Part shown: in pieces, positions 1 through 64,000 of the stretch | Layout of the letters: each line of letters opens with the position of its first letter | Numbering within the stretch: position 1 is the stretch's first letter | NCBI RefSeq assembly: GCF_014077005.1 | Contig: NZ_JACGVC010000044.1 | Coordinates: 248,001-312,000, forward strand | Source: Colwellia sp. MB3u-45 | GTDB lineage: Bacteria > Pseudomonadota > Gammaproteobacteria > Enterobacterales > Alteromonadaceae | Reading direction: 5' to 3' | Length of the DNA: 64,000 bases | The notes under the pieces: generated by a model | Told to the model about the DNA's origin: nothing | What the model saw: only the letters and a program-made list of their open reading frames with translations | The model's database searches: none | Made by a program: the position numbers and the translations under genes

Positions 1-630
1 GCTATTTTATTTACGATGAATAAACGTGGCGTCACCAATACCGCACCTTATATTTTCTTAGGTGTTGTACTTTGGATAGCGGTATTAAAGTCAGGTGTAC
101 ATGCGACATTAGCCGGTGTTGTGTTAGCCTTTTTTATTCCTATTAAAGGTAAAGAAAATGAGCCATCGCCGCTTAAGTCTTTAGAGTATAATTTGCATTC
201 GCTAGTTGCCTTTATTATCTTACCGGTATTTGCTTTTGCCAATGCGGGAATAAGCTTTGCGGGTGTTGGTATTGAGCAAGTGATGGCACCTGTACCCTTA
301 GGCATTATTGTCGGCTTGGTTGTTGGCAAGCAACTTGGGGTATTTGGTTTTTGTTTTATTGCTATAAAGTTGGGTTGGGCAAAAATGCCCGCTAAGGTTA
401 ATTGGCGTTTGCTTTATGGCGCGGCAATATTATGTGGTGTGGGCTTTACCATGAGCTTATTTATTGGCTCTTTAGCTTTCGAGCAAGGTAATGGCGTTAA
501 CCTTATGTTTCAAGATAGGTTAGGTATTGTGATTGGTTCATTGATATCAGGTATTTTTGGTTACATCATTATTAAAGGTGGTGTTGACCGTGCTGAAGAA
601 AGTGAAGAAAGTGACGATATAAAAGAATAA
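1..630 (+). CDS. nhaA: Na+/H+ antiporter NhaA, 3' part (5' end outside window)
   Basis: The reading frame is open from the first base and ends at 630, giving the last 209 residues of a protein that is about 390 residues in E. coli. NhaA exchanges cytoplasmic Na+ for external H+ in the inner membrane. Visible family signatures are LKSGVHATLAG, LPVFAFANAGISF and GIGFTMSLFI-like CGVGFTMSLFIGSLAF, with hydrophobic helices throughout. The lysine in GLVVGKQLG corresponds to the functional TM10 lysine. The catalytic aspartate pair lies upstream and cannot be checked. The C-terminal tail is acidic (EESEESDD), more so than in E. coli. The ATG at 16 is internal, not a start. Confidence 0.95.
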   Translation, partial: AILFTMNKRGVTNTAPYIFLGVVLWIAVLKSGVHATLAGVVLAFFIPIKGKENEPSPLKSLEYNLHSLVAFIILPVFAFANAGISFAGVGIEQVMAPVPLGIIVGLVVGKQLGVFGFCFIAIKLGWAKMPAKVNWRLLYGAAILCGVGFTMSLFIGSLAFEQGNGVNLMFQDRLGIVIGSLISGIFGYIIIKGGVDRAEESEESDDIKE

Positions 631-672
631 ATGCAGATAATAAATTCTATACAAAATAAAAAAGGTTTACTC

Positions 673-1542
673 ATGAAAATAGAACAATTTAATATCCCAG
701 TAAAATCGCTTGTCGTTGTTGCCGCCGTTGTTGTTGCTGGCATTGGATCTGTGTATACGGTTAACGAAGGTCATATCGGCATTGTAAAACGCTTTAGTGA
801 AGCAAAAGAGCAGGTAAATCCGGGTCTACATTTTAAAGTACCTTTTATTGATAGCGTTGAAGAAATAGAAGTGCGAACCCGTAAAAATGAAGAAAAAATG
901 GCCTCAAGTACCAAAGAGCAAATGCCGGTAACTATTAGTGTATCAGTGAACTGGACCGTTGATAAAGCCGCGGCATTGGAGTTATTTAGACAATATGGCG
1001 GCTTGTCACAATTTGAAAACCGAATTTTAGATCCCCGTTTTAGATCAGCGACAAAAGATGTTATTCCACAATATGACGCAGAAAAGCTTATTCAAGACAG
1101 AGCGGGTGCGATTCAAGCGATTGAAGCTAACTTCATTGAAGAAATGAAAGAATTTCCGGTTACTGTCGACAATATTCAAATTGAAAATATTCAACTTCCG
1201 GCGAAGTATTTAACCTCAATTGAAACTAAACAAACCGAGAAAAATTTAGCTGACGCAGAAAAGCACAAGTTAGCCAGACAGAACCTTGAAGCACAGCGTG
1301 ATGTAAATACGGCGAAAGCGAAAGCGGATGGTATTAAATTAGTCGCGATTGCCGAAGCTGAGTCTATTCGAATTAAAGGTTTGGCAGAAGCCGAGGCTAT
1401 CACGGCTAAAGCGAAAGCATTGGGTAATAATCCGTTAATTGTGAAACTGACTGAAGCGCAAAATTGGGATGGTAAATTACCTGCAACTATTTTAGGTAGC
1501 AGTAATATGCCGATTTTAGATATGAGAAGCACTAAAGATTAG
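673..1542 (+). CDS. Prohibitin/SPFH-domain membrane protein
   Basis: A 289-residue protein with one N-terminal membrane segment (about residues 8-27), then an SPFH/prohibitin domain (GHIGIVKRFSEA, NPGLHFKVPFIDSV) and an Ala/Glu/Lys-rich coiled coil (about 190-260), as in prohibitins and HflC-like proteins. Such proteins form ring scaffolds in the inner membrane and can modulate proteases. The start at 673 is preferred over the in-frame ATG at 631, because AAAGGT lies 8 bases upstream and the following residues resemble a normal membrane anchor. It lies 43 bases after nhaA and may be co-transcribed. It is not paired with hflK here, so it is more likely a stand-alone prohibitin homologue than HflC itself. 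Confidence 0.85.
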   Translation: MKIEQFNIPVKSLVVVAAVVVAGIGSVYTVNEGHIGIVKRFSEAKEQVNPGLHFKVPFIDSVEEIEVRTRKNEEKMASSTKEQMPVTISVSVNWTVDKAAALELFRQYGGLSQFENRILDPRFRSATKDVIPQYDAEKLIQDRAGAIQAIEANFIEEMKEFPVTVDNIQIENIQLPAKYLTSIETKQTEKNLADAEKHKLARQNLEAQRDVNTAKAKADGIKLVAIAEAESIRIKGLAEAEAITAKAKALGNNPLIVKLTEAQNWDGKLPATILGSSNMPILDMRSTKD

Positions 1543-1607
1543 GCTAAGCCAGTGTAGACTTTAGCTTAAGCCCGATTAGGTACTTAACGGCTGGAGTGAT
1601 TTTTTTT

Positions 1608-1636
1608 AAAACGGCGATGTAATAATCGTCGTTTTT
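1608..1636 (+). terminator. Rho-independent terminator after the SPFH gene
   Basis: An 11-bp stem (AAAACGGCGAT / ATCGTCGTTTT, one G-T wobble) with a short AT loop, ending in T5. Confidence 0.7.
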
Positions 1637-1720
1637 AGTTAGAATAAGCTTAACTTTAAAATGCCATAGCGGTTAGCACTCGCTAGGTATTTCAGTATAT
1701 TTACCTAAACAAGTTCTTTC

Positions 1721-2332
1721 ATGTCAGAGCCTATGTCCAAGCCTATGTCAATACTGTCCGCTGATGAAGTCGCTATCAAAAAAAATTCACATCACTATCA
1801 AGATTTGATCCAGTTATTCGATACCAGTTTCTATAATTTGTATAATACGCGATTAGTTAAAGGTGGCGATGAGCCTATTTATATGCCGAATAATGAGCAA
1901 TGTGATTTTAATCAGATTATTTTTGCTCATGGCTATTACGCTAGCGCCTTACATGAGATTTCTCATTGGTGCTTGGCAGGGGCTTCGCGGCGATTATTAG
2001 AAGACTTTGGCTATTGGTATATTCCTGATGGTCGTGATCAAAGCCAACAACAAGCATTTGAGCAAGTAGAGATTAAACCGCAGGCGATTGAATGGGCGTT
2101 ATGTGTCGCTACAGGAAAAGCCTTTGATGTTTCTAGTGATAATCTGCTGGGTAACGGCGAAACTGACCGAGTGGCGTTTAAAGCTAAGGTGTACCAACAA
2201 GTGCTTGCCTATCTTGAATACGGTTTTCCAAACGATGCAGCAAGATTTATTATCGCTTTAACAAATTATTATCAAACGCCTTGGCCTTTAGTCTCTGAGC
2301 ATTTTAAATTTTCAGACCATGAATATTTTTGA
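1721..2332 (+). CDS. epmC: Elongation factor P hydroxylase EpmC
   Basis: 203 residues, clearly homologous to E. coli EpmC (YfcM). The enzyme hydroxylates the beta-lysylated lysine of elongation factor P. Shared segments are NTRLVKGGDEPIY, IIFAHGYYASALHEISHWCLAGASRR and DGRDQSQQQAFEQVEIKPQA; the HEISH histidines and glutamate are likely metal ligands. Three in-frame ATGs (1721, 1733, 1745) lie in a short repetitive start region (MSEPMSKPMS) and none has a good ribosome-binding site, so the true start is uncertain by a few residues. epmA and epmB are not in the window. Neighbouring yfcL and mnmC-fabB repeat the E. coli arrangement around this gene. Confidence 0.93.
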   Translation: MSEPMSKPMSILSADEVAIKKNSHHYQDLIQLFDTSFYNLYNTRLVKGGDEPIYMPNNEQCDFNQIIFAHGYYASALHEISHWCLAGASRRLLEDFGYWYIPDGRDQSQQQAFEQVEIKPQAIEWALCVATGKAFDVSSDNLLGNGETDRVAFKAKVYQQVLAYLEYGFPNDAARFIIALTNYYQTPWPLVSEHFKFSDHEYF

Positions 2333-2361
2333 AAGTAATGTTATTAAAAGTAATGTCATTA
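2332..2361 (+). repeat. Two 15-bp tandem units on the epmC stop codon
   Basis: Two copies of AAAGTAATGTYATTA begin with the last base of the epmC TGA stop codon, followed by a degenerate partial third copy. It is one of several stop-proximal tandem duplications in this window. Confidence 0.7.
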
Positions 2362-2428
2362 AAATTAAAATCCTCAGCAGAACACGTGTCTTTGAAATAA
2401 ATGTACGGAAAATTTATGAGATTAATTA

Positions 2429-3574
2429 ATGAAACAATTTAAGTTAGGCTTAGTCATTAATCCTATTGCGGGTATTGGTGGTAGTGTGGCATTAAAAGGT
2501 AGCGACGGTATTGGCATTGCGGAACAAGCGATTGCGCTTGGCGCTACGGCAAAGTCAAACAGTAGGGCATCGCTGGCGTTAGAAATATTGCTCCCTTACA
2601 AAGAAAATATCATTATTTATACCGCTGCTGGCGATATGGGCGAGCATACAGCTAAAGCGTTAGGCTTTAACACTCAAGTGGTATATAAAGTTGAAAATAG
2701 GCTTGAAGATAGGCTTACCACAGAGCTTGATACTGAGCAGGCAGTCACCGCATTAATCACTAAAGATATTGATTTACTGTTATTTGCTGGCGGTGATGGC
2801 ACTGCACGTAATGTGTGCCATATTGTTGAAGACAAGTTTCCAGTATTGGGCATTCCAGCCGGTTGCAAAATTCATTCAGGTGTTTATGCTATTACGCCTA
2901 AAGCCGCTGGGCGAGTGGTCGAATTGATGATAACGAATCAATTAGTGAGCTTAACCGATGCTGACGTTATGGATATTGATGAAAGTTTATTTCGCCAAGG
3001 CATAGTAAAAGCAAAGCGCTTTGGAGAAATGCAAGTACCATCAGAGTTACGTTATATTCAAGCGGTTAAATCGGGTGGTATAGAGTCAGACGAGTTGGTG
3101 TTACAAGATATTGCTGCGGATGTTATCGCTAAAATGGATGACGAGCTATTTATTATTGGCTCAGGCTCTACCACGGCTTTTGTTATGGAAGAGTTGGCGC
3201 TTGAAAATACTTTACTGGGCGTCGATGCGATAAGCGAGCAAGCCTTAATCGCTAGTGATTTGACTGAACCTCAGCTTTGGCAGTTAATTCAGCCTTATGC
3301 ACAAGGTAAAGTTAAACTGCTTATTACCTTAATTGGTGGTCAAGGTCATATATTTGGCCGCGGTAATCAACAATTGAGTCCACGTGTTATTCGCGCTATA
3401 GGTAAAGAAAATATTATTATTATCGCAACAAAAGCAAAATTGAATGCGCTGCAAGCTAGGCCTTTAATTGCTGACACCGGCGACAGCGAACTCGATATGG
3501 TTTTGTCAGGCTATTTGGCGGTTATCACAGGTTATAATGATCAAGTATTATACCCGGTTGCTAGCCCGCAATAA
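2429..3574 (+). CDS. ATP-NAD/AcoX-type kinase family protein
   Basis: 381 residues. An N-terminal INPIAGIGG motif (about residues 10-18) and a GGDGTARN motif (121-128) place it in the NAD kinase/diacylglycerol kinase-like superfamily, AcoX branch. GGDGT binds the nucleotide phosphates in this fold. Residues 215-300 contain GSGSTTAFVMEEL and TLIGGQGHIFGRGNQQLSPRVI, typical of the AcoX family. The substrate in this branch is not settled, so it should not be called the housekeeping NAD kinase. It lies 96 bases after epmC and 83 before yfcL on the same strand, compatible with one operon. Confidence 0.82.
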   Translation: MKQFKLGLVINPIAGIGGSVALKGSDGIGIAEQAIALGATAKSNSRASLALEILLPYKENIIIYTAAGDMGEHTAKALGFNTQVVYKVENRLEDRLTTELDTEQAVTALITKDIDLLLFAGGDGTARNVCHIVEDKFPVLGIPAGCKIHSGVYAITPKAAGRVVELMITNQLVSLTDADVMDIDESLFRQGIVKAKRFGEMQVPSELRYIQAVKSGGIESDELVLQDIAADVIAKMDDELFIIGSGSTTAFVMEELALENTLLGVDAISEQALIASDLTEPQLWQLIQPYAQGKVKLLITLIGGQGHIFGRGNQQLSPRVIRAIGKENIIIIATKAKLNALQARPLIADTGDSELDMVLSGYLAVITGYNDQVLYPVASPQ

Positions 3575-3657
3575 TAAATAGCTCTCCTGAACAAACGTTA
3601 AATATATTAAAAGTAGACGCAGTTGAAAAACGAGTCTACATGAATTTGGAATTAAGT

Positions 3658-3930
3658 ATGCAATTTGAAAACCTTACTGCGTTATATCACTTTTTAGATG
3701 AACAAGTTACACAAGATGTCAGCGGCGATGATTTATTTGCCGGGAGTTATTTAAGAGGATTTATTAGTTTAGCGGGCAGTGAATATGGCGATGAGTCACA
3801 AGTGTTAACGCAAGCGTTAGCGATAAATATTAGTGAGAAGTTACAAGTTGCTCGTACTGAGCTTACGCCACAAGATCACCAAATTGTACAAGATTATTGG
3901 CTAGGATTAAAAACGGCTTTTACAGCGTAA
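3658..3930 (+). CDS. yfcL: YfcL family protein
   Basis: About 90 residues. The core SGDDLFAGSYLRGFISLAGSE followed by ELTPQDHQIVQDYWLGL matches E. coli YfcL, a small conserved protein of unknown function that sits next to epmC and mnmC in many gammaproteobacteria. The start at 3658 has GGAA six bases upstream and gives a length close to E. coli YfcL; an ATG at 3640 in the same frame would add six residues. The protein has no membrane segment and is probably cytoplasmic. The gene ends in a short tandem repeat that spans its stop codon. Confidence 0.85.
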   Translation: MQFENLTALYHFLDEQVTQDVSGDDLFAGSYLRGFISLAGSEYGDESQVLTQALAINISEKLQVARTELTPQDHQIVQDYWLGLKTAFTA

Positions 3931-3958
3931 GTTTACAACGTAAGTTTTACAGCGTAAG
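3919..3958 (+). repeat. Three 13-14 bp tandem units spanning the yfcL stop codon
   Basis: Units TTTACAGCGTAAG, TTTACAACGTAAG and TTTTACAGCGTAAG. The TAA of the first unit is the yfcL stop codon. Confidence 0.8.
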
Positions 3959-3977
3959 TTTTATTACCGTCAGTTTG

Positions 3978-4016
3978 AAAAAAGCAGCTTTCATTTTGAA
4001 TTAGCTGCTTTTTTTT
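3978..4016. terminator. Bidirectional terminator between yfcL and mnmC
   Basis: A 12-bp perfect stem AAAAAAGCAGCT / AGCTGCTTTTTT with a 13-base loop. A-run and T-run on opposite sides let it serve both convergent genes. Confidence 0.85.
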
Positions 4017-4034
4017 AGATTTAAGTCGAGAAAC

Positions 4035-6050
4035 TCAATCGAATTTACGACGAATAATGTCTCGAATAACAAAGCGATTTGGCGCCAGGTTAAATAACTG
4101 TTCATTATTTAGTGGATAGGGTGTACCACAAATATCAGCGGTTAAAATATCGGCCAATAAAGGCGCGGTACAAAGTCCTCGCGCCCCTAATCCAGTTAAC
4201 ATATAAAGATTTTCAATCACGGGTGCTTGTTGATTATAGCGCCAACGTTTATCTTTACTTAAGTGCGGGAATTGCTGCTTATGGCCAGCAATGTCAGGCA
4301 TAGCACCTACCATTGGCAAGTGATCCGGCGTCATACAACGTAAGCGCGCTTTGCTACTGAAAATATCTCTACTTTGCCATTGTGTTAAACCCGGTAAGCA
4401 TTTATCTAGCATAGCAAGATTAAATTGGTCTTCTTCGGCTTTGTTGTCGATATCAAAGCTGTGCTTTTGAAACGTTGCTCCGATGCAGTGTAGGTTTTTA
4501 TTCGCCGGTGTTAAATAACCTTTATGGCAAATAACGGTCGCTAGTTTGGCAATTTTTTCATTACTGGTCATGTTACTGACCTGGCCACGTACAGACGTGA
4601 AGGGTAATTGCTCAATCAGGTTCAAGGGTATGCCTTGGGCGCCGCCACAATAGATAATAACATTGGCTGGATAATTATCCGTATCACTGTGTAGTAACCA
4701 TTTACCTTGAGCTTGTTGGCTAATTTCATTAATTTTACAACCGGTTTCAATGCGCAAGCGATGACTTAACTCAGCTGCCTTAAATATTTGCTTTACCAGT
4801 TGAGCAGGTGCTATCCAGCCCGCTTTAGGAAAGAATAGCCCGCCATGATCAAGGGCTATGTCTGCTAATGCGCTAGCTTGGTTTTTATCAACACTATGAA
4901 TTAAACTTTTTGGCCAAACACTAGAGCCTGCTATATGTTGCTGACGCAATGCTAAAGCGGGTTTATAGGATATTTCTAACAGGCCGCACCAGTCGTGATC
5001 AAAGTGAAACCCTTGCTCACTAATACTTTTATAATAAGTGAGTGCTTGCTCAAAAGCTTGTTGATAAAATAGGCTAATATCATCGGCTTTTTGATGAATA
5101 AGTGGGTATAGTGCGGCAATATTATTACTCGATGCGCCTTGAGCAACACTGAAGTCTTGGCAATATACTGTTACTTTAACCCCAGCTTTTGTTAAGGCAT
5201 AGGCGGCACATGCTGACGCTATACCACCCCCGATAATACTGACATGTTGCGGTTTGTTCACTATAGGGCGTTGCTGATAACCTTTGCCTGAAAGAGGATT
5301 TTGCTGAAACACCGCGCTAAGCATTTCATTTTTTTTACCTATAGCAGGGCGTTTTTCAACCCGAAAACCGGCAGCAACAAGTTGGCGTTTAACTTCTCCT
5401 GATACCGTAAAGGTGGCTAACGTTGCTTGCTCCTTTGATAAGCGTGTGATTTGCTTAAAAAGCGCTTCGTGCCACATTTCAGGGTTTTTGGCGGGTGAAA
5501 AACCATCAAGGAACCAAGCGTCAACCTGTGTGGAAGTATGCACTTTTTTCTCGTTTCCCAGCTGAGCTAAACCTTGTGTGGCATCGTTAAATATTAGCTG
5601 GAGTGTGACTGAGCCCTCAAGAAAACTTAGCGTAATATCTTTATCAAAACCTTCAGGGTATTGTGTAATAAGTTGTTGACTGTATTCTTTAAGTTGCGGA
5701 AAAATCGCTAACGATTGTGCCAGTTGCTGTTTTGATAAGGGATATTTTTCGACACTAATAAAGTGCAAAGCACTCACTTTAGCTGGCGCTGTATTTTGCT
5801 GGTGAGCGGTTGATTTTATTTGGTCAAATACCGCTAGGGTCAATAAAAAATTTAATCCCGTACCAAAACCCGTTTCAGCAATGACAAATTTTTCTGGGTA
5901 CTGGGCTAGTCTTGCTTTAAGATTATTGCCATCAATAAAAATACATTCACTTTGGCTAGTACCATGGTTGCTATCAAAATAAATATCTTCAAACTGGCTT
6001 GAATAAGGTGAACCGTCACCCTCAAAGGTAATTTTTGTTTGAACAATCAC
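4035..6050 (-). CDS. mnmC: Bifunctional tRNA mnm5s2U biosynthesis protein MnmC
   Basis: 671 residues, the usual length of the fused enzyme. The N-terminal methyltransferase domain (about 1-245) carries ETGFGTGLNFL (59-69, SAM binding) and WFLDGFSPAKNPEMW (179-193). The C-terminal FAD-dependent oxidoreductase domain starts with GGGIASACAAYAL (274-286). The FAD domain converts cmnm5s2U34 to nm5s2U in tRNA and the methyltransferase then makes mnm5s2U34. Both domains look intact. It is divergent from fabB as in E. coli, with 171 bases between them, and convergent with yfcL. Confidence 0.96.
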   Translation of the reverse strand: MIVQTKITFEGDGSPYSSQFEDIYFDSNHGTSQSECIFIDGNNLKARLAQYPEKFVIAETGFGTGLNFLLTLAVFDQIKSTAHQQNTAPAKVSALHFISVEKYPLSKQQLAQSLAIFPQLKEYSQQLITQYPEGFDKDITLSFLEGSVTLQLIFNDATQGLAQLGNEKKVHTSTQVDAWFLDGFSPAKNPEMWHEALFKQITRLSKEQATLATFTVSGEVKRQLVAAGFRVEKRPAIGKKNEMLSAVFQQNPLSGKGYQQRPIVNKPQHVSIIGGGIASACAAYALTKAGVKVTVYCQDFSVAQGASSNNIAALYPLIHQKADDISLFYQQAFEQALTYYKSISEQGFHFDHDWCGLLEISYKPALALRQQHIAGSSVWPKSLIHSVDKNQASALADIALDHGGLFFPKAGWIAPAQLVKQIFKAAELSHRLRIETGCKINEISQQAQGKWLLHSDTDNYPANVIIYCGGAQGIPLNLIEQLPFTSVRGQVSNMTSNEKIAKLATVICHKGYLTPANKNLHCIGATFQKHSFDIDNKAEEDQFNLAMLDKCLPGLTQWQSRDIFSSKARLRCMTPDHLPMVGAMPDIAGHKQQFPHLSKDKRWRYNQQAPVIENLYMLTGLGARGLCTAPLLADILTADICGTPYPLNNEQLFNLAPNRFVIRDIIRRKFD

Positions 6051-6132
6051 AATATTAACGTCTTCCGTTGGAGGTGAAAAAAGGTTATTTTATCTAGTAT
6101 TACAAAATACTGTCATAAAATGAAAAAAATTC

Positions 6133-6150
6133 AGTGTACAAGTGTACGCT
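6133..6150. promoter_or_regulatory. FabR-type operator upstream of fabB
   Basis: AGTGTACAAGTGTACGCT is an interrupted palindrome fitting the FabR consensus AGCGTACA-NN-TGTACGCT at all but one base. It lies 72 bases before the fabB start in the mnmC-fabB divergent region. FabR represses unsaturated fatty-acid synthesis genes in enterobacteria. The match is seen directly; use by a FabR homologue here is inferred. Confidence 0.75.
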
Positions 6151-6221
6151 GGACAGACCAGTATAGGGGGCAAAAGTATGTATGATACGCCCAGATTTTT
6201 TAATTGAATATGGTTATTAAT

Positions 6222-7433
6222 ATGAAACGTGTAGTTATCACCGGATTAGGTATTGTATCAAGTATTGGTAATGATACAGAAGAAGTATTAGCGTCGTTAA
6301 AAACAGGGCGTTCAGGTATTACCCGTTCTGAAAGTTTTGCTGAAATGGGTTTGCGTAGTCAAGTTTGGGGCAAGCCTGACATTGAAGTAAAAGACCACAT
6401 TGACCGTAAAGCCTTACGCTTTATGGGTGAAGCTTCAGCTTTTGCTTACATAGCCATGGATCAAGCGATTAAAGATTCAAAATTAACACCAGATCAAGTC
6501 TCAAACTTCCGCACAGGTATTGTGGCGGGCTCTGGTGGTGCTTCTTCAGAAAACGTCGTTAAATCAGCAGACACACTGCGTGAAAAAGGCGTTAAACGTG
6601 TTGGGCCTTACGCGGTACCAAAAACCATGTCGAGCACCATTTCTGCCTGTTTGGCAACACCGTTTAAAATTTTAGGCGTTAACTATTCAATTAGTTCGGC
6701 TTGTGCTACCAGTGCCCATTGTATTGGTCACGCGGCTGAGCTTATTCAACTAGGTAAGCAAGATGTAGTATTTGCCGGTGGCGGTGAAGAAGTTCATTGG
6801 TCATTAGCTATGATGTTTGACGGCATGGGCGCGTTATCTTCTAAATACAATGATACACCTGAGCTAGCTTCACGTACCTATGATGCAGACCGTGACGGTT
6901 TTGTTATTTCAGGTGGCGGCGGTATGGTTGTTGTTGAAGAGCTTGAGCACGCTTTAGCGCGTGGCGCGCATATTTACGCTGAGATTGTTGGCTACGGTGC
7001 AACATCAGACGGCTTTGATATGGTGGCACCAAGTGGTGAAGGCGCTATTCGTTGTATGCAACAAGCTATGCAGGGTGTTGACGCGAAAGTTGATTATTTA
7101 AATACCCATGGCACCTCTACGCCAGTAGGTGATGTTAAAGAGCTTGGTGCGATTCAAGCGGTATTTGGTGATGATTCTCCAGCCATTAGTGCCACTAAAG
7201 CCATGACAGGTCATGCTTTGGGTGCCGCTGGTGTTCATGAAGCGATTTTTTCATTATTGATGATGGAACATAGCTTTGTTGCGCCATCTATTAATATCAA
7301 TACCTTAGATGAAAAAGCTGAAGGCTTAGACATAGTTACTGAAAAGCGTGACATGGAGCTGAACTTAGTGATGTCAAACAGCTTTGGTTTTGGTGGCACA
7401 AACGCCACACTGGTTATGCAAAAGTATAAATAA
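6222..7433 (+). CDS. fabB: Beta-ketoacyl-ACP synthase I FabB
   Basis: 403 residues (E. coli FabB 406). It elongates acyl-ACP by condensation with malonyl-ACP and is the step needed for unsaturated fatty acids. The catalytic Cys is at 161 ([10 protein letters not shown]); the two catalytic histidines lie in [11 protein letters not shown] (about 296) and [12 protein letters not shown] (about 331). The C-terminal [10 protein letters not shown] glycine loop is present. The start at 6222 is chosen because [17 protein letters not shown] aligns directly with the E. coli N terminus; TTG 6204 and ATG 6210 would add a tail not seen in the family. A FabR-like operator precedes it and a strong terminator follows. 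Confidence 0.97.
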
Positions 7434-7472
7434 AACCGCATTAATTGGCTTTTAGCCCAAACTGTTTATCAA

Positions 7473-7496
7473 GCCGCTAATTTTAGCGGCTTTTTT
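7473..7496 (+). terminator. Rho-independent terminator after fabB
   Basis: Stem GCCGCTA / TAGCGGC with a 4-base loop, followed by T6. Confidence 0.88.
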
Positions 7497-7498
7497 AT

Positions 7499-7590
7499 AT
7501 TCAGGACAATGGCATGGTGCGATCACCTGACCGCTCTTAGACATCCTGTCTTTTAGGTATGAGTACATCTTTGTATGTCGAAGAATAATT
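7499..7590. repeat. Post-terminator repeat family, copy 1 (left part)
   Basis: Begins directly after the fabB terminator with ATTCAGGACAATGGCATG, then a GATCAC core and CCGCTCTTAGACAT. Related sequence follows the purF terminator (33851) and the DUF885 terminator (42438). Short palindromes (AGACATCCTGTCT, GTACATCTTTGTAT) follow. The matching right part, with CATTAGGCTAATGACCT, appears at about 7818-7872 on the other side of the MITE-like element at 7591-7751. No gene was found in 7500-8009. Confidence 0.6.
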
Positions 7591-7751
7591 ATACCAATTT
7601 CATTAATTAGGTGGTCTACTTTATACGCAGGAAAAATGGCCAAATATAAGGCATTTATTTAATAACTAGTTGTTCTAATTATTAAATAAATAACGCAGTA
7701 GTGGGTTATTTTAACCAGTAAAAATGATCAGATAATTAGTGAGATTGGTAT
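7591..7751. mobile_element. MITE-like element, copy 1 (161 bp, both ends present)
   Basis: Imperfect terminal inverted repeats: left ATACCAATTTCATTAATTA, right end read in reverse ATACCAATCTCACTAATTA. No coding capacity. Internal GGAAAAATGGCCAAATA is shared with the copies at 10658 and 27743. No clear target duplication was seen. Confidence 0.65.
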
Positions 7752-7817
7752 TCGCTTTTATGATTGCGAAAAAAGCTAAGTAAGGACATCCAAGGCTGCG
7801 GAGCATTAATAGATTTA

Positions 7818-7875
7818 GGTCATTACTCCGACACTATTCCTACATTAGGCTAATGACCTAGATCTAGGTCAGCAT
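7818..7875. repeat. Post-terminator repeat family, copy 1 (right part)
   Basis: GGTCATT, CCG and CATTAGGCTAATGACCT followed by AGATCTAGGTC. The same sequence elements occur together in the copy after DUF885 (about 42502-42535), suggesting this is the remainder of the repeat that starts at 7499. Confidence 0.5.
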
Positions 7876-8009
7876 ATATAGCTTGCTAACATATACTTAA
7901 GCCTAAAGTATTAGAAAATTGGCTAAATAACCTAGCCATCGATATTCTTTTTAGCTTAGATTTTCGTTACAATAGCCATCTTGTCTGTTATTAATTGTGT
8001 CTGCCTATT

Positions 8010-8360
8010 ATGCCTCATTGTATTGTTGAGTATTCTGCAAAAATTATCGAAAGTTTACCCGTAGAACAGCTAATGCATGCTGTTTATAAAGGTGTAAACC
8101 AAAGTGAATTATTTACGGCAGCTGATATTAAAGTTCGAGCATGTGCTTATGATGACTTTTATCTGCCGGGTGCTGAGCAAGTCTTTGTCCATGTCAATTT
8201 AAAAATATTATCAGGGCGTGATTTATCACAGCGTAAAAAACTGACTGAAAGTGTTAGCAATCAACTTGAACGCTTGGGTATTGAAGAGGCGGTAATTACG
8301 GTTGAAGTAACAAAAATTGAAAAAGAAAGTTATATTAAGAAAGTCACATTAACGGCGTAA
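8010..8360 (+). CDS. 5-carboxymethyl-2-hydroxymuconate isomerase (CHMI) family tautomerase
   Basis: 116 residues. The mature protein would begin PHCIVEYSAKI, so a proline follows the initiator Met, the catalytic base of the tautomerase superfamily. VFVHVNLKILSGRDLSQRKKLTES matches the conserved CHMI core. The start at ATG 8010 is required to expose Pro; the frame extends upstream to a TTG at 7995 which would mask it. In homoprotocatechuate degradation CHMI isomerises 5-carboxymethyl-2-hydroxymuconate, but no other gene of that pathway is here, so the real substrate is unknown. It lies 48 bases upstream of pdxB and may be co-transcribed. Confidence 0.85.
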   Translation: MPHCIVEYSAKIIESLPVEQLMHAVYKGVNQSELFTAADIKVRACAYDDFYLPGAEQVFVHVNLKILSGRDLSQRKKLTESVSNQLERLGIEEAVITVEVTKIEKESYIKKVTLTA

Positions 8361-8408
8361 ACCCTGTCGTCATACTTTTATGACTTTCTGATGAATTGGA
8401 AACGCTAA

Positions 8409-9527
8409 ATGAATATTTTTTATGATGAAAATATGCCGTTTGCGGCGGATTTTTTTGCTGATTTAGGCGTGTTAACAGCATTTTCTGGCCGCGATTTGTC
8501 GGCAGCTGATATTAGTGATGCTGACGTGTTATTAGTGCGTTCAATCACTAAAGTCAATGAAGCCTTGTTGCAAAATAATAAAACCTTAAGTTTTGTCGGT
8601 ACTGCAACCATTGGCGTTGATCATATAGATCAAGACTATTTAGCCGATCGAGCGGTTAACTTTTGTTCTGCACCGGGTTGCAATGCCGTCTCTGTCGCTG
8701 AATATGTTCTGAGTGCCTTAGTCGTATTAGCAGAGCGATATTTAATAACCTTATCAGGGTTAACCGTCGGCATTGTTGGCGCAGGTAATACTGGCTCAAG
8801 GTTAAGTGAGAAGTTATCGGCTTTAAATATTAAGCATGTTTTATGTGATCCTATACTGGCTGAAAATTCAGTGGATAAACGAAATTTTGTTACCCTTGAG
8901 CAAGCGTTAAGTTGCGACGTGGTTTCGCTACACGTGCCCTTAACTCGCACCGGTCCGAATTCGACTTATCATTTATTGGATGCCGGCCGATTAGCTCAAT
9001 TTAAAGCTAATCAAATACTGATTAATGCTTGTCGGGGTGAAGTTATCGACAATGCTGCTTTATTGAAAATCAAGCAGCAAGGACATACGTTAAAGCTGGT
9101 ATTAGATGTGTGGGAAAATGAACCCAATATATTATCCGCTTTAATCGCGTATTGTGACATTACCACCGCGCATATTGCTGGTTATAGCTTAGAAGGAAAA
9201 GCGCGTGGCACAGAAATTCTCTATCAGGCATTATGCCGACAGCTAGATATTTTGCCAAATAAGCAGCTTACTGACTTTTTACCGATATCGGCAATTGGCA
9301 CTATTGAAATTAAACAAGAATTTGATGAAATACTGTTAAACCAGCTAGTAAAAATGGTATACGATGTTAGGCGTGACGATGCAATTTTTCGTCAACAAAT
9401 TAATATTCAAGGATTTGACCATATTCGTAAAACTTACCCGACTCGCCGGGAGTTTTCGTCAATAACTGTCAACTTGAATAACGCGTCGAGTTTAGATGTG
9501 CCACATCAGCTTGGCTTTAATAAATAA
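8409..9527 (+). CDS. pdxB: Erythronate-4-phosphate dehydrogenase PdxB
   Basis: 372 residues, the usual PdxB length. It oxidises 4-phosphoerythronate in the DXP-dependent route to pyridoxal 5'-phosphate. The dinucleotide-binding GIVGAGNTGS lies at 121-130. The D-2-hydroxyacid dehydrogenase catalytic residues are visible as Arg in NACRGEV (about 209), Glu in VWENEPN (about 238) and His in TAHIAGYS (about 255). A C-terminal domain after residue 290 distinguishes PdxB from other 2-hydroxyacid dehydrogenases. Twenty-three bases separate it from the aspartate-semialdehyde dehydrogenase gene, so the two are likely co-transcribed. Confidence 0.95.
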   Translation: MNIFYDENMPFAADFFADLGVLTAFSGRDLSAADISDADVLLVRSITKVNEALLQNNKTLSFVGTATIGVDHIDQDYLADRAVNFCSAPGCNAVSVAEYVLSALVVLAERYLITLSGLTVGIVGAGNTGSRLSEKLSALNIKHVLCDPILAENSVDKRNFVTLEQALSCDVVSLHVPLTRTGPNSTYHLLDAGRLAQFKANQILINACRGEVIDNAALLKIKQQGHTLKLVLDVWENEPNILSALIAYCDITTAHIAGYSLEGKARGTEILYQALCRQLDILPNKQLTDFLPISAIGTIEIKQEFDEILLNQLVKMVYDVRRDDAIFRQQINIQGFDHIRKTYPTRREFSSITVNLNNASSLDVPHQLGFNK

Positions 9528-9550
9528 ACTGGATAAAAAGAGAGAGGAAC

Positions 9551-10576
9551 ATGGCACAGAAATTTGATGTTTGCGTACTAGGAGCAACGGGTTTAGTTGG
9601 TAAAACAATTATTGAAATACTAGAACAGCGCGACTTTCCCATTAATAAGCTTTACCCATTAGCGAGCGCTCGTTCAGCGGGTGAATTTATTGACTTTAAG
9701 GGTGAAAGTATTGAAGTTTTAGATGCCGACAATTTTGATTGGAGCCAAGCACAAATTGGTTTCTTCTCAGCTGGCGGTGAAATATCGGCAAAGTATGCGC
9801 CAATAGCGGCTAATGATGGCTGTATTGTTATCGATAATACCTCTGAGTTTCGCTATGACGCTGATATTCCATTAGTTGTACCGGAAGTTAATCCACAAGC
9901 ATTAGCTGAATACCGTAACCGCAATATTATTGCTAACCCGAATTGTTCAACCATTCAAATGATGGTGGCATTAAAGCCTATCTACGATGCCGTAGGTATT
10001 TCACGGGTTAATGTTTGTACTTATCAGTCAGTTTCTGGTGGTGGTAAAGCGGCTATGGACGAGTTAGCTAAGCAAACTGCAGACTTATTGTGTGGCAAGC
10101 CGGTCGAGCCGAAAAATTTCTCTCGTCAAATTGCTTTTAATGTTATTCCACAAATTGATGTATTTCTTGAAAATGGTTATACCAAAGAAGAAATGAAGAT
10201 GGTTTGGGAAACCCAGAAAATATTGGGCGATGACAGTGTAATGGTTAACCCAACAGCTGTGCGTGTACCGGTATTTTTTGGTCACGGTGAATCACTGCAT
10301 ATTGAAACTAACTCACCTATTTCTGCTGAAGAAGTTAAAGAGTTACTGAGCAAAGCACCAGGTATAGTGGTTTGTCACAAAGATGAAGACTTTCCAACGC
10401 AAATTACTGATGCTAGCGGTAAAGATGAAACTTTTGTTGGTCGCATTCGTGAAGACATTAGCCACAACAGTGGTATTAATATGTGGATAGTTGCCGATAA
10501 CGTACGTAAGGGCGCCGCAACGAACAGCGTTCAAATTGCTGAGTTATTAATTAAAGAGCACCTTAGCGAGTATTAA
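9551..10576 (+). CDS. asd: Aspartate-semialdehyde dehydrogenase
   Basis: 341 residues. It reduces L-aspartyl-4-phosphate to aspartate semialdehyde with NADPH, the branch point to lysine, diaminopimelate, threonine and methionine. The N-terminal GATGLVG (11-17) binds the coenzyme; the active-site Cys132 is in IIANPNCSTIQMM; the substrate-binding arginine and catalytic histidine are likely in FVGRIREDISHNSGI. It belongs to the branch found next to fimV in Vibrio and relatives; E. coli Usg occupies this place but lacks activity. Here the catalytic Cys is kept, so activity is expected. SD AGAGAGGAA lies just upstream of the start. Confidence 0.93.
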   Translation: MAQKFDVCVLGATGLVGKTIIEILEQRDFPINKLYPLASARSAGEFIDFKGESIEVLDADNFDWSQAQIGFFSAGGEISAKYAPIAANDGCIVIDNTSEFRYDADIPLVVPEVNPQALAEYRNRNIIANPNCSTIQMMVALKPIYDAVGISRVNVCTYQSVSGGGKAAMDELAKQTADLLCGKPVEPKNFSRQIAFNVIPQIDVFLENGYTKEEMKMVWETQKILGDDSVMVNPTAVRVPVFFGHGESLHIETNSPISAEEVKELLSKAPGIVVCHKDEDFPTQITDASGKDETFVGRIREDISHNSGINMWIVADNVRKGAATNSVQIAELLIKEHLSEY

Positions 10577-10608
10577 ACGCTAAGTAATAGCTTTACTAAA
10601 GAAACTTG

Positions 10609-10643
10609 AAAACCCGTCGTTATCATAAACGTCGGGTTTTTTG
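10609..10643 (+). terminator. Rho-independent terminator after asd
   Basis: Stem AAAACCCG / CGGGTTTT, extended by further pairs around one mismatch, followed by a T-rich tract. Confidence 0.8.
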
Positions 10644-10657
10644 TTTTTATAGTCACT

Positions 10658-10831
10658 ATACCGATTTGATTAAATAAGTGATGACCTTTTCATCAGGAAA
10701 AATAGCTAAATACCAGGCATAAAATTTAGTCAGCACTTATTGACCTTATAAATTTTATAACGCCGTATTTTTTCATTTTAAGCCTTAAAAATGAACAGGT
10801 AGTCAATCAACCTGATATTACAACTTGGTAT
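10658..10831. mobile_element. MITE-like element, copy 2 (about 174 bp)
   Basis: Begins ATACCGATTTGATTAAATAA and ends CAACTTGGTAT, which reads ATACCAAGTTG on the other strand. Its first 130 bases match the minus-strand copy at 27743-27868 closely (for example TTATAAATTTTATAACGCC in both). It is non-coding and fills most of the 447-base gap between asd and fimV; I see no other feature in that gap. Confidence 0.65.
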
Positions 10832-11023
10832 TATTTAACTTTTATTAAATTAACGATAAGATAAGTATTGTCGCGTTAATTTGATAATATAGTGAAAATT
10901 AGTGAGCATTTATCCAATTATCTAGCAGCAATGATTAAGAACTGGAATGATTTTTGCTCTAAAACCTCATAGCTTGGTCCCGTCATTGTATTGGCGCATA
11001 ATTATTATAAATAGGAAATTTTA

Positions 11024-14000
11024 ATGCAAACATTGTTACGCCTGTGCCTATGGCAGGTACTTATTATTAGCATTAGCTGTTTTAGTCTACCTATTTCTGC
11101 TGACGATGGTATACGTATTCGTGGCCCACAATCGACAGATGCTTTTCCTTATGACCGTTATGGCCCGATTGTAGGCAAAGATACTTTATGGAATATTGCG
11201 CTGCAAGTGCGGCCAGACTCGGGTTTGTCTGTTTATCAAGTGATGCAAGCACTGTATGAAAATAATCCTGACTCTTTTAAAGATAAAAATTTAAATCACA
11301 TGATCAATGGTCAGTATTTAAAAATCCCCTCAATTGCAGCAATGAGAGCCATTAACCCTGAAGGCGCACAACAAAAATCAGTTAGTGATGATAAAGCTTG
11401 GCAAAAGAAAGTGCTCAAAATAGCCCCTAACAAAGTGCGGCCGTCAGAAGAAACCTCGGTGAATAAAAAAGACTTAGATGATGCTAAATCAGAAATCAAT
11501 GTGCAGTTACAGGCGATAGACAGTTCTCAACAGCAAAGATTCGCCACCATTCAGAATGATGTTTTAGATTCAATCGATGGCTTACAAAGTCTACTAAAAG
11601 AGAATGAAGCATTACGTCAACGCCTTACCAGCTTTACTGACCAACTGGGCGTTATGCAGAACGAAGTAGCTAAAAGCAAAGAAATAAAAGTGCAGATGGA
11701 CGATATGATCTCACTACAACAAGCCTTACTGGCAAAAGCTGAAGCTAGAGAGCAAGCTTTATTATTAGAAAAACAAAAAGCTGATCTCGAAGAAGGTAGC
11801 TTGATGTCAAGCACATGGTTTGTTGTGTTAATGGCAACCTTACCTGCCATATTAGTGTTGTCATTTTTAGCTTTTTTATACCGACGTAAAGCTAGTAGCG
11901 AAAATGTTGTGCCTACAAAGAAAGAAAAAATCGTTGAACCGACAACTAAGCCGACAACCAAACCGATAAATGAACCAGAGTCTACAAGTGTAGACGATGA
12001 ATTAGCGCTTGATGAACTTTCACTCGACGATGAATTATCAATGGATTTATCAGAGAATGATGAAGGTGATAATGATTTATTTTCCGATGACTTAGATGAT
12101 TTAGACGAGCTCGAAGATATTTCTTTAGACAATGACTCGGAAACTATTTCTTTAGATGATGACATTGTTGAAGGTGAAGCCTTAGAAGGTGGTCAGTTAG
12201 ACCAAGGCGACTTAGACTCCTTGTTTGCAGGATTAGAAGACGAACCGAGTACGGACGATGATACAAAGCTTGATTCAGACCAAATTGATCAAAGTGAATT
12301 AGATAGTCTATTGGCTGAGAGTGCTGAAAGTACGAAAAGTGAGTCAACAGCAAGTGACAACTCTGAAACCCTGAACGAGCCAGAAGATGTTGACGCTTTG
12401 TTGGATACCGCCAGTGAAGATATAAGTGAAGTATCAGCCCCTGAAAATACGCCACCAGAAGCGACAAGTGAAGTATCAAGCACTGATGACACTGATACAT
12501 TAGAAGACTCGATAAATGATCAAAGTGATACGTCAGCAGCCAATAACCAAAAAGCGGAAGATACTGCACCAGAAGAGACTGATGACGTATCAGTCCCCGA
12601 TGATATTGATGCACCGGTAGACTCGGTAAATGATCAAAGTGATACGTCAGCAGCCAATAACCAAAAAGTGGAAGATACTGCAGCAGAAGAGACTAATGAC
12701 CTATCAGCCCCCGATGATATTGATGCACCGGTAGACTCGGTAAATGATCAAAGTGATACGTCAGCAGCCAATAACCCAAAAGTTGAAGATACTGCAGCAG
12801 AAGAGACTAATGACCTATCAGCCCCCGATGATATTGATGCACCGGTAGACTCGGTAAATGATCAAAGTGATACGTCAGCAGCCAATAACCAAAAAGCGGA
12901 AGATACTGCAGCAGAAGAGACTAATGACCTATCAGCCCCCGAAGATATTGATGCATTGGTAGACTCGATAAATGATCAAAGTGATACGTCAGCAGCCAAT
13001 AACCCAAAAGTTGAAGATACTGCAGCAGAAGAGACTAATGACCTATCAGGCCCCGATGATATTGATGCACTGCTAGACTCGATAAATGATCAAAGTAACA
13101 CTTTACCAGTCAATGACCAAAAAGTTGAAGAAGATAACTTAGCCGCGAAGACAAGTGAAGTATCAGACCCTGATGATATTGATGCTTTGTTAGACGCAAT
13201 AAATGACACAGACGAAGAAGCGAACAGTGAAGTATCAGATCCTGATGATATTGATGCCTTATTAGATTCAATAAATGACACAGACGAAGAAGCGAGCAGT
13301 GAAGTATCAGACCCTGATGATATTGATGCTTTGTTAGACGCAATAAATGACACGGGCGAAGAAGCGAGCAGTGAAGTATCAGACCCTGATGATATTGATG
13401 CTTTGTTAGACGCAATAAATGACACGGGTGAAGAAGCGAGCAGTGAAGTCTCAGATCCTGATGATATTGATGCCTTATTAGATTCAATAAATGACACAGA
13501 CGAAGAAGCGAGCAGTGAAGTATCAGATCCTGATGATATCGATGCTTTGTTAGACGCAATAAATGACACGGGCGAAGAAGCGAGCAGTGAAGTATCAGAT
13601 CCTGATGATATCGATGCTTTGTTAGACGCAATAAATGACACGGGCGAAGAAGCGAGCAGTGAAGTATCAGATCCTGATGATATCGATGCCTTATTAGATT
13701 CAATAAATGACACGGGCGAAGAAGCTAGCAGTGAAGTATCAGACCCGGATGATATTGATGCTTTATTAGACGCAATAAATAACACGGGTGAAGAAGCTAG
13801 CAGTGAAGTATCAGACCCTGATGCAACTGCAACAACAAGTAATCCGGCTACAGCATTAGCAAGTGAGAATATCAGTAACGACGATATTGCTACTTCAGCG
13901 CCATCGGATAATGAAAATATAGCACTGATTAATAATTTTACTGATGAATATGTACAATCATTTTTAGGTACAGACTTTAGTGAACAATCGAATGAGAGTG

Positions 14001-15019
14001 TTGACGAAGCAGAGGTTGTTGAGCCGCAAAAAAACACAATCACAGAGAGTAAAACTGAAAACTCAACGGCTAACAACGAAGAAATTTCAGATGATTTTGA
14101 TTTCGATATTGACACTCTTATTGATGAAGTCAACCAAACGCCTGAAGCGAGTGACGCACCATTAGATATTGGTGATGATATTCTTGATACTACATTATTT
14201 GATAAAGAGTTTGATAAAGAATTTGATAGCGATTCAGATAGCGAATTGGCAAGTGATTTGCTCAGTGAAAATACTGAAAATAAAGCGGCAGAGCAAGCTA
14301 GCAGCGCTACTGATGAAGAAGACTTACCAGCATCATCTGGCGACTTCGACGAATCAACTTTAGCCAATTTGCTCAATGATGAAAAAGATAGTGATGATAT
14401 GGTGGAATTATCACCAGATTTTACTGATAGCAATGTCTTAGCTGATTTACTCTCTGGTCATGATGACACTGCACCGAGCGCTGCTAAAAACACTACAAAG
14501 AGCAACGCTGAAGAAGTTAATGGTATGAAAGAGCTTGATAACTTAGATTTTGATGACTTATTGGCCAATATTGAAGAAGAAAGTAGTCAACCTGCCAGTG
14601 ATATTGGTAATGATGATTTTGACATCGGTGATGACTTTGACATAGGTGATGACCTAGAGACAGTTGAGGAAGATATAGCGCCAACAAAAGATAATTCGGA
14701 TAACAAAACTGCAGATAAAGATTTTATTTCTGTAGATTCTTTGTTATTTAATAGTCTATCAGATGGTGAGCCAAGTGAACCTTATGAAAAAATGAATATT
14801 GATGTCGGTTTGAGTGAATTTCCTGAGTTTTCAGGTGATCTCACCGAAGACGATATTGATGATGACAATGGTATTGCGGCAAAATTAGATTTGGCTAAGG
14901 TGTATCTTGAGATTGGTGATGACGATAACGCCGAAGTGATTTTACTCGATGTTATTAAACAGGGCGATGTACAACAACAATTTGATGCACAGCAACTATT
15001 AGACAACCTAAAAGACTAA
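11024..15019 (+). CDS. fimV: FimV/HubP-like polar organiser with LysM domain
   Basis: 1331 residues. Signal peptide (about 1-26), periplasmic LysM-like peptidoglycan-binding segment (about 46-103), a coiled coil (about 150-255), one membrane helix (about 263-286, STWFVVLMATLPAILVL), then a very long acidic cytoplasmic part. The last 50 residues (AAKLDLAKVYLEIGDDDNAEVILLDVI) are the conserved FimV C-terminal TPR-like domain. Homologues mark the cell pole and recruit chromosome-partitioning, flagellar and type IV pilus proteins. The acidic part contains two tandem blocks built on the DDIDALLD motif common in this family. The place after asd is conserved, but truA, often next, lies 13 kb away. 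Confidence 0.92.
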   Translation: MQTLLRLCLWQVLIISISCFSLPISADDGIRIRGPQSTDAFPYDRYGPIVGKDTLWNIALQVRPDSGLSVYQVMQALYENNPDSFKDKNLNHMINGQYLKIPSIAAMRAINPEGAQQKSVSDDKAWQKKVLKIAPNKVRPSEETSVNKKDLDDAKSEINVQLQAIDSSQQQRFATIQNDVLDSIDGLQSLLKENEALRQRLTSFTDQLGVMQNEVAKSKEIKVQMDDMISLQQALLAKAEAREQALLLEKQKADLEEGSLMSSTWFVVLMATLPAILVLSFLAFLYRRKASSENVVPTKKEKIVEPTTKPTTKPINEPESTSVDDELALDELSLDDELSMDLSENDEGDNDLFSDDLDDLDELEDISLDNDSETISLDDDIVEGEALEGGQLDQGDLDSLFAGLEDEPSTDDDTKLDSDQIDQSELDSLLAESAESTKSESTASDNSETLNEPEDVDALLDTASEDISEVSAPENTPPEATSEVSSTDDTDTLEDSINDQSDTSAANNQKAEDTAPEETDDVSVPDDIDAPVDSVNDQSDTSAANNQKVEDTAAEETNDLSAPDDIDAPVDSVNDQSDTSAANNPKVEDTAAEETNDLSAPDDIDAPVDSVNDQSDTSAANNQKAEDTAAEETNDLSAPEDIDALVDSINDQSDTSAANNPKVEDTAAEETNDLSGPDDIDALLDSINDQSNTLPVNDQKVEEDNLAAKTSEVSDPDDIDALLDAINDTDEEANSEVSDPDDIDALLDSINDTDEEASSEVSDPDDIDALLDAINDTGEEASSEVSDPDDIDALLDAINDTGEEASSEVSDPDDIDALLDSINDTDEEASSEVSDPDDIDALLDAINDTGEEASSEVSDPDDIDALLDAINDTGEEASSEVSDPDDIDALLDSINDTGEEASSEVSDPDDIDALLDAINNTGEEASSEVSDPDATATTSNPATALASENISNDDIATSAPSDNENIALINNFTDEYVQSFLGTDFSEQSNESVDEAEVVEPQKNTITESKTENSTANNEEISDDFDFDIDTLIDEVNQTPEASDAPLDIGDDILDTTLFDKEFDKEFDSDSDSELASDLLSENTENKAAEQASSATDEEDLPASSGDFDESTLANLLNDEKDSDDMVELSPDFTDSNVLADLLSGHDDTAPSAAKNTTKSNAEEVNGMKELDNLDFDDLLANIEEESSQPASDIGNDDFDIGDDFDIGDDLETVEEDIAPTKDNSDNKTADKDFISVDSLLFNSLSDGEPSEPYEKMNIDVGLSEFPEFSGDLTEDDIDDDNGIAAKLDLAKVYLEIGDDDNAEVILLDVIKQGDVQQQFDAQQLLDNLKD
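12515..13084 (+). repeat. fimV tandem block A: five 114-bp units
   Basis: Five near-identical in-frame 38-residue units beginning NDQSDTSAANN and ending with a DDIDA(P/L)VDS motif. A degenerate sixth (NDQSNTLPVND) leads into block B. High DNA identity between units implies recent expansion. Confidence 0.9.
13157..13804 (+). repeat. fimV tandem block B: nine 72-bp units
   Basis: Nine in-frame 24-residue units EVSDPDDIDALLD(A/S)INDT followed by (D/G)EEASS. A tenth unit breaks off after EVSDPDA at 13805. Units differ at only a few bases and alternate between two sub-types. The repeats create long antisense open frames that are not genes. Confidence 0.93.
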
Positions 15020-15048
15020 CTAAGCTGTAGTATTTTAGCTTGGGTAAA

Positions 15049-15073
15049 AAGGCTGCAACTTGCAGCCTTTTTT
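15049..15073 (+). terminator. Rho-independent terminator after fimV
   Basis: Stem AAGGCTGCA / TGCAGCCTT with a 3-base loop, then T6. Confidence 0.88.
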
Positions 15074-15206
15074 GATCCTTTTATCGACAGAGCCATTGCA
15101 TCAATAACAGGCATATAGCCGTTTAAACTCTTACCTTAAAGCTCATTAGGAAACTCTAATCATAGCGCCAATTGATAAACTATATGAATGTACACAGCAG
15201 AGCAAC

Positions 15207-15624
15207 GTGAGCGTCCGGAAAACTGCACATTTTCCTCGTTAATTTTTCATTCTAAAGTTACTCCCAGTTAGCTCATTGGAACAACTTATGTATCGTAAAA
15301 CTTTTGATGACTGGAAAAACCAATAGCATAAACTTATTCGCTTCGTTGAAGATGGCAATCTATCAATTGATAATAACCGTGCCTAACGTGCGGTAAAACC
15401 CTTTGTGATAGGTAGAAAAAAATTGCTTGTTCTCAAATACCGCTAATGGCGAAAAAGCCAGTGGGATGTTGTATTCCATAATAGAAACAGCCAAAGCGAA
15501 CGACTTAATTTTCTTTGACTATATGCACATTAATTTGAGCAACTAAGTCAAAAACCTATTGATATTAATCCACTGATACCCTGGAATGTAAAACTTGGCT
15601 AGGTGTCGATTGCCAGACGCTCAC
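15207..15624. mobile_element. IS66-family relic 1 (418 bp, internally deleted)
   Basis: Left end GTGAGCGTCCGGAAAACTGC; right end read in reverse GTGAGCGTCTGGCAATCGAC, an imperfect terminal inverted repeat. Inside are the start of a small IS66 accessory frame (MYRKTFDDWKN) and the decayed end of the tnpC transposase. The right part (GAGCAACTAAGTCAAAA to CTAGGTGT) is shared with relic 2 at 27377. No 8-bp target duplication is visible. The rest of the 830-base gap after fimV holds only the terminator and the promoter region of the next gene. Confidence 0.8.
15333..15512 (+). pseudogene. IS66 TnpC transposase C-terminal fragment
   Basis: Translation gives RFVEDGNLSIDNNRA, stop, RAVKPFVIGRK, then after a one-base frameshift FSNTANGEKASGMLYSIIE and TAKAND. 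This is the conserved C-terminal region of IS66 transposases (DNNRAER.. PFVIGRKNWLF). An in-frame TAA and the frameshift make it non-functional. Confidence 0.85.
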
Positions 15625-15723
15625 CATTAAGTGACCAATAAATTGGTTCAATTACTGTAGCAGCTCCTGTTGAGCTATCTTTTTCCGTTCAGTTAGCCGC
15701 TATTTATTCGCTTTCCTCTTTGA

Positions 15724-15778
15724 CAGTTACATTGCTGTCACATTAAGTACACAAAAATAACGCATTGCTGTCATTTAT
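15724..15778 (+). promoter_or_regulatory. Possible PhoB-type direct-repeat site
   Basis: CAGTTACATTGCTGTCAC (15724-15741) matches the Pho-box consensus CTGTCATAWAWCTGTMAY at about 13 of 18 positions. A second CTGTCAT starts at 15768, exactly 33 bases (three 11-base PhoB half-site steps) after the CTGTCAC at 15735. The same bases also contain the inverted repeat TGACAG-N8-CTGTCA (15721-15740), so another regulator is possible. It lies 73-127 bases before the lipoprotein gene. Confidence 0.4.
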
Positions 15779-15850
15779 CAACCGTACGATAACGAAAATA
15801 ATTTATTCACTATTACATTTTTTCAACTACTTTCTACGGAGCAGAGCTAA

Positions 15851-18628
15851 ATGCACATAAAAAACCTATTCAAAATAAGTACCATTGCAGGCGCGCTAAT
15901 ATTAACCGGTTGCGGCGGAGATATTAATTTATCATCCGATGTTGATAATTCTGCTGGAGACAATGTTATCAATAATCCTGCTCCAAGCACCCCTATTAAT
16001 GTGGCTTTACCTGGCAAAACTAACTCTGCCTTGAGTGGTCAAGTTTCTCAAGTAATTGGTTTTGATGTTAACGTACAAACCTTAGATGGTGAAATTAGCG
16101 AAGATATGACGCTTGTTGCCTCTACTAATGGTGCACCGGTTTTTTATGCGATTAGCGGTCCGTTAGAAGTGAAAGCGGGTGCAACCTTAAGTATCGAGCC
16201 AGGGGTAGTATTATTTGGTCAATCAGGTGGTGATTATTTAGTTGTTCATCGCGACGCAAAAATTGATGCCAGCGGCACAAGTACAAAACCTATTATATTT
16301 ACCTCACTGCAAGATGTTATCGGTGAAACGACAGCAGCTGGTCAATGGGGTGGTCTAGTGCTGTTAGGTAGTGCACCAACAAACAAATGTCCCACTGATG
16401 ACAGCGCGTGTTCATTGCAAGTTGAAGGCGCTAAAGAAGGAGCGGTATTTGGTGGTACTGACTGGGAAGATAATTCAGGTATATTGAAATATGTGGTCGT
16501 AAAATATGCTGGCTTTGAAATAGCCCCTGATAACGAATTAAACGGTATCACCTTTGGTGGTGTTGGTTCAGGTACCACGGTTGATTACGTGCAAGTGCAC
16601 TCAAACGCGGATGATGGTGTTGAATTTTTCGGCGGTGCAGTGCAAATTAAACATTTAGTGCTAACTGCTAACCAAGACGATAGTATCGACTGGGACAATG
16701 GTTTTCGGGGTAAAATTCAGTTTGCTTATATTGAACAAGACAAAAATTCAGGCCCAGGCAATCGCGGCATTGAAGCAGACAATAATGGTTCAAATCCTAG
16801 TATCGAACCACAATCTAATCCAACCTTATCAAATTTAACCATTATTGGTAATAATTTCAAAGGCACAGCTAACGACTCTGAAGGTATATATTTACGCGAA
16901 GGCACAGCAGCAAAAATATTCAATACTGTTGTTACTGGCCCAAGCGAAATGGGTGAATGTTTAGAATTTGAAGGTGGCAGCACCTCATCGGTAACTGTTG
17001 ATAATGCCAATAGCGCCAAAATAGTCATGCAAAACGTGGTAATGGCTTGTAGCAACGGTGAAAACTTTAAAAACTCAAAAGCAGCTGACGGTTCAGTGCT
17101 GTTAGACCTTGAAGCTTGGTTCTTGGCTGAGTCTTCAAACAGTATCAGTACATCTATATTGTTAGATGAAAGCGGTCAGCCTGATAGCAATTCACCCTTA
17201 GTGGGTACGGGTCAAAATGTAGCAAACACCCAAGACGGCTTTTTTGACTCAGTGGATTATATTGGCGCAATATCAAGCACTAATGATTGGCGTCAAGGTT
17301 GGGCATTTGGCTTTGGTGGTGGCGTAGTTACCGCCGCAGCACTTGTACAAGGTTGCCCAACAGGTACTACCGCCATTTCTCCTATCGACGGTGTCACGAC
17401 CACCTGTCAACTCACAGGTCACCTTACTGCAGATTTAACCTTAACGGCTAAAAATGTTTACGCATTAAATGGTCCAGTATTTGTGGGGAACGACAAAGCG
17501 GATTCTGCGGTATTAACCATAGAAGCAGGAACTACTATTTATGGCCGTTCAGGTGCTGACTATTTAGTAGTTAGCCGTGATTCAAAAATTCAAGCTAACG
17601 GCAGTCAAAGCAAGCCCATCACCTTCACTTCAAGTGAAGATCTTAAAGGAGAAGCTACATCAGCGGGGCAATGGGGCGGTTTAGTCTTGTTAGGTAATGC
17701 CCAATCCAATAAGTGTCCTACCGATGGCAGTGCTTGTTCATTACAAGTGGAAGGCGCTGAAGAAGGTGCTGTATTTGGTGGCAGCGATGACAGCGATAGT
17801 TCGGGAACTTTGCGTTATGTAGTGGTTAATCATGCGGGTTTTGAAATTGCGCCAGATAACGAATTGAACGGTATCACCTTTGGTGGTGTTGGCTCAGGCA
17901 CAACGGTTGAATACGTGCAAGTTAACGACAACGCTGACGATGGTGTTGAGTTCTTTGGTGGCACAGTCAATGCGAAATACTTAGTATTAACCTCAAACCA
18001 AGATGATGCTTTGGATTGGGATAATGGTTTTCGCGGTAATCTGCAATATGTCTTGGTAAAAGCAAATCCGGACAATGGCCCAGCAAATCGTGGTATTGAA
18101 GCGGATAACGACGGTTCAAATCCAAGTAGGCTGCCACAGTCTAATCCAACGATCGCCAACATGACTATTATCGGCAATAACTTTAAAGGTACGTCAAGTG
18201 ACTCTGAAGGAGTTTATTTACGCGAAGGCACTAAAGCTCAGCTTTTTAACTTTGTGGTAACTGGCACAGCAGATATGGGTGAGTGCTTTGAAATTGAAGG
18301 TGGCAATACCTCTTCAGTGACAGTTGACCAAGCGGTTGCTGGCGAAACAGTGATTGCTAACTCAGTATTTGCCTGTAGCGAGAATTTCAAAAATGCAAAA
18401 GAGGCCGATGGTTCAGTGTTATTAAACACCAGTGATTGGGTATTAAACAGTAATCTTGATAACAGTACCGCCGCTAGTATGACCGATGTGGTTAACGGTA
18501 TCTTCACAACAGATACTACAACGGCTAAAGACTTTACCGGTCATGCGTTCTTCAATAATGCCACCCATATAGGTGCGGTTACTGCTGACAACGATTGGAC
18601 TCAAGGATGGACTGTAGGTTTAGAATAA
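15851..18628 (+). CDS. Duplicated beta-helix-type outer-surface lipoprotein
   Basis: 925 residues. The signal peptide ends in a lipobox, LTGC, with the lipidated Cys at 21. The rest consists of two homologous halves (about 70-500 and 525-925), each with GDYLVV.RD.KI, AGQWGGLVLLG, NKCPTD.SACSLQVEGA, NELNGITFGGVGSGTTV, DDGVEFFGG and NRGIEAD.DGSNPS. The short Gly/Asn/Asp-rich repeats suggest a right-handed parallel beta-helix. The two cysteines per half (KCPTD..AC) may form a disulfide. Many conserved Asp residues could bind Ca2+ or another ligand. Exact function is not known; the next gene is a TonB-dependent receptor, so an outer-membrane role with that receptor is inferred. Start has GGAG upstream. 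Confidence 0.8.
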   Translation: MHIKNLFKISTIAGALILTGCGGDINLSSDVDNSAGDNVINNPAPSTPINVALPGKTNSALSGQVSQVIGFDVNVQTLDGEISEDMTLVASTNGAPVFYAISGPLEVKAGATLSIEPGVVLFGQSGGDYLVVHRDAKIDASGTSTKPIIFTSLQDVIGETTAAGQWGGLVLLGSAPTNKCPTDDSACSLQVEGAKEGAVFGGTDWEDNSGILKYVVVKYAGFEIAPDNELNGITFGGVGSGTTVDYVQVHSNADDGVEFFGGAVQIKHLVLTANQDDSIDWDNGFRGKIQFAYIEQDKNSGPGNRGIEADNNGSNPSIEPQSNPTLSNLTIIGNNFKGTANDSEGIYLREGTAAKIFNTVVTGPSEMGECLEFEGGSTSSVTVDNANSAKIVMQNVVMACSNGENFKNSKAADGSVLLDLEAWFLAESSNSISTSILLDESGQPDSNSPLVGTGQNVANTQDGFFDSVDYIGAISSTNDWRQGWAFGFGGGVVTAAALVQGCPTGTTAISPIDGVTTTCQLTGHLTADLTLTAKNVYALNGPVFVGNDKADSAVLTIEAGTTIYGRSGADYLVVSRDSKIQANGSQSKPITFTSSEDLKGEATSAGQWGGLVLLGNAQSNKCPTDGSACSLQVEGAEEGAVFGGSDDSDSSGTLRYVVVNHAGFEIAPDNELNGITFGGVGSGTTVEYVQVNDNADDGVEFFGGTVNAKYLVLTSNQDDALDWDNGFRGNLQYVLVKANPDNGPANRGIEADNDGSNPSRLPQSNPTIANMTIIGNNFKGTSSDSEGVYLREGTKAQLFNFVVTGTADMGECFEIEGGNTSSVTVDQAVAGETVIANSVFACSENFKNAKEADGSVLLNTSDWVLNSNLDNSTAASMTDVVNGIFTTDTTTAKDFTGHAFFNNATHIGAVTADNDWTQGWTVGLE

Positions 18629-18648
18629 GTTGTTAATAATCTAAACAT

Positions 18649-18676
18649 TGCCGCCAACATACGTGTTGGCGGCAAC
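18649..18676. other. Perfect 12-bp hairpin between lipoprotein and receptor genes
   Basis: TTGCCGCCAACA, loop TACG, TGTTGGCGGCAA. There is no T-run on either side, so it is more likely an mRNA stability element or weak attenuator than a standard terminator. Confidence 0.7.
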
Positions 18677-18779
18677 ATTAATTAGGGCATTTGTTATTAC
18701 CTTTAATGCCTCGTTAACTCACAGTTTGCGAATAAGCAGCTTTTCCTATTGATGGACAGCCATTCATATGAGGTTAAAA

Positions 18780-21488
18780 ATGAAAACTAAATCAAACCGT
18801 TTCTCTTTATCACACATTGCACTTGGCGTGCTAAGCAGTTTGATCGCTTTGCATGCCTCTGGGCAAGAAACAACCGAGCAAGTGGTTACATCCGACACTG
18901 AAGTTAGCGACCAAGTGACTAACAATGCGCTCGAAAACGCCGCCATTGAAGAAGTCGTTGTTAAAGCCAGTCGCTTAAAAGGAACTGCCAGCGCGGTCAT
19001 TGCAGAGCGAAAAAATCAGGCGTTTATTGCTGATATTTTAGGGGCAGAGCAAATATCAAGAACGGGTGACAGTGATGCCGCCGCGGCGCTTAGACGTGTT
19101 ACCGGTTTAACGCTAGTTGATGGGAAATTTATTTACGTACGTGGTTTGGGTGAGCGTTACTCCAGCACCCAGCTAAACGGTGCCGCTGTGCCTAGTCCAG
19201 ATCCCACTAGAACTATTATCCCATTGGATTTGTTTCCTGCACTTATCATAGAGACTTTATCGGTACAAAAATCTTACTCGCCGTCTATGCCGGCCCATTT
19301 TGGTGGCGGTAATGTTGATATTCGCTTAAAAACTATTCCCAAGAACTTTATCTTTAGTTTGGCGGGAAATTTTGGTGGAAATACTGACAACATTGGCGAA
19401 GGCTTTGGTTATCAAGGCGGAGGTAACGACTGGCGTGGCAAAGATGATGGTACTCGCGCAGCACCTGCAGCATTAAAGAAATTATGGAACAATTACAATT
19501 CACTCAATGGTCTTTCGCAAGAGAAAAATCGCCAAATTGCCGCCGATCTTAACCGTGACTACGACCCAGTAGACGATAAAGTGGCCCCTGATTTTGGTGT
19601 TGATGCGACCTTGGGTGACACTTTTACCTATAATGATTTTCGCTTAGGATATTTGGCCGCCTTGTCTTATGACAATCAATGGCAAGTATCTAAACAATAT
19701 GAAGGGCAAGACTTTACCAATCAAGGTGATGGTATCTGGTCATTAGTGCGCGGTTTCGATAAAGTGGATGCCACCGAGCATTCAGTTAAATTTTCAGGTA
19801 TGTTCAATTTTGGCATTGAATATAACTATAATCACCGCCTTGATTTTAGCTCATTAGTGTTGCGTGATACTCGCGATGAAATAAAAGACAAATTCGGTAA
19901 TACCAATAACGTATTATTAAGTGATGGCTTGCGGGTACGCGATACCGAAGTGAATTATGAAGAGCGCCAAATGTTGGCTAATCAGGTGCGCGGTACTCAC
20001 AACTTCCCCGCGTTGTGGAACATAGGGCTGGACTGGAAATACTCAAATGCCCGTTCGAATCGCTATGCACCAGGTAATATTTCCACCCGTTATATTCTGT
20101 CAGATGTTAACGAAGATGGTCTGTTTGATGTCGGCAATGAAAGTTCACTGCGCAAAGCTACCACAGCCTCTCGATACAGCTTTCAAAATCTGAATGACAA
20201 AGTTGAAAATTATGGTTTTAACCTCTCGTTGCCGCTTAGCTTCAAACAATTAGAAGTTGAGTTAAAAGCGGGTGCTGATTTTGTTGAAAAATCACGTGAT
20301 GCGCTTGCCCGCAGAGTTGACGTAAATACGCTGGCGTTCGATGCACTTGATTTAACGGGTAGCCAACTGAACAGTATTTTGACCGATGAGGTCATACTCA
20401 ATCAACCACTGCGAGGCAATGAGCAAATTATTCGCGATACTTCGGTGGCTGGTGATGATTATTATTCCGCACAGTTAGTGGATGCTTATTATGTTGAAGC
20501 TGATTTTTTCTTCAATAATCGCTGGCGAATTAGTGGTGGCGTGCGTTGGGAAGATTTCCGCCAAGTGGTGGCACCGTTAGACCCAGCGACTGGAAAATTT
20601 GATCTACCTTTACAACCGACCACAGCCGACTTAGAGAAACTTGCTTTTGCTGAAGAAGGTTTTTATCCGGCACTGGCATTGACCTATATTCCTGATACTG
20701 AAATGCAATATCGTTTTTCTTACGGTGAAACTACCGTGCGTCCTGATATTCGTGAAGTGGCTCCGGCCACTTATCTTGACCCACTGACTGGTTTCCCTAT
20801 CGGTGGTACGCCTAGTGTCACTAGTACTGAGGTGAAAAACTACGATTTGCGTTGGGAATGGTATTTAAGTAGCGGTGAAAACCTGTCAGTTGGTCTGTTT
20901 TATAAAGATATGATCGACCCCATAGAGGCGGTGCAATCACCCTCTCAAGATGGTCCACCATTGATCCGAATCGCTAATGCGGAAAAGGGCGAAGTGTACG
21001 GGATTGAAATGGAATTTTTGAAAGACTTTAATTTCATCGGGCAGTGGGCTGAAAGTTTCTTCTTATCGGGTAACCTGACCTTAAGTGATTCTGAAATCAC
21101 CATAGACACTCAAAAAGTGGTGGAGCAAACGGGCGTTTCAACTACCGTCACTAACCCAATTAGACGAATGACAGGCCATTCTAAATACGTGGTCAATTTG
21201 AATTTGGGTTACGACGCGCCTAACGGTAACCATTCGGCGACTTTAGCGTATAACGTTTCTGGTGCACGCATTATCATTCCAGGTATTGATGAAAAAGATG
21301 ATGCTTATGAGCAACCATTCCATTCGTTGGACTTTATTTACACTTATTATCCAACGTATGCCTCAACGGTTAAGTTCAAAGTTAAGAACCTGTTAGACAA
21401 ACAAAAAGAAATTACTTTTGAAAATACCTTGTTACGCAGCGAGTCTCGGGGTGTCGGGGTAGACTTGTCGTTAAAATGGGATTTCTAA
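18780..21488 (+). CDS. TonB-dependent outer-membrane receptor
   Basis: 902 residues. Signal peptide (about 1-29, ending HASGQ), a TonB-box-like EEVVVKA about 30 residues later, a plug domain (DAAAALRRVTGLTL, YVRGLGERYSSTQLNG, FGGGNVDIRLKT) and a long beta-barrel ending in an aromatic strand (SLKWDF). It takes up a ligand across the outer membrane using energy from a TonB complex; the substrate cannot be read from the sequence. The start at 18780 is preferred over ATG 18768 because GAGG lies six bases before it. It follows the beta-helix lipoprotein by 151 bases and precedes a complete TonB system, which probably energises it. Confidence 0.93.
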   Translation: MKTKSNRFSLSHIALGVLSSLIALHASGQETTEQVVTSDTEVSDQVTNNALENAAIEEVVVKASRLKGTASAVIAERKNQAFIADILGAEQISRTGDSDAAAALRRVTGLTLVDGKFIYVRGLGERYSSTQLNGAAVPSPDPTRTIIPLDLFPALIIETLSVQKSYSPSMPAHFGGGNVDIRLKTIPKNFIFSLAGNFGGNTDNIGEGFGYQGGGNDWRGKDDGTRAAPAALKKLWNNYNSLNGLSQEKNRQIAADLNRDYDPVDDKVAPDFGVDATLGDTFTYNDFRLGYLAALSYDNQWQVSKQYEGQDFTNQGDGIWSLVRGFDKVDATEHSVKFSGMFNFGIEYNYNHRLDFSSLVLRDTRDEIKDKFGNTNNVLLSDGLRVRDTEVNYEERQMLANQVRGTHNFPALWNIGLDWKYSNARSNRYAPGNISTRYILSDVNEDGLFDVGNESSLRKATTASRYSFQNLNDKVENYGFNLSLPLSFKQLEVELKAGADFVEKSRDALARRVDVNTLAFDALDLTGSQLNSILTDEVILNQPLRGNEQIIRDTSVAGDDYYSAQLVDAYYVEADFFFNNRWRISGGVRWEDFRQVVAPLDPATGKFDLPLQPTTADLEKLAFAEEGFYPALALTYIPDTEMQYRFSYGETTVRPDIREVAPATYLDPLTGFPIGGTPSVTSTEVKNYDLRWEWYLSSGENLSVGLFYKDMIDPIEAVQSPSQDGPPLIRIANAEKGEVYGIEMEFLKDFNFIGQWAESFFLSGNLTLSDSEITIDTQKVVEQTGVSTTVTNPIRRMTGHSKYVVNLNLGYDAPNGNHSATLAYNVSGARIIIPGIDEKDDAYEQPFHSLDFIYTYYPTYASTVKFKVKNLLDKQKEITFENTLLRSESRGVGVDLSLKWDF

Positions 21489-21517
21489 TGTAAGCGTCAT
21501 GCTTGTCTTTAATTCAT

Positions 21518-21542
21518 AAGGTCACTTCGGTGGCCTTTTTTT
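21518..21542 (+). terminator. Rho-independent terminator after the receptor gene
   Basis: Stem AAGGTCAC / GTGGCCTT (one G-T pair) closed by a TTCG tetraloop, then T7. It separates the receptor transcript from the TonB operon. The remaining 250 bases before 21791 hold only a weak Pho-box-like match at 21667-21684. Confidence 0.88.
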
Positions 21543-21790
21543 ATGCGGGTAAGTTAAGTGTGTAAATTATAGCTGGAACTTACGGGCGCAATTGTTTTTC
21601 TGATTTGTTTGTTCTAACTATAAGAAAAAAATCATATTTTTGTTATTTAACAGAGATGAAATATTACTGCAACCTGAATGTCACAATGGGTAAGTAAGCT
21701 GCGCCTCATAGTAATAACGGTAAACAAACATATCCACACTAGGTGATTGTCTACCACTTTTAGCATTAACCGCAATAAGTAGGTTTTATT

Positions 21791-22669
21791 ATGAAAACAT
21801 CCCTAAAGGCGAAAATTAACTTGCTTATTAGTTTAAGTACACTGGTTTGTTCGTTATTTGTTAGTCAAGTTAATGCCCAGAGCGCTGAACTTACTGACGT
21901 TGTTAAAGCAGGTAAACAGCTCAACAAAACGGCGAGTCAGTCACAACAACAGATCAATAAGTTAAGTGATAAGACCTTGAGTAAATTACAGCAATTTAAA
22001 ACTGTTAATAAGGAAATTCAGGGGTTAAATATTTACAACCAACAAATGCAAAGCCAGACCTCGAATCAACTGATTGAATTACAGCAAATTGCTCAGTCGA
22101 TGAATCAGGTAAGTATTATCGAACGTCAGGTTTCACCCTTGATGTCGCGAATGATCTCTACTTTGGTTGAGTTTGTAAAATTAGATGTGCCATTTTTACC
22201 GATAGAGCGCAGTGAACGTATCGCGAGTTTAAATACCATGCTTAATCGCGCCGATGTTTCTGTATCTGAAAAATTTCGTCGAGTGTTAGCAGCCTATCAG
22301 GTGGAAGTGGATTACGGTCGCACTATCGAAGCCTATTCAGGTTTACTTGAGGTTGAAGGGAGTGAGCGCGACGTCGATTTTTTGCGCATTGGCCGGATAA
22401 GTTTGGTGTATCAAACGCGTGATGGTAATCACTTAGGGCGTTGGGACCAGACAAGTCAAAGCTGGCAAACACTGCCGAGTGATTACCGTTTGGGTGTTAA
22501 CAAAGCGCTGCGCATTGCGCGCAAACAACTTGCCCCTGACTTGGTCTTAGTCCCATTACTTGTTAATAGCAGGGCCAATAACATAGCCAAGAGCACCTCA
22601 GCAAACCAAAACAGTGTGAATGAGTCGCCAACCGATAGGAATATAGGAACATATAATGAAGCGAATTAA
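21791..22669 (+). CDS. DUF3450 family periplasmic protein
   Basis: 292 residues with a signal peptide (about 1-30, ending VNAQS) followed by a long Gln/Lys-rich coiled coil (about 35-110) and a conserved domain (PLMSRMISTLVEFVKLDVPFLPIERSERI, AYQVEVDYGRTIEAYSG, RIGRISLVYQTRDG). Proteins of this type head TonB2-like operons in Vibrio, Shewanella and relatives. A role in the periplasmic part of the TtpC-type TonB complex is inferred from position. It overlaps the next gene by 14 bases, indicating tight co-translation. Confidence 0.9.
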   Translation: MKTSLKAKINLLISLSTLVCSLFVSQVNAQSAELTDVVKAGKQLNKTASQSQQQINKLSDKTLSKLQQFKTVNKEIQGLNIYNQQMQSQTSNQLIELQQIAQSMNQVSIIERQVSPLMSRMISTLVEFVKLDVPFLPIERSERIASLNTMLNRADVSVSEKFRRVLAAYQVEVDYGRTIEAYSGLLEVEGSERDVDFLRIGRISLVYQTRDGNHLGRWDQTSQSWQTLPSDYRLGVNKALRIARKQLAPDLVLVPLLVNSRANNIAKSTSANQNSVNESPTDRNIGTYNEAN

Positions 22670-24029
22670 AAAACCATTTTCTTGCCTAGTATTGGCATTA
22701 AGCACCCTGTTGGCAATGGCAAATACTGTTTTTGCAAAGCCAGCATCTGATTTAGATGATTTGTTGGCTCAAGTAGCAGCTGGACAAATTGCTCAAAATT
22801 CACAAAACAAAGCACGAGAAGCTCAGTTTAAGGCAAAGTTTAGCGAACAAGACCAATTACTGGTGCAGGCAAGTAAACAGCGTGATGAGCAAATTGATTT
22901 AAGTAACCAGCTTGAGCAAAACTTTCAAAACAACGAGCTTGCTTTGGCTGATCAAAGCGACGCCCTCAATAAAAGCCTAGGCGAATTAAAAGAATTGTTT
23001 GGGGTATTACAGCAAGTAGCGGGTGATACCAGGAGTAAGTTTGAAACCTCGGTAATTTCAGCAGAGTTTGAAGACCGTGGTGAATTCTTAGATGAGTTTG
23101 CGCAAAGCATGGGCTCAACATCGAAACTTGCATCGATTGAAGAAATTGAACGTTTATGGTTTGAATTACAACGTGAAATGACTGAAAGCGGTAAAGTTCA
23201 GCAATTTACCCGCGAAGTTGTTATAGCTAATGGTAAAAAAGTAAACCAAGAAATTACCCGTGTCGGTGGTTTTAACTTGATAGCCGATGGTAAATATCTT
23301 GAATATATTGATGAAACTGGCACGGTAGCCGAACTTATCAGACAACCCTCTGAGCGCTTTTTAACCACCACAACAGCCTTAAGTAACAGTGACGGTGATG
23401 TGGTGCCATTTGCGCTTGACCCCACTGGCGGCTCAATATTAGGTTTATTAGTACAGGCACCTGACATGCAAGAACGTATCGAACAGGGTGGTGCTATCGG
23501 TTACGTGATTTTAGGTCTTGGTTTGATTGGTTTGTTGATTGCTATACAACGTTTTATTAGTCTTTTTCTTACTGGCGCTAAAGTCAATCGCCAACTTAAA
23601 TCTGATCAGGCATCAAGTGATAATCCGCTTGGCCGCGTGATGCTGGTTCGAGAACAAAATCCAACGGCGGATACTGAAACCCTCGAGCTAAAACTTTCTG
23701 AGTCAATACTGCGTGAAGTGCCAAAACTATCCAGTAAATTAACCTTAATAAAAATTATCTCAGTGGTTGCGCCACTAATAGGTTTATTGGGCACAGTGAC
23801 TGGGATGATAAATACTTTCCAAGCCATCACTTTGTTTGGTACCGGCGATCCTAAATTGATGGCAGGCGGCATTTCACAGGCACTAGTTACCACAGTGTTA
23901 GGTCTAGTAGTTGCTATTCCTATGGTATTTATCTTTGCGCTATTAAACTCTCGTAGCCGCAACATTATCAATGTGTTGCAACTGCAAAGTGCTGGAATAA
24001 TTGCCGAACGTGCGGAAAAAGGAGCGTAA
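22656..24029 (+). CDS. ttpC: TtpC-like MotA/TolQ/ExbB proton-channel protein
   Basis: 457 residues. A cleavable-looking signal (about 1-27), a long periplasmic region with coiled coil (about 30-110), then a MotA/TolQ/ExbB module with membrane helices near 275-300, 365-387 and 403-428 (APLIGLLGTVTGMINTFQAI). This architecture, an ExbB with a large N-terminal extension, is that of TtpC, the fourth essential part of Vibrio TonB2 systems. It lies directly before a short ExbB, so the operon has two different channel-family proteins, as in those systems. Confidence 0.88.
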   Translation: MKRIKKPFSCLVLALSTLLAMANTVFAKPASDLDDLLAQVAAGQIAQNSQNKAREAQFKAKFSEQDQLLVQASKQRDEQIDLSNQLEQNFQNNELALADQSDALNKSLGELKELFGVLQQVAGDTRSKFETSVISAEFEDRGEFLDEFAQSMGSTSKLASIEEIERLWFELQREMTESGKVQQFTREVVIANGKKVNQEITRVGGFNLIADGKYLEYIDETGTVAELIRQPSERFLTTTTALSNSDGDVVPFALDPTGGSILGLLVQAPDMQERIEQGGAIGYVILGLGLIGLLIAIQRFISLFLTGAKVNRQLKSDQASSDNPLGRVMLVREQNPTADTETLELKLSESILREVPKLSSKLTLIKIISVVAPLIGLLGTVTGMINTFQAITLFGTGDPKLMAGGISQALVTTVLGLVVAIPMVFIFALLNSRSRNIINVLQLQSAGIIAERAEKGA

Positions 24030-24031
24030 AC

Positions 24032-24562
24032 ATGATTTGGTTCATGGAAATGATGAACGCAATCAGTGAATTTATGGACACTGGCGGTCTGGTGTTGACT
24101 GTGATTGCTTGGGTTATTTGTTTGATGTGGTTATTCATTTTTGAACGTTTTGCCTTTGTATATTTTGGCTATAAAGAGACCAAAAAAAAGTTACAAGCAA
24201 ATTGGCAAGGGCGCAGTGAGCAAAAATCCTGGCACGCAGAACAAATTCGAACTGCGTTGATATCTCGCGGCTCAGCCGCGTTAAACAATAATTTGGTTCT
24301 GATCCAAAGCTTAGTGGTGATTTGTCCCTTATTAGGTCTGCTTGGTACGGTAACCGGTATGATTGAAGTGTTTGATGTTATGTCTATTTCAGGCAGCGGT
24401 AATGCGCGTTCCATGGCCTCTGGGGTGTCGCGTGCCACTATCCCAACAATGGCCGGCATGGTGGGTTCATTATCTGGGGTATTCGCGGTCACATGGCTGA
24501 AAAGTTATGCCAAGCGTGAAAGCCAATTGCTTGAAGATAGTATGGTAATAAGCACTAGATAA
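24032..24562 (+). CDS. exbB: ExbB proton-channel subunit
   Basis: 176 residues, the length of the short ExbB2-type proteins. Three membrane helices: about 17-38 (GGLVLTVIAWVICLMWLFIF), 93-115 (SLVVICPLLGLLGTVTGMIEVF) and 135-158. The conserved GLLGTVTGMI segment of the family is present. With ExbD it forms the proton-driven motor that energises TonB. GGAG lies eight bases before the start, overlapping the end of the preceding gene; only two bases separate the two reading frames. Confidence 0.94.
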   Translation: MIWFMEMMNAISEFMDTGGLVLTVIAWVICLMWLFIFERFAFVYFGYKETKKKLQANWQGRSEQKSWHAEQIRTALISRGSAALNNNLVLIQSLVVICPLLGLLGTVTGMIEVFDVMSISGSGNARSMASGVSRATIPTMAGMVGSLSGVFAVTWLKSYAKRESQLLEDSMVISTR

Positions 24563-24649
24563 TTCGTTAACTAGGTGTTGGAACCACATGTTGGCAGAGC
24601 ATGTTGGCACAACAAGAGTGACTCACGAAAACAACATTTGAGAAATATT

Positions 24650-25063
24650 ATGCGTTCACAATTAGCAAAATTACAACAAAATACCGATGAAAACGTAGAA
24701 ATTGACATGACACCTATGCTGGATGTGGTGTTTATCTTACTGATCTTTTTTATTGTTACTGCTTCATTCGTTAAAGAAGCGGGCATTGAGGTAAATCGTC
24801 CTGAAGCCGCTACGGCAGTAAAAAAAGAGCGCGCTAATATTTTAGTGGCCATCAGCGATAAAGGTGAAATATGGATCAACAAACGTCACGTTGATGTCCG
24901 TTCGGTACAAGCTAACATTGAGCGCTTAAAAGCTGAAAACCCGCAAGGTACTGTGGTTATTCAAGCGGATAAAAAAGCCACGACAGACGTATTAATTAAA
25001 GTCATGGACTCTGCTCGCGCTGCGGGTGTTTATGACGTTTCCATTGCTGCGCAAGAGGGCTAA
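24650..25063 (+). CDS. exbD: ExbD biopolymer-transport subunit
   Basis: 137 residues with a single N-terminal membrane helix (about 22-44) that carries the essential Asp in DMTPMLDVVFILLIFFIV, and a periplasmic ExbD/TolR domain ending in VIQADKKATTDVLIKVMDSA. The frame stays open upstream to 24575, but translation from there gives an atypical tail, and ATG 24650 aligns with other ExbD2 proteins. The 87-base gap after exbB contains a short direct repeat (CATGTTGGCA twice). Two bases separate it from tonB. Confidence 0.94.
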   Translation: MRSQLAKLQQNTDENVEIDMTPMLDVVFILLIFFIVTASFVKEAGIEVNRPEAATAVKKERANILVAISDKGEIWINKRHVDVRSVQANIERLKAENPQGTVVIQADKKATTDVLIKVMDSARAAGVYDVSIAAQEG

Positions 25064-25065
25064 TC

Positions 25066-25689
25066 ATGGTTTCGTACACTGGTCGTTACGGTATCGCTTT
25101 GCTGTTCGCTGTTGTTATGACCTTTTTATTACTTTGGGGTATGCAAGCGCTTATCGTGGGTGGTAATAAAGCCATGACCGAAGCGCCACGAGGTCATGTT
25201 CTTGATTTTATTCGCTTAAAAAAAGATGAACAGGTGCTAAAGAAAGAGCGTAAACCACAAAAACCCGCCAAGCCGAAAGAACCACCACCACCACCTATGG
25301 TTGTACCACAAATGCAGCAAAATAATCCCAATAGCGAAACGTTAAGCACCAGCTTTGCTGCTGACATTCAAATTGATGCAGGATTAAGCGGGGGCTTAAG
25401 TTTAGACAGCGGTGACGGCGATTATTTACCAATTGTTAAAGTGGCCCCGATTTATCCAAGGCGCGCACAGGCTAGGGGCATAGCGGGTTACGTTATTGTT
25501 GAATTTACCGTCACTAAAAATGGCTCGGTTAAAGACCCTGTGGTCGTAGAAGCAAATCCTGAAAGTTTATTTGACCGCGCTGCAATGGATGCGGTATTGA
25601 AGTTTAAATACAAACCTAGAGTCGTTGATGGTGAGGCGATGGCGGTGGCCGGCGTGCAAAACAAAATCACTTTTCAAATTGACGATTAA
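25066..25689 (+). CDS. tonB: TonB family energy-transducing protein
   Basis: 207 residues, shorter than E. coli TonB and typical of TonB2. One membrane helix (about 8-28), a short proline/lysine spacer (KPQKPAKPKEPPPPPMV, about 61-78), and a complete C-terminal TonB domain (APIYPRRAQARGIAGYVIVEFTV, FDRAAMDAVLKFKYKP). It transmits the energy of the ExbB-ExbD motor to the TonB box of outer-membrane receptors. The short spacer suits partners such as TtpC that extend into the periplasm. The likely client is the receptor encoded at 18780. Confidence 0.95.
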   Translation: MVSYTGRYGIALLFAVVMTFLLLWGMQALIVGGNKAMTEAPRGHVLDFIRLKKDEQVLKKERKPQKPAKPKEPPPPPMVVPQMQQNNPNSETLSTSFAADIQIDAGLSGGLSLDSGDGDYLPIVKVAPIYPRRAQARGIAGYVIVEFTVTKNGSVKDPVVVEANPESLFDRAAMDAVLKFKYKPRVVDGEAMAVAGVQNKITFQIDD

Positions 25690-25785
25690 CGCCGTGATAT
25701 AAAATGTAAGTTTAAAAACCGTAGCTTTAAAATCGGTAAGCTTAAGATCAAGCTAAAGATAATGATTAACTTAGGATAAATACTC

Positions 25786-27096
25786 ATGAATAAAACACCC
25801 TTATTGCTATTAAGTCTTGGCTTGTTATATTTTGCTCCGGTACTGGTAAATATCACCGGGTTTATCGATATTGGCATAGCTCAAGCGGCGGATTCAACGC
25901 CTGAAACAAGGCAATCTAAAATAGTGCCAGCCATGCGAGATCGGGTTTACAGCCAGCTAGCACGAGCACAAAAACAGGCCGATGAAGGTGATAAAATTGG
26001 CGGCTTTGCGATTTTAGATGAAGTTAAAGCCCGCCTTGATAGCTTAAATTCGTATGAACGTGCCATGCTCTGGAACTTTTACGGTTTTATGCACTATGGT
26101 AATGACGATACCGAATTAGCTATGACTAGCTTTGAAAAGGTGGTGCGTGAAGAAGGGATCCCCGACAGTCTTTATTTATCCACTTTGTATTCACTGGCAC
26201 AGTTGGCAATGCAGCAAAATAATTATCCCAAAGCTTTGGCTTATCTCAAGCAATGGCAAAGTGTTAATAAAAAAGCGTTAACGCCAGGTCAAGATTTACT
26301 CTTTGCTCAGATTTTTTACCAAGACAAGCAATATGAAGCCAGTATTAGCCATATTGACAGCGCCATAGCACAGGCTTTAGCTAAAAATGATCTACCCGCA
26401 GAAAATTGGCTGATATTGCAACGCGCTGCGTATTTTGAATTAAAACAACCAAAGCAAGTCACTAAGGTAATGGAACAACTGGTACGTTATTACAATAAAG
26501 CTGAATATTGGCCACAACTAGCAGCTATGTACGGAGAAATTGGTGAAGAAGCTAAGCAGTTAGCGGTCATGGAAGCGGCTTGGCAAAATGACTTTATTAC
26601 CAAACCCAATGATATTATTTCTTTAGTACAGTTATATCTTTATCATAACGTACCCTACAAGGCGGCCAACTTGTTACATGAAGCCATTGACAAGGGGCAA
26701 GTGAGTGCAAAAGAAAAATATTTTAATTTGTTAGCACAAGCTTACCTAATGGCGAAAGAAGATAATAAAGCGATCCCGGTATTGCAACAAGCGGCCAGCA
26801 TTGCTGAAACTGGTGTTTTTGATGCGCAATTAGCGCAAGCTTATTTAAATACTGAGCATTGGCAACTTGCGCAAGATGCCGCAAAAAAAGCCATAGCTCG
26901 CGGCGGCCTGTCCTCAACGGGCACTATGTATTTAGTGGTGGGTATGGCGCAATTTAATTTAAAAAAATATGATCAGGCGCTAACTTCTTTAACCCAAGCT
27001 ATTAGTTATGCTGAAACGACCAAAGTGGCAAAACAATGGTTTACTTACGTTGAAAAAGAGCAGATTCAGCAAAACCGCTTAGCTATGTTGAATTAA
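25786..27096 (+). CDS. Secreted TPR-repeat protein of the TonB operon
   Basis: 436 residues with an N-terminal signal (about 1-36, ending AQAAD) and tetratricopeptide-like helix pairs through the length, for example AKEKYFNLLAQAYLMAKEDNKAIPVLQQA and TMYLVVGMAQFNLKKYDQALTSLTQAI. TPR proteins commonly end TonB2-type operons in Vibrio and Shewanella; a scaffolding role in the periplasm is inferred. Ninety-six bases separate it from tonB, and AGGA lies upstream of the start. The stop codon is the first base triplet of a 13-bp tandem repeat. Confidence 0.85.
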   Translation: MNKTPLLLLSLGLLYFAPVLVNITGFIDIGIAQAADSTPETRQSKIVPAMRDRVYSQLARAQKQADEGDKIGGFAILDEVKARLDSLNSYERAMLWNFYGFMHYGNDDTELAMTSFEKVVREEGIPDSLYLSTLYSLAQLAMQQNNYPKALAYLKQWQSVNKKALTPGQDLLFAQIFYQDKQYEASISHIDSAIAQALAKNDLPAENWLILQRAAYFELKQPKQVTKVMEQLVRYYNKAEYWPQLAAMYGEIGEEAKQLAVMEAAWQNDFITKPNDIISLVQLYLYHNVPYKAANLLHEAIDKGQVSAKEKYFNLLAQAYLMAKEDNKAIPVLQQAASIAETGVFDAQLAQAYLNTEHWQLAQDAAKKAIARGGLSSTGTMYLVVGMAQFNLKKYDQALTSLTQAISYAETTKVAKQWFTYVEKEQIQQNRLAMLN

Positions 27097-27145
27097 AGCG
27101 TTAAACTAAAACGTTGAACTAAAACGTTGAACTAAAGCGTTAAAA
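27094..27145 (+). repeat. Four 13-bp tandem units starting at a stop codon
   Basis: TAAAGCGTTAAAC, TAAAACGTTGAAC, TAAAACGTTGAAC, TAAAGCGTTAAAA. The first TAA is the stop codon of the TPR gene. The following 230 bases (27146-27376) show no feature I can name. Confidence 0.88.
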
Positions 27146-27376
27146 TAATATCCCGGAAAGCAGCATAAATGCCGTTAGGCGATGAGCAAGTGAGTGCTAT
27201 GAGAAGAGATAAACTATGTAATTGGCACCCTAGTAAGGCGTAGTTTCAAGGATAACGGGTAACTATTGATCTAATACAAGCTGTCTATTGATGAGAAAAA
27301 TAAATACCTAAAGGCTCCTTATACGGCTGTTTTTTGTTTATTTTTATTTTAATAATCAAAATTATAACCATTTATC

Positions 27377-27742
27377 GTCAGTGTCCGGCGACCTGCACAT
27401 TTCCCTCGTTAACCTTTCCTTCTAAAGTTACTTCCAGCTAATTCATTGGAGCAACTTATGTCTTGTAAAAATTTTGATGATTGGAAAACTTCTTGATGAA
27501 CAAATAGCTAGCGGCTTATCTGTGCTCCAGTTTTGTCATCAACATCAATTAAAGCTAAAATATTTTTACTCCCGTTAATCTATGATTTGTAAGGCGGCAG
27601 ACAACAAGGGTTTTATTCAAGCACATGTCATTACCAAGCAAGCCACATTGTCTTGAGCAACTAAGTCAAAACCCTACTGATATTGCTCCACTGGTACCTT
27701 GGAATGTAAAATTTGGCTAGGTGTTGTTTACTAGACGCTCAC
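27377..27742. mobile_element. IS66-family relic 2 (366 bp, internally deleted)
   Basis: Left end GTCAGTGTCCGGCGACCTGC parallels the left end of relic 1; right end read in reverse GTGAGCGTCTAGTAAACAAC parallels its right end. It keeps the first accessory frame (27458-27575) in decayed form and the same right part as relic 1, but lacks tnpC. Its right end abuts, and seems to cut, the MITE-like copy at 27743. Confidence 0.75.
27458..27575 (+). pseudogene. IS66 accessory-protein (TnpA-type) fragment
   Basis: MSCKNFDDWKT, then a frameshift/stop, then LDEQIASGLSVLQFCHQHQL and KLKYFYSR. The pattern W..L..EQ..SGLS...FC..H.L....FY is that of IS66 first-frame proteins. Broken by a frameshift and later stops. 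Confidence 0.7.
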
Positions 27743-27868
27743 GTTAAAATGAAAAACTATGGCGTTATAAAATTTATAAGGTGAATAACTACTGATTAAA
27801 TTTCATGTCTGGTATTTATCCATTTTTCTGCATGAAAAAGGTGCTCACTTAATTCATCAAATGAGTAT
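27743..27868 (-). mobile_element. MITE-like element, copy 3 (truncated, minus strand)
   Basis: Read on the minus strand it begins ATACTCATTTGATGAATTAA, contains GCAGAAAAATGGATAAATACC and TTATAAATTTTATAACGCC, and matches copy 2 at 10658 for about 125 bases. It stops at CATTTTAAC, where the IS66 relic begins; about 45 bases of the far end are missing. Confidence 0.7.
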
Positions 27869-27961
27869 AATTCATTATTTTATTGGTCATTAGCCAATAG
27901 TCACTTGGTAATAATCAGTAAAATAATAGATAATGTCGTGATCTTAGCAGTGGAGGATAAA

Positions 27962-28744
27962 ATGCGTTACGCTTTAGGCATAGAATACGATGGTAGCAAC
28001 TACTACGGTTGGCAAAGACAAAAGAATGTTATTAGTGTGCAGGAGTCATTAGAAAAGGCTTTATCAAAAATAGCAAATGAACCCATTGAGGTAGTATGTG
28101 CAGGCCGAACCGATACTGGGGTCAACGCGACTAATCAGGTCATTCATTTTGAAACTGATAAAGTCCGTAAAGATGTTGCTTGGACACTAGGCGTTAATAC
28201 TAACCTACCAAAAGATATTGCGGTATCTTGGGTGAAAGAGGTTAATGATGACTTTCATGCGCGCTTTAGTGCAACGGCTAGACGGTATCGTTATATTATT
28301 AATAACAATCGGTTACGGTCAGCGATTTTAAGTTCAGGTATTAGCTTTTGTCATTTTCCACTTAATGAAAATTTAATGCATCAAGCCGCACAATATTTGG
28401 TGGGTCAACACGATTTTACGTCGTTTAGAACCGTGCATTGTCAATCACATTCTCCAACCCGTACCTTGCATCATTGTAATGTTTCTCGCCAAGGTGAGTT
28501 TATTATTATTGATGTTAAAGGTAATGCGTTTTTACACCATATGGTGAGAAATATTGCCGGTAGTTTGATGAAAGTAGGTCAGGAACTAAAACCAGTGAGT
28601 TGGCTCAAAGAAGTATTAGAAGCAAAAAATCGTTGTGTTGCTGGTATTACAGCACCATCGGCTGGACTATACTTTGTTGATGTTGATTACCCAGAGGAGT
28701 TTGGCATTCCAAAGCGCAACCCAGGACCCTTGTTTTTACTATAA
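27962..28744 (+). CDS. truA: tRNA pseudouridine(38-40) synthase TruA
   Basis: 260 residues. It converts uridines 38, 39 and 40 of the tRNA anticodon arm to pseudouridine. The catalytic Asp51 is in [23 protein letters not shown] at the N terminus and [19 protein letters not shown] are family signatures. The start at 27962 follows a strong ribosome-binding site (GGAGG, six bases upstream) and gives the standard [12 protein letters not shown] terminus; the frame continues upstream to 27905 but that extension is unlikely. In relatives truA follows fimV; here it comes after the IS66-bracketed region. Confidence 0.96.
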
Positions 28745-28890
28745 TCAAATATTAGAAGTAAACAGACCAGTTTTTCCTATAATTATATAGGTGTTCTATG
28801 GTTTAATTCATAGTATTAGCAAAAATTTTATATTTAGTGGTTGTATTTTAAACAATTATTAGATCTTTCGTGTATAGGCAAAAATATATT

Positions 28891-29748
28891 ATGAGCTGGA
28901 TTGAAAAGATTCTCCCAAAAGCAAAGTCGACACAAAAAAGAAATATTCCAGAAGGTGTTTGGAGTAAGTGTACTAGCTGTAACGCGGTTCTATATAAAAT
29001 TGAGTTAGACCGACAGATGTCGGTTTGTCCAAAGTGTGATCATCACATGCGAATTTCTGCACGTAAACGCATTGACGGTTTTCTTGACCAAGGCGAGCGA
29101 GTCGAGCTAGGTGAAGAATTTGAAGCACAAGATATTCTCAAGTTTAAAGACTCAAAACGCTATAAAGATCGTCTTTCAGCGGCGAAAAAAAGTACCGGTG
29201 AAAAAGATGCCTTGGTGGTAATGAGAGGTGAATTACATGGGCAACCTATTGTTGTTGCTGCATTTGAATTCGGCTTTTTAGGTGGCTCAATGGCGTCTGT
29301 TGTTGGAGCGCGTTTTGTTAAAGGTGTTGAGTACTGTTTAGCAAATAATGTACCTTTTGTTTGTTTTTCTGCTAGTGGCGGTGCGCGTATGCAAGAAGCA
29401 TTGTTTTCATTAATGCAAATGGCAAAAACCAGTGCCGCTTTAGCAAAAATGAGTGAAAAAGGTCTCCCTTACATCTCAGTATTAACCGATCCAACTATGG
29501 GTGGTGTTTCAGCAAGTTTGGCGATGCTAGGTGATATTAACGTGGCTGAACCCAAAGCATTGATTGGTTTTGCCGGCCCGCGCGTTATTGAACAGACGGT
29601 ACGTGAAAAACTACCTGAAGGTTTTCAGCGCAGTGAGTTCTTAAAAGAGAAAGGCGCGATTGACATCATTGTTGACCGCCGTGAAATGCGCAGTACTTTA
29701 GCAAGAATGCTTGCTAAGTTTATGGGACAAGATAGCCCAGCAGCCTAA
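28891..29748 (+). CDS. accD: Acetyl-CoA carboxylase carboxyltransferase subunit beta
   Basis: 285 residues. With AccA it transfers the carboxyl group from biotin to acetyl-CoA, giving malonyl-CoA for fatty-acid synthesis. The N-terminal zinc ribbon has Cys27, Cys30, Cys46 and Cys49 (CTSC, CPKC). The crotonase-like core contains [20 protein letters not shown] and [19 protein letters not shown] 28891 ([10 protein letters not shown]) matches the family start; the upstream GTG at 28870 is not needed. It precedes folC by only 10 bases, as in many gammaproteobacteria. Confidence 0.97.
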
Positions 29749-29758
29749 CGGTAAACTC

Positions 29759-31033
29759 ATGTCAAAAATGACTCAAAGCCATTCACAAAGAAAAAATCTT
29801 ACTGAATGGCTTTCTTATTTAGAAAGCATTCACTCAGTCGAAATAGAGCTTGGCTTAAAGCGTATTACCGCTGTGGCGAAAAATCTTAACATTGCTTTTC
29901 CTAAGTCAACGGTGATCACCGTTGCCGGCACTAATGGCAAGGGCACTACCTGTGCTTTTCTAGAAAATGCGTTTTTAGCACAAAACTTAACTTGTTCAGT
30001 TTACTCTTCACCTCATATTGAGCGCTTTAATGAGCGTTTGCGCCTTAATCGCTGTGAAGTGAGTGACAAGGCACTCGTGAGTGCTTTTGAAACTATAGAA
30101 AGCGCCCGTGGCGATATTAGCCTAACCTACTACGAATACACTACATTAGCGGCTTTGTTGGTTTTAATGGCCGAACAGCCCGAGGTTATTATTCTTGAAG
30201 TTGGCTTAGGTGGACGTTTAGATGCTACTAACATGATCGACGCCGATATTGCCGTCATTACCACTATTGATTTAGATCACCAAGCATTTTTGGGTAACAC
30301 GCGAGAAGCTATTGGTTTCGAAAAAGCGGGCATAATGCGGGCAAATAAAGTGGTGGTAGTGGGTGATACTAATCCACCTAGCTCATTAATCACTCACGCC
30401 AAGGATATTGGTGCTATAACGTATTCTCGCGAGCAAAAATTTACTGTTGAACAAGGCGATAATAACACTTGGCATTGGCGCAGTAGTCACCAGGTTTTTT
30501 CAGCACTGACACCTTGCCAAATACCCCAAGACAACGTGGCAACAGCGATTATGGTGTTAAGTGTTTTAGCGGATAAACTCAGTTTATCGTTAGATAGTGC
30601 CTTTATCAATCAGGTTATTACTCAAACAAAAGTCGCGGGGAGAATGGAGAAATTCATTCTTGATTGTGATGTTATTTTAGACGTTGGTCATAATCCACAA
30701 GCGGCGCGATATTTAGCAGCACAATTGCAGCAGTTAAACTATCCTAAGGTTCATGCTGTGCTAGGCATGTTGGCAGATAAAGATATCACCAACACCATAG
30801 CACCACTATTGCCAGAAGTTGCGCATTGGTATATAGGTACGCTTGATATTAACAGAGGCTGTGAAGCAAAAAAAATCCTTGAAGCTACAGAAATAGACCC
30901 TGCTAAGGTGAATTGTTTTGACAATGTCTCTCAGGCATTTAAAATGGCTAAAAAGAATGCAAAAGCAACTGATCTTATTCTGGTTTTCGGATCTTTCTAT
31001 ACGGTTGCTGAAATAAGACGTTTGTTAGTTTAG
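29759..31033 (+). CDS. folC: Dihydrofolate synthase / folylpolyglutamate synthase FolC
   Basis: 424 residues. It adds glutamate to dihydropteroate and to folates, an ATP-dependent Mur-ligase-fold enzyme. The P-loop GTNGKGT is at 57-63; SSPHIERFNERLRLN and LEVGLGGRLDATN carry the conserved histidine, glutamate and loop residues, and DVGHNPQAARYLA the C-terminal domain signature. The start at 29759 lies 10 bases after accD; the frame extends upstream into accD without a good start, and ATG 29768 is a possible alternative. Nineteen bases before dedD's start. Confidence 0.95.
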   Translation: MSKMTQSHSQRKNLTEWLSYLESIHSVEIELGLKRITAVAKNLNIAFPKSTVITVAGTNGKGTTCAFLENAFLAQNLTCSVYSSPHIERFNERLRLNRCEVSDKALVSAFETIESARGDISLTYYEYTTLAALLVLMAEQPEVIILEVGLGGRLDATNMIDADIAVITTIDLDHQAFLGNTREAIGFEKAGIMRANKVVVVGDTNPPSSLITHAKDIGAITYSREQKFTVEQGDNNTWHWRSSHQVFSALTPCQIPQDNVATAIMVLSVLADKLSLSLDSAFINQVITQTKVAGRMEKFILDCDVILDVGHNPQAARYLAAQLQQLNYPKVHAVLGMLADKDITNTIAPLLPEVAHWYIGTLDINRGCEAKKILEATEIDPAKVNCFDNVSQAFKMAKKNAKATDLILVFGSFYTVAEIRRLLV

Positions 31034-31051
31034 CCATGCTTGGAGTCTAAT

Positions 31052-31684
31052 TTGTCTACACCATTTCAAAATCGTTTAGTGGGTACCATTATTGTTGCAG
31101 CTATCGCCATCATATTCTTACCTGATGTACTTGATGGTGACAAAAAAACTTACCAAGATAACTTTGAGGCCATTCCAAGCACACCTCAGGTAGACTTTTT
31201 GCAAGCCAAAAAAAGCTTTCCAGAAGAAAAACTGGCTAATTTACCCGTAGAGTCTATTTCTGATGAGCTTGCCCTGGACGAGCAAAGTGTTATCGACTCA
31301 GCAAAAGCCCTTAAGGAAAAAGGTGTTACCGTCTCTACTTTATCCAAAGAGCCTGATTTTTCAGCTGTGCCGGCAGTCGCGTCAGCAAAAACTTCTGTGA
31401 CTGAAACCATAAAAAAAGTACCTAGCAAAGCAATACCTCAACAGGCGTGGGTCATTCAATTGGGCAGTTTTCGTCATCAAAATAATGTTGATGACTTACT
31501 CAGTAAATTACAAAAAGCCGGCTACACCGCCTTTACTAAGCCTATTAAAACTAAAAATGGTAATTTGACCAAGGTGTGTATTGGACCTGAATTGATCAAG
31601 TCATCCTTGGAAGCACAGTTACCGGCATTGAAAAAGTTGACTAATGTGCAAGGTAAAGTGGCTCGCTTTTATCCAGCTAAATAA
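31052..31684 (+). CDS. dedD: DedD-like SPOR-domain cell-division protein (TTG start)
   Basis: 210 residues. One N-terminal membrane helix (about 8-25) in the sequence [22 protein letters not shown] matches E. coli DedD ([20 protein letters not shown]). A variable periplasmic linker follows, then a SPOR domain (about 130-207, [27 protein letters not shown]) that binds denuded septal peptidoglycan. TTG at 31052 is chosen because GGAG lies six bases before it; TTG 31040 would add four residues. The order folC-dedD-cvpA-purF is conserved with E. coli. Confidence 0.9.
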
Positions 31685-31755
31685 TAAAATTAATAGTAAA
31701 TCCTAGTCGCCTTCTGATAGAATGCGCGCCTCTAATCAATGAGAATATTCGATTT

Positions 31756-32238
31756 ATGGTTTGGATAGATTATACCATTTTGGCTGTCATTGGCATTTCA
31801 GCTTTAATTAGCTTAGTGCGTGGCTTTGTCAAAGAAGCGGTTTCATTAATTGTCTGGATCAGTGCCTTTTTTGTCGCTAGCAGCTTCTATGTCAACTTGT
31901 CGACCCAACTCACCAATATTTCTGATCAACTGCTGCGTAACGCCGCCTCGATTACCATTTTATTTATCTCCACCTTAATTTTAGGTGCGCTTATTAATTA
32001 CATCATTGGTCAACTTGTTAGCAAAACCGGTTTGTCTGGTACCGATAGGGTATTGGGTATCGTGTTCGGGGCGTTAAGAGGTGTATTAATTATAGCTGCG
32101 GTATTATTTTTTATGGATGCGTTTACGCCCGCGTCATCTAGAGCATGGTGGCAGAATTCACAATTAGTTCCAGAATTTACATTAATAGTTGAATGGTTTT
32201 TTGAGTATCTCAAACAATCATCAAGTTTTTTAGCTTAG
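31756..32238 (+). CDS. cvpA: CvpA family membrane protein
   Basis: 160 residues with four predicted inner-membrane helices (about 5-20, 28-47, 65-88, 103-123). The conserved [28 protein letters not shown]-terminal block and [18 protein letters not shown] are CvpA signatures. In E. coli the protein is needed for colicin V production and for envelope stress tolerance; the mechanism is not established. It precedes purF by 32 bases, the same order as in E. coli, and probably shares its transcript. Confidence 0.94.
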
Positions 32239-32270
32239 TATTTAAACTTAGTTCGTCGGAGAAAAAATTC

Positions 32271-33788
32271 ATGTGTGGTATTGTTGGTATTGTTGGTAAA
32301 ACACCCGTTGTTACAGCTTTATATGATGGCTTAACGGTATTACAGCATCGTGGCCAAGACGCAGCAGGTATCGTGACTATTCACGATGATACCTTTAGAT
32401 TGCGAAAAGGTAACGGTTTGGTGAAAGATGTTTTTCATACCCGCCATATGTTACGTCTGCAAGGTAATATGGGTATTGGTCATATTCGTTATCCAACGGC
32501 AGGAACATCAAGTTCATCAGAAGCGCAGCCATTTTATGCCAACTCACCTTTTGGTATTTCTCTAGCGCATAACGGCAATTTAACTAATGCCGAAGAGTTA
32601 AAGTTATGGCTTAACAGAGAAGCCCGTCGTCATGTCAATACGACATCTGACTCCGAATTATTATTAAATATTTTAGGTCACGAACTACAAAACTCAGAGC
32701 AACATACGTTAGACCCAAGTGATATTTTTAAAGCCGTAAGCAATGTTCACAAACGTGTACGTGGTGCCTATGCTACGGTTGCTTTGATTATTGGTTACGG
32801 TATGGTGGCATTTCGTGATCCTAATGGTATTCGTCCCTTGGTATTTGGTAAGCGCGAAACATCATCAGGTGTTGAATATATGGTGGCGTCTGAATCGGTA
32901 GCACTTGATGCTAACGAATTTGAGTTTGTGCGTGATGTTGCTCCTGGAGAAGCGATATTCTTTACTGAATCGGGTGAAATTCATAGCCAACAATGTGCTG
33001 AAAATCCATCATTTCATCCCTGTATTTTTGAATACGTCTATTTTGCTCGTCCTGACTCATCTATCGACAAAATTTCAGTTTACGGTTCTCGTGTTGAAAT
33101 GGGTAAAAAGCTGGGTGATAAAATTGCCAAAGAATGGGACGACATCGATATTGACGTTGTTATTCCTATTCCAGAAACCTCTTGTGATACCGCATTAGAG
33201 ATTGCCCGTCACCTTAATATTCCATATCGCCAAGGTTTTGTTAAAAATCGTTATATTGGCCGTACTTTTATTATGCCGGGACAAGAGCTGCGTAAAAAAT
33301 CAGTACGTCGCAAGCTTAATGCTATTGGTACAGAGTTTTTAGGCAAAAATGTTTTGTTAGTTGATGACTCTATCGTACGTGGCACAACGTCAGGACAAAT
33401 TATTGAGATGGCTCGTGCCGCCGGTGCTAAAAAAGTGTATTTTGCTTCAGCTGCACCAGAGATTCGTTTCCCTAATGTTTACGGCATTGACATGCCAAGT
33501 GCTAATGAGTTAATTGCTCATGGTCGCGAACTAGACGATATCTGCGAGCTTATCGGTGCAGATAAACTGATTTTTCAAACACTAGAAGATTTGGTTGCGG
33601 CTGTTTCAATACAAAATCCAGATATTACTGAATTTGAAACCTCAGTTTTTAATGGCGAATATGTTACTAAGGACATAGATCAAAGCTATTTAGACCGATT
33701 AGACGCTTTGCGCAATAACGACACTAAAGAAACCTCTGATAAAAATGCTGACTCAATTATTGATATGCATAATGAAGGTTCAGAATAA
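32271..33788 (+). CDS. purF: Amidophosphoribosyltransferase PurF
   Basis: 505 residues, the E. coli length. It makes 5-phosphoribosylamine from PRPP and glutamine, the first step of purine synthesis. The N-terminal nucleophile Cys2 (MCGIVGIVG) starts the glutaminase domain, with [11 protein letters not shown] and NGNLTN following. The phosphoribosyltransferase motif [17 protein letters not shown] lies near 361-377. No PurR-like operator was recognised upstream of cvpA-purF. Ends 34 bases before a strong terminator. Confidence 0.97.
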
Positions 33789-33822
33789 TTACCTAAATTT
33801 TAAATACTAAATCTTTGATATT

Positions 33823-33850
33823 AAAAAACCGCTAATTAAGCGGTTTTTTT
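33823..33850. terminator. Terminator between purF and the Yip1 gene
   Basis: Stem AAAAAACCGCT / AGCGGTTTTTT with a short AT loop. Flanking A and T runs make it usable from both sides for these convergent genes. Confidence 0.88.
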
Positions 33851-33902
33851 ATGTTCAAGAAAAAGGGTATGTCGTGATCACATAGCTGTGAACGCACGAC
33901 GA
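33851..33902. repeat. Post-terminator repeat family, copy 2
   Basis: Starts directly after the terminator: ATGTTCAAGAAAAAGGGTATG, then GTGATCAC, then a short divergent tail. The TTCA-AGA..GGTATG..GATCAC pattern is shared with copies at 7499 and 42438. Confidence 0.55.
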
Positions 33903-33918
33903 TGTTTATTTTGTGTTG

Positions 33919-34518
33919 TTAGCTAATATATTCAACGCCTAAGCCAGAACTAAAAACGATAGCACTTGCTGCCATGAGTGCCACAATCAGTACTAGACCA
34001 CAAGTTACAACAGAGCTTGAATAAATAAAGCCTTTTTCTTCAGGTATATTCATCATAATGGGTACACCTGAATAAAGCAGATATACCGAGTAACACAGCG
34101 CGGCTAACCCGGCCAGAGTTACAAACCAAAGCACTGGAAATAGCGCAGCTAAACCAACCATCAATAAAGGTGTTGCTGCATAGGCGGCTAGCTCTAATGA
34201 CTGGGTGAAGTTTGGTGTTGAATCAAAGGTTTTTGCCATCCATTGAATTAAAACGGCTAGGGAAAGTACACCTATAATTAAACCAATATACATAGCGATT
34301 GACATAAAGATTGCGTTTGATTCAGTCAATCGAATCGGATCGCCTGCGCCTATTGCCCAGCCAATATGTGCAGTAGCATAATAACCACAAATGGCGGGAA
34401 TTAAGGCTATAGTGAGAATATGCACCATAGAATAGGTTAAGCTCTCGTGACGTTTCTCAATGGTTTGCCATTCTTTTTTAGGTGCAGTATAAAGCCCCCA
34501 GATATGATTTAAGATCAT
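33919..34518 (-). CDS. Yip1-domain inner-membrane protein
   Basis: 199 residues with five predicted membrane helices. The N-terminal NHIWGLYTAPKKEWQTIEKR motif, a cytoplasmic amphipathic segment before the first helix, is typical of bacterial Yip1-family proteins (E. coli YohC type). Helices lie near 30-52, 70-92, 108-135, 137-150 and 170-194. Function is unknown in bacteria. It is convergent with purF and has its own upstream region of about 230 bases. Confidence 0.85.
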   Translation of the reverse strand: MILNHIWGLYTAPKKEWQTIEKRHESLTYSMVHILTIALIPAICGYYATAHIGWAIGAGDPIRLTESNAIFMSIAMYIGLIIGVLSLAVLIQWMAKTFDSTPNFTQSLELAAYAATPLLMVGLAALFPVLWFVTLAGLAALCYSVYLLYSGVPIMMNIPEEKGFIYSSSVVTCGLVLIVALMAASAIVFSSGLGVEYIS

Positions 34519-34733
34519 GTTATGTACCTCTCTCTGTACTGTAGCCCAAAATATTGCAGATATAAGTAAAAATCTGCGACCTGACTTTAAATCAACGTTA
34601 TTTTTTTTATTGTTGATATGCTATTTATGTAAGATGAAGAGGGATTCGTCAAGGCTTGTTTGATATTTAGACGTAAATATATTTCTTTAGCCATCTATCA
34701 GTCTGCTAATTTGTCTTTTAGACAAAAAATGAC

Positions 34734-34761
34734 TAGCAGACTTTAATTAGCAGACTTTAAT
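34734..34761 (-). repeat. Perfect 14-bp tandem duplication spanning a stop codon
   Basis: TAGCAGACTTTAAT twice on the plus strand. Read on the minus strand, ATTAAAGTCTGCTA is repeated, and the TAA stop of the 34747-35037 gene falls at the junction. Confidence 0.88.
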
Positions 34762-35037
34762 GCGCACAATCTTCATGACTTCAAGTTCAAAACCTGCAAC
34801 CGTTTCTTTAGTGGCATAATAGGTAATATTGACCTGTTGGTTGTGTAACGACTTATAAAGTTTTTTTCTACGATACTTAAAAGGTACATCAATACCCTTT
34901 AGCATAATGGTATTTAGGTACCAATGGTCAACTTCACGCTGCACATGTGAGAGCACAGTTTTTTGCTCACTATGAGTAAGTGCCTGGTGTTTCTTTGTTA
35001 GTGATTCAGCGTCAGTTTGTTTCATTGTGGTATTCAC
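34747..35037 (-). CDS. Small conserved-looking protein of unknown function
   Basis: 96 residues, basic C-terminal half, no signal peptide or membrane segment. I do not recognise the family. It contains a helical, charged N-terminal part (TKKHQALTHSEQKTVLSHVQREVDHWYLN) and a beta-rich looking second part (KGIDVPFKYRRKKLYKS, VNITYYATKETVAGFELEVMKIVRIKV). Codon use looks like the neighbours and the frame is clean, which supports a real gene. The 455 bases upstream (35038-35492) contain no further gene or recognisable site. Confidence 0.65.
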   Translation of the reverse strand: MNTTMKQTDAESLTKKHQALTHSEQKTVLSHVQREVDHWYLNTIMLKGIDVPFKYRRKKLYKSLHNQQVNITYYATKETVAGFELEVMKIVRIKVC

Positions 35038-35492
35038 TATGTTTTTGTTAAAAATAAGTTCGTCTGGTTAACTTGTTAAGGAAATATTATAACAAATAGT
35101 GCCACTTTATTTTAGCTAATTGCTGACTTTTAACGCTATCTTTGAATACTTGTTAGTAAAAATTAATTATTATTGAGTTATTTAAACGTCGATAATTGAT
35201 TAATTCCAAAGCAAAGTTACTCTTTATTGCCATAGCAGGCAGGTAAGTTGTTGCGAAAATCGTTTATCAAGATAGCCGGGCGTTGAGCTATAAGTTGTGG
35301 TGAGTAGCAGCTTAGTAAAAACGATTAAACTGCTGAAAAATAATCAGTTAAAATTAATAGCCATTAATATCTGACGATCAAACAATAAATAAGCAAACAT
35401 AATGGTGTTAATAATATAACTGTCAAGGTAAAATTGGCGCTATTGTGGTAACCGTTATTTTATGTGGTCTAGTAAAAGGTAATTGAAGGTTT

Positions 35493-35753
35493 ATGGATTA
35501 TTTTGAACAGTTAGGTGTTAGTAGAGTATCGACCACCTTAGAGATTAAAAAAGCTTATCGAAAACTCGCTAATAAATATCATCCAGACAGAAATGATAGT
35601 GTTGAAGCTAAAGAAAAATTTCAATTAATTCAGCAAGCTTATGATGTTATTGCGGATCCAAAAAAACGATCTTTATATTTAAAAAATAACTATACCGTTA
35701 TCACTGATCCTCGAGAAATTGCTGACTCCTTTTGGCAAAGCGCTTTAAGTTAG
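35493..35753 (+). CDS. Minimal J-domain (DnaJ-like) protein
   Basis: 86 residues, almost only a J domain: helix II basic face ([11 protein letters not shown]), the HPD motif at 30-32 (YHPDRND) and helix III ([23 protein letters not shown]). It lacks the Gly/Phe region, zinc finger and client-binding domains of DnaJ, so it should stimulate Hsp70 (DnaK) ATPase without binding substrate itself. A 20-residue tail ([20 protein letters not shown]) may bind a partner. Three unrecognised acidic proteins follow on the same strand, 56 bases to the first. Confidence 0.9.
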
Positions 35754-35809
35754 TAGTTATTAAGCTTTACATGAGTTTCTCAATTAGCCTCTCCATTAGG
35801 AAATAAAGA

Positions 35810-36271
35810 ATGTCATCAGAAACCAATATTCCTGATTATTTAACCGATGATTTTTCTCTGTATTTAGAGAATATGACCTCGTTAGCTGATCCTGAAAATC
35901 CTGACTTATTATCAAACTATGTCGCGACGCTCTTCGAACAATTAAAGCAAATGCCATTATTATTTACTGGCATGGTTGATCAATTAGCGATGGCGATATC
36001 AACTAAAATTAAAATTGACAGTAAAAGCCTAGAAAAAATATGTTTTACCCCTGAGCCTTCATGGGATGAAGTAAAACCTTTTGTTGGAGTACACACAGAT
36101 GCTCGAACTTGTATTACTGAGATAATGACGCATGCAGAACAAGAGCTAAAAATTGCTGTTTTATTGATTCATTTTTATAACCGCTATGATGCGACACCTT
36201 TAAGAACGCAAGTAGATGAAGATGATCAAGTCACAGATGATGAATATAATGACTATGATGAGAATTACTAA
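35810..36271 (+). CDS. Unknown acidic protein after the J-domain gene
   Basis: 153 residues, predicted mostly helical, very acidic C terminus (DEDDQVTDDEYNDYDENY). No signal peptide or membrane segment, and no family recognised. The segment FTPEPSWDEVKPFVGVHTDA followed by RTCITEIM resembles in outline VEPSYWQNIDEDHVFCAQTEA followed by HSLLTQIF in the next gene, so the two could share a domain; this is weak. GGAAA lies before the start. Co-transcription with the J-domain gene is likely. Confidence 0.7.
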   Translation: MSSETNIPDYLTDDFSLYLENMTSLADPENPDLLSNYVATLFEQLKQMPLLFTGMVDQLAMAISTKIKIDSKSLEKICFTPEPSWDEVKPFVGVHTDARTCITEIMTHAEQELKIAVLLIHFYNRYDATPLRTQVDEDDQVTDDEYNDYDENY

Positions 36272-36361
36272 GGCGATAAACAATAGATTTTATAAAATTT
36301 GCATTGAACAAAATAAAAATTTTATTCATTACTCAATAGATATCAGTTTTAAGGAATGACC

Positions 36362-37009
36362 TTGACAAAAAATGCATTAATTCTTGCTAGCGACATTATT
36401 GAACAAGCACAACTGAGTGGTCGACGTGCTGGCACCTCACTAGAAGCGATTGCCTCTGAACAAGGCGATGAGAAAATGCTTGCGGTACTAACAGAGATGG
36501 ATATTTTAACCGTAGCTAAAATTGTGCGAGAGCATGATGCCACCATACCTTCTATTGCCACCTGGTTAATGGATGCAGATTCAATTAAACAACTATTAAA
36601 CGTTGAACCCTCATACTGGCAAAATATCGATGAAGACCATGTGTTTTGTGCGCAAACAGAAGCACACAGTTTATTAACACAAATATTTCTCTCCTCTGAT
36701 GATGAAGAAAAACAATTAGAAGTATTAAAAGCTATTGTGGAAGACGATTTTGGTCTTTTATATTTGTCGTTACCCTTTATCGGTCACGATTTTTCTGAAT
36801 TAGAAGAAGATGAAGAACAAACATCAGGCAGCCTTGAAGAACTGTTAATGAAAATAAAAACACTAAGCGAAGAAGCTTATCGTGAAGTGATGACAGTTAG
36901 CAGCAATGGTACACTTGAGAATATTGAAAACTCGCTAAAACAAAATGCCAATAAACATCGCGTTACAGCCCTTGAAATGGACACCGACGATATGTTCGCG
37001 CCACTGTAA
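36362..37009 (+). CDS. Unknown acidic protein, second of the cluster (TTG start)
   Basis: 215 residues. I do not recognise it. It is helical and acidic, especially around EEDEEQ (about 150) and the end (MDTDDMFAPL). No export signal. The start is set at TTG 36362 because AAGGA sits at the right distance (six bases) before it; the in-frame ATG at 36356 directly abuts AAGGA, which is too close for ribosome binding. It follows the 153-residue protein by 90 bases on the same strand. Confidence 0.7.
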   Translation: MTKNALILASDIIEQAQLSGRRAGTSLEAIASEQGDEKMLAVLTEMDILTVAKIVREHDATIPSIATWLMDADSIKQLLNVEPSYWQNIDEDHVFCAQTEAHSLLTQIFLSSDDEEKQLEVLKAIVEDDFGLLYLSLPFIGHDFSELEEDEEQTSGSLEELLMKIKTLSEEAYREVMTVSSNGTLENIENSLKQNANKHRVTALEMDTDDMFAPL

Positions 37010-37141
37010 TGTATAAATATTGTATTTAGAGCCTGTTGACTATTGAAGATTGAAGATTGAACTTCAGCTTTGGACAACAAAAACCCATCAATTAGAGATT
37101 GAAAATATTGTTGGGTTGCTCTAATAAACAATGAAAAATTT

Positions 37142-37159
37142 AAGCTTAAGCTTAAGCTT
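37142..37159. other. Perfect 18-bp palindrome after the second unknown gene
   Basis: AAGCTTAAGCTTAAGCTT, followed by TTTT on the plus strand. Could act as a weak terminator or binding site. The rest of 37010-37338 shows only a short direct repeat (TTGAAGATTGAAGATTGAA near 37042). Confidence 0.6.
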
Positions 37160-37338
37160 TTTAAACTATCTGCAAAGGCTCAGGGCTATTTACCCGGCTA
37201 ACGCTGTTTGTCGTTTACCTAGCATAATCAAGAGAGATTCTTTATTGTTTGGCATAAAACAAGCGCCAGCAGAGATAAAGACAAAAGCTTAAGCCAAGCT
37301 CACCAATAGCAACCGCTTTAATTGATTGGGATCCATCA

Positions 37339-38268
37339 ATGACCATTGCAAAGTTAAGAAATCATCCTTTTTTACTTTTAGTATTAAAAGATGGTGAAAA
37401 TGACGGCTATTTTACCGCCGAATTTATCCGTAAAACCAAACAACAATTAATTGATATGTCGTTGAGGATAGCCTCTGATAATCTCTCAATAATTTATGCC
37501 GATCAAATAAAAAAAGGCTGTGAAATTGTATTAGGCATGAGTAACTTAGGTTTATTAGAACTTTGTGATAACGATACTGAGCAAGCCAAGGCGATACTAA
37601 AAACCCATGGTGTCGTTTACTGCTTTAGGGCCGGCTGGGCAAAGTATGCTCAGTTAAAAACCATATCAGCGTCATACTTCGACAGCATTTCTATTTTTTC
37701 CTATGCTTTAGCGATTAATGACACCTCAGATATTCGCCTTATGCATGCAGCGTTAGTGAATGAAGGCTATCAAAGTGCTAAGCTTTTACAAGTCTATAAA
37801 ACTATTGCGGCGAGCTATTGCGCTAGCACTATACTCATTGATAGTGATGAAGAGGTATTGAAATTTGAATTACAACGATTTCTTAACAGCGCTATTGCAT
37901 TATTACTGATTGATTCTGATAAAAAGATCTTTACCCATAGCTTATATCAAGAGTTAACGACTTACCTTTTGAGTACAGAAAAAGAGCGAGTGCTGATTAA
38001 TATAGAGCGTTGTATTATTAGCTTTACTGAAAAATTATCACGATTAACCAAAAGTGATCTTCAAGCGCTAGCTTTATTGGATTTTACTGAACTCAAGGGT
38101 ATTATTCACCAACAAGAAAATATCGCTGTTTATATACAAGAGATATTAGAGCTACCTATCACTGTTGCCAATGAGTTGAATGGTGACTTTGATGGCGGTT
38201 ACGACTTTCATGCTGATGATGAAGACGATATTGCCTACTTAAGACCAGATGCCTCATCACATCAGTAG
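37339..38268 (+). CDS. Unknown protein, third of the J-domain cluster
   Basis: 309 residues, family not recognised. Starts MTIAKLRNHPFLLLVLKDGE, is mainly helical, and ends in an acidic stretch (DGGYDFHADDEDDIAYLRPD) like its two upstream neighbours. No signal peptide or convincing membrane helix, though the middle is rich in Ile/Leu. The 330-base gap before it means it may have its own promoter. Cytoplasmic location is likely. No catalytic motif was seen. Confidence 0.75.
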   Translation: MTIAKLRNHPFLLLVLKDGENDGYFTAEFIRKTKQQLIDMSLRIASDNLSIIYADQIKKGCEIVLGMSNLGLLELCDNDTEQAKAILKTHGVVYCFRAGWAKYAQLKTISASYFDSISIFSYALAINDTSDIRLMHAALVNEGYQSAKLLQVYKTIAASYCASTILIDSDEEVLKFELQRFLNSAIALLLIDSDKKIFTHSLYQELTTYLLSTEKERVLINIERCIISFTEKLSRLTKSDLQALALLDFTELKGIIHQQENIAVYIQEILELPITVANELNGDFDGGYDFHADDEDDIAYLRPDASSHQ

Positions 38269-38345
38269 GTATTTGAGCGATTTTTTTTTAAATTAGTTAT
38301 ACTCGTCGATATTAAATTTGTATATATAACAGGTCACTTGCAGTA

Positions 38346-39143
38346 ATGATAAAACCAATTCTTTTTCATACTATTTATCCACATAAAACAAGTAAAGAAT
38401 GGGTGGTTTTTGTCCATGGAGCTGGTGGTAGTTCTGCGGTATGGTTTCGTCAGATCAGAGCGTTCCAACAACAGCATAATGTGCTCTTGTTGGACCTTCG
38501 AGGCCATGGAAAATCAAATCAGTTAGTCAAAAGCTTTGTCGGCAGTCATTATTCTTTTAATAAAGTCTCTGAAGATATTATTGATGTCTTAGATCATAAT
38601 AATATTGCTTGTGCACATTTTGTTGGCATTTCGTTAGGCACTATTATCATTCGTAACATAGCTGAAATTGCACCAACGTACGTATCAAGTATGGTTTTAG
38701 GTGGTGCTATTACACGTTTTAACGTGCGCAGTAATATTTTAGTTTATTTGGGCAATACCTTTAAACATTGCTTACCCTATATGTGGTTGTACCGTTTATT
38801 TGCTTTTATTATGATGCCGAAAAAACGCCATAAAGAATCTCGTCATTTATTTGTTCGCGAAGCTAAGCGTTTGTGCCAGAAAGAATTTATTCGTTGGTTC
38901 AAATTAGCCATGGATGTTAACCCTTTAATGCGCTACTTCAAAGAGAAGGAAATCGACATACCTATTCTTTATATTATGGGTAAAGAAGACCATATGTTTC
39001 TAGAGCCGGTAAAAGAGATGGTTAAGCGACACAAAAATAGTTTATTACATACCATTCATCAATGCGGCCATGTCTGTAATGTTGAGAGCCCAGATGTGTT
39101 TAATAAACACTCTTTAGATTTTATAGCGCAGCAAAATAGCTAA
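38346..39143 (+). CDS. Alpha/beta-fold hydrolase
   Basis: 265 residues. The oxyanion-hole HGAGGSS (24-30), strand and loop LLLDLRGHGKSN (47-58), and nucleophile elbow GISLG with Ser96 are present. The acid Asp is in MGKEDHMF (about 214) and the His in QCGHVCNVESPD (about 242), so the catalytic triad is complete. A cap region with WLYRLFAFIMMPKKRH lies between. The substrate cannot be inferred. The start has no good ribosome-binding site. No close neighbour on the same transcript. Confidence 0.88.
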   Translation: MIKPILFHTIYPHKTSKEWVVFVHGAGGSSAVWFRQIRAFQQQHNVLLLDLRGHGKSNQLVKSFVGSHYSFNKVSEDIIDVLDHNNIACAHFVGISLGTIIIRNIAEIAPTYVSSMVLGGAITRFNVRSNILVYLGNTFKHCLPYMWLYRLFAFIMMPKKRHKESRHLFVREAKRLCQKEFIRWFKLAMDVNPLMRYFKEKEIDIPILYIMGKEDHMFLEPVKEMVKRHKNSLLHTIHQCGHVCNVESPDVFNKHSLDFIAQQNS

Positions 39144-39417
39144 ACGGCTTTATTGGTATGAAACTACTAAATGAAAGTTAACACTAAATAACGCGCAAGC
39201 AGAGTTGTTGAAACAAGCCTAGTCAATATATTTTAGTCACGTTAAACACCTACTCTACGCTAGAAGTATGCACATAACATATCTTAATGGCGGCGAGTTA
39301 GCCCTTGTATGGTTTGTTACAGAGAGAAAATTCACTCCATGATTTACCAATATTCCCACTCATAAATTCATGATGAAATAGTCATGATTTCTAAGCCTAT
39401 AGCGAGATACCTTACCT

Positions 39418-40191
39418 GTGACCACAGAAAAACTTTTAGCCCCAATCAAGTCATTCTTAAAATGTGAAACACCACAAGCATGGCTTGATGAAGCGGCGAA
39501 AAAAGAAAACTTATCGATTCTGTTAATTGATCACCTGATATGCGAGCTTAAAGCCGCACAATCTGCGATGTTTTTTATCCGAAAATATGTGGTTGATAAA
39601 GCCAGTGGGGATGCATTATTAGCTTGGTTACAACCTTTTGAAACCCTGATATACAAGCGAGAAGGTGATTGGCGTTCATTAGCAACTAAAAATAAACTGA
39701 CAAAGTCAGTGATCCCAAAAGCAAATTCTCCTTATGGGCAAAGTTTGATTGATAAAATGGTCTTGTTAATAAAAGAAGAGCTGCATCACTTTTATCAGGT
39801 CTTAGAAATTATGGCTGAATACGGTGTTGAATATCGTAGTATTACCCCATGTCGCTATGCTAAAGGCATGTTAAAGCACGTTAAAACCTTCGAACCTGAT
39901 GCACTTATCGACAAATTAATTGTTGGAGCTTATATTGAAGCAAGATCTTGTGAACGTTTTGCTATGTTGGCGCCATTGGTTGATAAGCGCTTGGGCGACT
40001 TTTATATCTCTTTACTTCGTTCTGAAGCACGACATTATCAAGACTACCTAACACTGGCAAAAGAAATTTCAGGCCCAGAACAAAGTGACAAAGTTGATAG
40101 TCGTATTGCTTACTTTGCTGAGGTAGAAAGCCAATTAATCATCAGCCCAGATAATGATTTTAAATTTCATAGCGGTGCACCATCATTTTAG
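39418..40191 (+). CDS. miaE: tRNA-(ms2io6A37) hydroxylase MiaE (GTG start)
   Basis: 257 residues, closely matching Salmonella MiaE. It hydroxylates the isopentenyl group of ms2i6A37 in tRNA with O2, using a ferritin-like diiron centre. Iron-ligand motifs are visible: LICELKAAQSAM, LLIKEELHHFYQV, GAYIEARSCERFA and LLRSEARHYQDYL. The start is GTG 39418; no ATG lies at the N terminus. E. coli K-12 lacks this gene, so it is a useful marker of marine gammaproteobacteria. The 274 bases upstream show no feature beyond ordinary AT-rich DNA. Confidence 0.95.
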   Translation: MTTEKLLAPIKSFLKCETPQAWLDEAAKKENLSILLIDHLICELKAAQSAMFFIRKYVVDKASGDALLAWLQPFETLIYKREGDWRSLATKNKLTKSVIPKANSPYGQSLIDKMVLLIKEELHHFYQVLEIMAEYGVEYRSITPCRYAKGMLKHVKTFEPDALIDKLIVGAYIEARSCERFAMLAPLVDKRLGDFYISLLRSEARHYQDYLTLAKEISGPEQSDKVDSRIAYFAEVESQLIISPDNDFKFHSGAPSF

Positions 40192-40459
40192 TGGCGAAAA
40201 CCACCTTAGCTGTTTAACTTGCTCAATAATGACTAAAGGCAATCGTTAGCGAAAAATCCCATCTATTACAGTGAATAATTAAAACCCTATTACCCTATTA
40301 TATATTTTCGGTTGTAGGGTTTATACCTACCCAATGATCAATAATGTCGGATAAAATTTTTAATTCTCACCATAACTCGCTAGACTGCTAACAGGCGTTT
40401 TAATGCGCTGCCTATGAATATGATATTTATATAAAATACAATAATAAGGAAAATAATTG

Positions 40460-42343
40460 ATGCGCACTATAATTGCATTAGTTGGAGCTGTGGCCTGTTT
40501 GTCTGCCTGCCAACCTAATAGTTCAACACAAAAGTCCATTCAAGCACCGACCGAAGTGTCGGTAATTCAACCGGTTGAACAAAATAAACTTAGCGAGTCG
40601 CAACGATTAAATGAATGGTTTGCGGTTAAATATGAAGAGCAGCTGCAAAGCAACCCAATCATGTTGACGTTTTTAGGGCGAAAAGAGCAGTACGATCAAA
40701 TCAATGATATGACTGAAGCTTTTGAGCAAAAGCAATTGGCATGGCAAGCGGCAACGGTTGCTGAGTTAAGTGCTAATTTTGATTACAACAAATTAACCGC
40801 CGAGGCTAAAATATCATACGATATTTGGCTTTATCAGTATGAACAAGCTAAAGCCGGTCAAAAGTTTAACAATAACAATTATATCTTTACTCAATTCAAT
40901 GGCATTCAAGCCTTTGCCGCGCAGTTTTTAATTAACTTTCATCGTGTTGATGAGTTAAGCGATATGCAGGCATATATCAAACGTATTGGCGGTATTAGTA
41001 CGGCAATTAGTCAATTATTGCTGCGAGCAAAAGAAAATGCTGCGTTAGGTACACGGCCACCAAAATTTGCTTACGAAGGTGTTATTGAACAGGCAGGTAA
41101 TTTGATTACGGGTCGTCCATTTTCAAATGCAAAAAGCGCAAGTGATTCGCCACTTTGGCTAGATGCTCAGAAAAAAATTAAAACGCTAGTTGACGCTAAA
41201 AAAATTACGGCAGCACAAGCAAAAACTTTAGAGTCAGACGCGAAAAAGCAACTGCTTGAAGCCTTTTTACCAAGTTACCAAGCGTTAATTGCCTGGTTTG
41301 AAAGTGATATAGTCAACACAGTGAGTAACCCAACAGGCGTTTCATCACAAAAAAATGGTCAAGCATTTTATAATTATATGATTGGCGCTTCAACAACCAC
41401 TGAATTATCTGCTGATGAAATTTATGACATTGGTGTTAAAGAAGTCGCGCGTATCACCGATGAGATGATCGCGATTAAAGACCGTGTTGGTTTTGAAGGC
41501 GACTTACCCGCGTTTTTTAATTTTATCAAAACCGATGAACAATTTTTTTATCCGAATACTGACGAAGGGCGACAAGGTTATATTAGTGATACTGAAGCTT
41601 ATTTAGGTTTTATTAATGAACAACTACCACAATACTTTGGCCTGTTGCCAAAGGCTGATTTAGTGGTTAAGCGCGTAGAAGCCTTTAGAGAACAAGATGG
41701 CGCCGCTCAACATTATAACCCAGGTACGCCAGACGGTAGTCGTTCAGGGGTTTATTATGCGCATTTATCTGATATGTCAGCCATGCCAAAAAATGAAATG
41801 GAAGGTGTGGCTTACCATGAAGGTAATCCGGGCCATCATATGCAAATTTCCATCGCACAAGAGCTAACATCAGTGCCACAGTTTCGTCGACAAGCTAACT
41901 TTACTGCCTATAGCGAAGGTTGGGGTTTATATGCTGAATTGCTAGCGAAAGAGATGGGCGCGTATCAAGATGACTTTTCTGATTTTGGTCGACTGGTGAA
42001 TGAAATGTGGCGTGCCGTCCGTTTGGTGGTTGATACCGGTTTACATGCAAAAGGCTGGACTGAAGCGCAAGCTATTGCTTACTTTAAAGAAAAAACACCT
42101 ATTGCTGAAGAAGCTATTGTTTCTGAAGTGCGTCGATATTTAGTGCTACCAGGTCAAGCAACCGCCTATAAAATTGGCATGCTGAAAATATTAGCCTTAC
42201 GTGAAAATGCCCAACAAACACTCGGCGATCGTTTTGACATTCGAGGCTTCCACGATACCGTGCTTGGTGGCGGTGCTATGCCATTAGCGATATTAGAGCG
42301 AAGAGTGAATGACTGGGTAAGTAGCCAAATGCCTAAGTCGTGA
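40460..42343 (+). CDS. DUF885 family lipoprotein (putative metal-dependent hydrolase)
   Basis: 627 residues. Signal peptide with lipobox LSAC (Cys about 17), so membrane-anchored. The DUF885 core carries an HEGNPGHH motif with His453, Glu454, His459 and His460, which resembles a zinc-peptidase site; a second glutamate is likely in AYSEGWGLYAELL. Members of this family are often annotated as peptidases but the substrate is unproven. ATG 40460 is the natural start (a TTG lies one codon before). The gap 40192-40456 has no recognised site. Confidence 0.88.
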   Translation: MRTIIALVGAVACLSACQPNSSTQKSIQAPTEVSVIQPVEQNKLSESQRLNEWFAVKYEEQLQSNPIMLTFLGRKEQYDQINDMTEAFEQKQLAWQAATVAELSANFDYNKLTAEAKISYDIWLYQYEQAKAGQKFNNNNYIFTQFNGIQAFAAQFLINFHRVDELSDMQAYIKRIGGISTAISQLLLRAKENAALGTRPPKFAYEGVIEQAGNLITGRPFSNAKSASDSPLWLDAQKKIKTLVDAKKITAAQAKTLESDAKKQLLEAFLPSYQALIAWFESDIVNTVSNPTGVSSQKNGQAFYNYMIGASTTTELSADEIYDIGVKEVARITDEMIAIKDRVGFEGDLPAFFNFIKTDEQFFYPNTDEGRQGYISDTEAYLGFINEQLPQYFGLLPKADLVVKRVEAFREQDGAAQHYNPGTPDGSRSGVYYAHLSDMSAMPKNEMEGVAYHEGNPGHHMQISIAQELTSVPQFRRQANFTAYSEGWGLYAELLAKEMGAYQDDFSDFGRLVNEMWRAVRLVVDTGLHAKGWTEAQAIAYFKEKTPIAEEAIVSEVRRYLVLPGQATAYKIGMLKILALRENAQQTLGDRFDIRGFHDTVLGGGAMPLAILERRVNDWVSSQMPKS

Positions 42344-42375
42344 TCAACCCTAGGTAGTTATTAGCTTTATTAATG

Positions 42376-42417
42376 AAGTGCCTGAATAAAAGTGCTTGAA
42401 TGAAAGTGCCTGAGTGA
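42376..42417 (+). repeat. Three 14-bp tandem units after the DUF885 gene
   Basis: AAGTGCCTGAATAA, AAGTGCTTGAATGA, AAGTGCCTGAGTGA. The third unit forms the 5' arm of the following terminator, so each earlier unit could pair with the same 3' arm. Confidence 0.85.
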
Positions 42418-42435
42418 AAATTCAGGCACTTTTTT
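42404..42435 (+). terminator. Rho-independent terminator after DUF885
   Basis: Stem AAGTGCCTGA / TCAGGCACTT, 8-base loop, T6. Its left arm is the last of three tandem units. Confidence 0.88.
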
Positions 42436-42437
42436 AT

Positions 42438-42560
42438 ATTCAAGATGAATGGTATGCCAAGATCACAGGGCCGCTAGCTCTTAGCCATTGAGGTCATTGT
42501 GCCGCATTAGGCTAATAACTTACATTCATGTAAAAATATGATGCCACGGCATTAATACCT
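42438..42560. repeat. Post-terminator repeat family, copy 3
   Basis: Begins directly after the terminator: ATTCAAGATGAATGGTATG, GATCAC, CCGCTAGCTCTTAGCCAT, then GGTCATTGTGCCGCATTAGG. It contains in one piece the two parts that are separated by a MITE-like element at 7499-7875. The rest of the gap to lpxH holds a GGTGATTT / AAATCACC hairpin at about 42620-42642. Confidence 0.6.
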
Positions 42561-42678
42561 CCATGGGCATCGATAGTGAAAGCGTGACGATATTTAGGGT
42601 AATAAGTAGAGTTAGACAGGGTGATTTTTTACTTAAATCACCACTAGTAGGCTGATAAAATGTGCTCAGAAAAAGCGC

Positions 42679-43449
42679 TTATGACTTATTTAGCTCAAAT
42701 GGGCTGTCCATTAATTCCATGCTATCAGGCGTGACTTTAAGCCAAGCACCTTGCTCGTACCAATCACCCAGTACAATACGCTTTGCTGCTTTTTTGTTGG
42801 CTTTTATTTCATGTACCGCAGGTCTGTGCGTATGGCCGTGGATCAAAATCTGACTTTGGTATTGCTCTAAACACTGAACAACTTCGCTGGGCGTAACATC
42901 CATAATGTCTTGTGATTTCATCGCTGTGGCTGTCGCACTTTGGTCACGATAATTATTAGCAATTTTTCGTCGAACAAATAAAGGTAAGCTTTTTATCATC
43001 GCTTGCCACCACCAACTACGTGATTTTTTACGAAAAGCCTGATAGCTAACATCACGAGTACAAAGGGTATCACCGTGCATAATAATCACAGGCTTACCAT
43101 ATAAGTCTATTAAGGTGACCTCGGGTAATAGTTGCATACCGGATTGCTTAGCAAAACGTTTACCTAATAAAAAATCACGATTACCATGAATAAAATAAAT
43201 TTTACAACCAAGTGCTGATAGTGCTTTTATCGCTTGAGATATGTCTAGAATAAAAAGGCTATCGTCATCGTCGCCAATCCAGTATTCGAATAAATCGCCT
43301 AAAATATATAATACTTGTGCTTTAGGTGCTTCGTTTTTTAAAAACGCTAAAAAACAGGCCGTTATATCGGGCCTGTTTTGCGCAAGATGTAAATCAGCAA
43401 TAAAATAAGTTAAAGCTGATTTATTGCTCAAGTGAGAAATATCGCTCAT
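42679..43449 (-). CDS. lpxH: UDP-2,3-diacylglucosamine diphosphatase LpxH
   Basis: 256 residues. It hydrolyses UDP-2,3-diacylglucosamine to lipid X in lipid A synthesis and acts at the inner membrane surface. The metallophosphoesterase ligands are complete: ADLHL (Asp19, His21), GDLFEYWIGDD, HGNRDFLLG, MHGDTLC and IHGHTHRP. Twenty-four bases separate it from the upstream ppiB, so the two form an operon, as ppiB-lpxH does in E. coli. Confidence 0.95.
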   Translation of the reverse strand: MSDISHLSNKSALTYFIADLHLAQNRPDITACFLAFLKNEAPKAQVLYILGDLFEYWIGDDDDSLFILDISQAIKALSALGCKIYFIHGNRDFLLGKRFAKQSGMQLLPEVTLIDLYGKPVIIMHGDTLCTRDVSYQAFRKKSRSWWWQAMIKSLPLFVRRKIANNYRDQSATATAMKSQDIMDVTPSEVVQCLEQYQSQILIHGHTHRPAVHEIKANKKAAKRIVLGDWYEQGAWLKVTPDSMELMDSPFELNKS

Positions 43450-43473
43450 GGCGTTAACGTGCGTATTTAAGTA

Positions 43474-43977
43474 TTACGCTACGATAGTTTCTTCAATTAG
43501 TATTTCTTCTTTTGGCACGTCGTCATGATAGCCAGAACGACCGGTATCAACTAAAGTCATTTTGTCAACTATGTCCATACCTTCAACCACTTTAGCAAAT
43601 ACACAGTAACCCCAGCCTTGCACATCTTTACTTTTAAAGTTAAGGAAGTCGTTATCAGCTAAGTTAATAAAAAATTGTGCTGATGCTGAATGTGGGTCTT
43701 GGGTACGCGCCATAGCTAAAGTACCACGGGTATTGCTTAAACCATTATTTGCTTCGTTTTGAATTGATTCACGGCTGTCTTTTTCGTCCATACCTGATGC
43801 GAAACCACCGCCTTGCGCCATGAAACCTTTAATAACACGGTGAAAAACTGTGCCATTATAAAAGCCGTCTTCAGCGTATTGTTGGAAGTTTTTAGCGGTA
43901 ACAGGTGCGTTATCAAAATCTAATTCAATTTTAATGTCGCCTAAGCTTGTTTTAAATGTGATCATTTTTTTACTCAT
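43474..43977 (-). CDS. ppiB: Cytoplasmic peptidyl-prolyl isomerase PpiB
   Basis: 167 residues (E. coli PpiB 164). A cyclophilin that speeds proline isomerisation during protein folding. Core motifs are [15 protein letters not shown], containing the catalytic arginine, [22 protein letters not shown], and [16 protein letters not shown]. There is no signal peptide, so it is the cytoplasmic form. Divergent from cysS with a 210-base shared upstream region, as in E. coli. Confidence 0.96.
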
Positions 43978-44187
43978 AAATCTAAAGGAAATTTAACTGG
44001 CTAAATTGTAACTCAATAAAAGAAACATTTCTTGGCAAAATTCATCGTAAATTTATCAGAAAATTTCTCTGCAAATGAGCCAAGTTAATGATTCATACCC
44101 ATACTTGGGGTACAATTGCGATAATTCCCGTTGTGGGGATAAGTGAATTTAATCACGTATTGATATTAGATAGGAAAAAGCGCCATT

Positions 44188-45570
44188 ATGTTGCAGATTT
44201 ATAATACCTTAAGCAGGAAAAAAGAAGTTTTTAAGCCGATCACTTCCAACAAGGTAGGTTTATATGTTTGCGGTATTACTATTTATGACCGATGTCATAT
44301 CGGTCACGCCAGAACCTACGTTGCCTTTGATATTATTGCCCGTTACTTAAAGTATTTAGACTACGACTTAACGCATGTGCGTAATATTACTGACGTTGAC
44401 GATAAAATTATCAAACGTGCTAATGAAAACGGTGAAAGCTGTGAAGCCTTAACCTTACGTATGACCGAGCAAATGTATCAAGACTTTGATGATCTTAATA
44501 TTATGCGCCCAGATATTGCCCCAACGGTTACGGGTCATATGGTTGAGATCATTGCTTTGGTTGAACGCCTAATAGCGCGAAAAAATGCTTATGTTGCCAG
44601 TAATGGTGATGTGATGTTTGAAGTCAGTACCTATAAAGATTATGGAAAATTGAGTTTACAAAATTTAGATATGCTGCAAGCGGGTTCTCGTGTTGATATT
44701 GATGAAGCAAAGCGTAGCCCATTAGATTTTGTGCTGTGGAAAATGGCTAAACCCGATGAGCCAAGTTGGGAGTCACCTTGGGGTAAAGGTCGTCCGGGTT
44801 GGCATATTGAATGTTCCGCGATGAATCTAAAGCATTTAGGTGAACATTTTGATATTCATGGTGGCGGCTCAGATTTACAATTTCCACACCATGAAAATGA
44901 AATAGCTCAATCTTGTTGTGCTCACGATACACCGTACGTTAATTACTGGATGCATGGCGGTATGGTGCAAATAAACAAAGAAAAGATGTCAAAATCTTTA
45001 AATAACTTTTTTACTTTGCGCAGCGTGCTTGATGCCTATGATGCAGAAAGTGTGCGTTTCTTTTTAACCTCGAGTCATTACCGTAGCCAGTTAAATTATT
45101 CACAGGATAACTTAACGCAGGCGCGTGCAAGTTTAGAGCGTATTTATACGGCGTTGCGTGACGTCACGCCCATTAAGGTCGAGTTAAAAGGCAACGCATA
45201 TGTTCAACGTTTTGAAAAAGCGATGAATGATGACTTCAATTGTCCTGAAGCTATGCCAGTTTTATTTGAATTAGCGAAAGAAATCAATCGCATCAAAGCA
45301 ACAGATATTGAAGCCGCCTCTAAACTGGCCTTTATTTTAGTTTCATTAGGTGCAGTATTAGGCGTTGCGCAAAATTCACCGGAAGATTTTTTACAAGGTG
45401 GGAATGGCGATAGCGATGAAGTGGCAGAAATTGAAGCTTTGATTAAACAACGTAATGACGCCCGTGCCAATAAAAATTGGGCAATGGCGGATGACGCACG
45501 CGATAAGCTAGCGGCATTGAATATTATTCTAGAAGATAGTGCGGGCGGTACAACCTGGCGTAAAGGCTAG
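44188..45570 (+). CDS. cysS: Cysteinyl-tRNA synthetase
   Basis: 460 residues. A class I synthetase charging tRNA-Cys. Zinc-binding Cys28 (YVCGITIYD), the HIGH motif at 37-40, further zinc ligands in WHIECSAMN and [13 protein letters not shown], and KMSKS at 266-270 are present. The length is normal and the C-terminal anticodon-binding part ([27 protein letters not shown]) complete. Start ATG 44188 gives the standard [14 protein letters not shown] terminus, with AGGAAA upstream. Confidence 0.97.
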
Positions 45571-45601
45571 AGTTACCTTAGCACAAGCGTATTATAAAGA
45601 T

Positions 45602-45625
45602 AAAAGCCTGCAATAGCAGGCTTTT
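45602..45625. terminator. Terminator between cysS and folD
   Basis: Perfect 10-bp stem AAAAGCCTGC / GCAGGCTTTT with a 4-base loop. The T-run is short (T4), flanked by A-rich DNA; it can serve both convergent genes. Confidence 0.75.
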
Positions 45626-45739
45626 ATGTACATGATGTACTGGCAGTTTTTTTCTAGACAAACACTTAATACCTGCGTCCATGCAGGCAGTGTCATCAGC
45701 GCATTAATGCACCAGCGCTTACATTGACAAATAACCAGA

Positions 45740-46597
45740 CTATTTACTATGAAACTCTTCACACGCAATAAGGGTGTTTTCTATTAAGCTAGCAACCGTC
45801 ATTGGACCCACACCGCCTGGTACTGGCGTGATATAACCCGCATTTTCTTTTGCTTTAGTAAAGCCAACATCACCCACTAGCTTGCCGTTCTCTAAACGGT
45901 TAATACCCACATCAATAACAATAGCGCCTGCTTTTATCCATTCACCAGGAATAAATTCAGGTTTACCAACAGCTACCACTAATAAATCAGCATTTCTTAC
46001 TTTTGTTTCTAGGTCTTTGGTAAATCTATGGGTGGTGGTAACCGTACAACCGGCGAGTAATAGCTCTAGTGTCATAGGGCGACCAACAATGTTTGATGCA
46101 CCGACCACAACAGCCTCTAAGCCGTGAGGTTCTACGCCAGTTGAGGCGATTAATTTTATAATACCTTTTGGCGTACAAGGACGAAGTCCAGGCTGGCGTA
46201 AGGCTAATTTACCCACATTGTTTGGATGAAAGCCATCAACATCTTTTAATGGATTAATATGCTCAATAATTAAATTGGCATCTAAGCCTGCAGGTAAGGG
46301 CAGTTGAACAAGAATGCCGTCTATTGCATTATCGTTATTTAACTCATCAATTAAGTTGAACAGTTGCTCTTGAGATGTTGTTAAAGGCAAGTCATAAGAA
46401 CGTGATACAAAGCCAACTTCTTCACAGGCTTTTCTTTTACTACCAACATAAACTTGAGAGGCGGGATCTGAACCGACCAAAATCACGGCTAATCCGGGAA
46501 CACGCAGACCATTTTTTATGCGTTGTTGTACTTTATCTTTAACAGAAAGGCGTAGTTGTTGGGCGATCAACTTACCGTCAATAAGAGCTGCAGTCAT
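45740..46597 (-). CDS. folD: Methylenetetrahydrofolate dehydrogenase/cyclohydrolase FolD
   Basis: 285 residues. Bifunctional enzyme that interconverts 5,10-methylene-THF and 10-formyl-THF with NADP. Visible are [14 protein letters not shown] with the catalytic lysine, [34 protein letters not shown], the cofactor-binding [13 protein letters not shown], and [13 protein letters not shown]. Convergent with cysS; single-gene transcript. Confidence 0.97.
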
Positions 46598-46797
46598 AAT
46601 TCTTCACAAAAGGCTAAAAAACGTGGTTATTTTCGCATAATAGAAAAGCTATTTGTAGAAAATAAATGCATAGCGTGTCGAAATAATTATTTATTGATAA
46701 ATAATGGTGATATTTTTATTTTATTAGCCAATATCAGTGGTATTTTAATCAAGATGCTGTAAAAGTGAGCGAACGAACATTTATTTAAAAAAAGTGT

Positions 46798-46826
46798 TTG
46801 ACGGACAACGGGCAACTAGGTAATAT
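46798..46826 (+). promoter_or_regulatory. Strong sigma70 promoter of the tRNA cluster
   Basis: -35 TTGACG (46798-46803), 17-base spacer, -10 TAATAT (46821-46826), then a G/C-containing discriminator (CCGC). This is the usual layout of growth-rate-controlled stable RNA promoters. It lies 38 bases before the first tRNA. The 200 bases between it and folD show no gene. Confidence 0.85.
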
Positions 46827-46864
46827 CCGCATCCGTTGAGAGAGCAAGCTCTTTTAACATACGT

Positions 46865-46941
46865 CGGTGATTAGCGCAGCTTGGTAGCGCACTTGGTTTG
46901 GGTCCAAGGGGTCGCAAGTTCGAATCTTGCATCACCGACCA
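46865..46941 (+). tRNA. tRNA-Pro (anticodon TGG), copy 1
   Basis: 77 bases with encoded CCA. Acceptor stem CGGTGAT / ATCACCG, anticodon TGG in loop TTTGGGT, T-arm GTTCGAAT. Close to E. coli proM. Confidence 0.96.
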
Positions 46942-47028
46942 TTTTTTTATTTTCAATGTTTTTATTTTAAAATAAAAAAAGATAAGTTTTATACCTAATG
47001 AAGCTTGTTTAGCATCTGTAGGCAATGT

Positions 47029-47105
<77 letters not shown>

Positions 47106-47112
47106 TACAGTG

Positions 47113-47188
47113 GTGGCTATAGCTCAGTTGGTAGAGCCCCGGATTGTGATTCCGGTTGTCGAGGGTTCAAGTCCCTTTAGCCACCCCA
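47113..47188 (+). tRNA. tRNA-His (anticodon GTG)
   Basis: 76 bases with encoded CCA, including the extra 5' G typical of tRNA-His. Anticodon loop TTGTGAT. Starts seven bases after the tRNA-Arg end, so co-transcribed. Confidence 0.96.
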
Positions 47189-47217
47189 TTTTTTGTATGG
47201 TTTAGTAAAAAGTATAT

Positions 47218-47294
47218 CGGTGATTAGCGCAGCTTGGTAGCGCACTTGGTTTGGGTCCAAGGGGTCGCAAGTTCGAATCTTGCATCACCGACCA
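47218..47294 (+). tRNA. tRNA-Pro (anticodon TGG), copy 2
   Basis: 77 bases, identical to the copy at 46865-46941, with encoded CCA. The two copies flank tRNA-Arg and tRNA-His, and decayed partial copies follow downstream. Confidence 0.96.
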
Positions 47295-47353
47295 CTTCTT
47301 ATTTTTGATGACTTTACTTGATTTAATTTCTTTACGTAGTTTAACACATCAAG

Positions 47354-47410
47354 TGCTGGTTTGGGTGTTACTAAGTTCAGTCACAAGTTCGAATCTTACA
47401 TCACCGGCCA
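47354..47410 (+). pseudogene. Decayed tRNA-Pro fragment 1
   Basis: GCTGGTTTGGGT keeps the anticodon loop; CACAAGTTCGAATCTTACAT and CACCGGCCA keep the T-arm and 3' end in altered form. The 5' half is missing and the anticodon stem is broken. Confidence 0.75.
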
Positions 47411-47463
47411 ATTTTTATTTTATGTGATTTATTTAACTACCGTATGTAGCTTAAAAAATTAAA

Positions 47464-47519
47464 TACTGATTTAGGTTCCACTAAGTTCAGTCGCAAGTTC
47501 AAATCTTGCATTACCAACA
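47464..47519 (+). pseudogene. Decayed tRNA-Pro fragment 2
   Basis: ACTGATTTAGGTTCC (anticodon region), shared insert CTAAGTTCAGTC, then GCAAGTTCAAATCTTGCAT and TACCAACA. More diverged than fragment 1 but with the same internal insert, so both come from one already altered copy. No further feature between here and the tig promoter region. Confidence 0.7.
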
Positions 47520-47808
47520 ACTTTATTAAAATTCCTTAGTTAAATCTCCCTAAATAGCAATTTTACTTTCTATTATTACTTCAATAGCATTAAATTTTTA
47601 ATTTATTTGCGTTCTATGCTCGACTCTTGTTTAAAGCACCGCTATAATTTCGCGTCATTATTTTAATCTGAACATCTTTATTCGGATTTTCCGGGCTCTG
47701 CTAGTAATACTGGCAGGCTGCATACATAACTTTATTATAAAGTTTTGTTGACTATATTTAGATGCGTTATAGAAAGCGTACAAACGCTAAGTTTTTTGAG
47801 GTAATTAA

Positions 47809-49116
47809 ATGCAAGTTTCAGTTGAGACTACACAAGGTTTGGAACGTCGTTTAACGATTTCTGTTCCTGCCGAAACAGTAGATGTTGAAGTTAAAAATCG
47901 TCTTCGCCACATCGGTAAGACCCAACGTATCAATGGTTTTCGTCCAGGCAAAGTACCACCATCGGTTATTCAAAAACGCTATGGTCAATCTGTTCGTCAA
48001 GAAGTTGCTGGTGAATTTATGCAACGCAACTTTGTTGATGCGATTGTTGCTGAAAAATTAAACCCAGCCGGTCGTCCATCATTCGTTGCCAAAAGCAACG
48101 AAGATGGTCAACCATTAGAATTTGAAGCAACATTTGAGATCTACCCTGATGTTGTTTTAAAAGATTTAGATAAGATAGCGGTAGAACGTCCTGCAGTCGA
48201 CGTTACCGAAGCTGACCTTGATGAAATGTTTGAAACATTACAAAATCAGCATAAAACGTGGAAAGAAAACAAGCGTAAAACGAAGACAGGCGATAAGCTA
48301 ACTATCGATTTCAATGGCCGCGTTGACGGTGAAGAATTTGAAGGTGGTAAAGCTGAAGGTTTTGAACTTGAATTAGGTTCAGGTCGTATGATCCCTGGTT
48401 TCGAAACAGACATCATAGGTATGAAAGCTGGCGAAGAAAAAACTATCACAGTATCTTTCCCAGACGATTACCATGCTGAGAAGCTTAAAGGTAAAACTGC
48501 TGAGTTTGATATTGTTGTGCATACAACTGAATCAGCCGTTTTACCAGAAATAGATGATGAGTTTGCAAAACTATTCGGCGTAGAAACTGGTGGTGTTGCT
48601 GCACTTCGTGAAGAAGTTGGCAAAAACATGGCGCGCGAACTTAACCAAGCTGTTAAAGCTAAAGTTAAAGAGCAAGTGATTGAAGGCCTACTTGAAGTTA
48701 GCGAATTAGATATTCCAGCGGCACTTATTGCGCAAGAAGTTGACGTATTGCGCAAGCAAGCTATGAAACGTTTTGCCGATCAAATGGACCCTAATAACTT
48801 ACCAGAGCTTCCAGCTGAAATGTTTGAAGAACAAGCGAAACGCCGCGTTAAAACGGGTTTGCTTTTAGGTGAAGTGATCAAAGTTAACGAATTAAAAGTT
48901 GACGAAGCTAAAGTAACTGACTTAATTGAGTCAGCAGCTTCAGCTTATGAAGATCCATCTGAAGTTATTGAGTACTACAAAACTAACAAAGAACTTGCTC
49001 AACAAATGCAAAATGTTGCATTAGAAGAACAAGCTGTAGAATTGTTACTTGCCAGTGCAAATGTAACAGACAAAAAAGCCAGCTTTAAAGATATCATGAA
49101 TCCTGAAGGTAAATAG
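47809..49116 (+). CDS. tig: Trigger factor (ribosome-associated chaperone)
   Basis: 435 residues (E. coli 432). It binds ribosomal protein L23 at the exit tunnel and assists nascent chains. Ribosome-docking motif GFRPGKVP at about 45-52; the FKBP-like isomerase domain (about 155-240) contains [19 protein letters not shown] and [20 protein letters not shown]; the helical C-terminal arms follow. GAGG lies eight bases before the start. First gene of the conserved tig-clpP-clpX-lon-hupB order. Confidence 0.97.
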
Positions 49117-49151
49117 ACCTTTTAGATTGACATTCTGCTGAGCAATCGCTT

Positions 49152-49188
49152 AAATGGCTTGTATGGGGACATATGAGCCATTTTTTTT
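49152..49188 (+). terminator. Terminator between tig and clpP
   Basis: AAATGGCTT / GAGCCATTT stem, about 18-base loop, T8. It lies 16 bases before the clpP start, so clpP transcription either reads through or begins very near. Confidence 0.75.
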
Positions 49189-49204
49189 ATAAAAGGAAAG
49201 TTAG

Positions 49205-49843
49205 TTGTTTACTTCTCAAAATAATTCTCACGATTTAACGAGTATGACCGAAAGTGCCTTAGTACCTATGGTTGTTGAGCAAACTGCCAAAGGTGAGCGC
49301 TCTTACGATATTTACTCAAGACTGTTAAAAGAGCGCGTAATCTTCCTTTGTGGTCAAGTTGAAGACCATATGGCTAATTTGATCGTTGCCCAATTGCTAT
49401 TTTTAGAGTCAGAAAGCCCAGATAAAGATATTTATTTATATATAAATTCTCCAGGGGGCTCTGTGACTGCAGGCATGGCTATTTACGATACCATGAAGTT
49501 TATTAAGCCAAATATTAGCACAGTTTGTATTGGTCAAGCGGCTAGCATGGGCGCATTTTTGCTATCTGGCGGAGAAAAGGGCAAACGTTATTGTTTACCT
49601 AATGCTCGTGTCATGATTCATCAACCTCTTGGTGGTTTTCAAGGTCAAGCTTCTGATATTCAAATTCATGCAAAAGAAATTTTGTATATCAAAGACAAGC
49701 TTAATCGTTTAATGGCAGAGCACACCGGCCAAAGCTTAGATAAAATATCTGACGATACAGACCGTGATAATTTCTTAAGTGCTGAAAGCGCGGTTGAATA
49801 TGGTTTAGTTGATGCCATACTAGAACAAAGAATGGATAAATAA
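49205..49843 (+). CDS. clpP: ATP-dependent Clp protease proteolytic subunit ClpP (TTG start)
   Basis: 212 residues from TTG 49205, which has AAGGA at the right distance upstream; an ATG at 49244 has none and would remove the propeptide. In E. coli a 14-residue propeptide precedes ALVPMV; here about 17 residues precede the same sequence. The serine-protease triad is Ser114 (GQAASMGA), His139 (VMIHQPLGG) and Asp184 (SDDTDRD). It assembles into the tetradecameric chamber fed by ClpX, encoded next. Confidence 0.97.
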
Positions 49844-49937
49844 CCTTCTATTTTGTGATGCGCGTTGTTATTCTCGCGATTTATGAAATACTGAACAGTA
49901 TTTGTTTGTAAAATTTTTAAAATATTAGAGGTACCGT

Positions 49938-51215
49938 ATGACCGATATGAAAACAGGTGACGGTGATGACGGTAAGTTACTGTATTGCTCATTTTGTGGT
50001 AAAAGTCAGCATGAAGTGCGTAAGTTAATTGCAGGCCCTTCAGTCTTTGTTTGTGATGAATGTGTTGAGTTATGCAATGACATTATCCGCGAAGAAATTA
50101 AAGAAATTGCGCCTAAGCAAGATAAAGAAAGCTTACCAACGCCAATCGAAATTCGTGAAAGCTTAGATGACTACGTTATCGGGCAAGAACACGCTAAAAA
50201 AGTGCTTGCTGTTGCGGTTTATAACCATTACAAGCGCTTGCGCAATGGTGACTCACATAATGGTGTAGAGCTAAGCAAAAGTAATATATTGTTAATTGGC
50301 CCTACGGGTAGTGGCAAAACATTACTAGCGCAAACATTAGCGCGCTTATTAGATGTACCATTTACCATGGCTGATGCCACCACACTAACCGAAGCGGGTT
50401 ATGTGGGCGAAGATGTTGAAAACATCATTCAGAAGCTACTGCAAAAATGTGATTATGACGTTGAAAAAGCACAGCGTGGTATTGTTTATATCGATGAAAT
50501 TGATAAGATTTCACGTAAATCAGACAATCCATCAATCACCCGTGATGTTTCGGGCGAAGGTGTGCAGCAAGCGTTATTGAAACTCATTGAAGGTACTATT
50601 GCCTCTGTACCGCCGCAAGGTGGTCGTAAGCATCCACAACAAGAGTTTTTGCAGGTTGACACCTCAAAGATTCTATTTATCTGTGGTGGTGCGTTTGCAG
50701 GCCTTGATAAAGTTGTTGAACAACGTTGTCAAACCGGCACAGGTATTGGTTTTGGCGCGACAGTTCGTGGCAAAGACGACGAAAAAACCTTAACACAGCT
50801 TTTTCAAGAAGTTGAGCCTCAAGATCTAGTTAAATATGGCCTGATCCCTGAATTTATTGGCCGTCTACCTGTCGTTGCAACCTTGACAGAGCTTGATGAA
50901 CAGGCACTTATTCAAATCTTACAAGAGCCTAAAAATGCTTTAACTAAGCAATTCTCTGCGCTTTTTGATATGGAAAATGTTGAACTTGAATTCAGAGCCG
51001 ATGCTTTAACCGCTATTGCCCATAAAGCTATGGTGCGTAAAACCGGTGCTCGTGGCTTACGTTCCATTGTCGAAGGGGTTCTACTCGAAACTATGTATGA
51101 ATTACCATCGATGGAAAATGCTGTGAAAGTTGTTGTTGATGAAACGGTGATTAGAGGCGAGTCTAAACCTATTATTATTTATGAAACGCAGCAAGATAAA
51201 GCGTCATCAGAATAA
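49938..51215 (+). CDS. clpX: ATP-dependent Clp protease unfoldase subunit ClpX
   Basis: 425 residues. N-terminal C4 zinc finger with Cys17, Cys20, Cys39 and Cys42 ([15 protein letters not shown]), which binds adaptors and substrates. The AAA+ core has Walker A GPTGSGKT (about 116-123), the pore loop GYVGEDVE, Walker [10 protein letters not shown], and the sensor-2 GARGLRS. FGATVRG near residue 275 corresponds to the IGF/LGF loop region that docks on ClpP (here IGFGATV). Ninety-four bases follow clpP; co-transcription is likely. Confidence 0.97.
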
Positions 51216-51236
51216 TTATTTCGCTAATTTAAGTCT

Positions 51237-51278
51237 AAAAAGTGATGTTAGCCAGTTTGGTTAACGTCACTTTTTTTT
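51237..51278 (+). terminator. Rho-independent terminator after clpX
   Basis: Stem AAAAGTGATGTTA / TAACGTCACTTTT (one G-T pair) followed by T8. Confidence 0.85.
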
Positions 51279-51286
51279 ATTCATCT

Positions 51287-51314
51287 GTTGAAAGTATTTA
51301 CAAACACCCCATAT
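51287..51314 (+). promoter_or_regulatory. Sigma32 (RpoH) heat-shock promoter of lon
   Basis: -35 GTTGAAA (51287-51293), 13-base spacer, -10 CCCCATAT (51307-51314). The consensus is CTTGAAA and CCCCATNT with 13-15 bases between. It starts nine bases after the clpX terminator and lies 53 bases before lon, whose E. coli counterpart is a known sigma32 target. Confidence 0.85.
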
Positions 51315-51367
51315 ACAAATACATATCCTTAAAAATCACATCATACTATTCACCGAGAGAGTAACCA

Positions 51368-53731
51368 ATGACTAAAGAGTTATCTGGCGTAGTTGAAATT
51401 CCCGTATTAGCCTTACGTGATGTCGTTGTCTATCCACAAATGGTTATCCCATTATTTGTTGGTCGCGAGAAATCTATCCGTTGTCTTGATATTGCCAACG
51501 AAAATGATAAGCAAATATTCCTTGTTGCACAAAAAGATGCTGCAGTAGACGACCCCGCACAGAGCGATTTGTATCAAACTGGTACTATTGCCACTATTTT
51601 GCAAATGCTTAAATTACCTGATGGTACCGTTAAAGTACTGGTTGAAGGTGTGCGTCGAGCTCAAATTACTGAGTTTGTTGAAACTGATGAATACTTTACC
51701 GCCAATGCTACATTTTTAAGTGTTGAAGGTGTTCCTGACGATAGTACTGAAGTGTTAATTCGCTCGGCTATTTCTCAGTTTGAAGGTTATGTAAAATTAA
51801 ATAAAAAAATACCACCGGAAGTCTTAACGTCGGTTTCAGGTATTGATGATGCCGAGCAGTTAGCTGACACTATGGCAGCTCATATGCCGCTTAAATTAGT
51901 CGACAAACAAAAGGTACTAGAAATTACCCATGTTTCAGAACGTCTTGAGTTTTTAATGGCGTTAATGGAAGGTGAAATCGATTTATTGCAAGTTGAGAAG
52001 AAAATTCGCACGCGTGTTAAAAAACAAATGGAAAAAAGTCAGCGCGAATATTATTTGAATGAGCAGATGAAAGCAATTCAAAAAGAATTAGGTGATGACG
52101 AAGAGGGTACGAACGAAGCTGATCAAATAGAAAAGCAGATCGAAGCAGCGCAAATGCCTAAAGAAGCAAAAGAAAAAACCTTAACAGAATTAAAAAAATT
52201 AAAAATGATGTCACCCATGTCAGCTGAAGCCACGGTTGTGCGCAGCTATATCGAATGGATGATTAGTGTGCCATGGAAAAAGCGCAGTAAATTAAAGCGT
52301 GATCTTAAATTAGCACAAGAAGTGTTAGATAAAGACCATTACGGACTCGATAAAGTTAAAGAGCGCATAGTAGAGTACTTGGCCGTTCAACAACGTGTTA
52401 GTCATTTAAAAGGGCCTATTTTGTGTTTAGTTGGGCCTCCAGGTGTAGGTAAAACCTCGTTAGGACAATCTATTGCTAAATCGACCGGTCGTAAATATGT
52501 CCGTATGGCGCTAGGTGGTGTACGAGACGAAGCTGAAATACGTGGACATAGACGAACCTATATTGGCTCATTACCGGGCAAGCTAATTCAAAAAATAGCT
52601 AAAGTTGGCGTGAAAAATCCGTTATTTTTGTTAGATGAAATAGATAAAATGGCTTCTGACATGCGTGGCGATCCTGCCTCGGCATTATTAGAAGTGCTAG
52701 ATCCAGAGCAAAATAGTAGCTTTAATGATCACTATTTGGAAGTTGATTATGACTTATCTGATGTGATGTTTGTTGCTACGTCAAATAGTATGAATATTCC
52801 TGGCCCCTTACTAGATCGTATGGAAGTTATCCATCTGTCGGGTTATACCGAAGATGAAAAGCTTAACATTGCGAAAAATCACTTGCTTGATAAGCAAATA
52901 GAACGCAACGGTTTAAAAAGTAAAGAAATTGAAATAGAAGACAGCGCCATTGTCGGTATTATTCGTTATTACACTCGTGAGGCTGGTGTGCGTGGCTTAG
53001 AACGTGATATTTCTAAGTTATGTCGTAAAGCGGTTAAATCGATTTTATTGGATAAAAACGTCAAAAAGGTAACGATAAATCAAGCGAATTTATCAGAATT
53101 TCTTGGTGTGCAACGCTTTGATTATGGTAAAGCAGACGATGAAAATCGTGTTGGTTTAGTCACTGGTCTTGCTTGGACTCAAGTCGGCGGTGAGCTACTG
53201 ACCATTGAAACTGCTTCTGTGCCAGGCAAAGGTAAGTTGAGCTATACGGGTTCGCTTGGTGACGTAATGCAAGAGTCGATACAAGCGGCAATGATGGTAG
53301 TGCGAAGTCGTACAGAAAAGCTACGGATTAATAGTGACTTTCATGAAAAACGCGATATTCATGTGCATGTACCTGAAGGTGCAACACCGAAAGACGGCCC
53401 AAGTGCTGGTGTCGGTATGTGTACGGCATTAGTATCAAGTTTAACCGGTAATCCAGTCAGAGCTGACGTGGCAATGACTGGCGAAATTACTTTACGTGGT
53501 GAAGTACTGGCAATTGGTGGCTTAAAAGAGAAATTACTTGCCGCGCATCGTGGTGGTATCAAAACGGTTATTATACCTAAAGATAATGAGCGCGATTTGA
53601 TAGAAATACCTGACAATGTCAAAGCTGATCTAGCCATTTACCCAGTGAAATGGATAGATGAAGTGTTAAACATTGCTTTAGAACATCCTGTTGATAAATG
53701 GCAGTTAGACAAGGAAGTGGTTAGAAAATAG
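51368..53731 (+). CDS. lon: ATP-dependent protease Lon
   Basis: 787 residues (E. coli 784). N-terminal substrate-recognition domain (about 1-310), AAA+ module with Walker A GPPGVGKT (about 357-364) and Walker B LFLLDEIDKM, and a C-terminal Ser-Lys protease domain with Ser679 in DGPSAGVGM and the Lys in GLKEKLLAAHRGGIK (about 722). It degrades misfolded and regulatory proteins in the cytoplasm. Own heat-shock promoter and upstream terminator make it independent of clpPX. Confidence 0.98.
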   Translation: MTKELSGVVEIPVLALRDVVVYPQMVIPLFVGREKSIRCLDIANENDKQIFLVAQKDAAVDDPAQSDLYQTGTIATILQMLKLPDGTVKVLVEGVRRAQITEFVETDEYFTANATFLSVEGVPDDSTEVLIRSAISQFEGYVKLNKKIPPEVLTSVSGIDDAEQLADTMAAHMPLKLVDKQKVLEITHVSERLEFLMALMEGEIDLLQVEKKIRTRVKKQMEKSQREYYLNEQMKAIQKELGDDEEGTNEADQIEKQIEAAQMPKEAKEKTLTELKKLKMMSPMSAEATVVRSYIEWMISVPWKKRSKLKRDLKLAQEVLDKDHYGLDKVKERIVEYLAVQQRVSHLKGPILCLVGPPGVGKTSLGQSIAKSTGRKYVRMALGGVRDEAEIRGHRRTYIGSLPGKLIQKIAKVGVKNPLFLLDEIDKMASDMRGDPASALLEVLDPEQNSSFNDHYLEVDYDLSDVMFVATSNSMNIPGPLLDRMEVIHLSGYTEDEKLNIAKNHLLDKQIERNGLKSKEIEIEDSAIVGIIRYYTREAGVRGLERDISKLCRKAVKSILLDKNVKKVTINQANLSEFLGVQRFDYGKADDENRVGLVTGLAWTQVGGELLTIETASVPGKGKLSYTGSLGDVMQESIQAAMMVVRSRTEKLRINSDFHEKRDIHVHVPEGATPKDGPSAGVGMCTALVSSLTGNPVRADVAMTGEITLRGEVLAIGGLKEKLLAAHRGGIKTVIIPKDNERDLIEIPDNVKADLAIYPVKWIDEVLNIALEHPVDKWQLDKEVVRK

Positions 53732-54003
53732 CTGTTTTTGTTAAAAAACTTAAAAAAATAGCAAAAAAATTGATAAAAACGTAATTAACGCTTTTCAAAC
53801 GCTGAAACTATGGTAAGTTAATGACGCTAACAACGCTAGAGCCCCCATTTATAAGGGGCCTAGTAGAGATAAAAATTATTATCAATATTTTTAGTTTTCT
53901 TTAACTCGGCGCTTTATGTTCAAAAAGAAGCTTAGGATAAAGTTTCTGCAGGACGCTAAACAGAAGATAGCGCTGAATAATAACAATTGAAGGGGAATAC
54001 ACT

Positions 54004-54279
54004 GTGAACAAATCTCAACTTATCGAGAAAATTGCTGCGGGTGCTGACATTTCTAAAGCTGCGGCTGGTCGTGCATTAGATTCATTTATCGAAGCAGTTA
54101 CAGAAGAATTAAAGGGTGGCGAGCAAGTTGCACTAGTTGGTTTTGGTACTTTCTCAGTACGTGACCGTGCTGCACGTACAGGTCGTAACCCACAAACTGG
54201 CGCGACTATCGAAATCGCAGCAGCAAAAATCCCATCTTTTAAAGCTGGTAAAGCACTTAAAGATGCTTGCAACGCTTAA
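54004..54279 (+). CDS. hupB: DNA-binding protein HU-beta (GTG start)
   Basis: 91 residues, very close to E. coli HU-beta. Nucleoid protein that binds and bends DNA as a dimer. The DNA-binding arm [21 protein letters not shown] contains the conserved RNPQTG tip. The GTG at 54004 has AAGGGGA eight bases upstream. The 270-base upstream region holds a GCCCC/GGGGC hairpin (53842-53859) but no clear promoter match. Codon use is the biased type of highly expressed genes. Confidence 0.97.
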
Positions 54280-54307
54280 TTAATAGCTTTGCTAAAGATT
54301 GAACATT

Positions 54308-54330
54308 AAGCCGCTTTTATAAGCGGCTTA
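54308..54330 (+). terminator. Probable terminator after hupB
   Basis: Stem TAAGCCGCTT / AAGCGGCTTA with a 3-4 base loop; the following tract (ATTGTTTC) is only partly T-rich. Confidence 0.7.
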
Positions 54331-54408
54331 ATTGTTTCTAGCGCATTAGTTATCATTGAAAAGACTAATCGTAATAACATCACTTCCTTCAGTAAACTAT
54401 AAAGCTTA

Positions 54409-54518
54409 ATACCAGTTTCATTAAGTTATGGTCACTTTTGCTGGTTAAAGTAAACCACAGCTAGGTTACTCTTCATCAATATCCCGCATAAAGCAGCCAA
54501 AGGTAATAAAACTGGTTT
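54409..54518. mobile_element. MITE-like element, copy 4 (110 bp variant)
   Basis: Begins ATACCAGTTTCATTAAGTTA and ends AAACTGGTTT, nearly the reverse complement of its start. Shorter and more diverged than the other copies. It is the only feature I can name in the 657-base gap 54280-54936. Confidence 0.5.
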
Positions 54519-54936
54519 AATTACCCCTTTAACCTCTTCTTAAAATTCTGTGTGCTTTTTATGGTACTAGTTAATTTATGCTACTAATCAATTTAGGCTA
54601 GGTTTAACTGCAATTAAACATAGCATTGGTAGCTCTGCACTTAGGGTTAATGGGCAATGTTATTTGGCATATTAGAAAAATAAAGTTGAGCCATTAGGCG
54701 GTTATAGCAACGACACGTTTACCGCGACTAATTTATCACTATTATTACGATGAATATGTGGCTTTTTTGCGACGGTATCGCTAGAAAAAACCAGATAAAA
54801 TTGTTACGCTATGCCACTTATAAACAAGGGTGTTAAACGTTACTTATTGCTTTAAATAACTTTAATTAAAACCTCTTACAGGGCTAATACTCAGCAGTTT
54901 AAATAATTTGATCAACATAGGTATAAATTAAATAAT

Positions 54937-56199
54937 ATGACTACATTCTGGCTGGCAGTTTTATCATTAATAGTGATTGCATTAATTATTGTCTGGCGTA
55001 TTTTTTCTTCATCTAAAAATACTATTGGTGCAGAAAATCTAAATATTCGTCAAGAAACCAATGTCACACTTTACCATGAGCACTTATCACTTCTCGAAAA
55101 CGATTTGGCTGAGGGCAGTATTGGGCAAGACAGTTACCTACAATTAAAAGCAGAGTTAGATAAAACACTTTTGCAAGATGCTACATTAAGTAAATCGTCA
55201 AGGGTTGAAAAACAACAGACATCATGGTTATGGCCACTAGGCATAGCATTGGCTGTCGTTAGCTTTAGCTTATATACCTACATGAACCTTGGTTCGTATG
55301 CACAATTGAGTTCATCTGTCCTGAGTAATGAAAATAACGCACAGAGTGAATTAGCCCCAGAACAAATGCTAGTTCGTCGTTTACAGAAACTTCAGCGCGA
55401 GGTAAAAGACGACCCGAGTAATTCACAAGCTTTGTTCAGCTTAGGTCAAGCCTATATTTCTGCCGGTGAGTTTGACAATGCGATTGAGGCGTTTGACGGC
55501 GTAATGAAGCAAGTTGGCGAGCATGCCGAGTTATTAGGGCCAAAAGCTCAAGCGATGTATTATAAAAATAATCAGCAATTGAGCTCAGACATTCAAGCTG
55601 TGATTGATAAGGCATTAGTGTTAAACCCATTAGACGCATCAACCAATATCCTTTTAGGTATGGACAGTTTCACCAAGCGAAAGTTTGCTAAAGCAGTGCA
55701 GTACTGGGAAGTGGTTTTAAATAGCGACCGGCCAGGGATAAGTACACAAGCGCTAGCGGGCGCTGTAGAAGAAGCTAAAAACCAATTGCGCTTGAGCAAT
55801 AAAAATACAGCTTCTGGAGCCGGTAGTGCTGAACTTGAGGCAAACTTGCCACACCTTACTATTGAGGTATCTTTAGCGGCGAATGTTCAAGAACAATTGA
55901 TCAACGGTGAAGATAAAACCGTATATATATATGCCATTGCTACAGAGGGGCCTAGAATGCCTTTAGCTGCGGTAAAAATTAAAGCCAGTGACTTGCCGCT
56001 CAGTATAGTTTTAGATGATTCACAAGCAATGACGCCACAAATGCGCTTAAGTAGTGTGGATAAAGTTCATATTTACGCCGTAGTGTCTATGCAAGGTAGT
56101 GTGGGTATTAAGTCGGGTGACTTTAAAGCAGAAGCACTTAATGTTGATGCGATGGAAAAAAGTTTAATAACAATGAAAATATCAGTACAAGTACCATAA
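54937..56199 (+). CDS. ccmI: Cytochrome c biogenesis protein CcmI
   Basis: 420 residues. N-terminal membrane helix (about 4-22), a cytoplasmic loop with heptad-like leucines, a second helix (about 98-116, WLWPLGIALAVVSFSLYTY), then a periplasmic TPR domain (QALFSLGQAYISAGEFDNAIEAFDGVM) and a C-terminal beta domain. CcmI delivers apocytochrome c to the CcmF-CcmH haem ligation complex. It precedes ccmF by 155 bases, whereas in E. coli its function is fused to the end of ccmH. Confidence 0.9.
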   Translation: MTTFWLAVLSLIVIALIIVWRIFSSSKNTIGAENLNIRQETNVTLYHEHLSLLENDLAEGSIGQDSYLQLKAELDKTLLQDATLSKSSRVEKQQTSWLWPLGIALAVVSFSLYTYMNLGSYAQLSSSVLSNENNAQSELAPEQMLVRRLQKLQREVKDDPSNSQALFSLGQAYISAGEFDNAIEAFDGVMKQVGEHAELLGPKAQAMYYKNNQQLSSDIQAVIDKALVLNPLDASTNILLGMDSFTKRKFAKAVQYWEVVLNSDRPGISTQALAGAVEEAKNQLRLSNKNTASGAGSAELEANLPHLTIEVSLAANVQEQLINGEDKTVYIYAIATEGPRMPLAAVKIKASDLPLSIVLDDSQAMTPQMRLSSVDKVHIYAVVSMQGSVGIKSGDFKAEALNVDAMEKSLITMKISVQVP

Positions 56200-56354
56200 A
56201 GGTAATGGCTTAAGTATCACTGTAAAACTTACCTCTGGTAACATTTAGGGTGATATTTAAGCTGAGAAGATCTGATTTGGCGCTAGTCTTGACTAGTTAA
56301 AATCAGCTAAACTTAGTCCCAATAATGTTTTAACATTAATTTACAGGAATTATC

Positions 56355-58340
56355 ATGATCCCAGAGCTCGGGCACTTCGCACTCATTATCGGGTTAGCGT
56401 TTGCATTATGTTTAAGCGTAGTGCCGCTGATTGGCGTAGCGCAGAACAATCATCAATTAATCAATAGTGCCAAACCATTGAGTTTTGGTCTTTTCTTCTT
56501 TGTAGCAATCAGTATTTTTTTATTAGGCTATAGCTTTACGGTAGATGACTTTTCAGTCAAATATATTGCCGGTCACTCTAATAGTTTATTACCTTATTAT
56601 TTCAAAATCAGTGCGATCTGGGGCGGACACGAAGGCTCTATGCTACTTTGGGTTTTTGCCTTAACGTGTTGGACCTTCGCGGTGAGTGTTTTTAGTAAGC
56701 AATTAGAAAAAGAGTTTGTCGCGCGTGTTTTAGCGGTAATGGGCATGATTGCGGTTGGCTTTATTTTATTTACGCTATTAACCTCTAACCCGTTTGAGCG
56801 TTTATTACCAAACTTTCCGCTTGAAGGTCTTGATTTAAATCCATTATTACAAGATATTGGCTTAATCATTCACCCACCAATGTTATATATGGGGTATGTT
56901 GGCTTTTCAGTTGCTTTTGCTTTTGCTATTGCCGCGCTTATGGCTGGAAAAATGGATGCCGCATGGGCACGTTGGTCTCGCCCATGGACAGTTGCCGCTT
57001 GGTCATTTTTATCGGTAGGCATCGCGTTAGGTAGTTGGTGGGCATATTATGAACTTGGCTGGGGCGGTTGGTGGTTTTGGGATCCTGTTGAAAATGCTTC
57101 ATTTTTGCCGTGGCTTGCTGGTACTGCGCTGATTCATGCGTTAGCAGTAACAGAACAACGTAACACTTTTAAGCATTGGACATTATTACTGGCTATTTTT
57201 ACTTTTTCTTTGGTTTTATTAGGAGCCTTTTTAGTCCGCTCAGGTGTTATTACTTCAGTACATTCATTTGCAGTAGATCCAGAGCGCGGCATTTACTTAC
57301 TGGTATTATTAGCGATAGCCGTTGGCGGCTCGTTAACGCTTTATGCCTTTAGAGCTGCAAATGTTAGCAGCCCAAGCCGCTTTACGTTTTATTCACGTGA
57401 AAACGCTATTTTAATTGCCATGTCAATATTGGTCACGGCGACAGTGACTATTTTATTAGGCACACTTTACCCGCTAATCATCGATGCTATGGGCTTGGGA
57501 AAAATATCAGTAGGTGCACCCTATTTTAATGCTGTGTTTGTTCCTATGATGATCGCTCTATTTCTATTTATGGGTGTTGGGCCGCTCACTCGCTGGAAAA
57601 AAGCGCGTAAAGGTGAACTAGCTAAACATTTAAATAAAACTTCAATTTTTAGTGTCTTCTTTGGTGCTGCTTGGCCGTTTATCTATGCGGGTGAATTTAG
57701 CCTAAGCGCATTCATTGGCATGACTCTAGGTTGTTGGATTGTCTTAGCTGTTTTAAAAGATGTATTTATCAATGCTAAGCAGGCCGACGGTAGATTGAAA
57801 TTTTCAGCCGTGCCACTTAATCATATTGGTATGGCGCTTGCCCATGCCGGCATTGCAATTACGGTTATTGGTGTGACTATGGTGTCGACCTATGAAAAAG
57901 AAATGAACATAAAGATGGCGCCAGGGGAAAGTGCTAATTTATCAGGTTACATGATAGAGTTTGCCGGTACTAAAGATGTTTTAGGACCAAATTATAGTGC
58001 AATTCAAGGGCAACTTAAGGTCTCACTGGATGGTGAATTTGTTACCTTATTAAAGCCTGAGCTACGTACTTATAAAGTACAACGTTCCGGGATGACCGAG
58101 GCCGCCATTCATACCAACTTATGGCGTGATATTTACGTCGCTTTAGGTGATCCGCTAGAGCAAAACTCCTGGTCAATGCGCTTATATTATAAACCTTTTA
58201 TTATCTGGATATGGTTAGGTGGTTTTTGTATGGCAATAGGTGGTTTCTTAGCGATATTAAGTAAACGCTATCGTAAGCGTGTGTTGGTCACAGAACAAAA
58301 GCTTACCCAAGCTAAACCCGCTGTTTTACAAGAGGCATAA
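56355..58340 (+). CDS. ccmF: Haem lyase CcmF
   Basis: 661 residues with about 15 membrane helices. Inner-membrane enzyme that attaches haem to apocytochrome c at the CxxCH motif. The tryptophan-rich WWD haem-handling motif WGGWWFWDPVENASFLPWL is intact, and conserved histidines occur in GGHEGSMLLW, IHPPMLYMGY and VHSFAVDP. Length is normal. ccmG follows after three bases, so the genes are translationally linked. Confidence 0.96.
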   Translation: MIPELGHFALIIGLAFALCLSVVPLIGVAQNNHQLINSAKPLSFGLFFFVAISIFLLGYSFTVDDFSVKYIAGHSNSLLPYYFKISAIWGGHEGSMLLWVFALTCWTFAVSVFSKQLEKEFVARVLAVMGMIAVGFILFTLLTSNPFERLLPNFPLEGLDLNPLLQDIGLIIHPPMLYMGYVGFSVAFAFAIAALMAGKMDAAWARWSRPWTVAAWSFLSVGIALGSWWAYYELGWGGWWFWDPVENASFLPWLAGTALIHALAVTEQRNTFKHWTLLLAIFTFSLVLLGAFLVRSGVITSVHSFAVDPERGIYLLVLLAIAVGGSLTLYAFRAANVSSPSRFTFYSRENAILIAMSILVTATVTILLGTLYPLIIDAMGLGKISVGAPYFNAVFVPMMIALFLFMGVGPLTRWKKARKGELAKHLNKTSIFSVFFGAAWPFIYAGEFSLSAFIGMTLGCWIVLAVLKDVFINAKQADGRLKFSAVPLNHIGMALAHAGIAITVIGVTMVSTYEKEMNIKMAPGESANLSGYMIEFAGTKDVLGPNYSAIQGQLKVSLDGEFVTLLKPELRTYKVQRSGMTEAAIHTNLWRDIYVALGDPLEQNSWSMRLYYKPFIIWIWLGGFCMAIGGFLAILSKRYRKRVLVTEQKLTQAKPAVLQEA

Positions 58341-58343
58341 TTA

Positions 58344-58895
58344 GTGAAAAGTATTATTCGTTTTATCCCATTAATTCTATTTTTTTTATTGGCGGTATTA
58401 TTATATCGAGGTTTATTTCTTAATCCGCAGTCGATGCCATCAGCCATGATAGGCAAGCCATTGCCAAACTTTGAATTGCCAACATTAAAATCGATTGAAC
58501 AACGGGTAGGTCGAGATGATCTACAAGGCGATATCGTGTTACTTAATGTTTGGGCGACTTGGTGTATACAATGCAAATATGAGCATCCATATTTGCTTAA
58601 TATTGCTCGTGATCCGCGTATTAAGCTCTATGGCCTTAATTTTACTGACGATCACAAGGCCGCTTTAAATTGGTTAAAACAATATCAAGACCCTTATGTA
58701 TTCTCAATTTTTGATGAACAGGGTGCACTTGGTCTAGATATTGGTGTATTTGGTGCGCCTGAAACTTTTGTTATTGATCACACAGGTATCATTCGTAAGC
58801 GTTTTGCAGGTCCGATTAACGATCAGGTATGGCAAAAAGAGTTTCTGCCGTTAATTGAAACTCTTGAAGCAGAAATGGCAGCAGGAGCGTCCTAA
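58344..58895 (+). CDS. ccmG: Thiol:disulfide interchange protein CcmG/DsbE (GTG start)
   Basis: 183 residues. Membrane anchor (about 5-22), then a periplasmic thioredoxin fold with the active site WCIQC (Cys74, Cys77) in NVWATWCIQCKYEHPYL, and the glutamate and GAPETFVID cis-proline region of CcmG. It reduces CcmH or apocytochrome c for haem attachment. The start is GTG 58344, three bases after ccmF. The stop overlaps the ccmH start (TAATG). Confidence 0.95.
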   Translation: MKSIIRFIPLILFFLLAVLLYRGLFLNPQSMPSAMIGKPLPNFELPTLKSIEQRVGRDDLQGDIVLLNVWATWCIQCKYEHPYLLNIARDPRIKLYGLNFTDDHKAALNWLKQYQDPYVFSIFDEQGALGLDIGVFGAPETFVIDHTGIIRKRFAGPINDQVWQKEFLPLIETLEAEMAAGAS

Positions 58896-59404
58896 TGCAA
58901 AACAGAATAGACAGTAAAAGCCTAACATTACAGCATGTTATTCGCTTGTTTATTAGCAGCATGCTGCTGAGTGTTGTTTGGGTAACTAGCGTAAATGCTA
59001 GCCCAGTAGACACTTTTGAATTTAAAGATGAAGCAACCCAATTACGCTTTCAAGTATTATCCAAAGAGTTACGGTGTCCTAAGTGTCAAAATCAAAATTT
59101 AGCCGATTCGAACTCTAAAATTGCTGTAGATTTAAGAAATAACCTCTATAACCTGCTGCAAGAAGGTATGAGTGATCAAGAAGTTATTGACTTTATGGTC
59201 TATCGATATGGCGATTTTGTTTTATATCGACCGCCATTGAAAGAAAAAACTTATATTCTATGGTTTGGTCCATTGATTATTCTTTTCGGTTTTATTATCG
59301 GTGTGATATTTGTTTTACGAAAACGTAGTCAAGTTAAGGTAAATGAACATGATTTATCAACACAAGAGCAAGCTAACTTGGATGATATTCTCAATAAGCC
59401 GTAA
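58895..59404 (+). CDS. ccmH: Cytochrome c biogenesis protein CcmH (short form)
   Basis: 169 residues. Signal peptide (about 1-36, ending VNAS), the redox motif LRCPKCQNQNLADS with Cys61 and Cys64, and a C-terminal membrane helix (about 125-147). It holds apocytochrome c for ligation with CcmF. This is the short CcmH/CcmL type without the TPR extension, which agrees with a separate ccmI. Last gene of the group; a 9-base direct repeat (ATTCATTAA-like) follows its stop. The 59405-59738 gap has no clear terminator. Confidence 0.95.
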   Translation: MQNRIDSKSLTLQHVIRLFISSMLLSVVWVTSVNASPVDTFEFKDEATQLRFQVLSKELRCPKCQNQNLADSNSKIAVDLRNNLYNLLQEGMSDQEVIDFMVYRYGDFVLYRPPLKEKTYILWFGPLIILFGFIIGVIFVLRKRSQVKVNEHDLSTQEQANLDDILNKP

Positions 59405-59738
59405 ATCCATTAAATTCATTAAAGCCATAAAAAAACATCTAAAGCTAAACTTGATGATATTAGTGTTTTTTATGCTTGGATGATGGTTATTTAACCGTTA
59501 TTTCATCGCTAGAGTAAAAGGGTTTCATTTTTATTATTATTGGGCTAACATGCCCGTTCATATTGCGATTTTAAAGCGTGTAAGTTAGTGAAATAGCCTG
59601 ATTAGTTTGCTGTTAAAGTGAATTGACACTTTGATAAATTAACCAGCTACTCAATAATTACAACGTATAATAGCGGTAAAGTAATGTCGCAGTTAAAATC
59701 GCCCGAAAAGTACAATACCCTCGTGTAAAGAGATAAAG

Positions 59739-61646
59739 ATGTTAGAAAATATTCGAGAAAGCTCTCAAGGATTAACGGCTAAGATTATTCTTGGTTTTAT
59801 TATTTTAACCTTCGCTGTTGCCGGCATTGGTAGTTACAGCAACTCAGTTGACACTTCAGTGGCTGATGTTAATGGTGATAAAATATCACAAGATGAGTTT
59901 AATAAAGCTTATCAAGCACAACGTAACCGTATGGCGCAGCAGTTTGGTGAAATGTTTGAAACATTATCAGCTGATCCTAGTTACATGAGTAATTTTCGTA
60001 ACGGTGTGGTTGATAATTTAATTAACCAAAAACTTATCGATCAAAACTCAGAGGCGCTTGCCATTCGTGTAGCAGATCAGCGAATTAAAAGTACCATTCA
60101 AAATATGGCAGAATTTCAAATTGACGGTGTTTTTGACAACAATCGTTACTTAGCGATGATTAATCAAGCGGGTTTTTATCAATCAGCTGATTTTCGTGAC
60201 TATCTGCGCACTGAAATGACCCGTCGTCAATTAACTCAAGCATTGGTAGCAAGCGAATTTAGCTTACCGTACCAAGAAAATATGTTTACTGCTTTACAAA
60301 ATCAACAGCGTGACATTCGTTTTGCTACGATTAATGCGGAACAATTTAAAGCGAGTATCGAGTTAAGCGATGAAGAAGTTAATGACTATTATCTTGCCAA
60401 CAAATCGCGTTTTGAAAACCAAGAGCAAGTAAAAGTTAACTACATCACACTTGATGTTGACACTATCGCCAACACAGTGACATTAACCGATGCCGATGTT
60501 GATGATTATTATAAGAACAATATTAGTCAATACCGCGACGAAGAACAACGTCGCGTTGCCCACATTCTCATTGAATTTGGTGATGACGAAGCGAAAGCTA
60601 AAGTCAAAACAGAAGCCTTACTTACTAAAATAAATGCCGGTGAAGACTTTGCTGAATTAGCAAAAGAGCATTCAGCCGATACTTTTAGTGGCGAAAATGG
60701 CGGCGATCTAGATTGGATTGATGCTGGCGTAATGGACACCGCATTTGATGATGCAGTCTTTGCTTTGTCTGGTATAGGTAGTGTTAGTGATGTGGTTAAA
60801 ACTGACTTTGGTTTTCATATCATCAAATTAACTGATTATAAGGCTGAGAAAGTGCAAAGCTTAGCTGAAGTACGTGACAATATTGTCTCAAAAGTTAAAA
60901 ATGAAAAAGCGCAAGACAAGTTCTTTGAGCTTCAACAGGAAGTAGCGCGTTTAAGTTTCGAGTTTCCTGACAGTTTATATGATGCCGCAGGTGCAATTAA
61001 TGCCACTATAAAAACATCTGACTGGTTAACGCGTGGTGTTAATAGCACACCTTTTGATGTCAGCAATGTTGTTGAAGTGGCTTTTTCTGATATCGTGGTG
61101 AATGAACAACTAAACTCTGACATTGTTGACGTTAGCGATAGCTTAGCCATTGTAATGCGTTTAAATGAATACCAAGCAGCCAGTGTTAAACCTCTTGCTG
61201 AAGTTAGCGCACAAATTGAAAATATTTTACTTGCGAAAAAAGCGTCTGAAAAAGCTCAAACTGTTGCGGATGAATTGCTGGTTGCATTCAAATCTGGAAG
61301 CGATATCACTGAGCAATTAGCTGAAATTGGCGCTACTATGGAAGTTAAAGCCGCAGTTGCACGTGTGGGTAGCGGCTTAGATGCAAGCTTGGCACGTGAA
61401 GCCTTCAAATTACCTCGTCCAAGTGAAAACGCGGTATCTGCAACGACAGTCAATCTTAGTAATGGCAATTTAGCATTACTTGAAGTGCAAGCAGTTAACG
61501 AAGGTACAGCCGTTAACTCACCGAACTTGTCGCAGCAGTTAACTCAGCAATTGGCACAAGCGGCTTATTTAAGTTACGTTGAATCGCTGAAAGTTGGCGC
61601 AGAGATTGTACGCAAACAAGTGCAAGCACCGACGACACAATACTAA
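59739..61646 (+). CDS. ppiD: Periplasmic chaperone/isomerase PpiD
   Basis: 635 residues (E. coli 623). N-terminal membrane anchor (about 13-33, KIILGFIILTFAVAGIGSY), a SurA-like N-terminal chaperone domain (about 40-250), and a parvulin domain (about 265-360) with RRVAHILIEFGDDEAKAK and GGDLDWIDAGVMDTAFDDAVF. It binds proteins emerging from the Sec translocon. As in E. coli it lies downstream of hupB, but here the ccm genes are between them. Confidence 0.95.
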   Translation: MLENIRESSQGLTAKIILGFIILTFAVAGIGSYSNSVDTSVADVNGDKISQDEFNKAYQAQRNRMAQQFGEMFETLSADPSYMSNFRNGVVDNLINQKLIDQNSEALAIRVADQRIKSTIQNMAEFQIDGVFDNNRYLAMINQAGFYQSADFRDYLRTEMTRRQLTQALVASEFSLPYQENMFTALQNQQRDIRFATINAEQFKASIELSDEEVNDYYLANKSRFENQEQVKVNYITLDVDTIANTVTLTDADVDDYYKNNISQYRDEEQRRVAHILIEFGDDEAKAKVKTEALLTKINAGEDFAELAKEHSADTFSGENGGDLDWIDAGVMDTAFDDAVFALSGIGSVSDVVKTDFGFHIIKLTDYKAEKVQSLAEVRDNIVSKVKNEKAQDKFFELQQEVARLSFEFPDSLYDAAGAINATIKTSDWLTRGVNSTPFDVSNVVEVAFSDIVVNEQLNSDIVDVSDSLAIVMRLNEYQAASVKPLAEVSAQIENILLAKKASEKAQTVADELLVAFKSGSDITEQLAEIGATMEVKAAVARVGSGLDASLAREAFKLPRPSENAVSATTVNLSNGNLALLEVQAVNEGTAVNSPNLSQQLTQQLAQAAYLSYVESLKVGAEIVRKQVQAPTTQY

Positions 61647-61681
61647 CTCAAGCTATCATTTGAGCTAATAAAGCGTTAAAT

Positions 61682-61708
61682 AAAAACCAGCCAATAGGCT
61701 GGTTTTTT
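61682..61708 (+). terminator. Rho-independent terminator after ppiD
   Basis: Stem AAAAACCAGCC / GGCTGGTTTTT, loop AATA, T6. Confidence 0.88.
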
Positions 61709-61755
61709 GCTTCTAGGGTTTAAGTTTTATTGGTTAACCCGCACAAATGGGTAAT

Positions 61756-61774
61756 AATTTAATGACACTGGTAT
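61756..61774 (-). repeat. Solitary MITE-like end
   Basis: On the minus strand ATACCAGTGTCATTAAATT matches the end of copy 4 (ATACCAGTTTCATTAAGTT) at 16 of 19 bases. No second end within 170 bases. Nothing else recognised in the gap to sapF. Confidence 0.4.
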
Positions 61775-61971
61775 AACATCAGATAGTATAAGCACTGAAA
61801 AAATTATCCGGTTAATTGTTCTATAACTAAACGATGTTATTGTGTAAAAAGAAGTGGTTTATTAGGTAGGTGTAGCTAGCTCATTTGAAACATAAAATGA
61901 TCAGTTTGCTATAACAGATAACTTGTTTGCCTTGCTTATAATCATTAAGACCAAGTAATTGGCCATTAACG

Positions 61972-62757
61972 CTAACGATGCAGCAGTTGAAAACGTTGGC
62001 TCATTATCAACCTTTTAGTGTACTTGTGTTTCGGTTTTTGCAAAATATCAGCAGTTTTACCAAACTCCAAAACTTCACCTTTGCTTAGTACCATCATCTC
62101 ATCACTAAAGTGTCTGACAATGCCAAGGTTATGAGAGATTAATATAAATGCTAGCCCCATTTGCTGTTGTAAATCGAGCAATAGATTGATCATTTGTGAA
62201 CGTAAAGACGGGTCGAGTGATGCTAAAGCCTCGTCGAGAATGATCACTTGTGGTTTTAATATTATCGCCCGTGCTAATGAAATACGTTGCTTTTGACCCC
62301 CTGAAAACATATGAGGGTAAAAGCTCATATGCTCAGCTAATAAACCAACTTTTTGTAAGGTTTCTCGGATCAACTGATGGCGCTCAGTTTCATTTAGGTT
62401 GGTGTTGAGTTGCAGTGGTTCATCTAATAATTGTTCTATCGTTAGACTAGGATTTAAGGTGGTGCCTGAGTCTTGAAAAATCATTCTCACATGTTGGCAA
62501 CGTTGCTTAAAGTTACCAGGTTCTAAGCTTTGGCCATTTAAACGAATGTGACCAGTGCTTGGCAACTCAGCGCCAACTAGTAGTTTCGCAACCGTAGACT
62601 TTCCAGAGCCTGTTTCGCCTACAATAGCGAGCGTTTTATGCGCCATAATATCAAAAGATAAAGGCTCAAGTGCCGTGACGCATTTACGATTAAACCAATA
62701 ATTTTTATCTTTATAGGTTTTACTCAGGTTACTGACTTGTAATAAAACATCACTCAC
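61972..62757 (-). CDS. sapF: Peptide ABC transporter ATP-binding protein SapF
   Basis: 261 residues. Walker A GETGSGKST (about 46-54), signature FSGGQKQRISLARAI, Walker B VIILDEALASLD and a switch histidine in LISHNLG are complete. It is one of two ATPases of the SapABCDF importer, linked to antimicrobial-peptide tolerance and, in E. coli, putrescine export. Its start overlaps the end of sapD by four bases (ATGA). No terminator was recognised at its end. Confidence 0.9.
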   Translation of the reverse strand: MSDVLLQVSNLSKTYKDKNYWFNRKCVTALEPLSFDIMAHKTLAIVGETGSGKSTVAKLLVGAELPSTGHIRLNGQSLEPGNFKQRCQHVRMIFQDSGTTLNPSLTIEQLLDEPLQLNTNLNETERHQLIRETLQKVGLLAEHMSFYPHMFSGGQKQRISLARAIILKPQVIILDEALASLDPSLRSQMINLLLDLQQQMGLAFILISHNLGIVRHFSDEMMVLSKGEVLEFGKTADILQKPKHKYTKRLIMSQRFQLLHR

Positions 62758-63746
62758 GAATAGTTATCCTTTAGTGGAAAATGACAACTGACTTGATGGC
62801 TATGAAAATTTTTAATTTTTGGCGCGTGTACACATTTTTGCTGTGCTCGCGGGCACCTTGGGCCTAATCGGCAGCCTATTGGTAAATGTTGCAAAGTAGG
62901 AATACTACCAGGCAATGTCATTAGTCGAGATTTATTTGGGATCATTCGGTTAGCTTTTGGGCTACTGTCGACCAAGGCGCGGGTATAGGGATGATATGGT
63001 TGGTTAAAAATTTGCTCTGTGGTGCCAGCCTCAACAAATTGGCCACTATACATCACGGTAATGGTGTTGGTCCAATGGGTAACATTTTCTAAATCATGAC
63101 TTATTAATAATATTGACATATTTTTCAGCTGATTTAGGCTCGCTAACAAACGAAATATCTGGCCTTGATTGGTACTTTCCATTGCCGCAGTAGGCTCATC
63201 AGCTATAAGCAGCATAGGGCGACGTGCTAAGGCCATTGCGATCATTACACGTTGGCATAATGCATCGGTTAGTTGATGAGGAAAACTCTTCACACAGACC
63301 TCATGCTGCTTGATACCAACTTTATGCAATAAGTTAATAGCAGCCAGTTTACGCTGTTGTCTTTTTTGCCAAAAATAGCCTGTCAGTTGCTCAACATCTA
63401 CCGCTTCTTCTAATTGTTCGCCAATGGTGGTGGTTGGATCTAAACATGCCATAGGTTCTTGAAAAATCATGGCGACGTCTTTTGATATAATCGCTTTTCT
63501 TTCTTCAGCAGATAGTCGCATTAAGTCGTTGCCGCGCCAATGAAAACGGTCGGCATCAACTGCCCACTTCTCATCTAACACACCAACAATCGCTTGAGCT
63601 AATAGCGATTTTCCAGAGCCAGATTCACCGACTAAACCGCGAACCTCACCTTCTTTCATGGTCAAGTTTACTCGGTCGACAGCAAATATTGGCTTTGTTG
63701 ACGTCTGCAGTTTTATGGAAAGGTTGCGAATATCAATTAAGTTCAT
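62754..63746 (-). CDS. sapD: Peptide ABC transporter ATP-binding protein SapD
   Basis: 330 residues (E. coli 330). Walker A GESGSGKSLL (about 40-49), Walker B MLLIADEPTAAME and switch His (LLISHDLENV) are present, but the signature position reads SFPHQLTDALCQRVMIA, not LSGGQ; E. coli SapD is similarly degenerate, from memory. The C-terminal oligopeptide-type extension with four cysteines (GCRLGPRCPRAQQKC, SCHF) may bind an Fe-S cluster or metal. Start overlaps the sapC stop by one base. Confidence 0.92.
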   Translation of the reverse strand: MNLIDIRNLSIKLQTSTKPIFAVDRVNLTMKEGEVRGLVGESGSGKSLLAQAIVGVLDEKWAVDADRFHWRGNDLMRLSAEERKAIISKDVAMIFQEPMACLDPTTTIGEQLEEAVDVEQLTGYFWQKRQQRKLAAINLLHKVGIKQHEVCVKSFPHQLTDALCQRVMIAMALARRPMLLIADEPTAAMESTNQGQIFRLLASLNQLKNMSILLISHDLENVTHWTNTITVMYSGQFVEAGTTEQIFNQPYHPYTRALVDSSPKANRMIPNKSRLMTLPGSIPTLQHLPIGCRLGPRCPRAQQKCVHAPKIKNFHSHQVSCHFPLKDNYS

Positions 63747-64000
63747 TAGTTTTCCTTGCGCACTTTTAGGGCATGGCGCATGCCTTCACCGACCAAGTTT
63801 GTCGCGATAACTGAAAATAAAATAGCTAAACCGGGTAGGTAAACGGTCCAAGGAGCAATGTAAAATAACTCAATACCATTAGCTAGCATGGCTCCCCATT
63901 CTGGCATAGGAATAGGGGCACCTAAACCAAGAAAGCCTAGTGCTGCAATGTCGAGAATAGCAGCTGATTGAGCAAGTGTTGCTTGGCTAATTAATTTTTC
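63746..64000 (-). CDS. sapC: Peptide ABC transporter permease SapC, 3' part (5' end outside window)
   Basis: The frame is open from the window edge to the TAA at 63746-63748, giving the last 84 residues. [25 protein letters not shown] is the cytoplasmic EAA-type loop of DppC/OppC/SapC permeases, and [30 protein letters not shown] the final membrane helix. Order sapC-sapD-sapF with overlaps of one and four bases indicates one operon. Confidence 0.9.

Follow-up and report, generated by a model that had tools for sequence, protein, structure and literature searches.

A TonB module and two IS66 relics between fimV and truA

The DNA analysed here, a 64-kb stretch called the window below, carries fimV (11024–15019), eight co-oriented genes (15851–27096), truA (~27962–28744), accD and folC, in this order. 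Features of the interval are collected in Table 1. The open reading frames, their order and their strand had been described in an earlier account made from the letters only (the sequence-only reading), and all of them agree with the list of reading frames and with Pfam. Pfam recognised a TonB-dependent receptor, a DUF3450 protein, two MotA/TolQ/ExbB proteins, ExbD, TonB and a TPR protein in the module, while its first protein, the lipoprotein, gave no family above the Pfam cut-off. The hairpin scan returned 19 hairpins in the region for 12.4 expected, hence those in Table 1 are consensus matches only. Acidic repeats of ~24 residues form a long series in fimV itself, and genus members differ widely in the aligned length of this gene. 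Immediately 3′ of the TPR gene, a 13-bp unit is found in four head-to-tail copies (27087–27148).

Table 1. Features of the fimV–truA interval, in window coordinates
Feature	Position	Strand	Remark
Terminator-like hairpin 3′ of fimV	15046–15072	+	Consensus scan match only
Relic L, IS66 element with both ends, middle deleted; contains a TnpC C-terminal remnant	15207–15624	+	
PhoB-type array, five 11-bp units, 5′ of the lipoprotein gene	15724–15778	+	Score 25/35
ElpS-family lipoprotein, 925 aa, two beta-helix lobes	15851–18628	+	Surface location predicted
TonB-dependent receptor, CC0171-like, 906 aa	18768–21488	+	
Terminator-like hairpin, receptor unit / motor unit boundary	21518–21537	+	Consensus scan
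PhoB-type array 5′ of the motor genes	21634–21688	+	Score 22/35; second-best matrix match in the window
TtpB (DUF3450)	21791–22669	+	Name from PMC6957404 (available part)
TtpC (MotA/TolQ/ExbB domain)	22656–24029	+	Pfam
ExbB	24032–24562	+	Pfam
ExbD	24644–25063	+	Pfam
TonB	25066–25689	+	Pfam
TtpD-like TPR protein	25786–27096	+	Name from PMC6957404 (available part)
Relic R, IS66 element with both ends, internal deletion unlike that of relic L	27377–27742	+	

The genes for DUF3450, TtpC, ExbB, ExbD, TonB and TPR proteins stand together. This is the full set announced by the sequence-only reading, and the published names TtpB and TtpD could now be given to its DUF3450 and TPR proteins (PMC6957404, cited throughout from its available part). 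The six genes make up a Vibrio TonB2-type motor, TtpB-TtpC-ExbB-ExbD-TonB-TtpD. A second, resident motor of this type is present in the same genome outside the window (G000:C44:343181, locus L095).

The beta-helix lipoprotein and the TonB receptor had also been recognised from the letters. The structural model adds a correction for the lipoprotein, which has two beta-helix lobes (mean pLDDT 78.6, pTM 0.52). The two halves of the gene (16216–18427), 1326 nt apart, have a DNA identity of 70–76%, which indicates that the double lobe came from an internal duplication. Searching solved structures by sequence with the receptor and the lipoprotein gave no matches, and a Foldseek search with the lipoprotein model returned beta-helix proteins, none of them informative.

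The two edges of the interval share direct repeats in the same orientation, 113 nt long (84% identical) at 15206/27376 and 109 nt long (83%) at 15526/27644. A full-length IS66 element of a relative (G208; L167, positions 621–2950, 2330 bp), whose flanks show, on inspection by eye, the 8-bp target duplication TGATTACT, was used as the reference for both relics. Relic L aligned to positions 621–732 and 2643–2950 of L167, and relic R to 658–893 and 2854–2950, the first bases of relic R aligning to relic L. Since L167 keeps the parts of the relics in the same order, with 1.9–2.0 kb between them, the relics were given the limits listed in Table 1. Terminal repeats and TnpC homology were both found in the relics; the ends and transposase remnants are ~70–76% identical in DNA to the aligned pieces of L167, but the window copies are dead, with lengths of 418 and 366 bp. 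A decayed IS66 at each edge, with related ends in the same orientation, had been proposed from the letters, and this holds, with the correction that each relic is a whole element which has lost an internal part and that relic R spans 27377–27742.

Are such relics common in this genome? Blastn with relic L against the 4.17-Mb genome returned relics L and R as the sole matches at E ≤ 0.001, and the IS66 transposase profile PF03050 found relic L alone; the assembly is a draft of 59 contigs, so collapsed IS66 copies could be missing from this count. The scattering of IS66 relics through the genome, named beforehand as the observation that would speak against the sequence-only reading, was thus not seen. 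Each end of the insert coincides exactly with one of the only two IS66 traces in 4.17 Mb; this ties the relics to it, and their presence there by chance was rejected. In the family, elements of the relic kind are not rare: they were found in 30 of 295 genomes (own genome included) at E ≤ 1e-8, with 65–77% identity outside the own genome. No relic match was present in 56 loci around the modules or the fimV–truA intervals of relatives, so no IS66-flanked donor was found.

Boundaries, origin and arrival of the insert

Sixteen relatives of the same genus were available, 15 of them with a truA match (the sixteenth genome is 66% complete). In all 15, the fimV–truA interval measures ~0.1–1.2 kb and is devoid of module genes, and the module is also absent from this interval in the five other family genomes that were read. 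The comparison of this interval across relatives, called for by the sequence-only reading, therefore gave empty sites in 20 cases out of 20. The best empty site is that of G012, whose TruA is 99% identical. Homology between G012 and the window extends up to 15206 and resumes at 27743, and these breakpoints are the bases adjoining the outer ends of relics L and R: two IS copies sit exactly at both ends of the foreign insert, as in a composite transposon. Between the breakpoints, G012 has 116 bp that are absent from the window and partly recognisable in G008. Further left of relic L, the window lacks another ~150 bp present in G012 and G008, which suggests that the fimV–truA spacer is prone to deletion. 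We conclude that the 12-kb insert is a cassette which was truly acquired, and that both of its boundaries are cleanly marked.

The genus-mate G014 allowed a comparison of the module with resident genes. The six module motor proteins of the window and of G014 are 63, 71, 70, 88, 70 and 56% identical, and the lipoproteins and receptors 67 and 71%; for the resident paralogous motor, the six values between the same two genomes are 95, 94, 99, 99, 95 and 89%. For the trees, 32 loci were taken and the matches above a set identity and 80% coverage were kept, leaving 25, 25 and 26 rows. In the lipoprotein tree, the window groups with genus g8 (100/99) and G014 with genus g54 (100/98). The receptor tree again joins G014 to g54 (100/100); there the window belongs to a group that also contains g8, g72 and g62 (98/96). 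In the TtpC tree, the window falls outside a 100/100 clade of six resident-genus motors, its exact placement being left unsettled by this tree. Given that the partners of the window and of G014 differ, the two genus members got the module from different sources. The module of G014 (L091, G014:C25) comprises eight genes at another place in that genome and is related to that of g54, a second acquisition.

At E ≤ 1e-150, a receptor was found in 311 of 395 family genomes, more distant receptors included, and the closest among the 395 genomes is 75% identical. At the same threshold, 9 of the 16 same-genus relatives gave no match, among them the TruA-nearest G012, G008 and G005. A scan of genome contigs, from which the window's own record was possibly excluded, found no closer donor in 6 loci, the best being 69% identical (Thalassotalea, Alteromonas, Pseudoalteromonas). 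The donor of the module is unsampled. Composition gives little, as expected if the donor belongs to the same family: GC and GC3 are 0.41–0.45 and 0.33–0.45 in the module, 0.40–0.43 and 0.27–0.35 in six neighbours. The identities and the trees both mark the module genes as foreign to this genus.

Ancient vertical inheritance between fimV and truA, with later loss in the relatives, would account for related modules in many family genera (the 311 of 395 genomes, distant receptors included), but it has to face 20 of 20 other intervals read without the module, an insert that terminates at IS66 ends, ancestral sequence in G012 and G008 at the place where the insert begins, and module identities to the genus-mate far below those of the resident motor. 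We consider it highly improbable and rejected it as strongly disfavoured, on the empty intervals and the G014 identities.

A composite transposon is expected to leave an 8-bp duplication and near-identical ends. At the outer ends of the relics no 8-bp target duplication was seen (flanks AGAGCAAC / GTTAAAAT), the relic ends are 84% and 86% identical, and an IS66-flanked module, which the sequence-only reading had proposed to look for elsewhere, was not found in the 56 loci. Relics L and R differ at 32 of 211 sites (15%), compared to 40 of 405 for the flanking DNA and G012 (one-sided Fisher p = 0.037). Should the insertion postdate the separation from G012, the two relics had probably diverged before they came in. 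Of the composite-transposon-type acquisition first proposed, acquisition and IS66-bounded ends stand; the duplication, near-identical copies and flanked copy elsewhere that a composite transposon would lead one to expect were not found. Composite transposition of the cassette is plausible but unproven.

The same cassette may instead never have been a composite transposon, and may have entered by homologous recombination between a chromosome-borne and a donor-borne IS66, with one or two crossovers, a route to which we give slightly less than an even chance. The absence of the outer duplication, the replacement or loss of 116 bp of ancestral sequence and the prior divergence of the relics are all consistent with it. 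Between the inner flanks, CATTAAGT and CATTTATC, 5 of 8 positions are the same (P = 0.033 by composition), as is weakly expected from one IS copy on a circle with its duplication, but this agreement is weak and was examined post hoc, and composite transposition followed by decay and an IS-adjacent deletion would give a similar picture. Both IS-to-IS recombination and transposition followed by IS-adjacent deletion fit.

PhoB-type arrays upstream of both units

Direct repeats of the PhoB type in 11-bp phase lie upstream of the lipoprotein gene and of the motor genes; they were scored with a half-site consensus which we take to be that of PhoB. With this assumed consensus, the lipoprotein array has the best score on either strand of the window, above the maximum of 24 reached in 20 shuffled 64-kb controls, and the motor array is weaker. 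The genome's own pstS promoter scores 25, like the lipoprotein array, and phoB is present 2.3 kb from pstS. A matrix made from the promoters of 18 relatives, the window being left out, gave the lipoprotein site as the best match of the window (16.8), and the site before the motor genes as the second best (11.6). The region upstream of fimV has an array score of 20. The lipoprotein array of the window has five units instead of the six of most relatives, one 11-bp unit having apparently been lost with the phase kept.

Similar arrays were found in relatives, where the promoters compared are related and not independent. Among lipoprotein promoters, 16 of 19 scored at least 22 (0.2% of 2000 controls), the remaining 3 scoring 19–21. 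Among module-type motor promoters, 20 of those in hand were scored (L087 and L173–L178 were left out): 14 reached at least 22, compared to 0 of 1000 controls, and the other 6 were at 19–21. Resident-type motors were at background, as all 4 scored 16–17 for a control mean of 16.9; L096, L097 and L143 were left out, and for 3 of the 4 scored motors the 300-bp upstream stretch stopped at the first aligned residue instead of the start codon. Of 10 loci from outside the family, 9 were scored (L211 was left out). In 7 of these 9 homologues there is a tandem Pho box that no more than 10 of 300 controls equalled; in the other two, L205 (Caulobacter gene order) and L209, no Pho box exceeded chance.

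The terminator-like hairpin at 21518–21537 lies between the receptor and motor units, so that each unit seems to own a Pho promoter. The distance from the receptor pair to the motor is ~2–16 kb in several relatives, which means that their partnership rests on neighbourhood and shared promoters. The genes found in between in some relatives have no common theme; in one of them (L145, 12079–15661), polyphosphate kinase and exopolyphosphatase genes are present there. No Fur box above chance was detected, the best one (13/19) being reached by 9.6% of controls, and iron regulation was rejected on this ground. The Pho-type promoters, and the ElpS link described below, had been missed by the sequence-only reading.

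Proposed function and comparison with known systems

In Caulobacter crescentus, the ElpS (CC0170)-CC0171 pair adjoins type II secretion genes. ElpS production is confined to phosphate starvation. The protein is attached to the cell surface and increases the phosphatase activity of the medium with no phosphatase activity of its own; expression of the CC0171 receptor was reported to be alike in rich and poor medium (PMC2996285, cited here and below from the accessible portion of the paper). The Caulobacter PhoB regulon includes various TonB-dependent receptors (PMC11208175, likewise in part). The published gene order is that of L205, a locus from another class, in which a lipoprotein-receptor pair precedes gspC-D-E-F, with a divergent prepilin peptidase gene. 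Window and L205 lipoproteins are 36–37% identical over each lobe, and the receptors 31%. As in this pair, the lipoprotein gene of the window is directly upstream of the TonB-dependent receptor gene, and the same was observed in 8 of the 10 loci read outside the family. A profile search of 200 phylum genomes found lipoprotein homologues in 16 (own genome included), several of those in other classes being single-lobed. By homology and gene order via L205, the lipoprotein and receptor of the window match the ElpS-CC0171 pair, and their promoter arrays predict induction by phosphate starvation.

The reading that we favour, and hold to be rather probable, is that of a horizontally acquired, IS66-delivered cassette under Pho control, which takes up a phosphorus compound by means of its own motor. 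It would have been brought between fimV and truA through IS66 elements, of which two decayed copies mark the exact ends. Under phosphate starvation, PhoB is predicted to bind and turn on both units, the first consisting of the ElpS-family double beta-helix lipoprotein, presumably surface-located, together with its TonB-dependent receptor, and the second of the TonB2-type motor TtpB-TtpC-ExbB-ExbD-TonB-TtpD. The lipoprotein may present or capture the phosphorus compound at the surface, or help to liberate it; the receptor would carry it through the outer membrane, with force supplied by the cassette's own motor.

A different cargo (iron or haem complexes, or a glycan), with the PhoB-like arrays being incidental, is unlikely. 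Vibrio TonB2 systems of the same composition do serve siderophore uptake and are induced by iron depletion (PMC6957404), and the lipoprotein weakly resembles PL6 alginate lyases in fold (Foldseek E 2.4e-5, TM 0.17), but this resemblance is that of the beta-helix fold alone, the best Fur box is at chance level, ElpS is induced by phosphate starvation (PMC2996285), and the arrays recur in both units across many relatives and are missing from the 4 resident-type motors scored.

TonB motors mostly appear in discussions of iron. Should PhoB control an entire motor with its receptor, and should the two pass between genera together, marine bacteria would possess an energised way of scavenging phosphorus through the outer membrane that can be transferred. 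The ElpS-CC0171 pair has awaited a function since 2010, and would be given a partner motor and a transport role that can be tested. The broader claim is one on which our confidence is evenly divided: marine Alteromonadaceae would exchange a full phosphorus-scavenging cassette, promoters included, whose TonB motor belongs to a class published as iron-regulated and has passed entirely into the Pho regulon, where it works for a dedicated receptor of the ElpS type. The parts of the cassette are of known kinds. In the literature searched, whose coverage excludes most subscription journals and is in part limited to excerpts, we found no description of a Pho-regulated TonB-ExbB-ExbD motor, nor of the combination of PhoB-type promoters, a TonB2-type motor and an ElpS-type receptor pair.

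The closest known motors are the TonB2 and TonB3 systems of Vibrio vulnificus, which include TtpB, TtpC and TtpD, and where TtpB and TtpD are needed, for iron (PMC6957404). They share the same six protein families with the module. Whereas Vibrio TonB2 is induced by iron depletion, the module carries PhoB-type arrays and lacks a Fur site, and it travels together with a receptor pair. The resident motor L095 has the same six families in the same order and is 26–60% identical to the module, but it is devoid of a Pho-type array and is 89–99% identical to its G014 counterpart.

The Caulobacter ElpS-CC0171 pair was compared via L205: the window pair is homologous to that of L205, which has the published order, and it shares with the Caulobacter pair a link to phosphate starvation, predicted in the window from the promoter arrays. 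The L205 lipoprotein has one lobe and 515 aa, compared to two lobes and 925 aa in the window. Finally, type II secretion genes lie beside the pair in Caulobacter and in L205, whereas in the window their place is taken by a TonB2-type motor.
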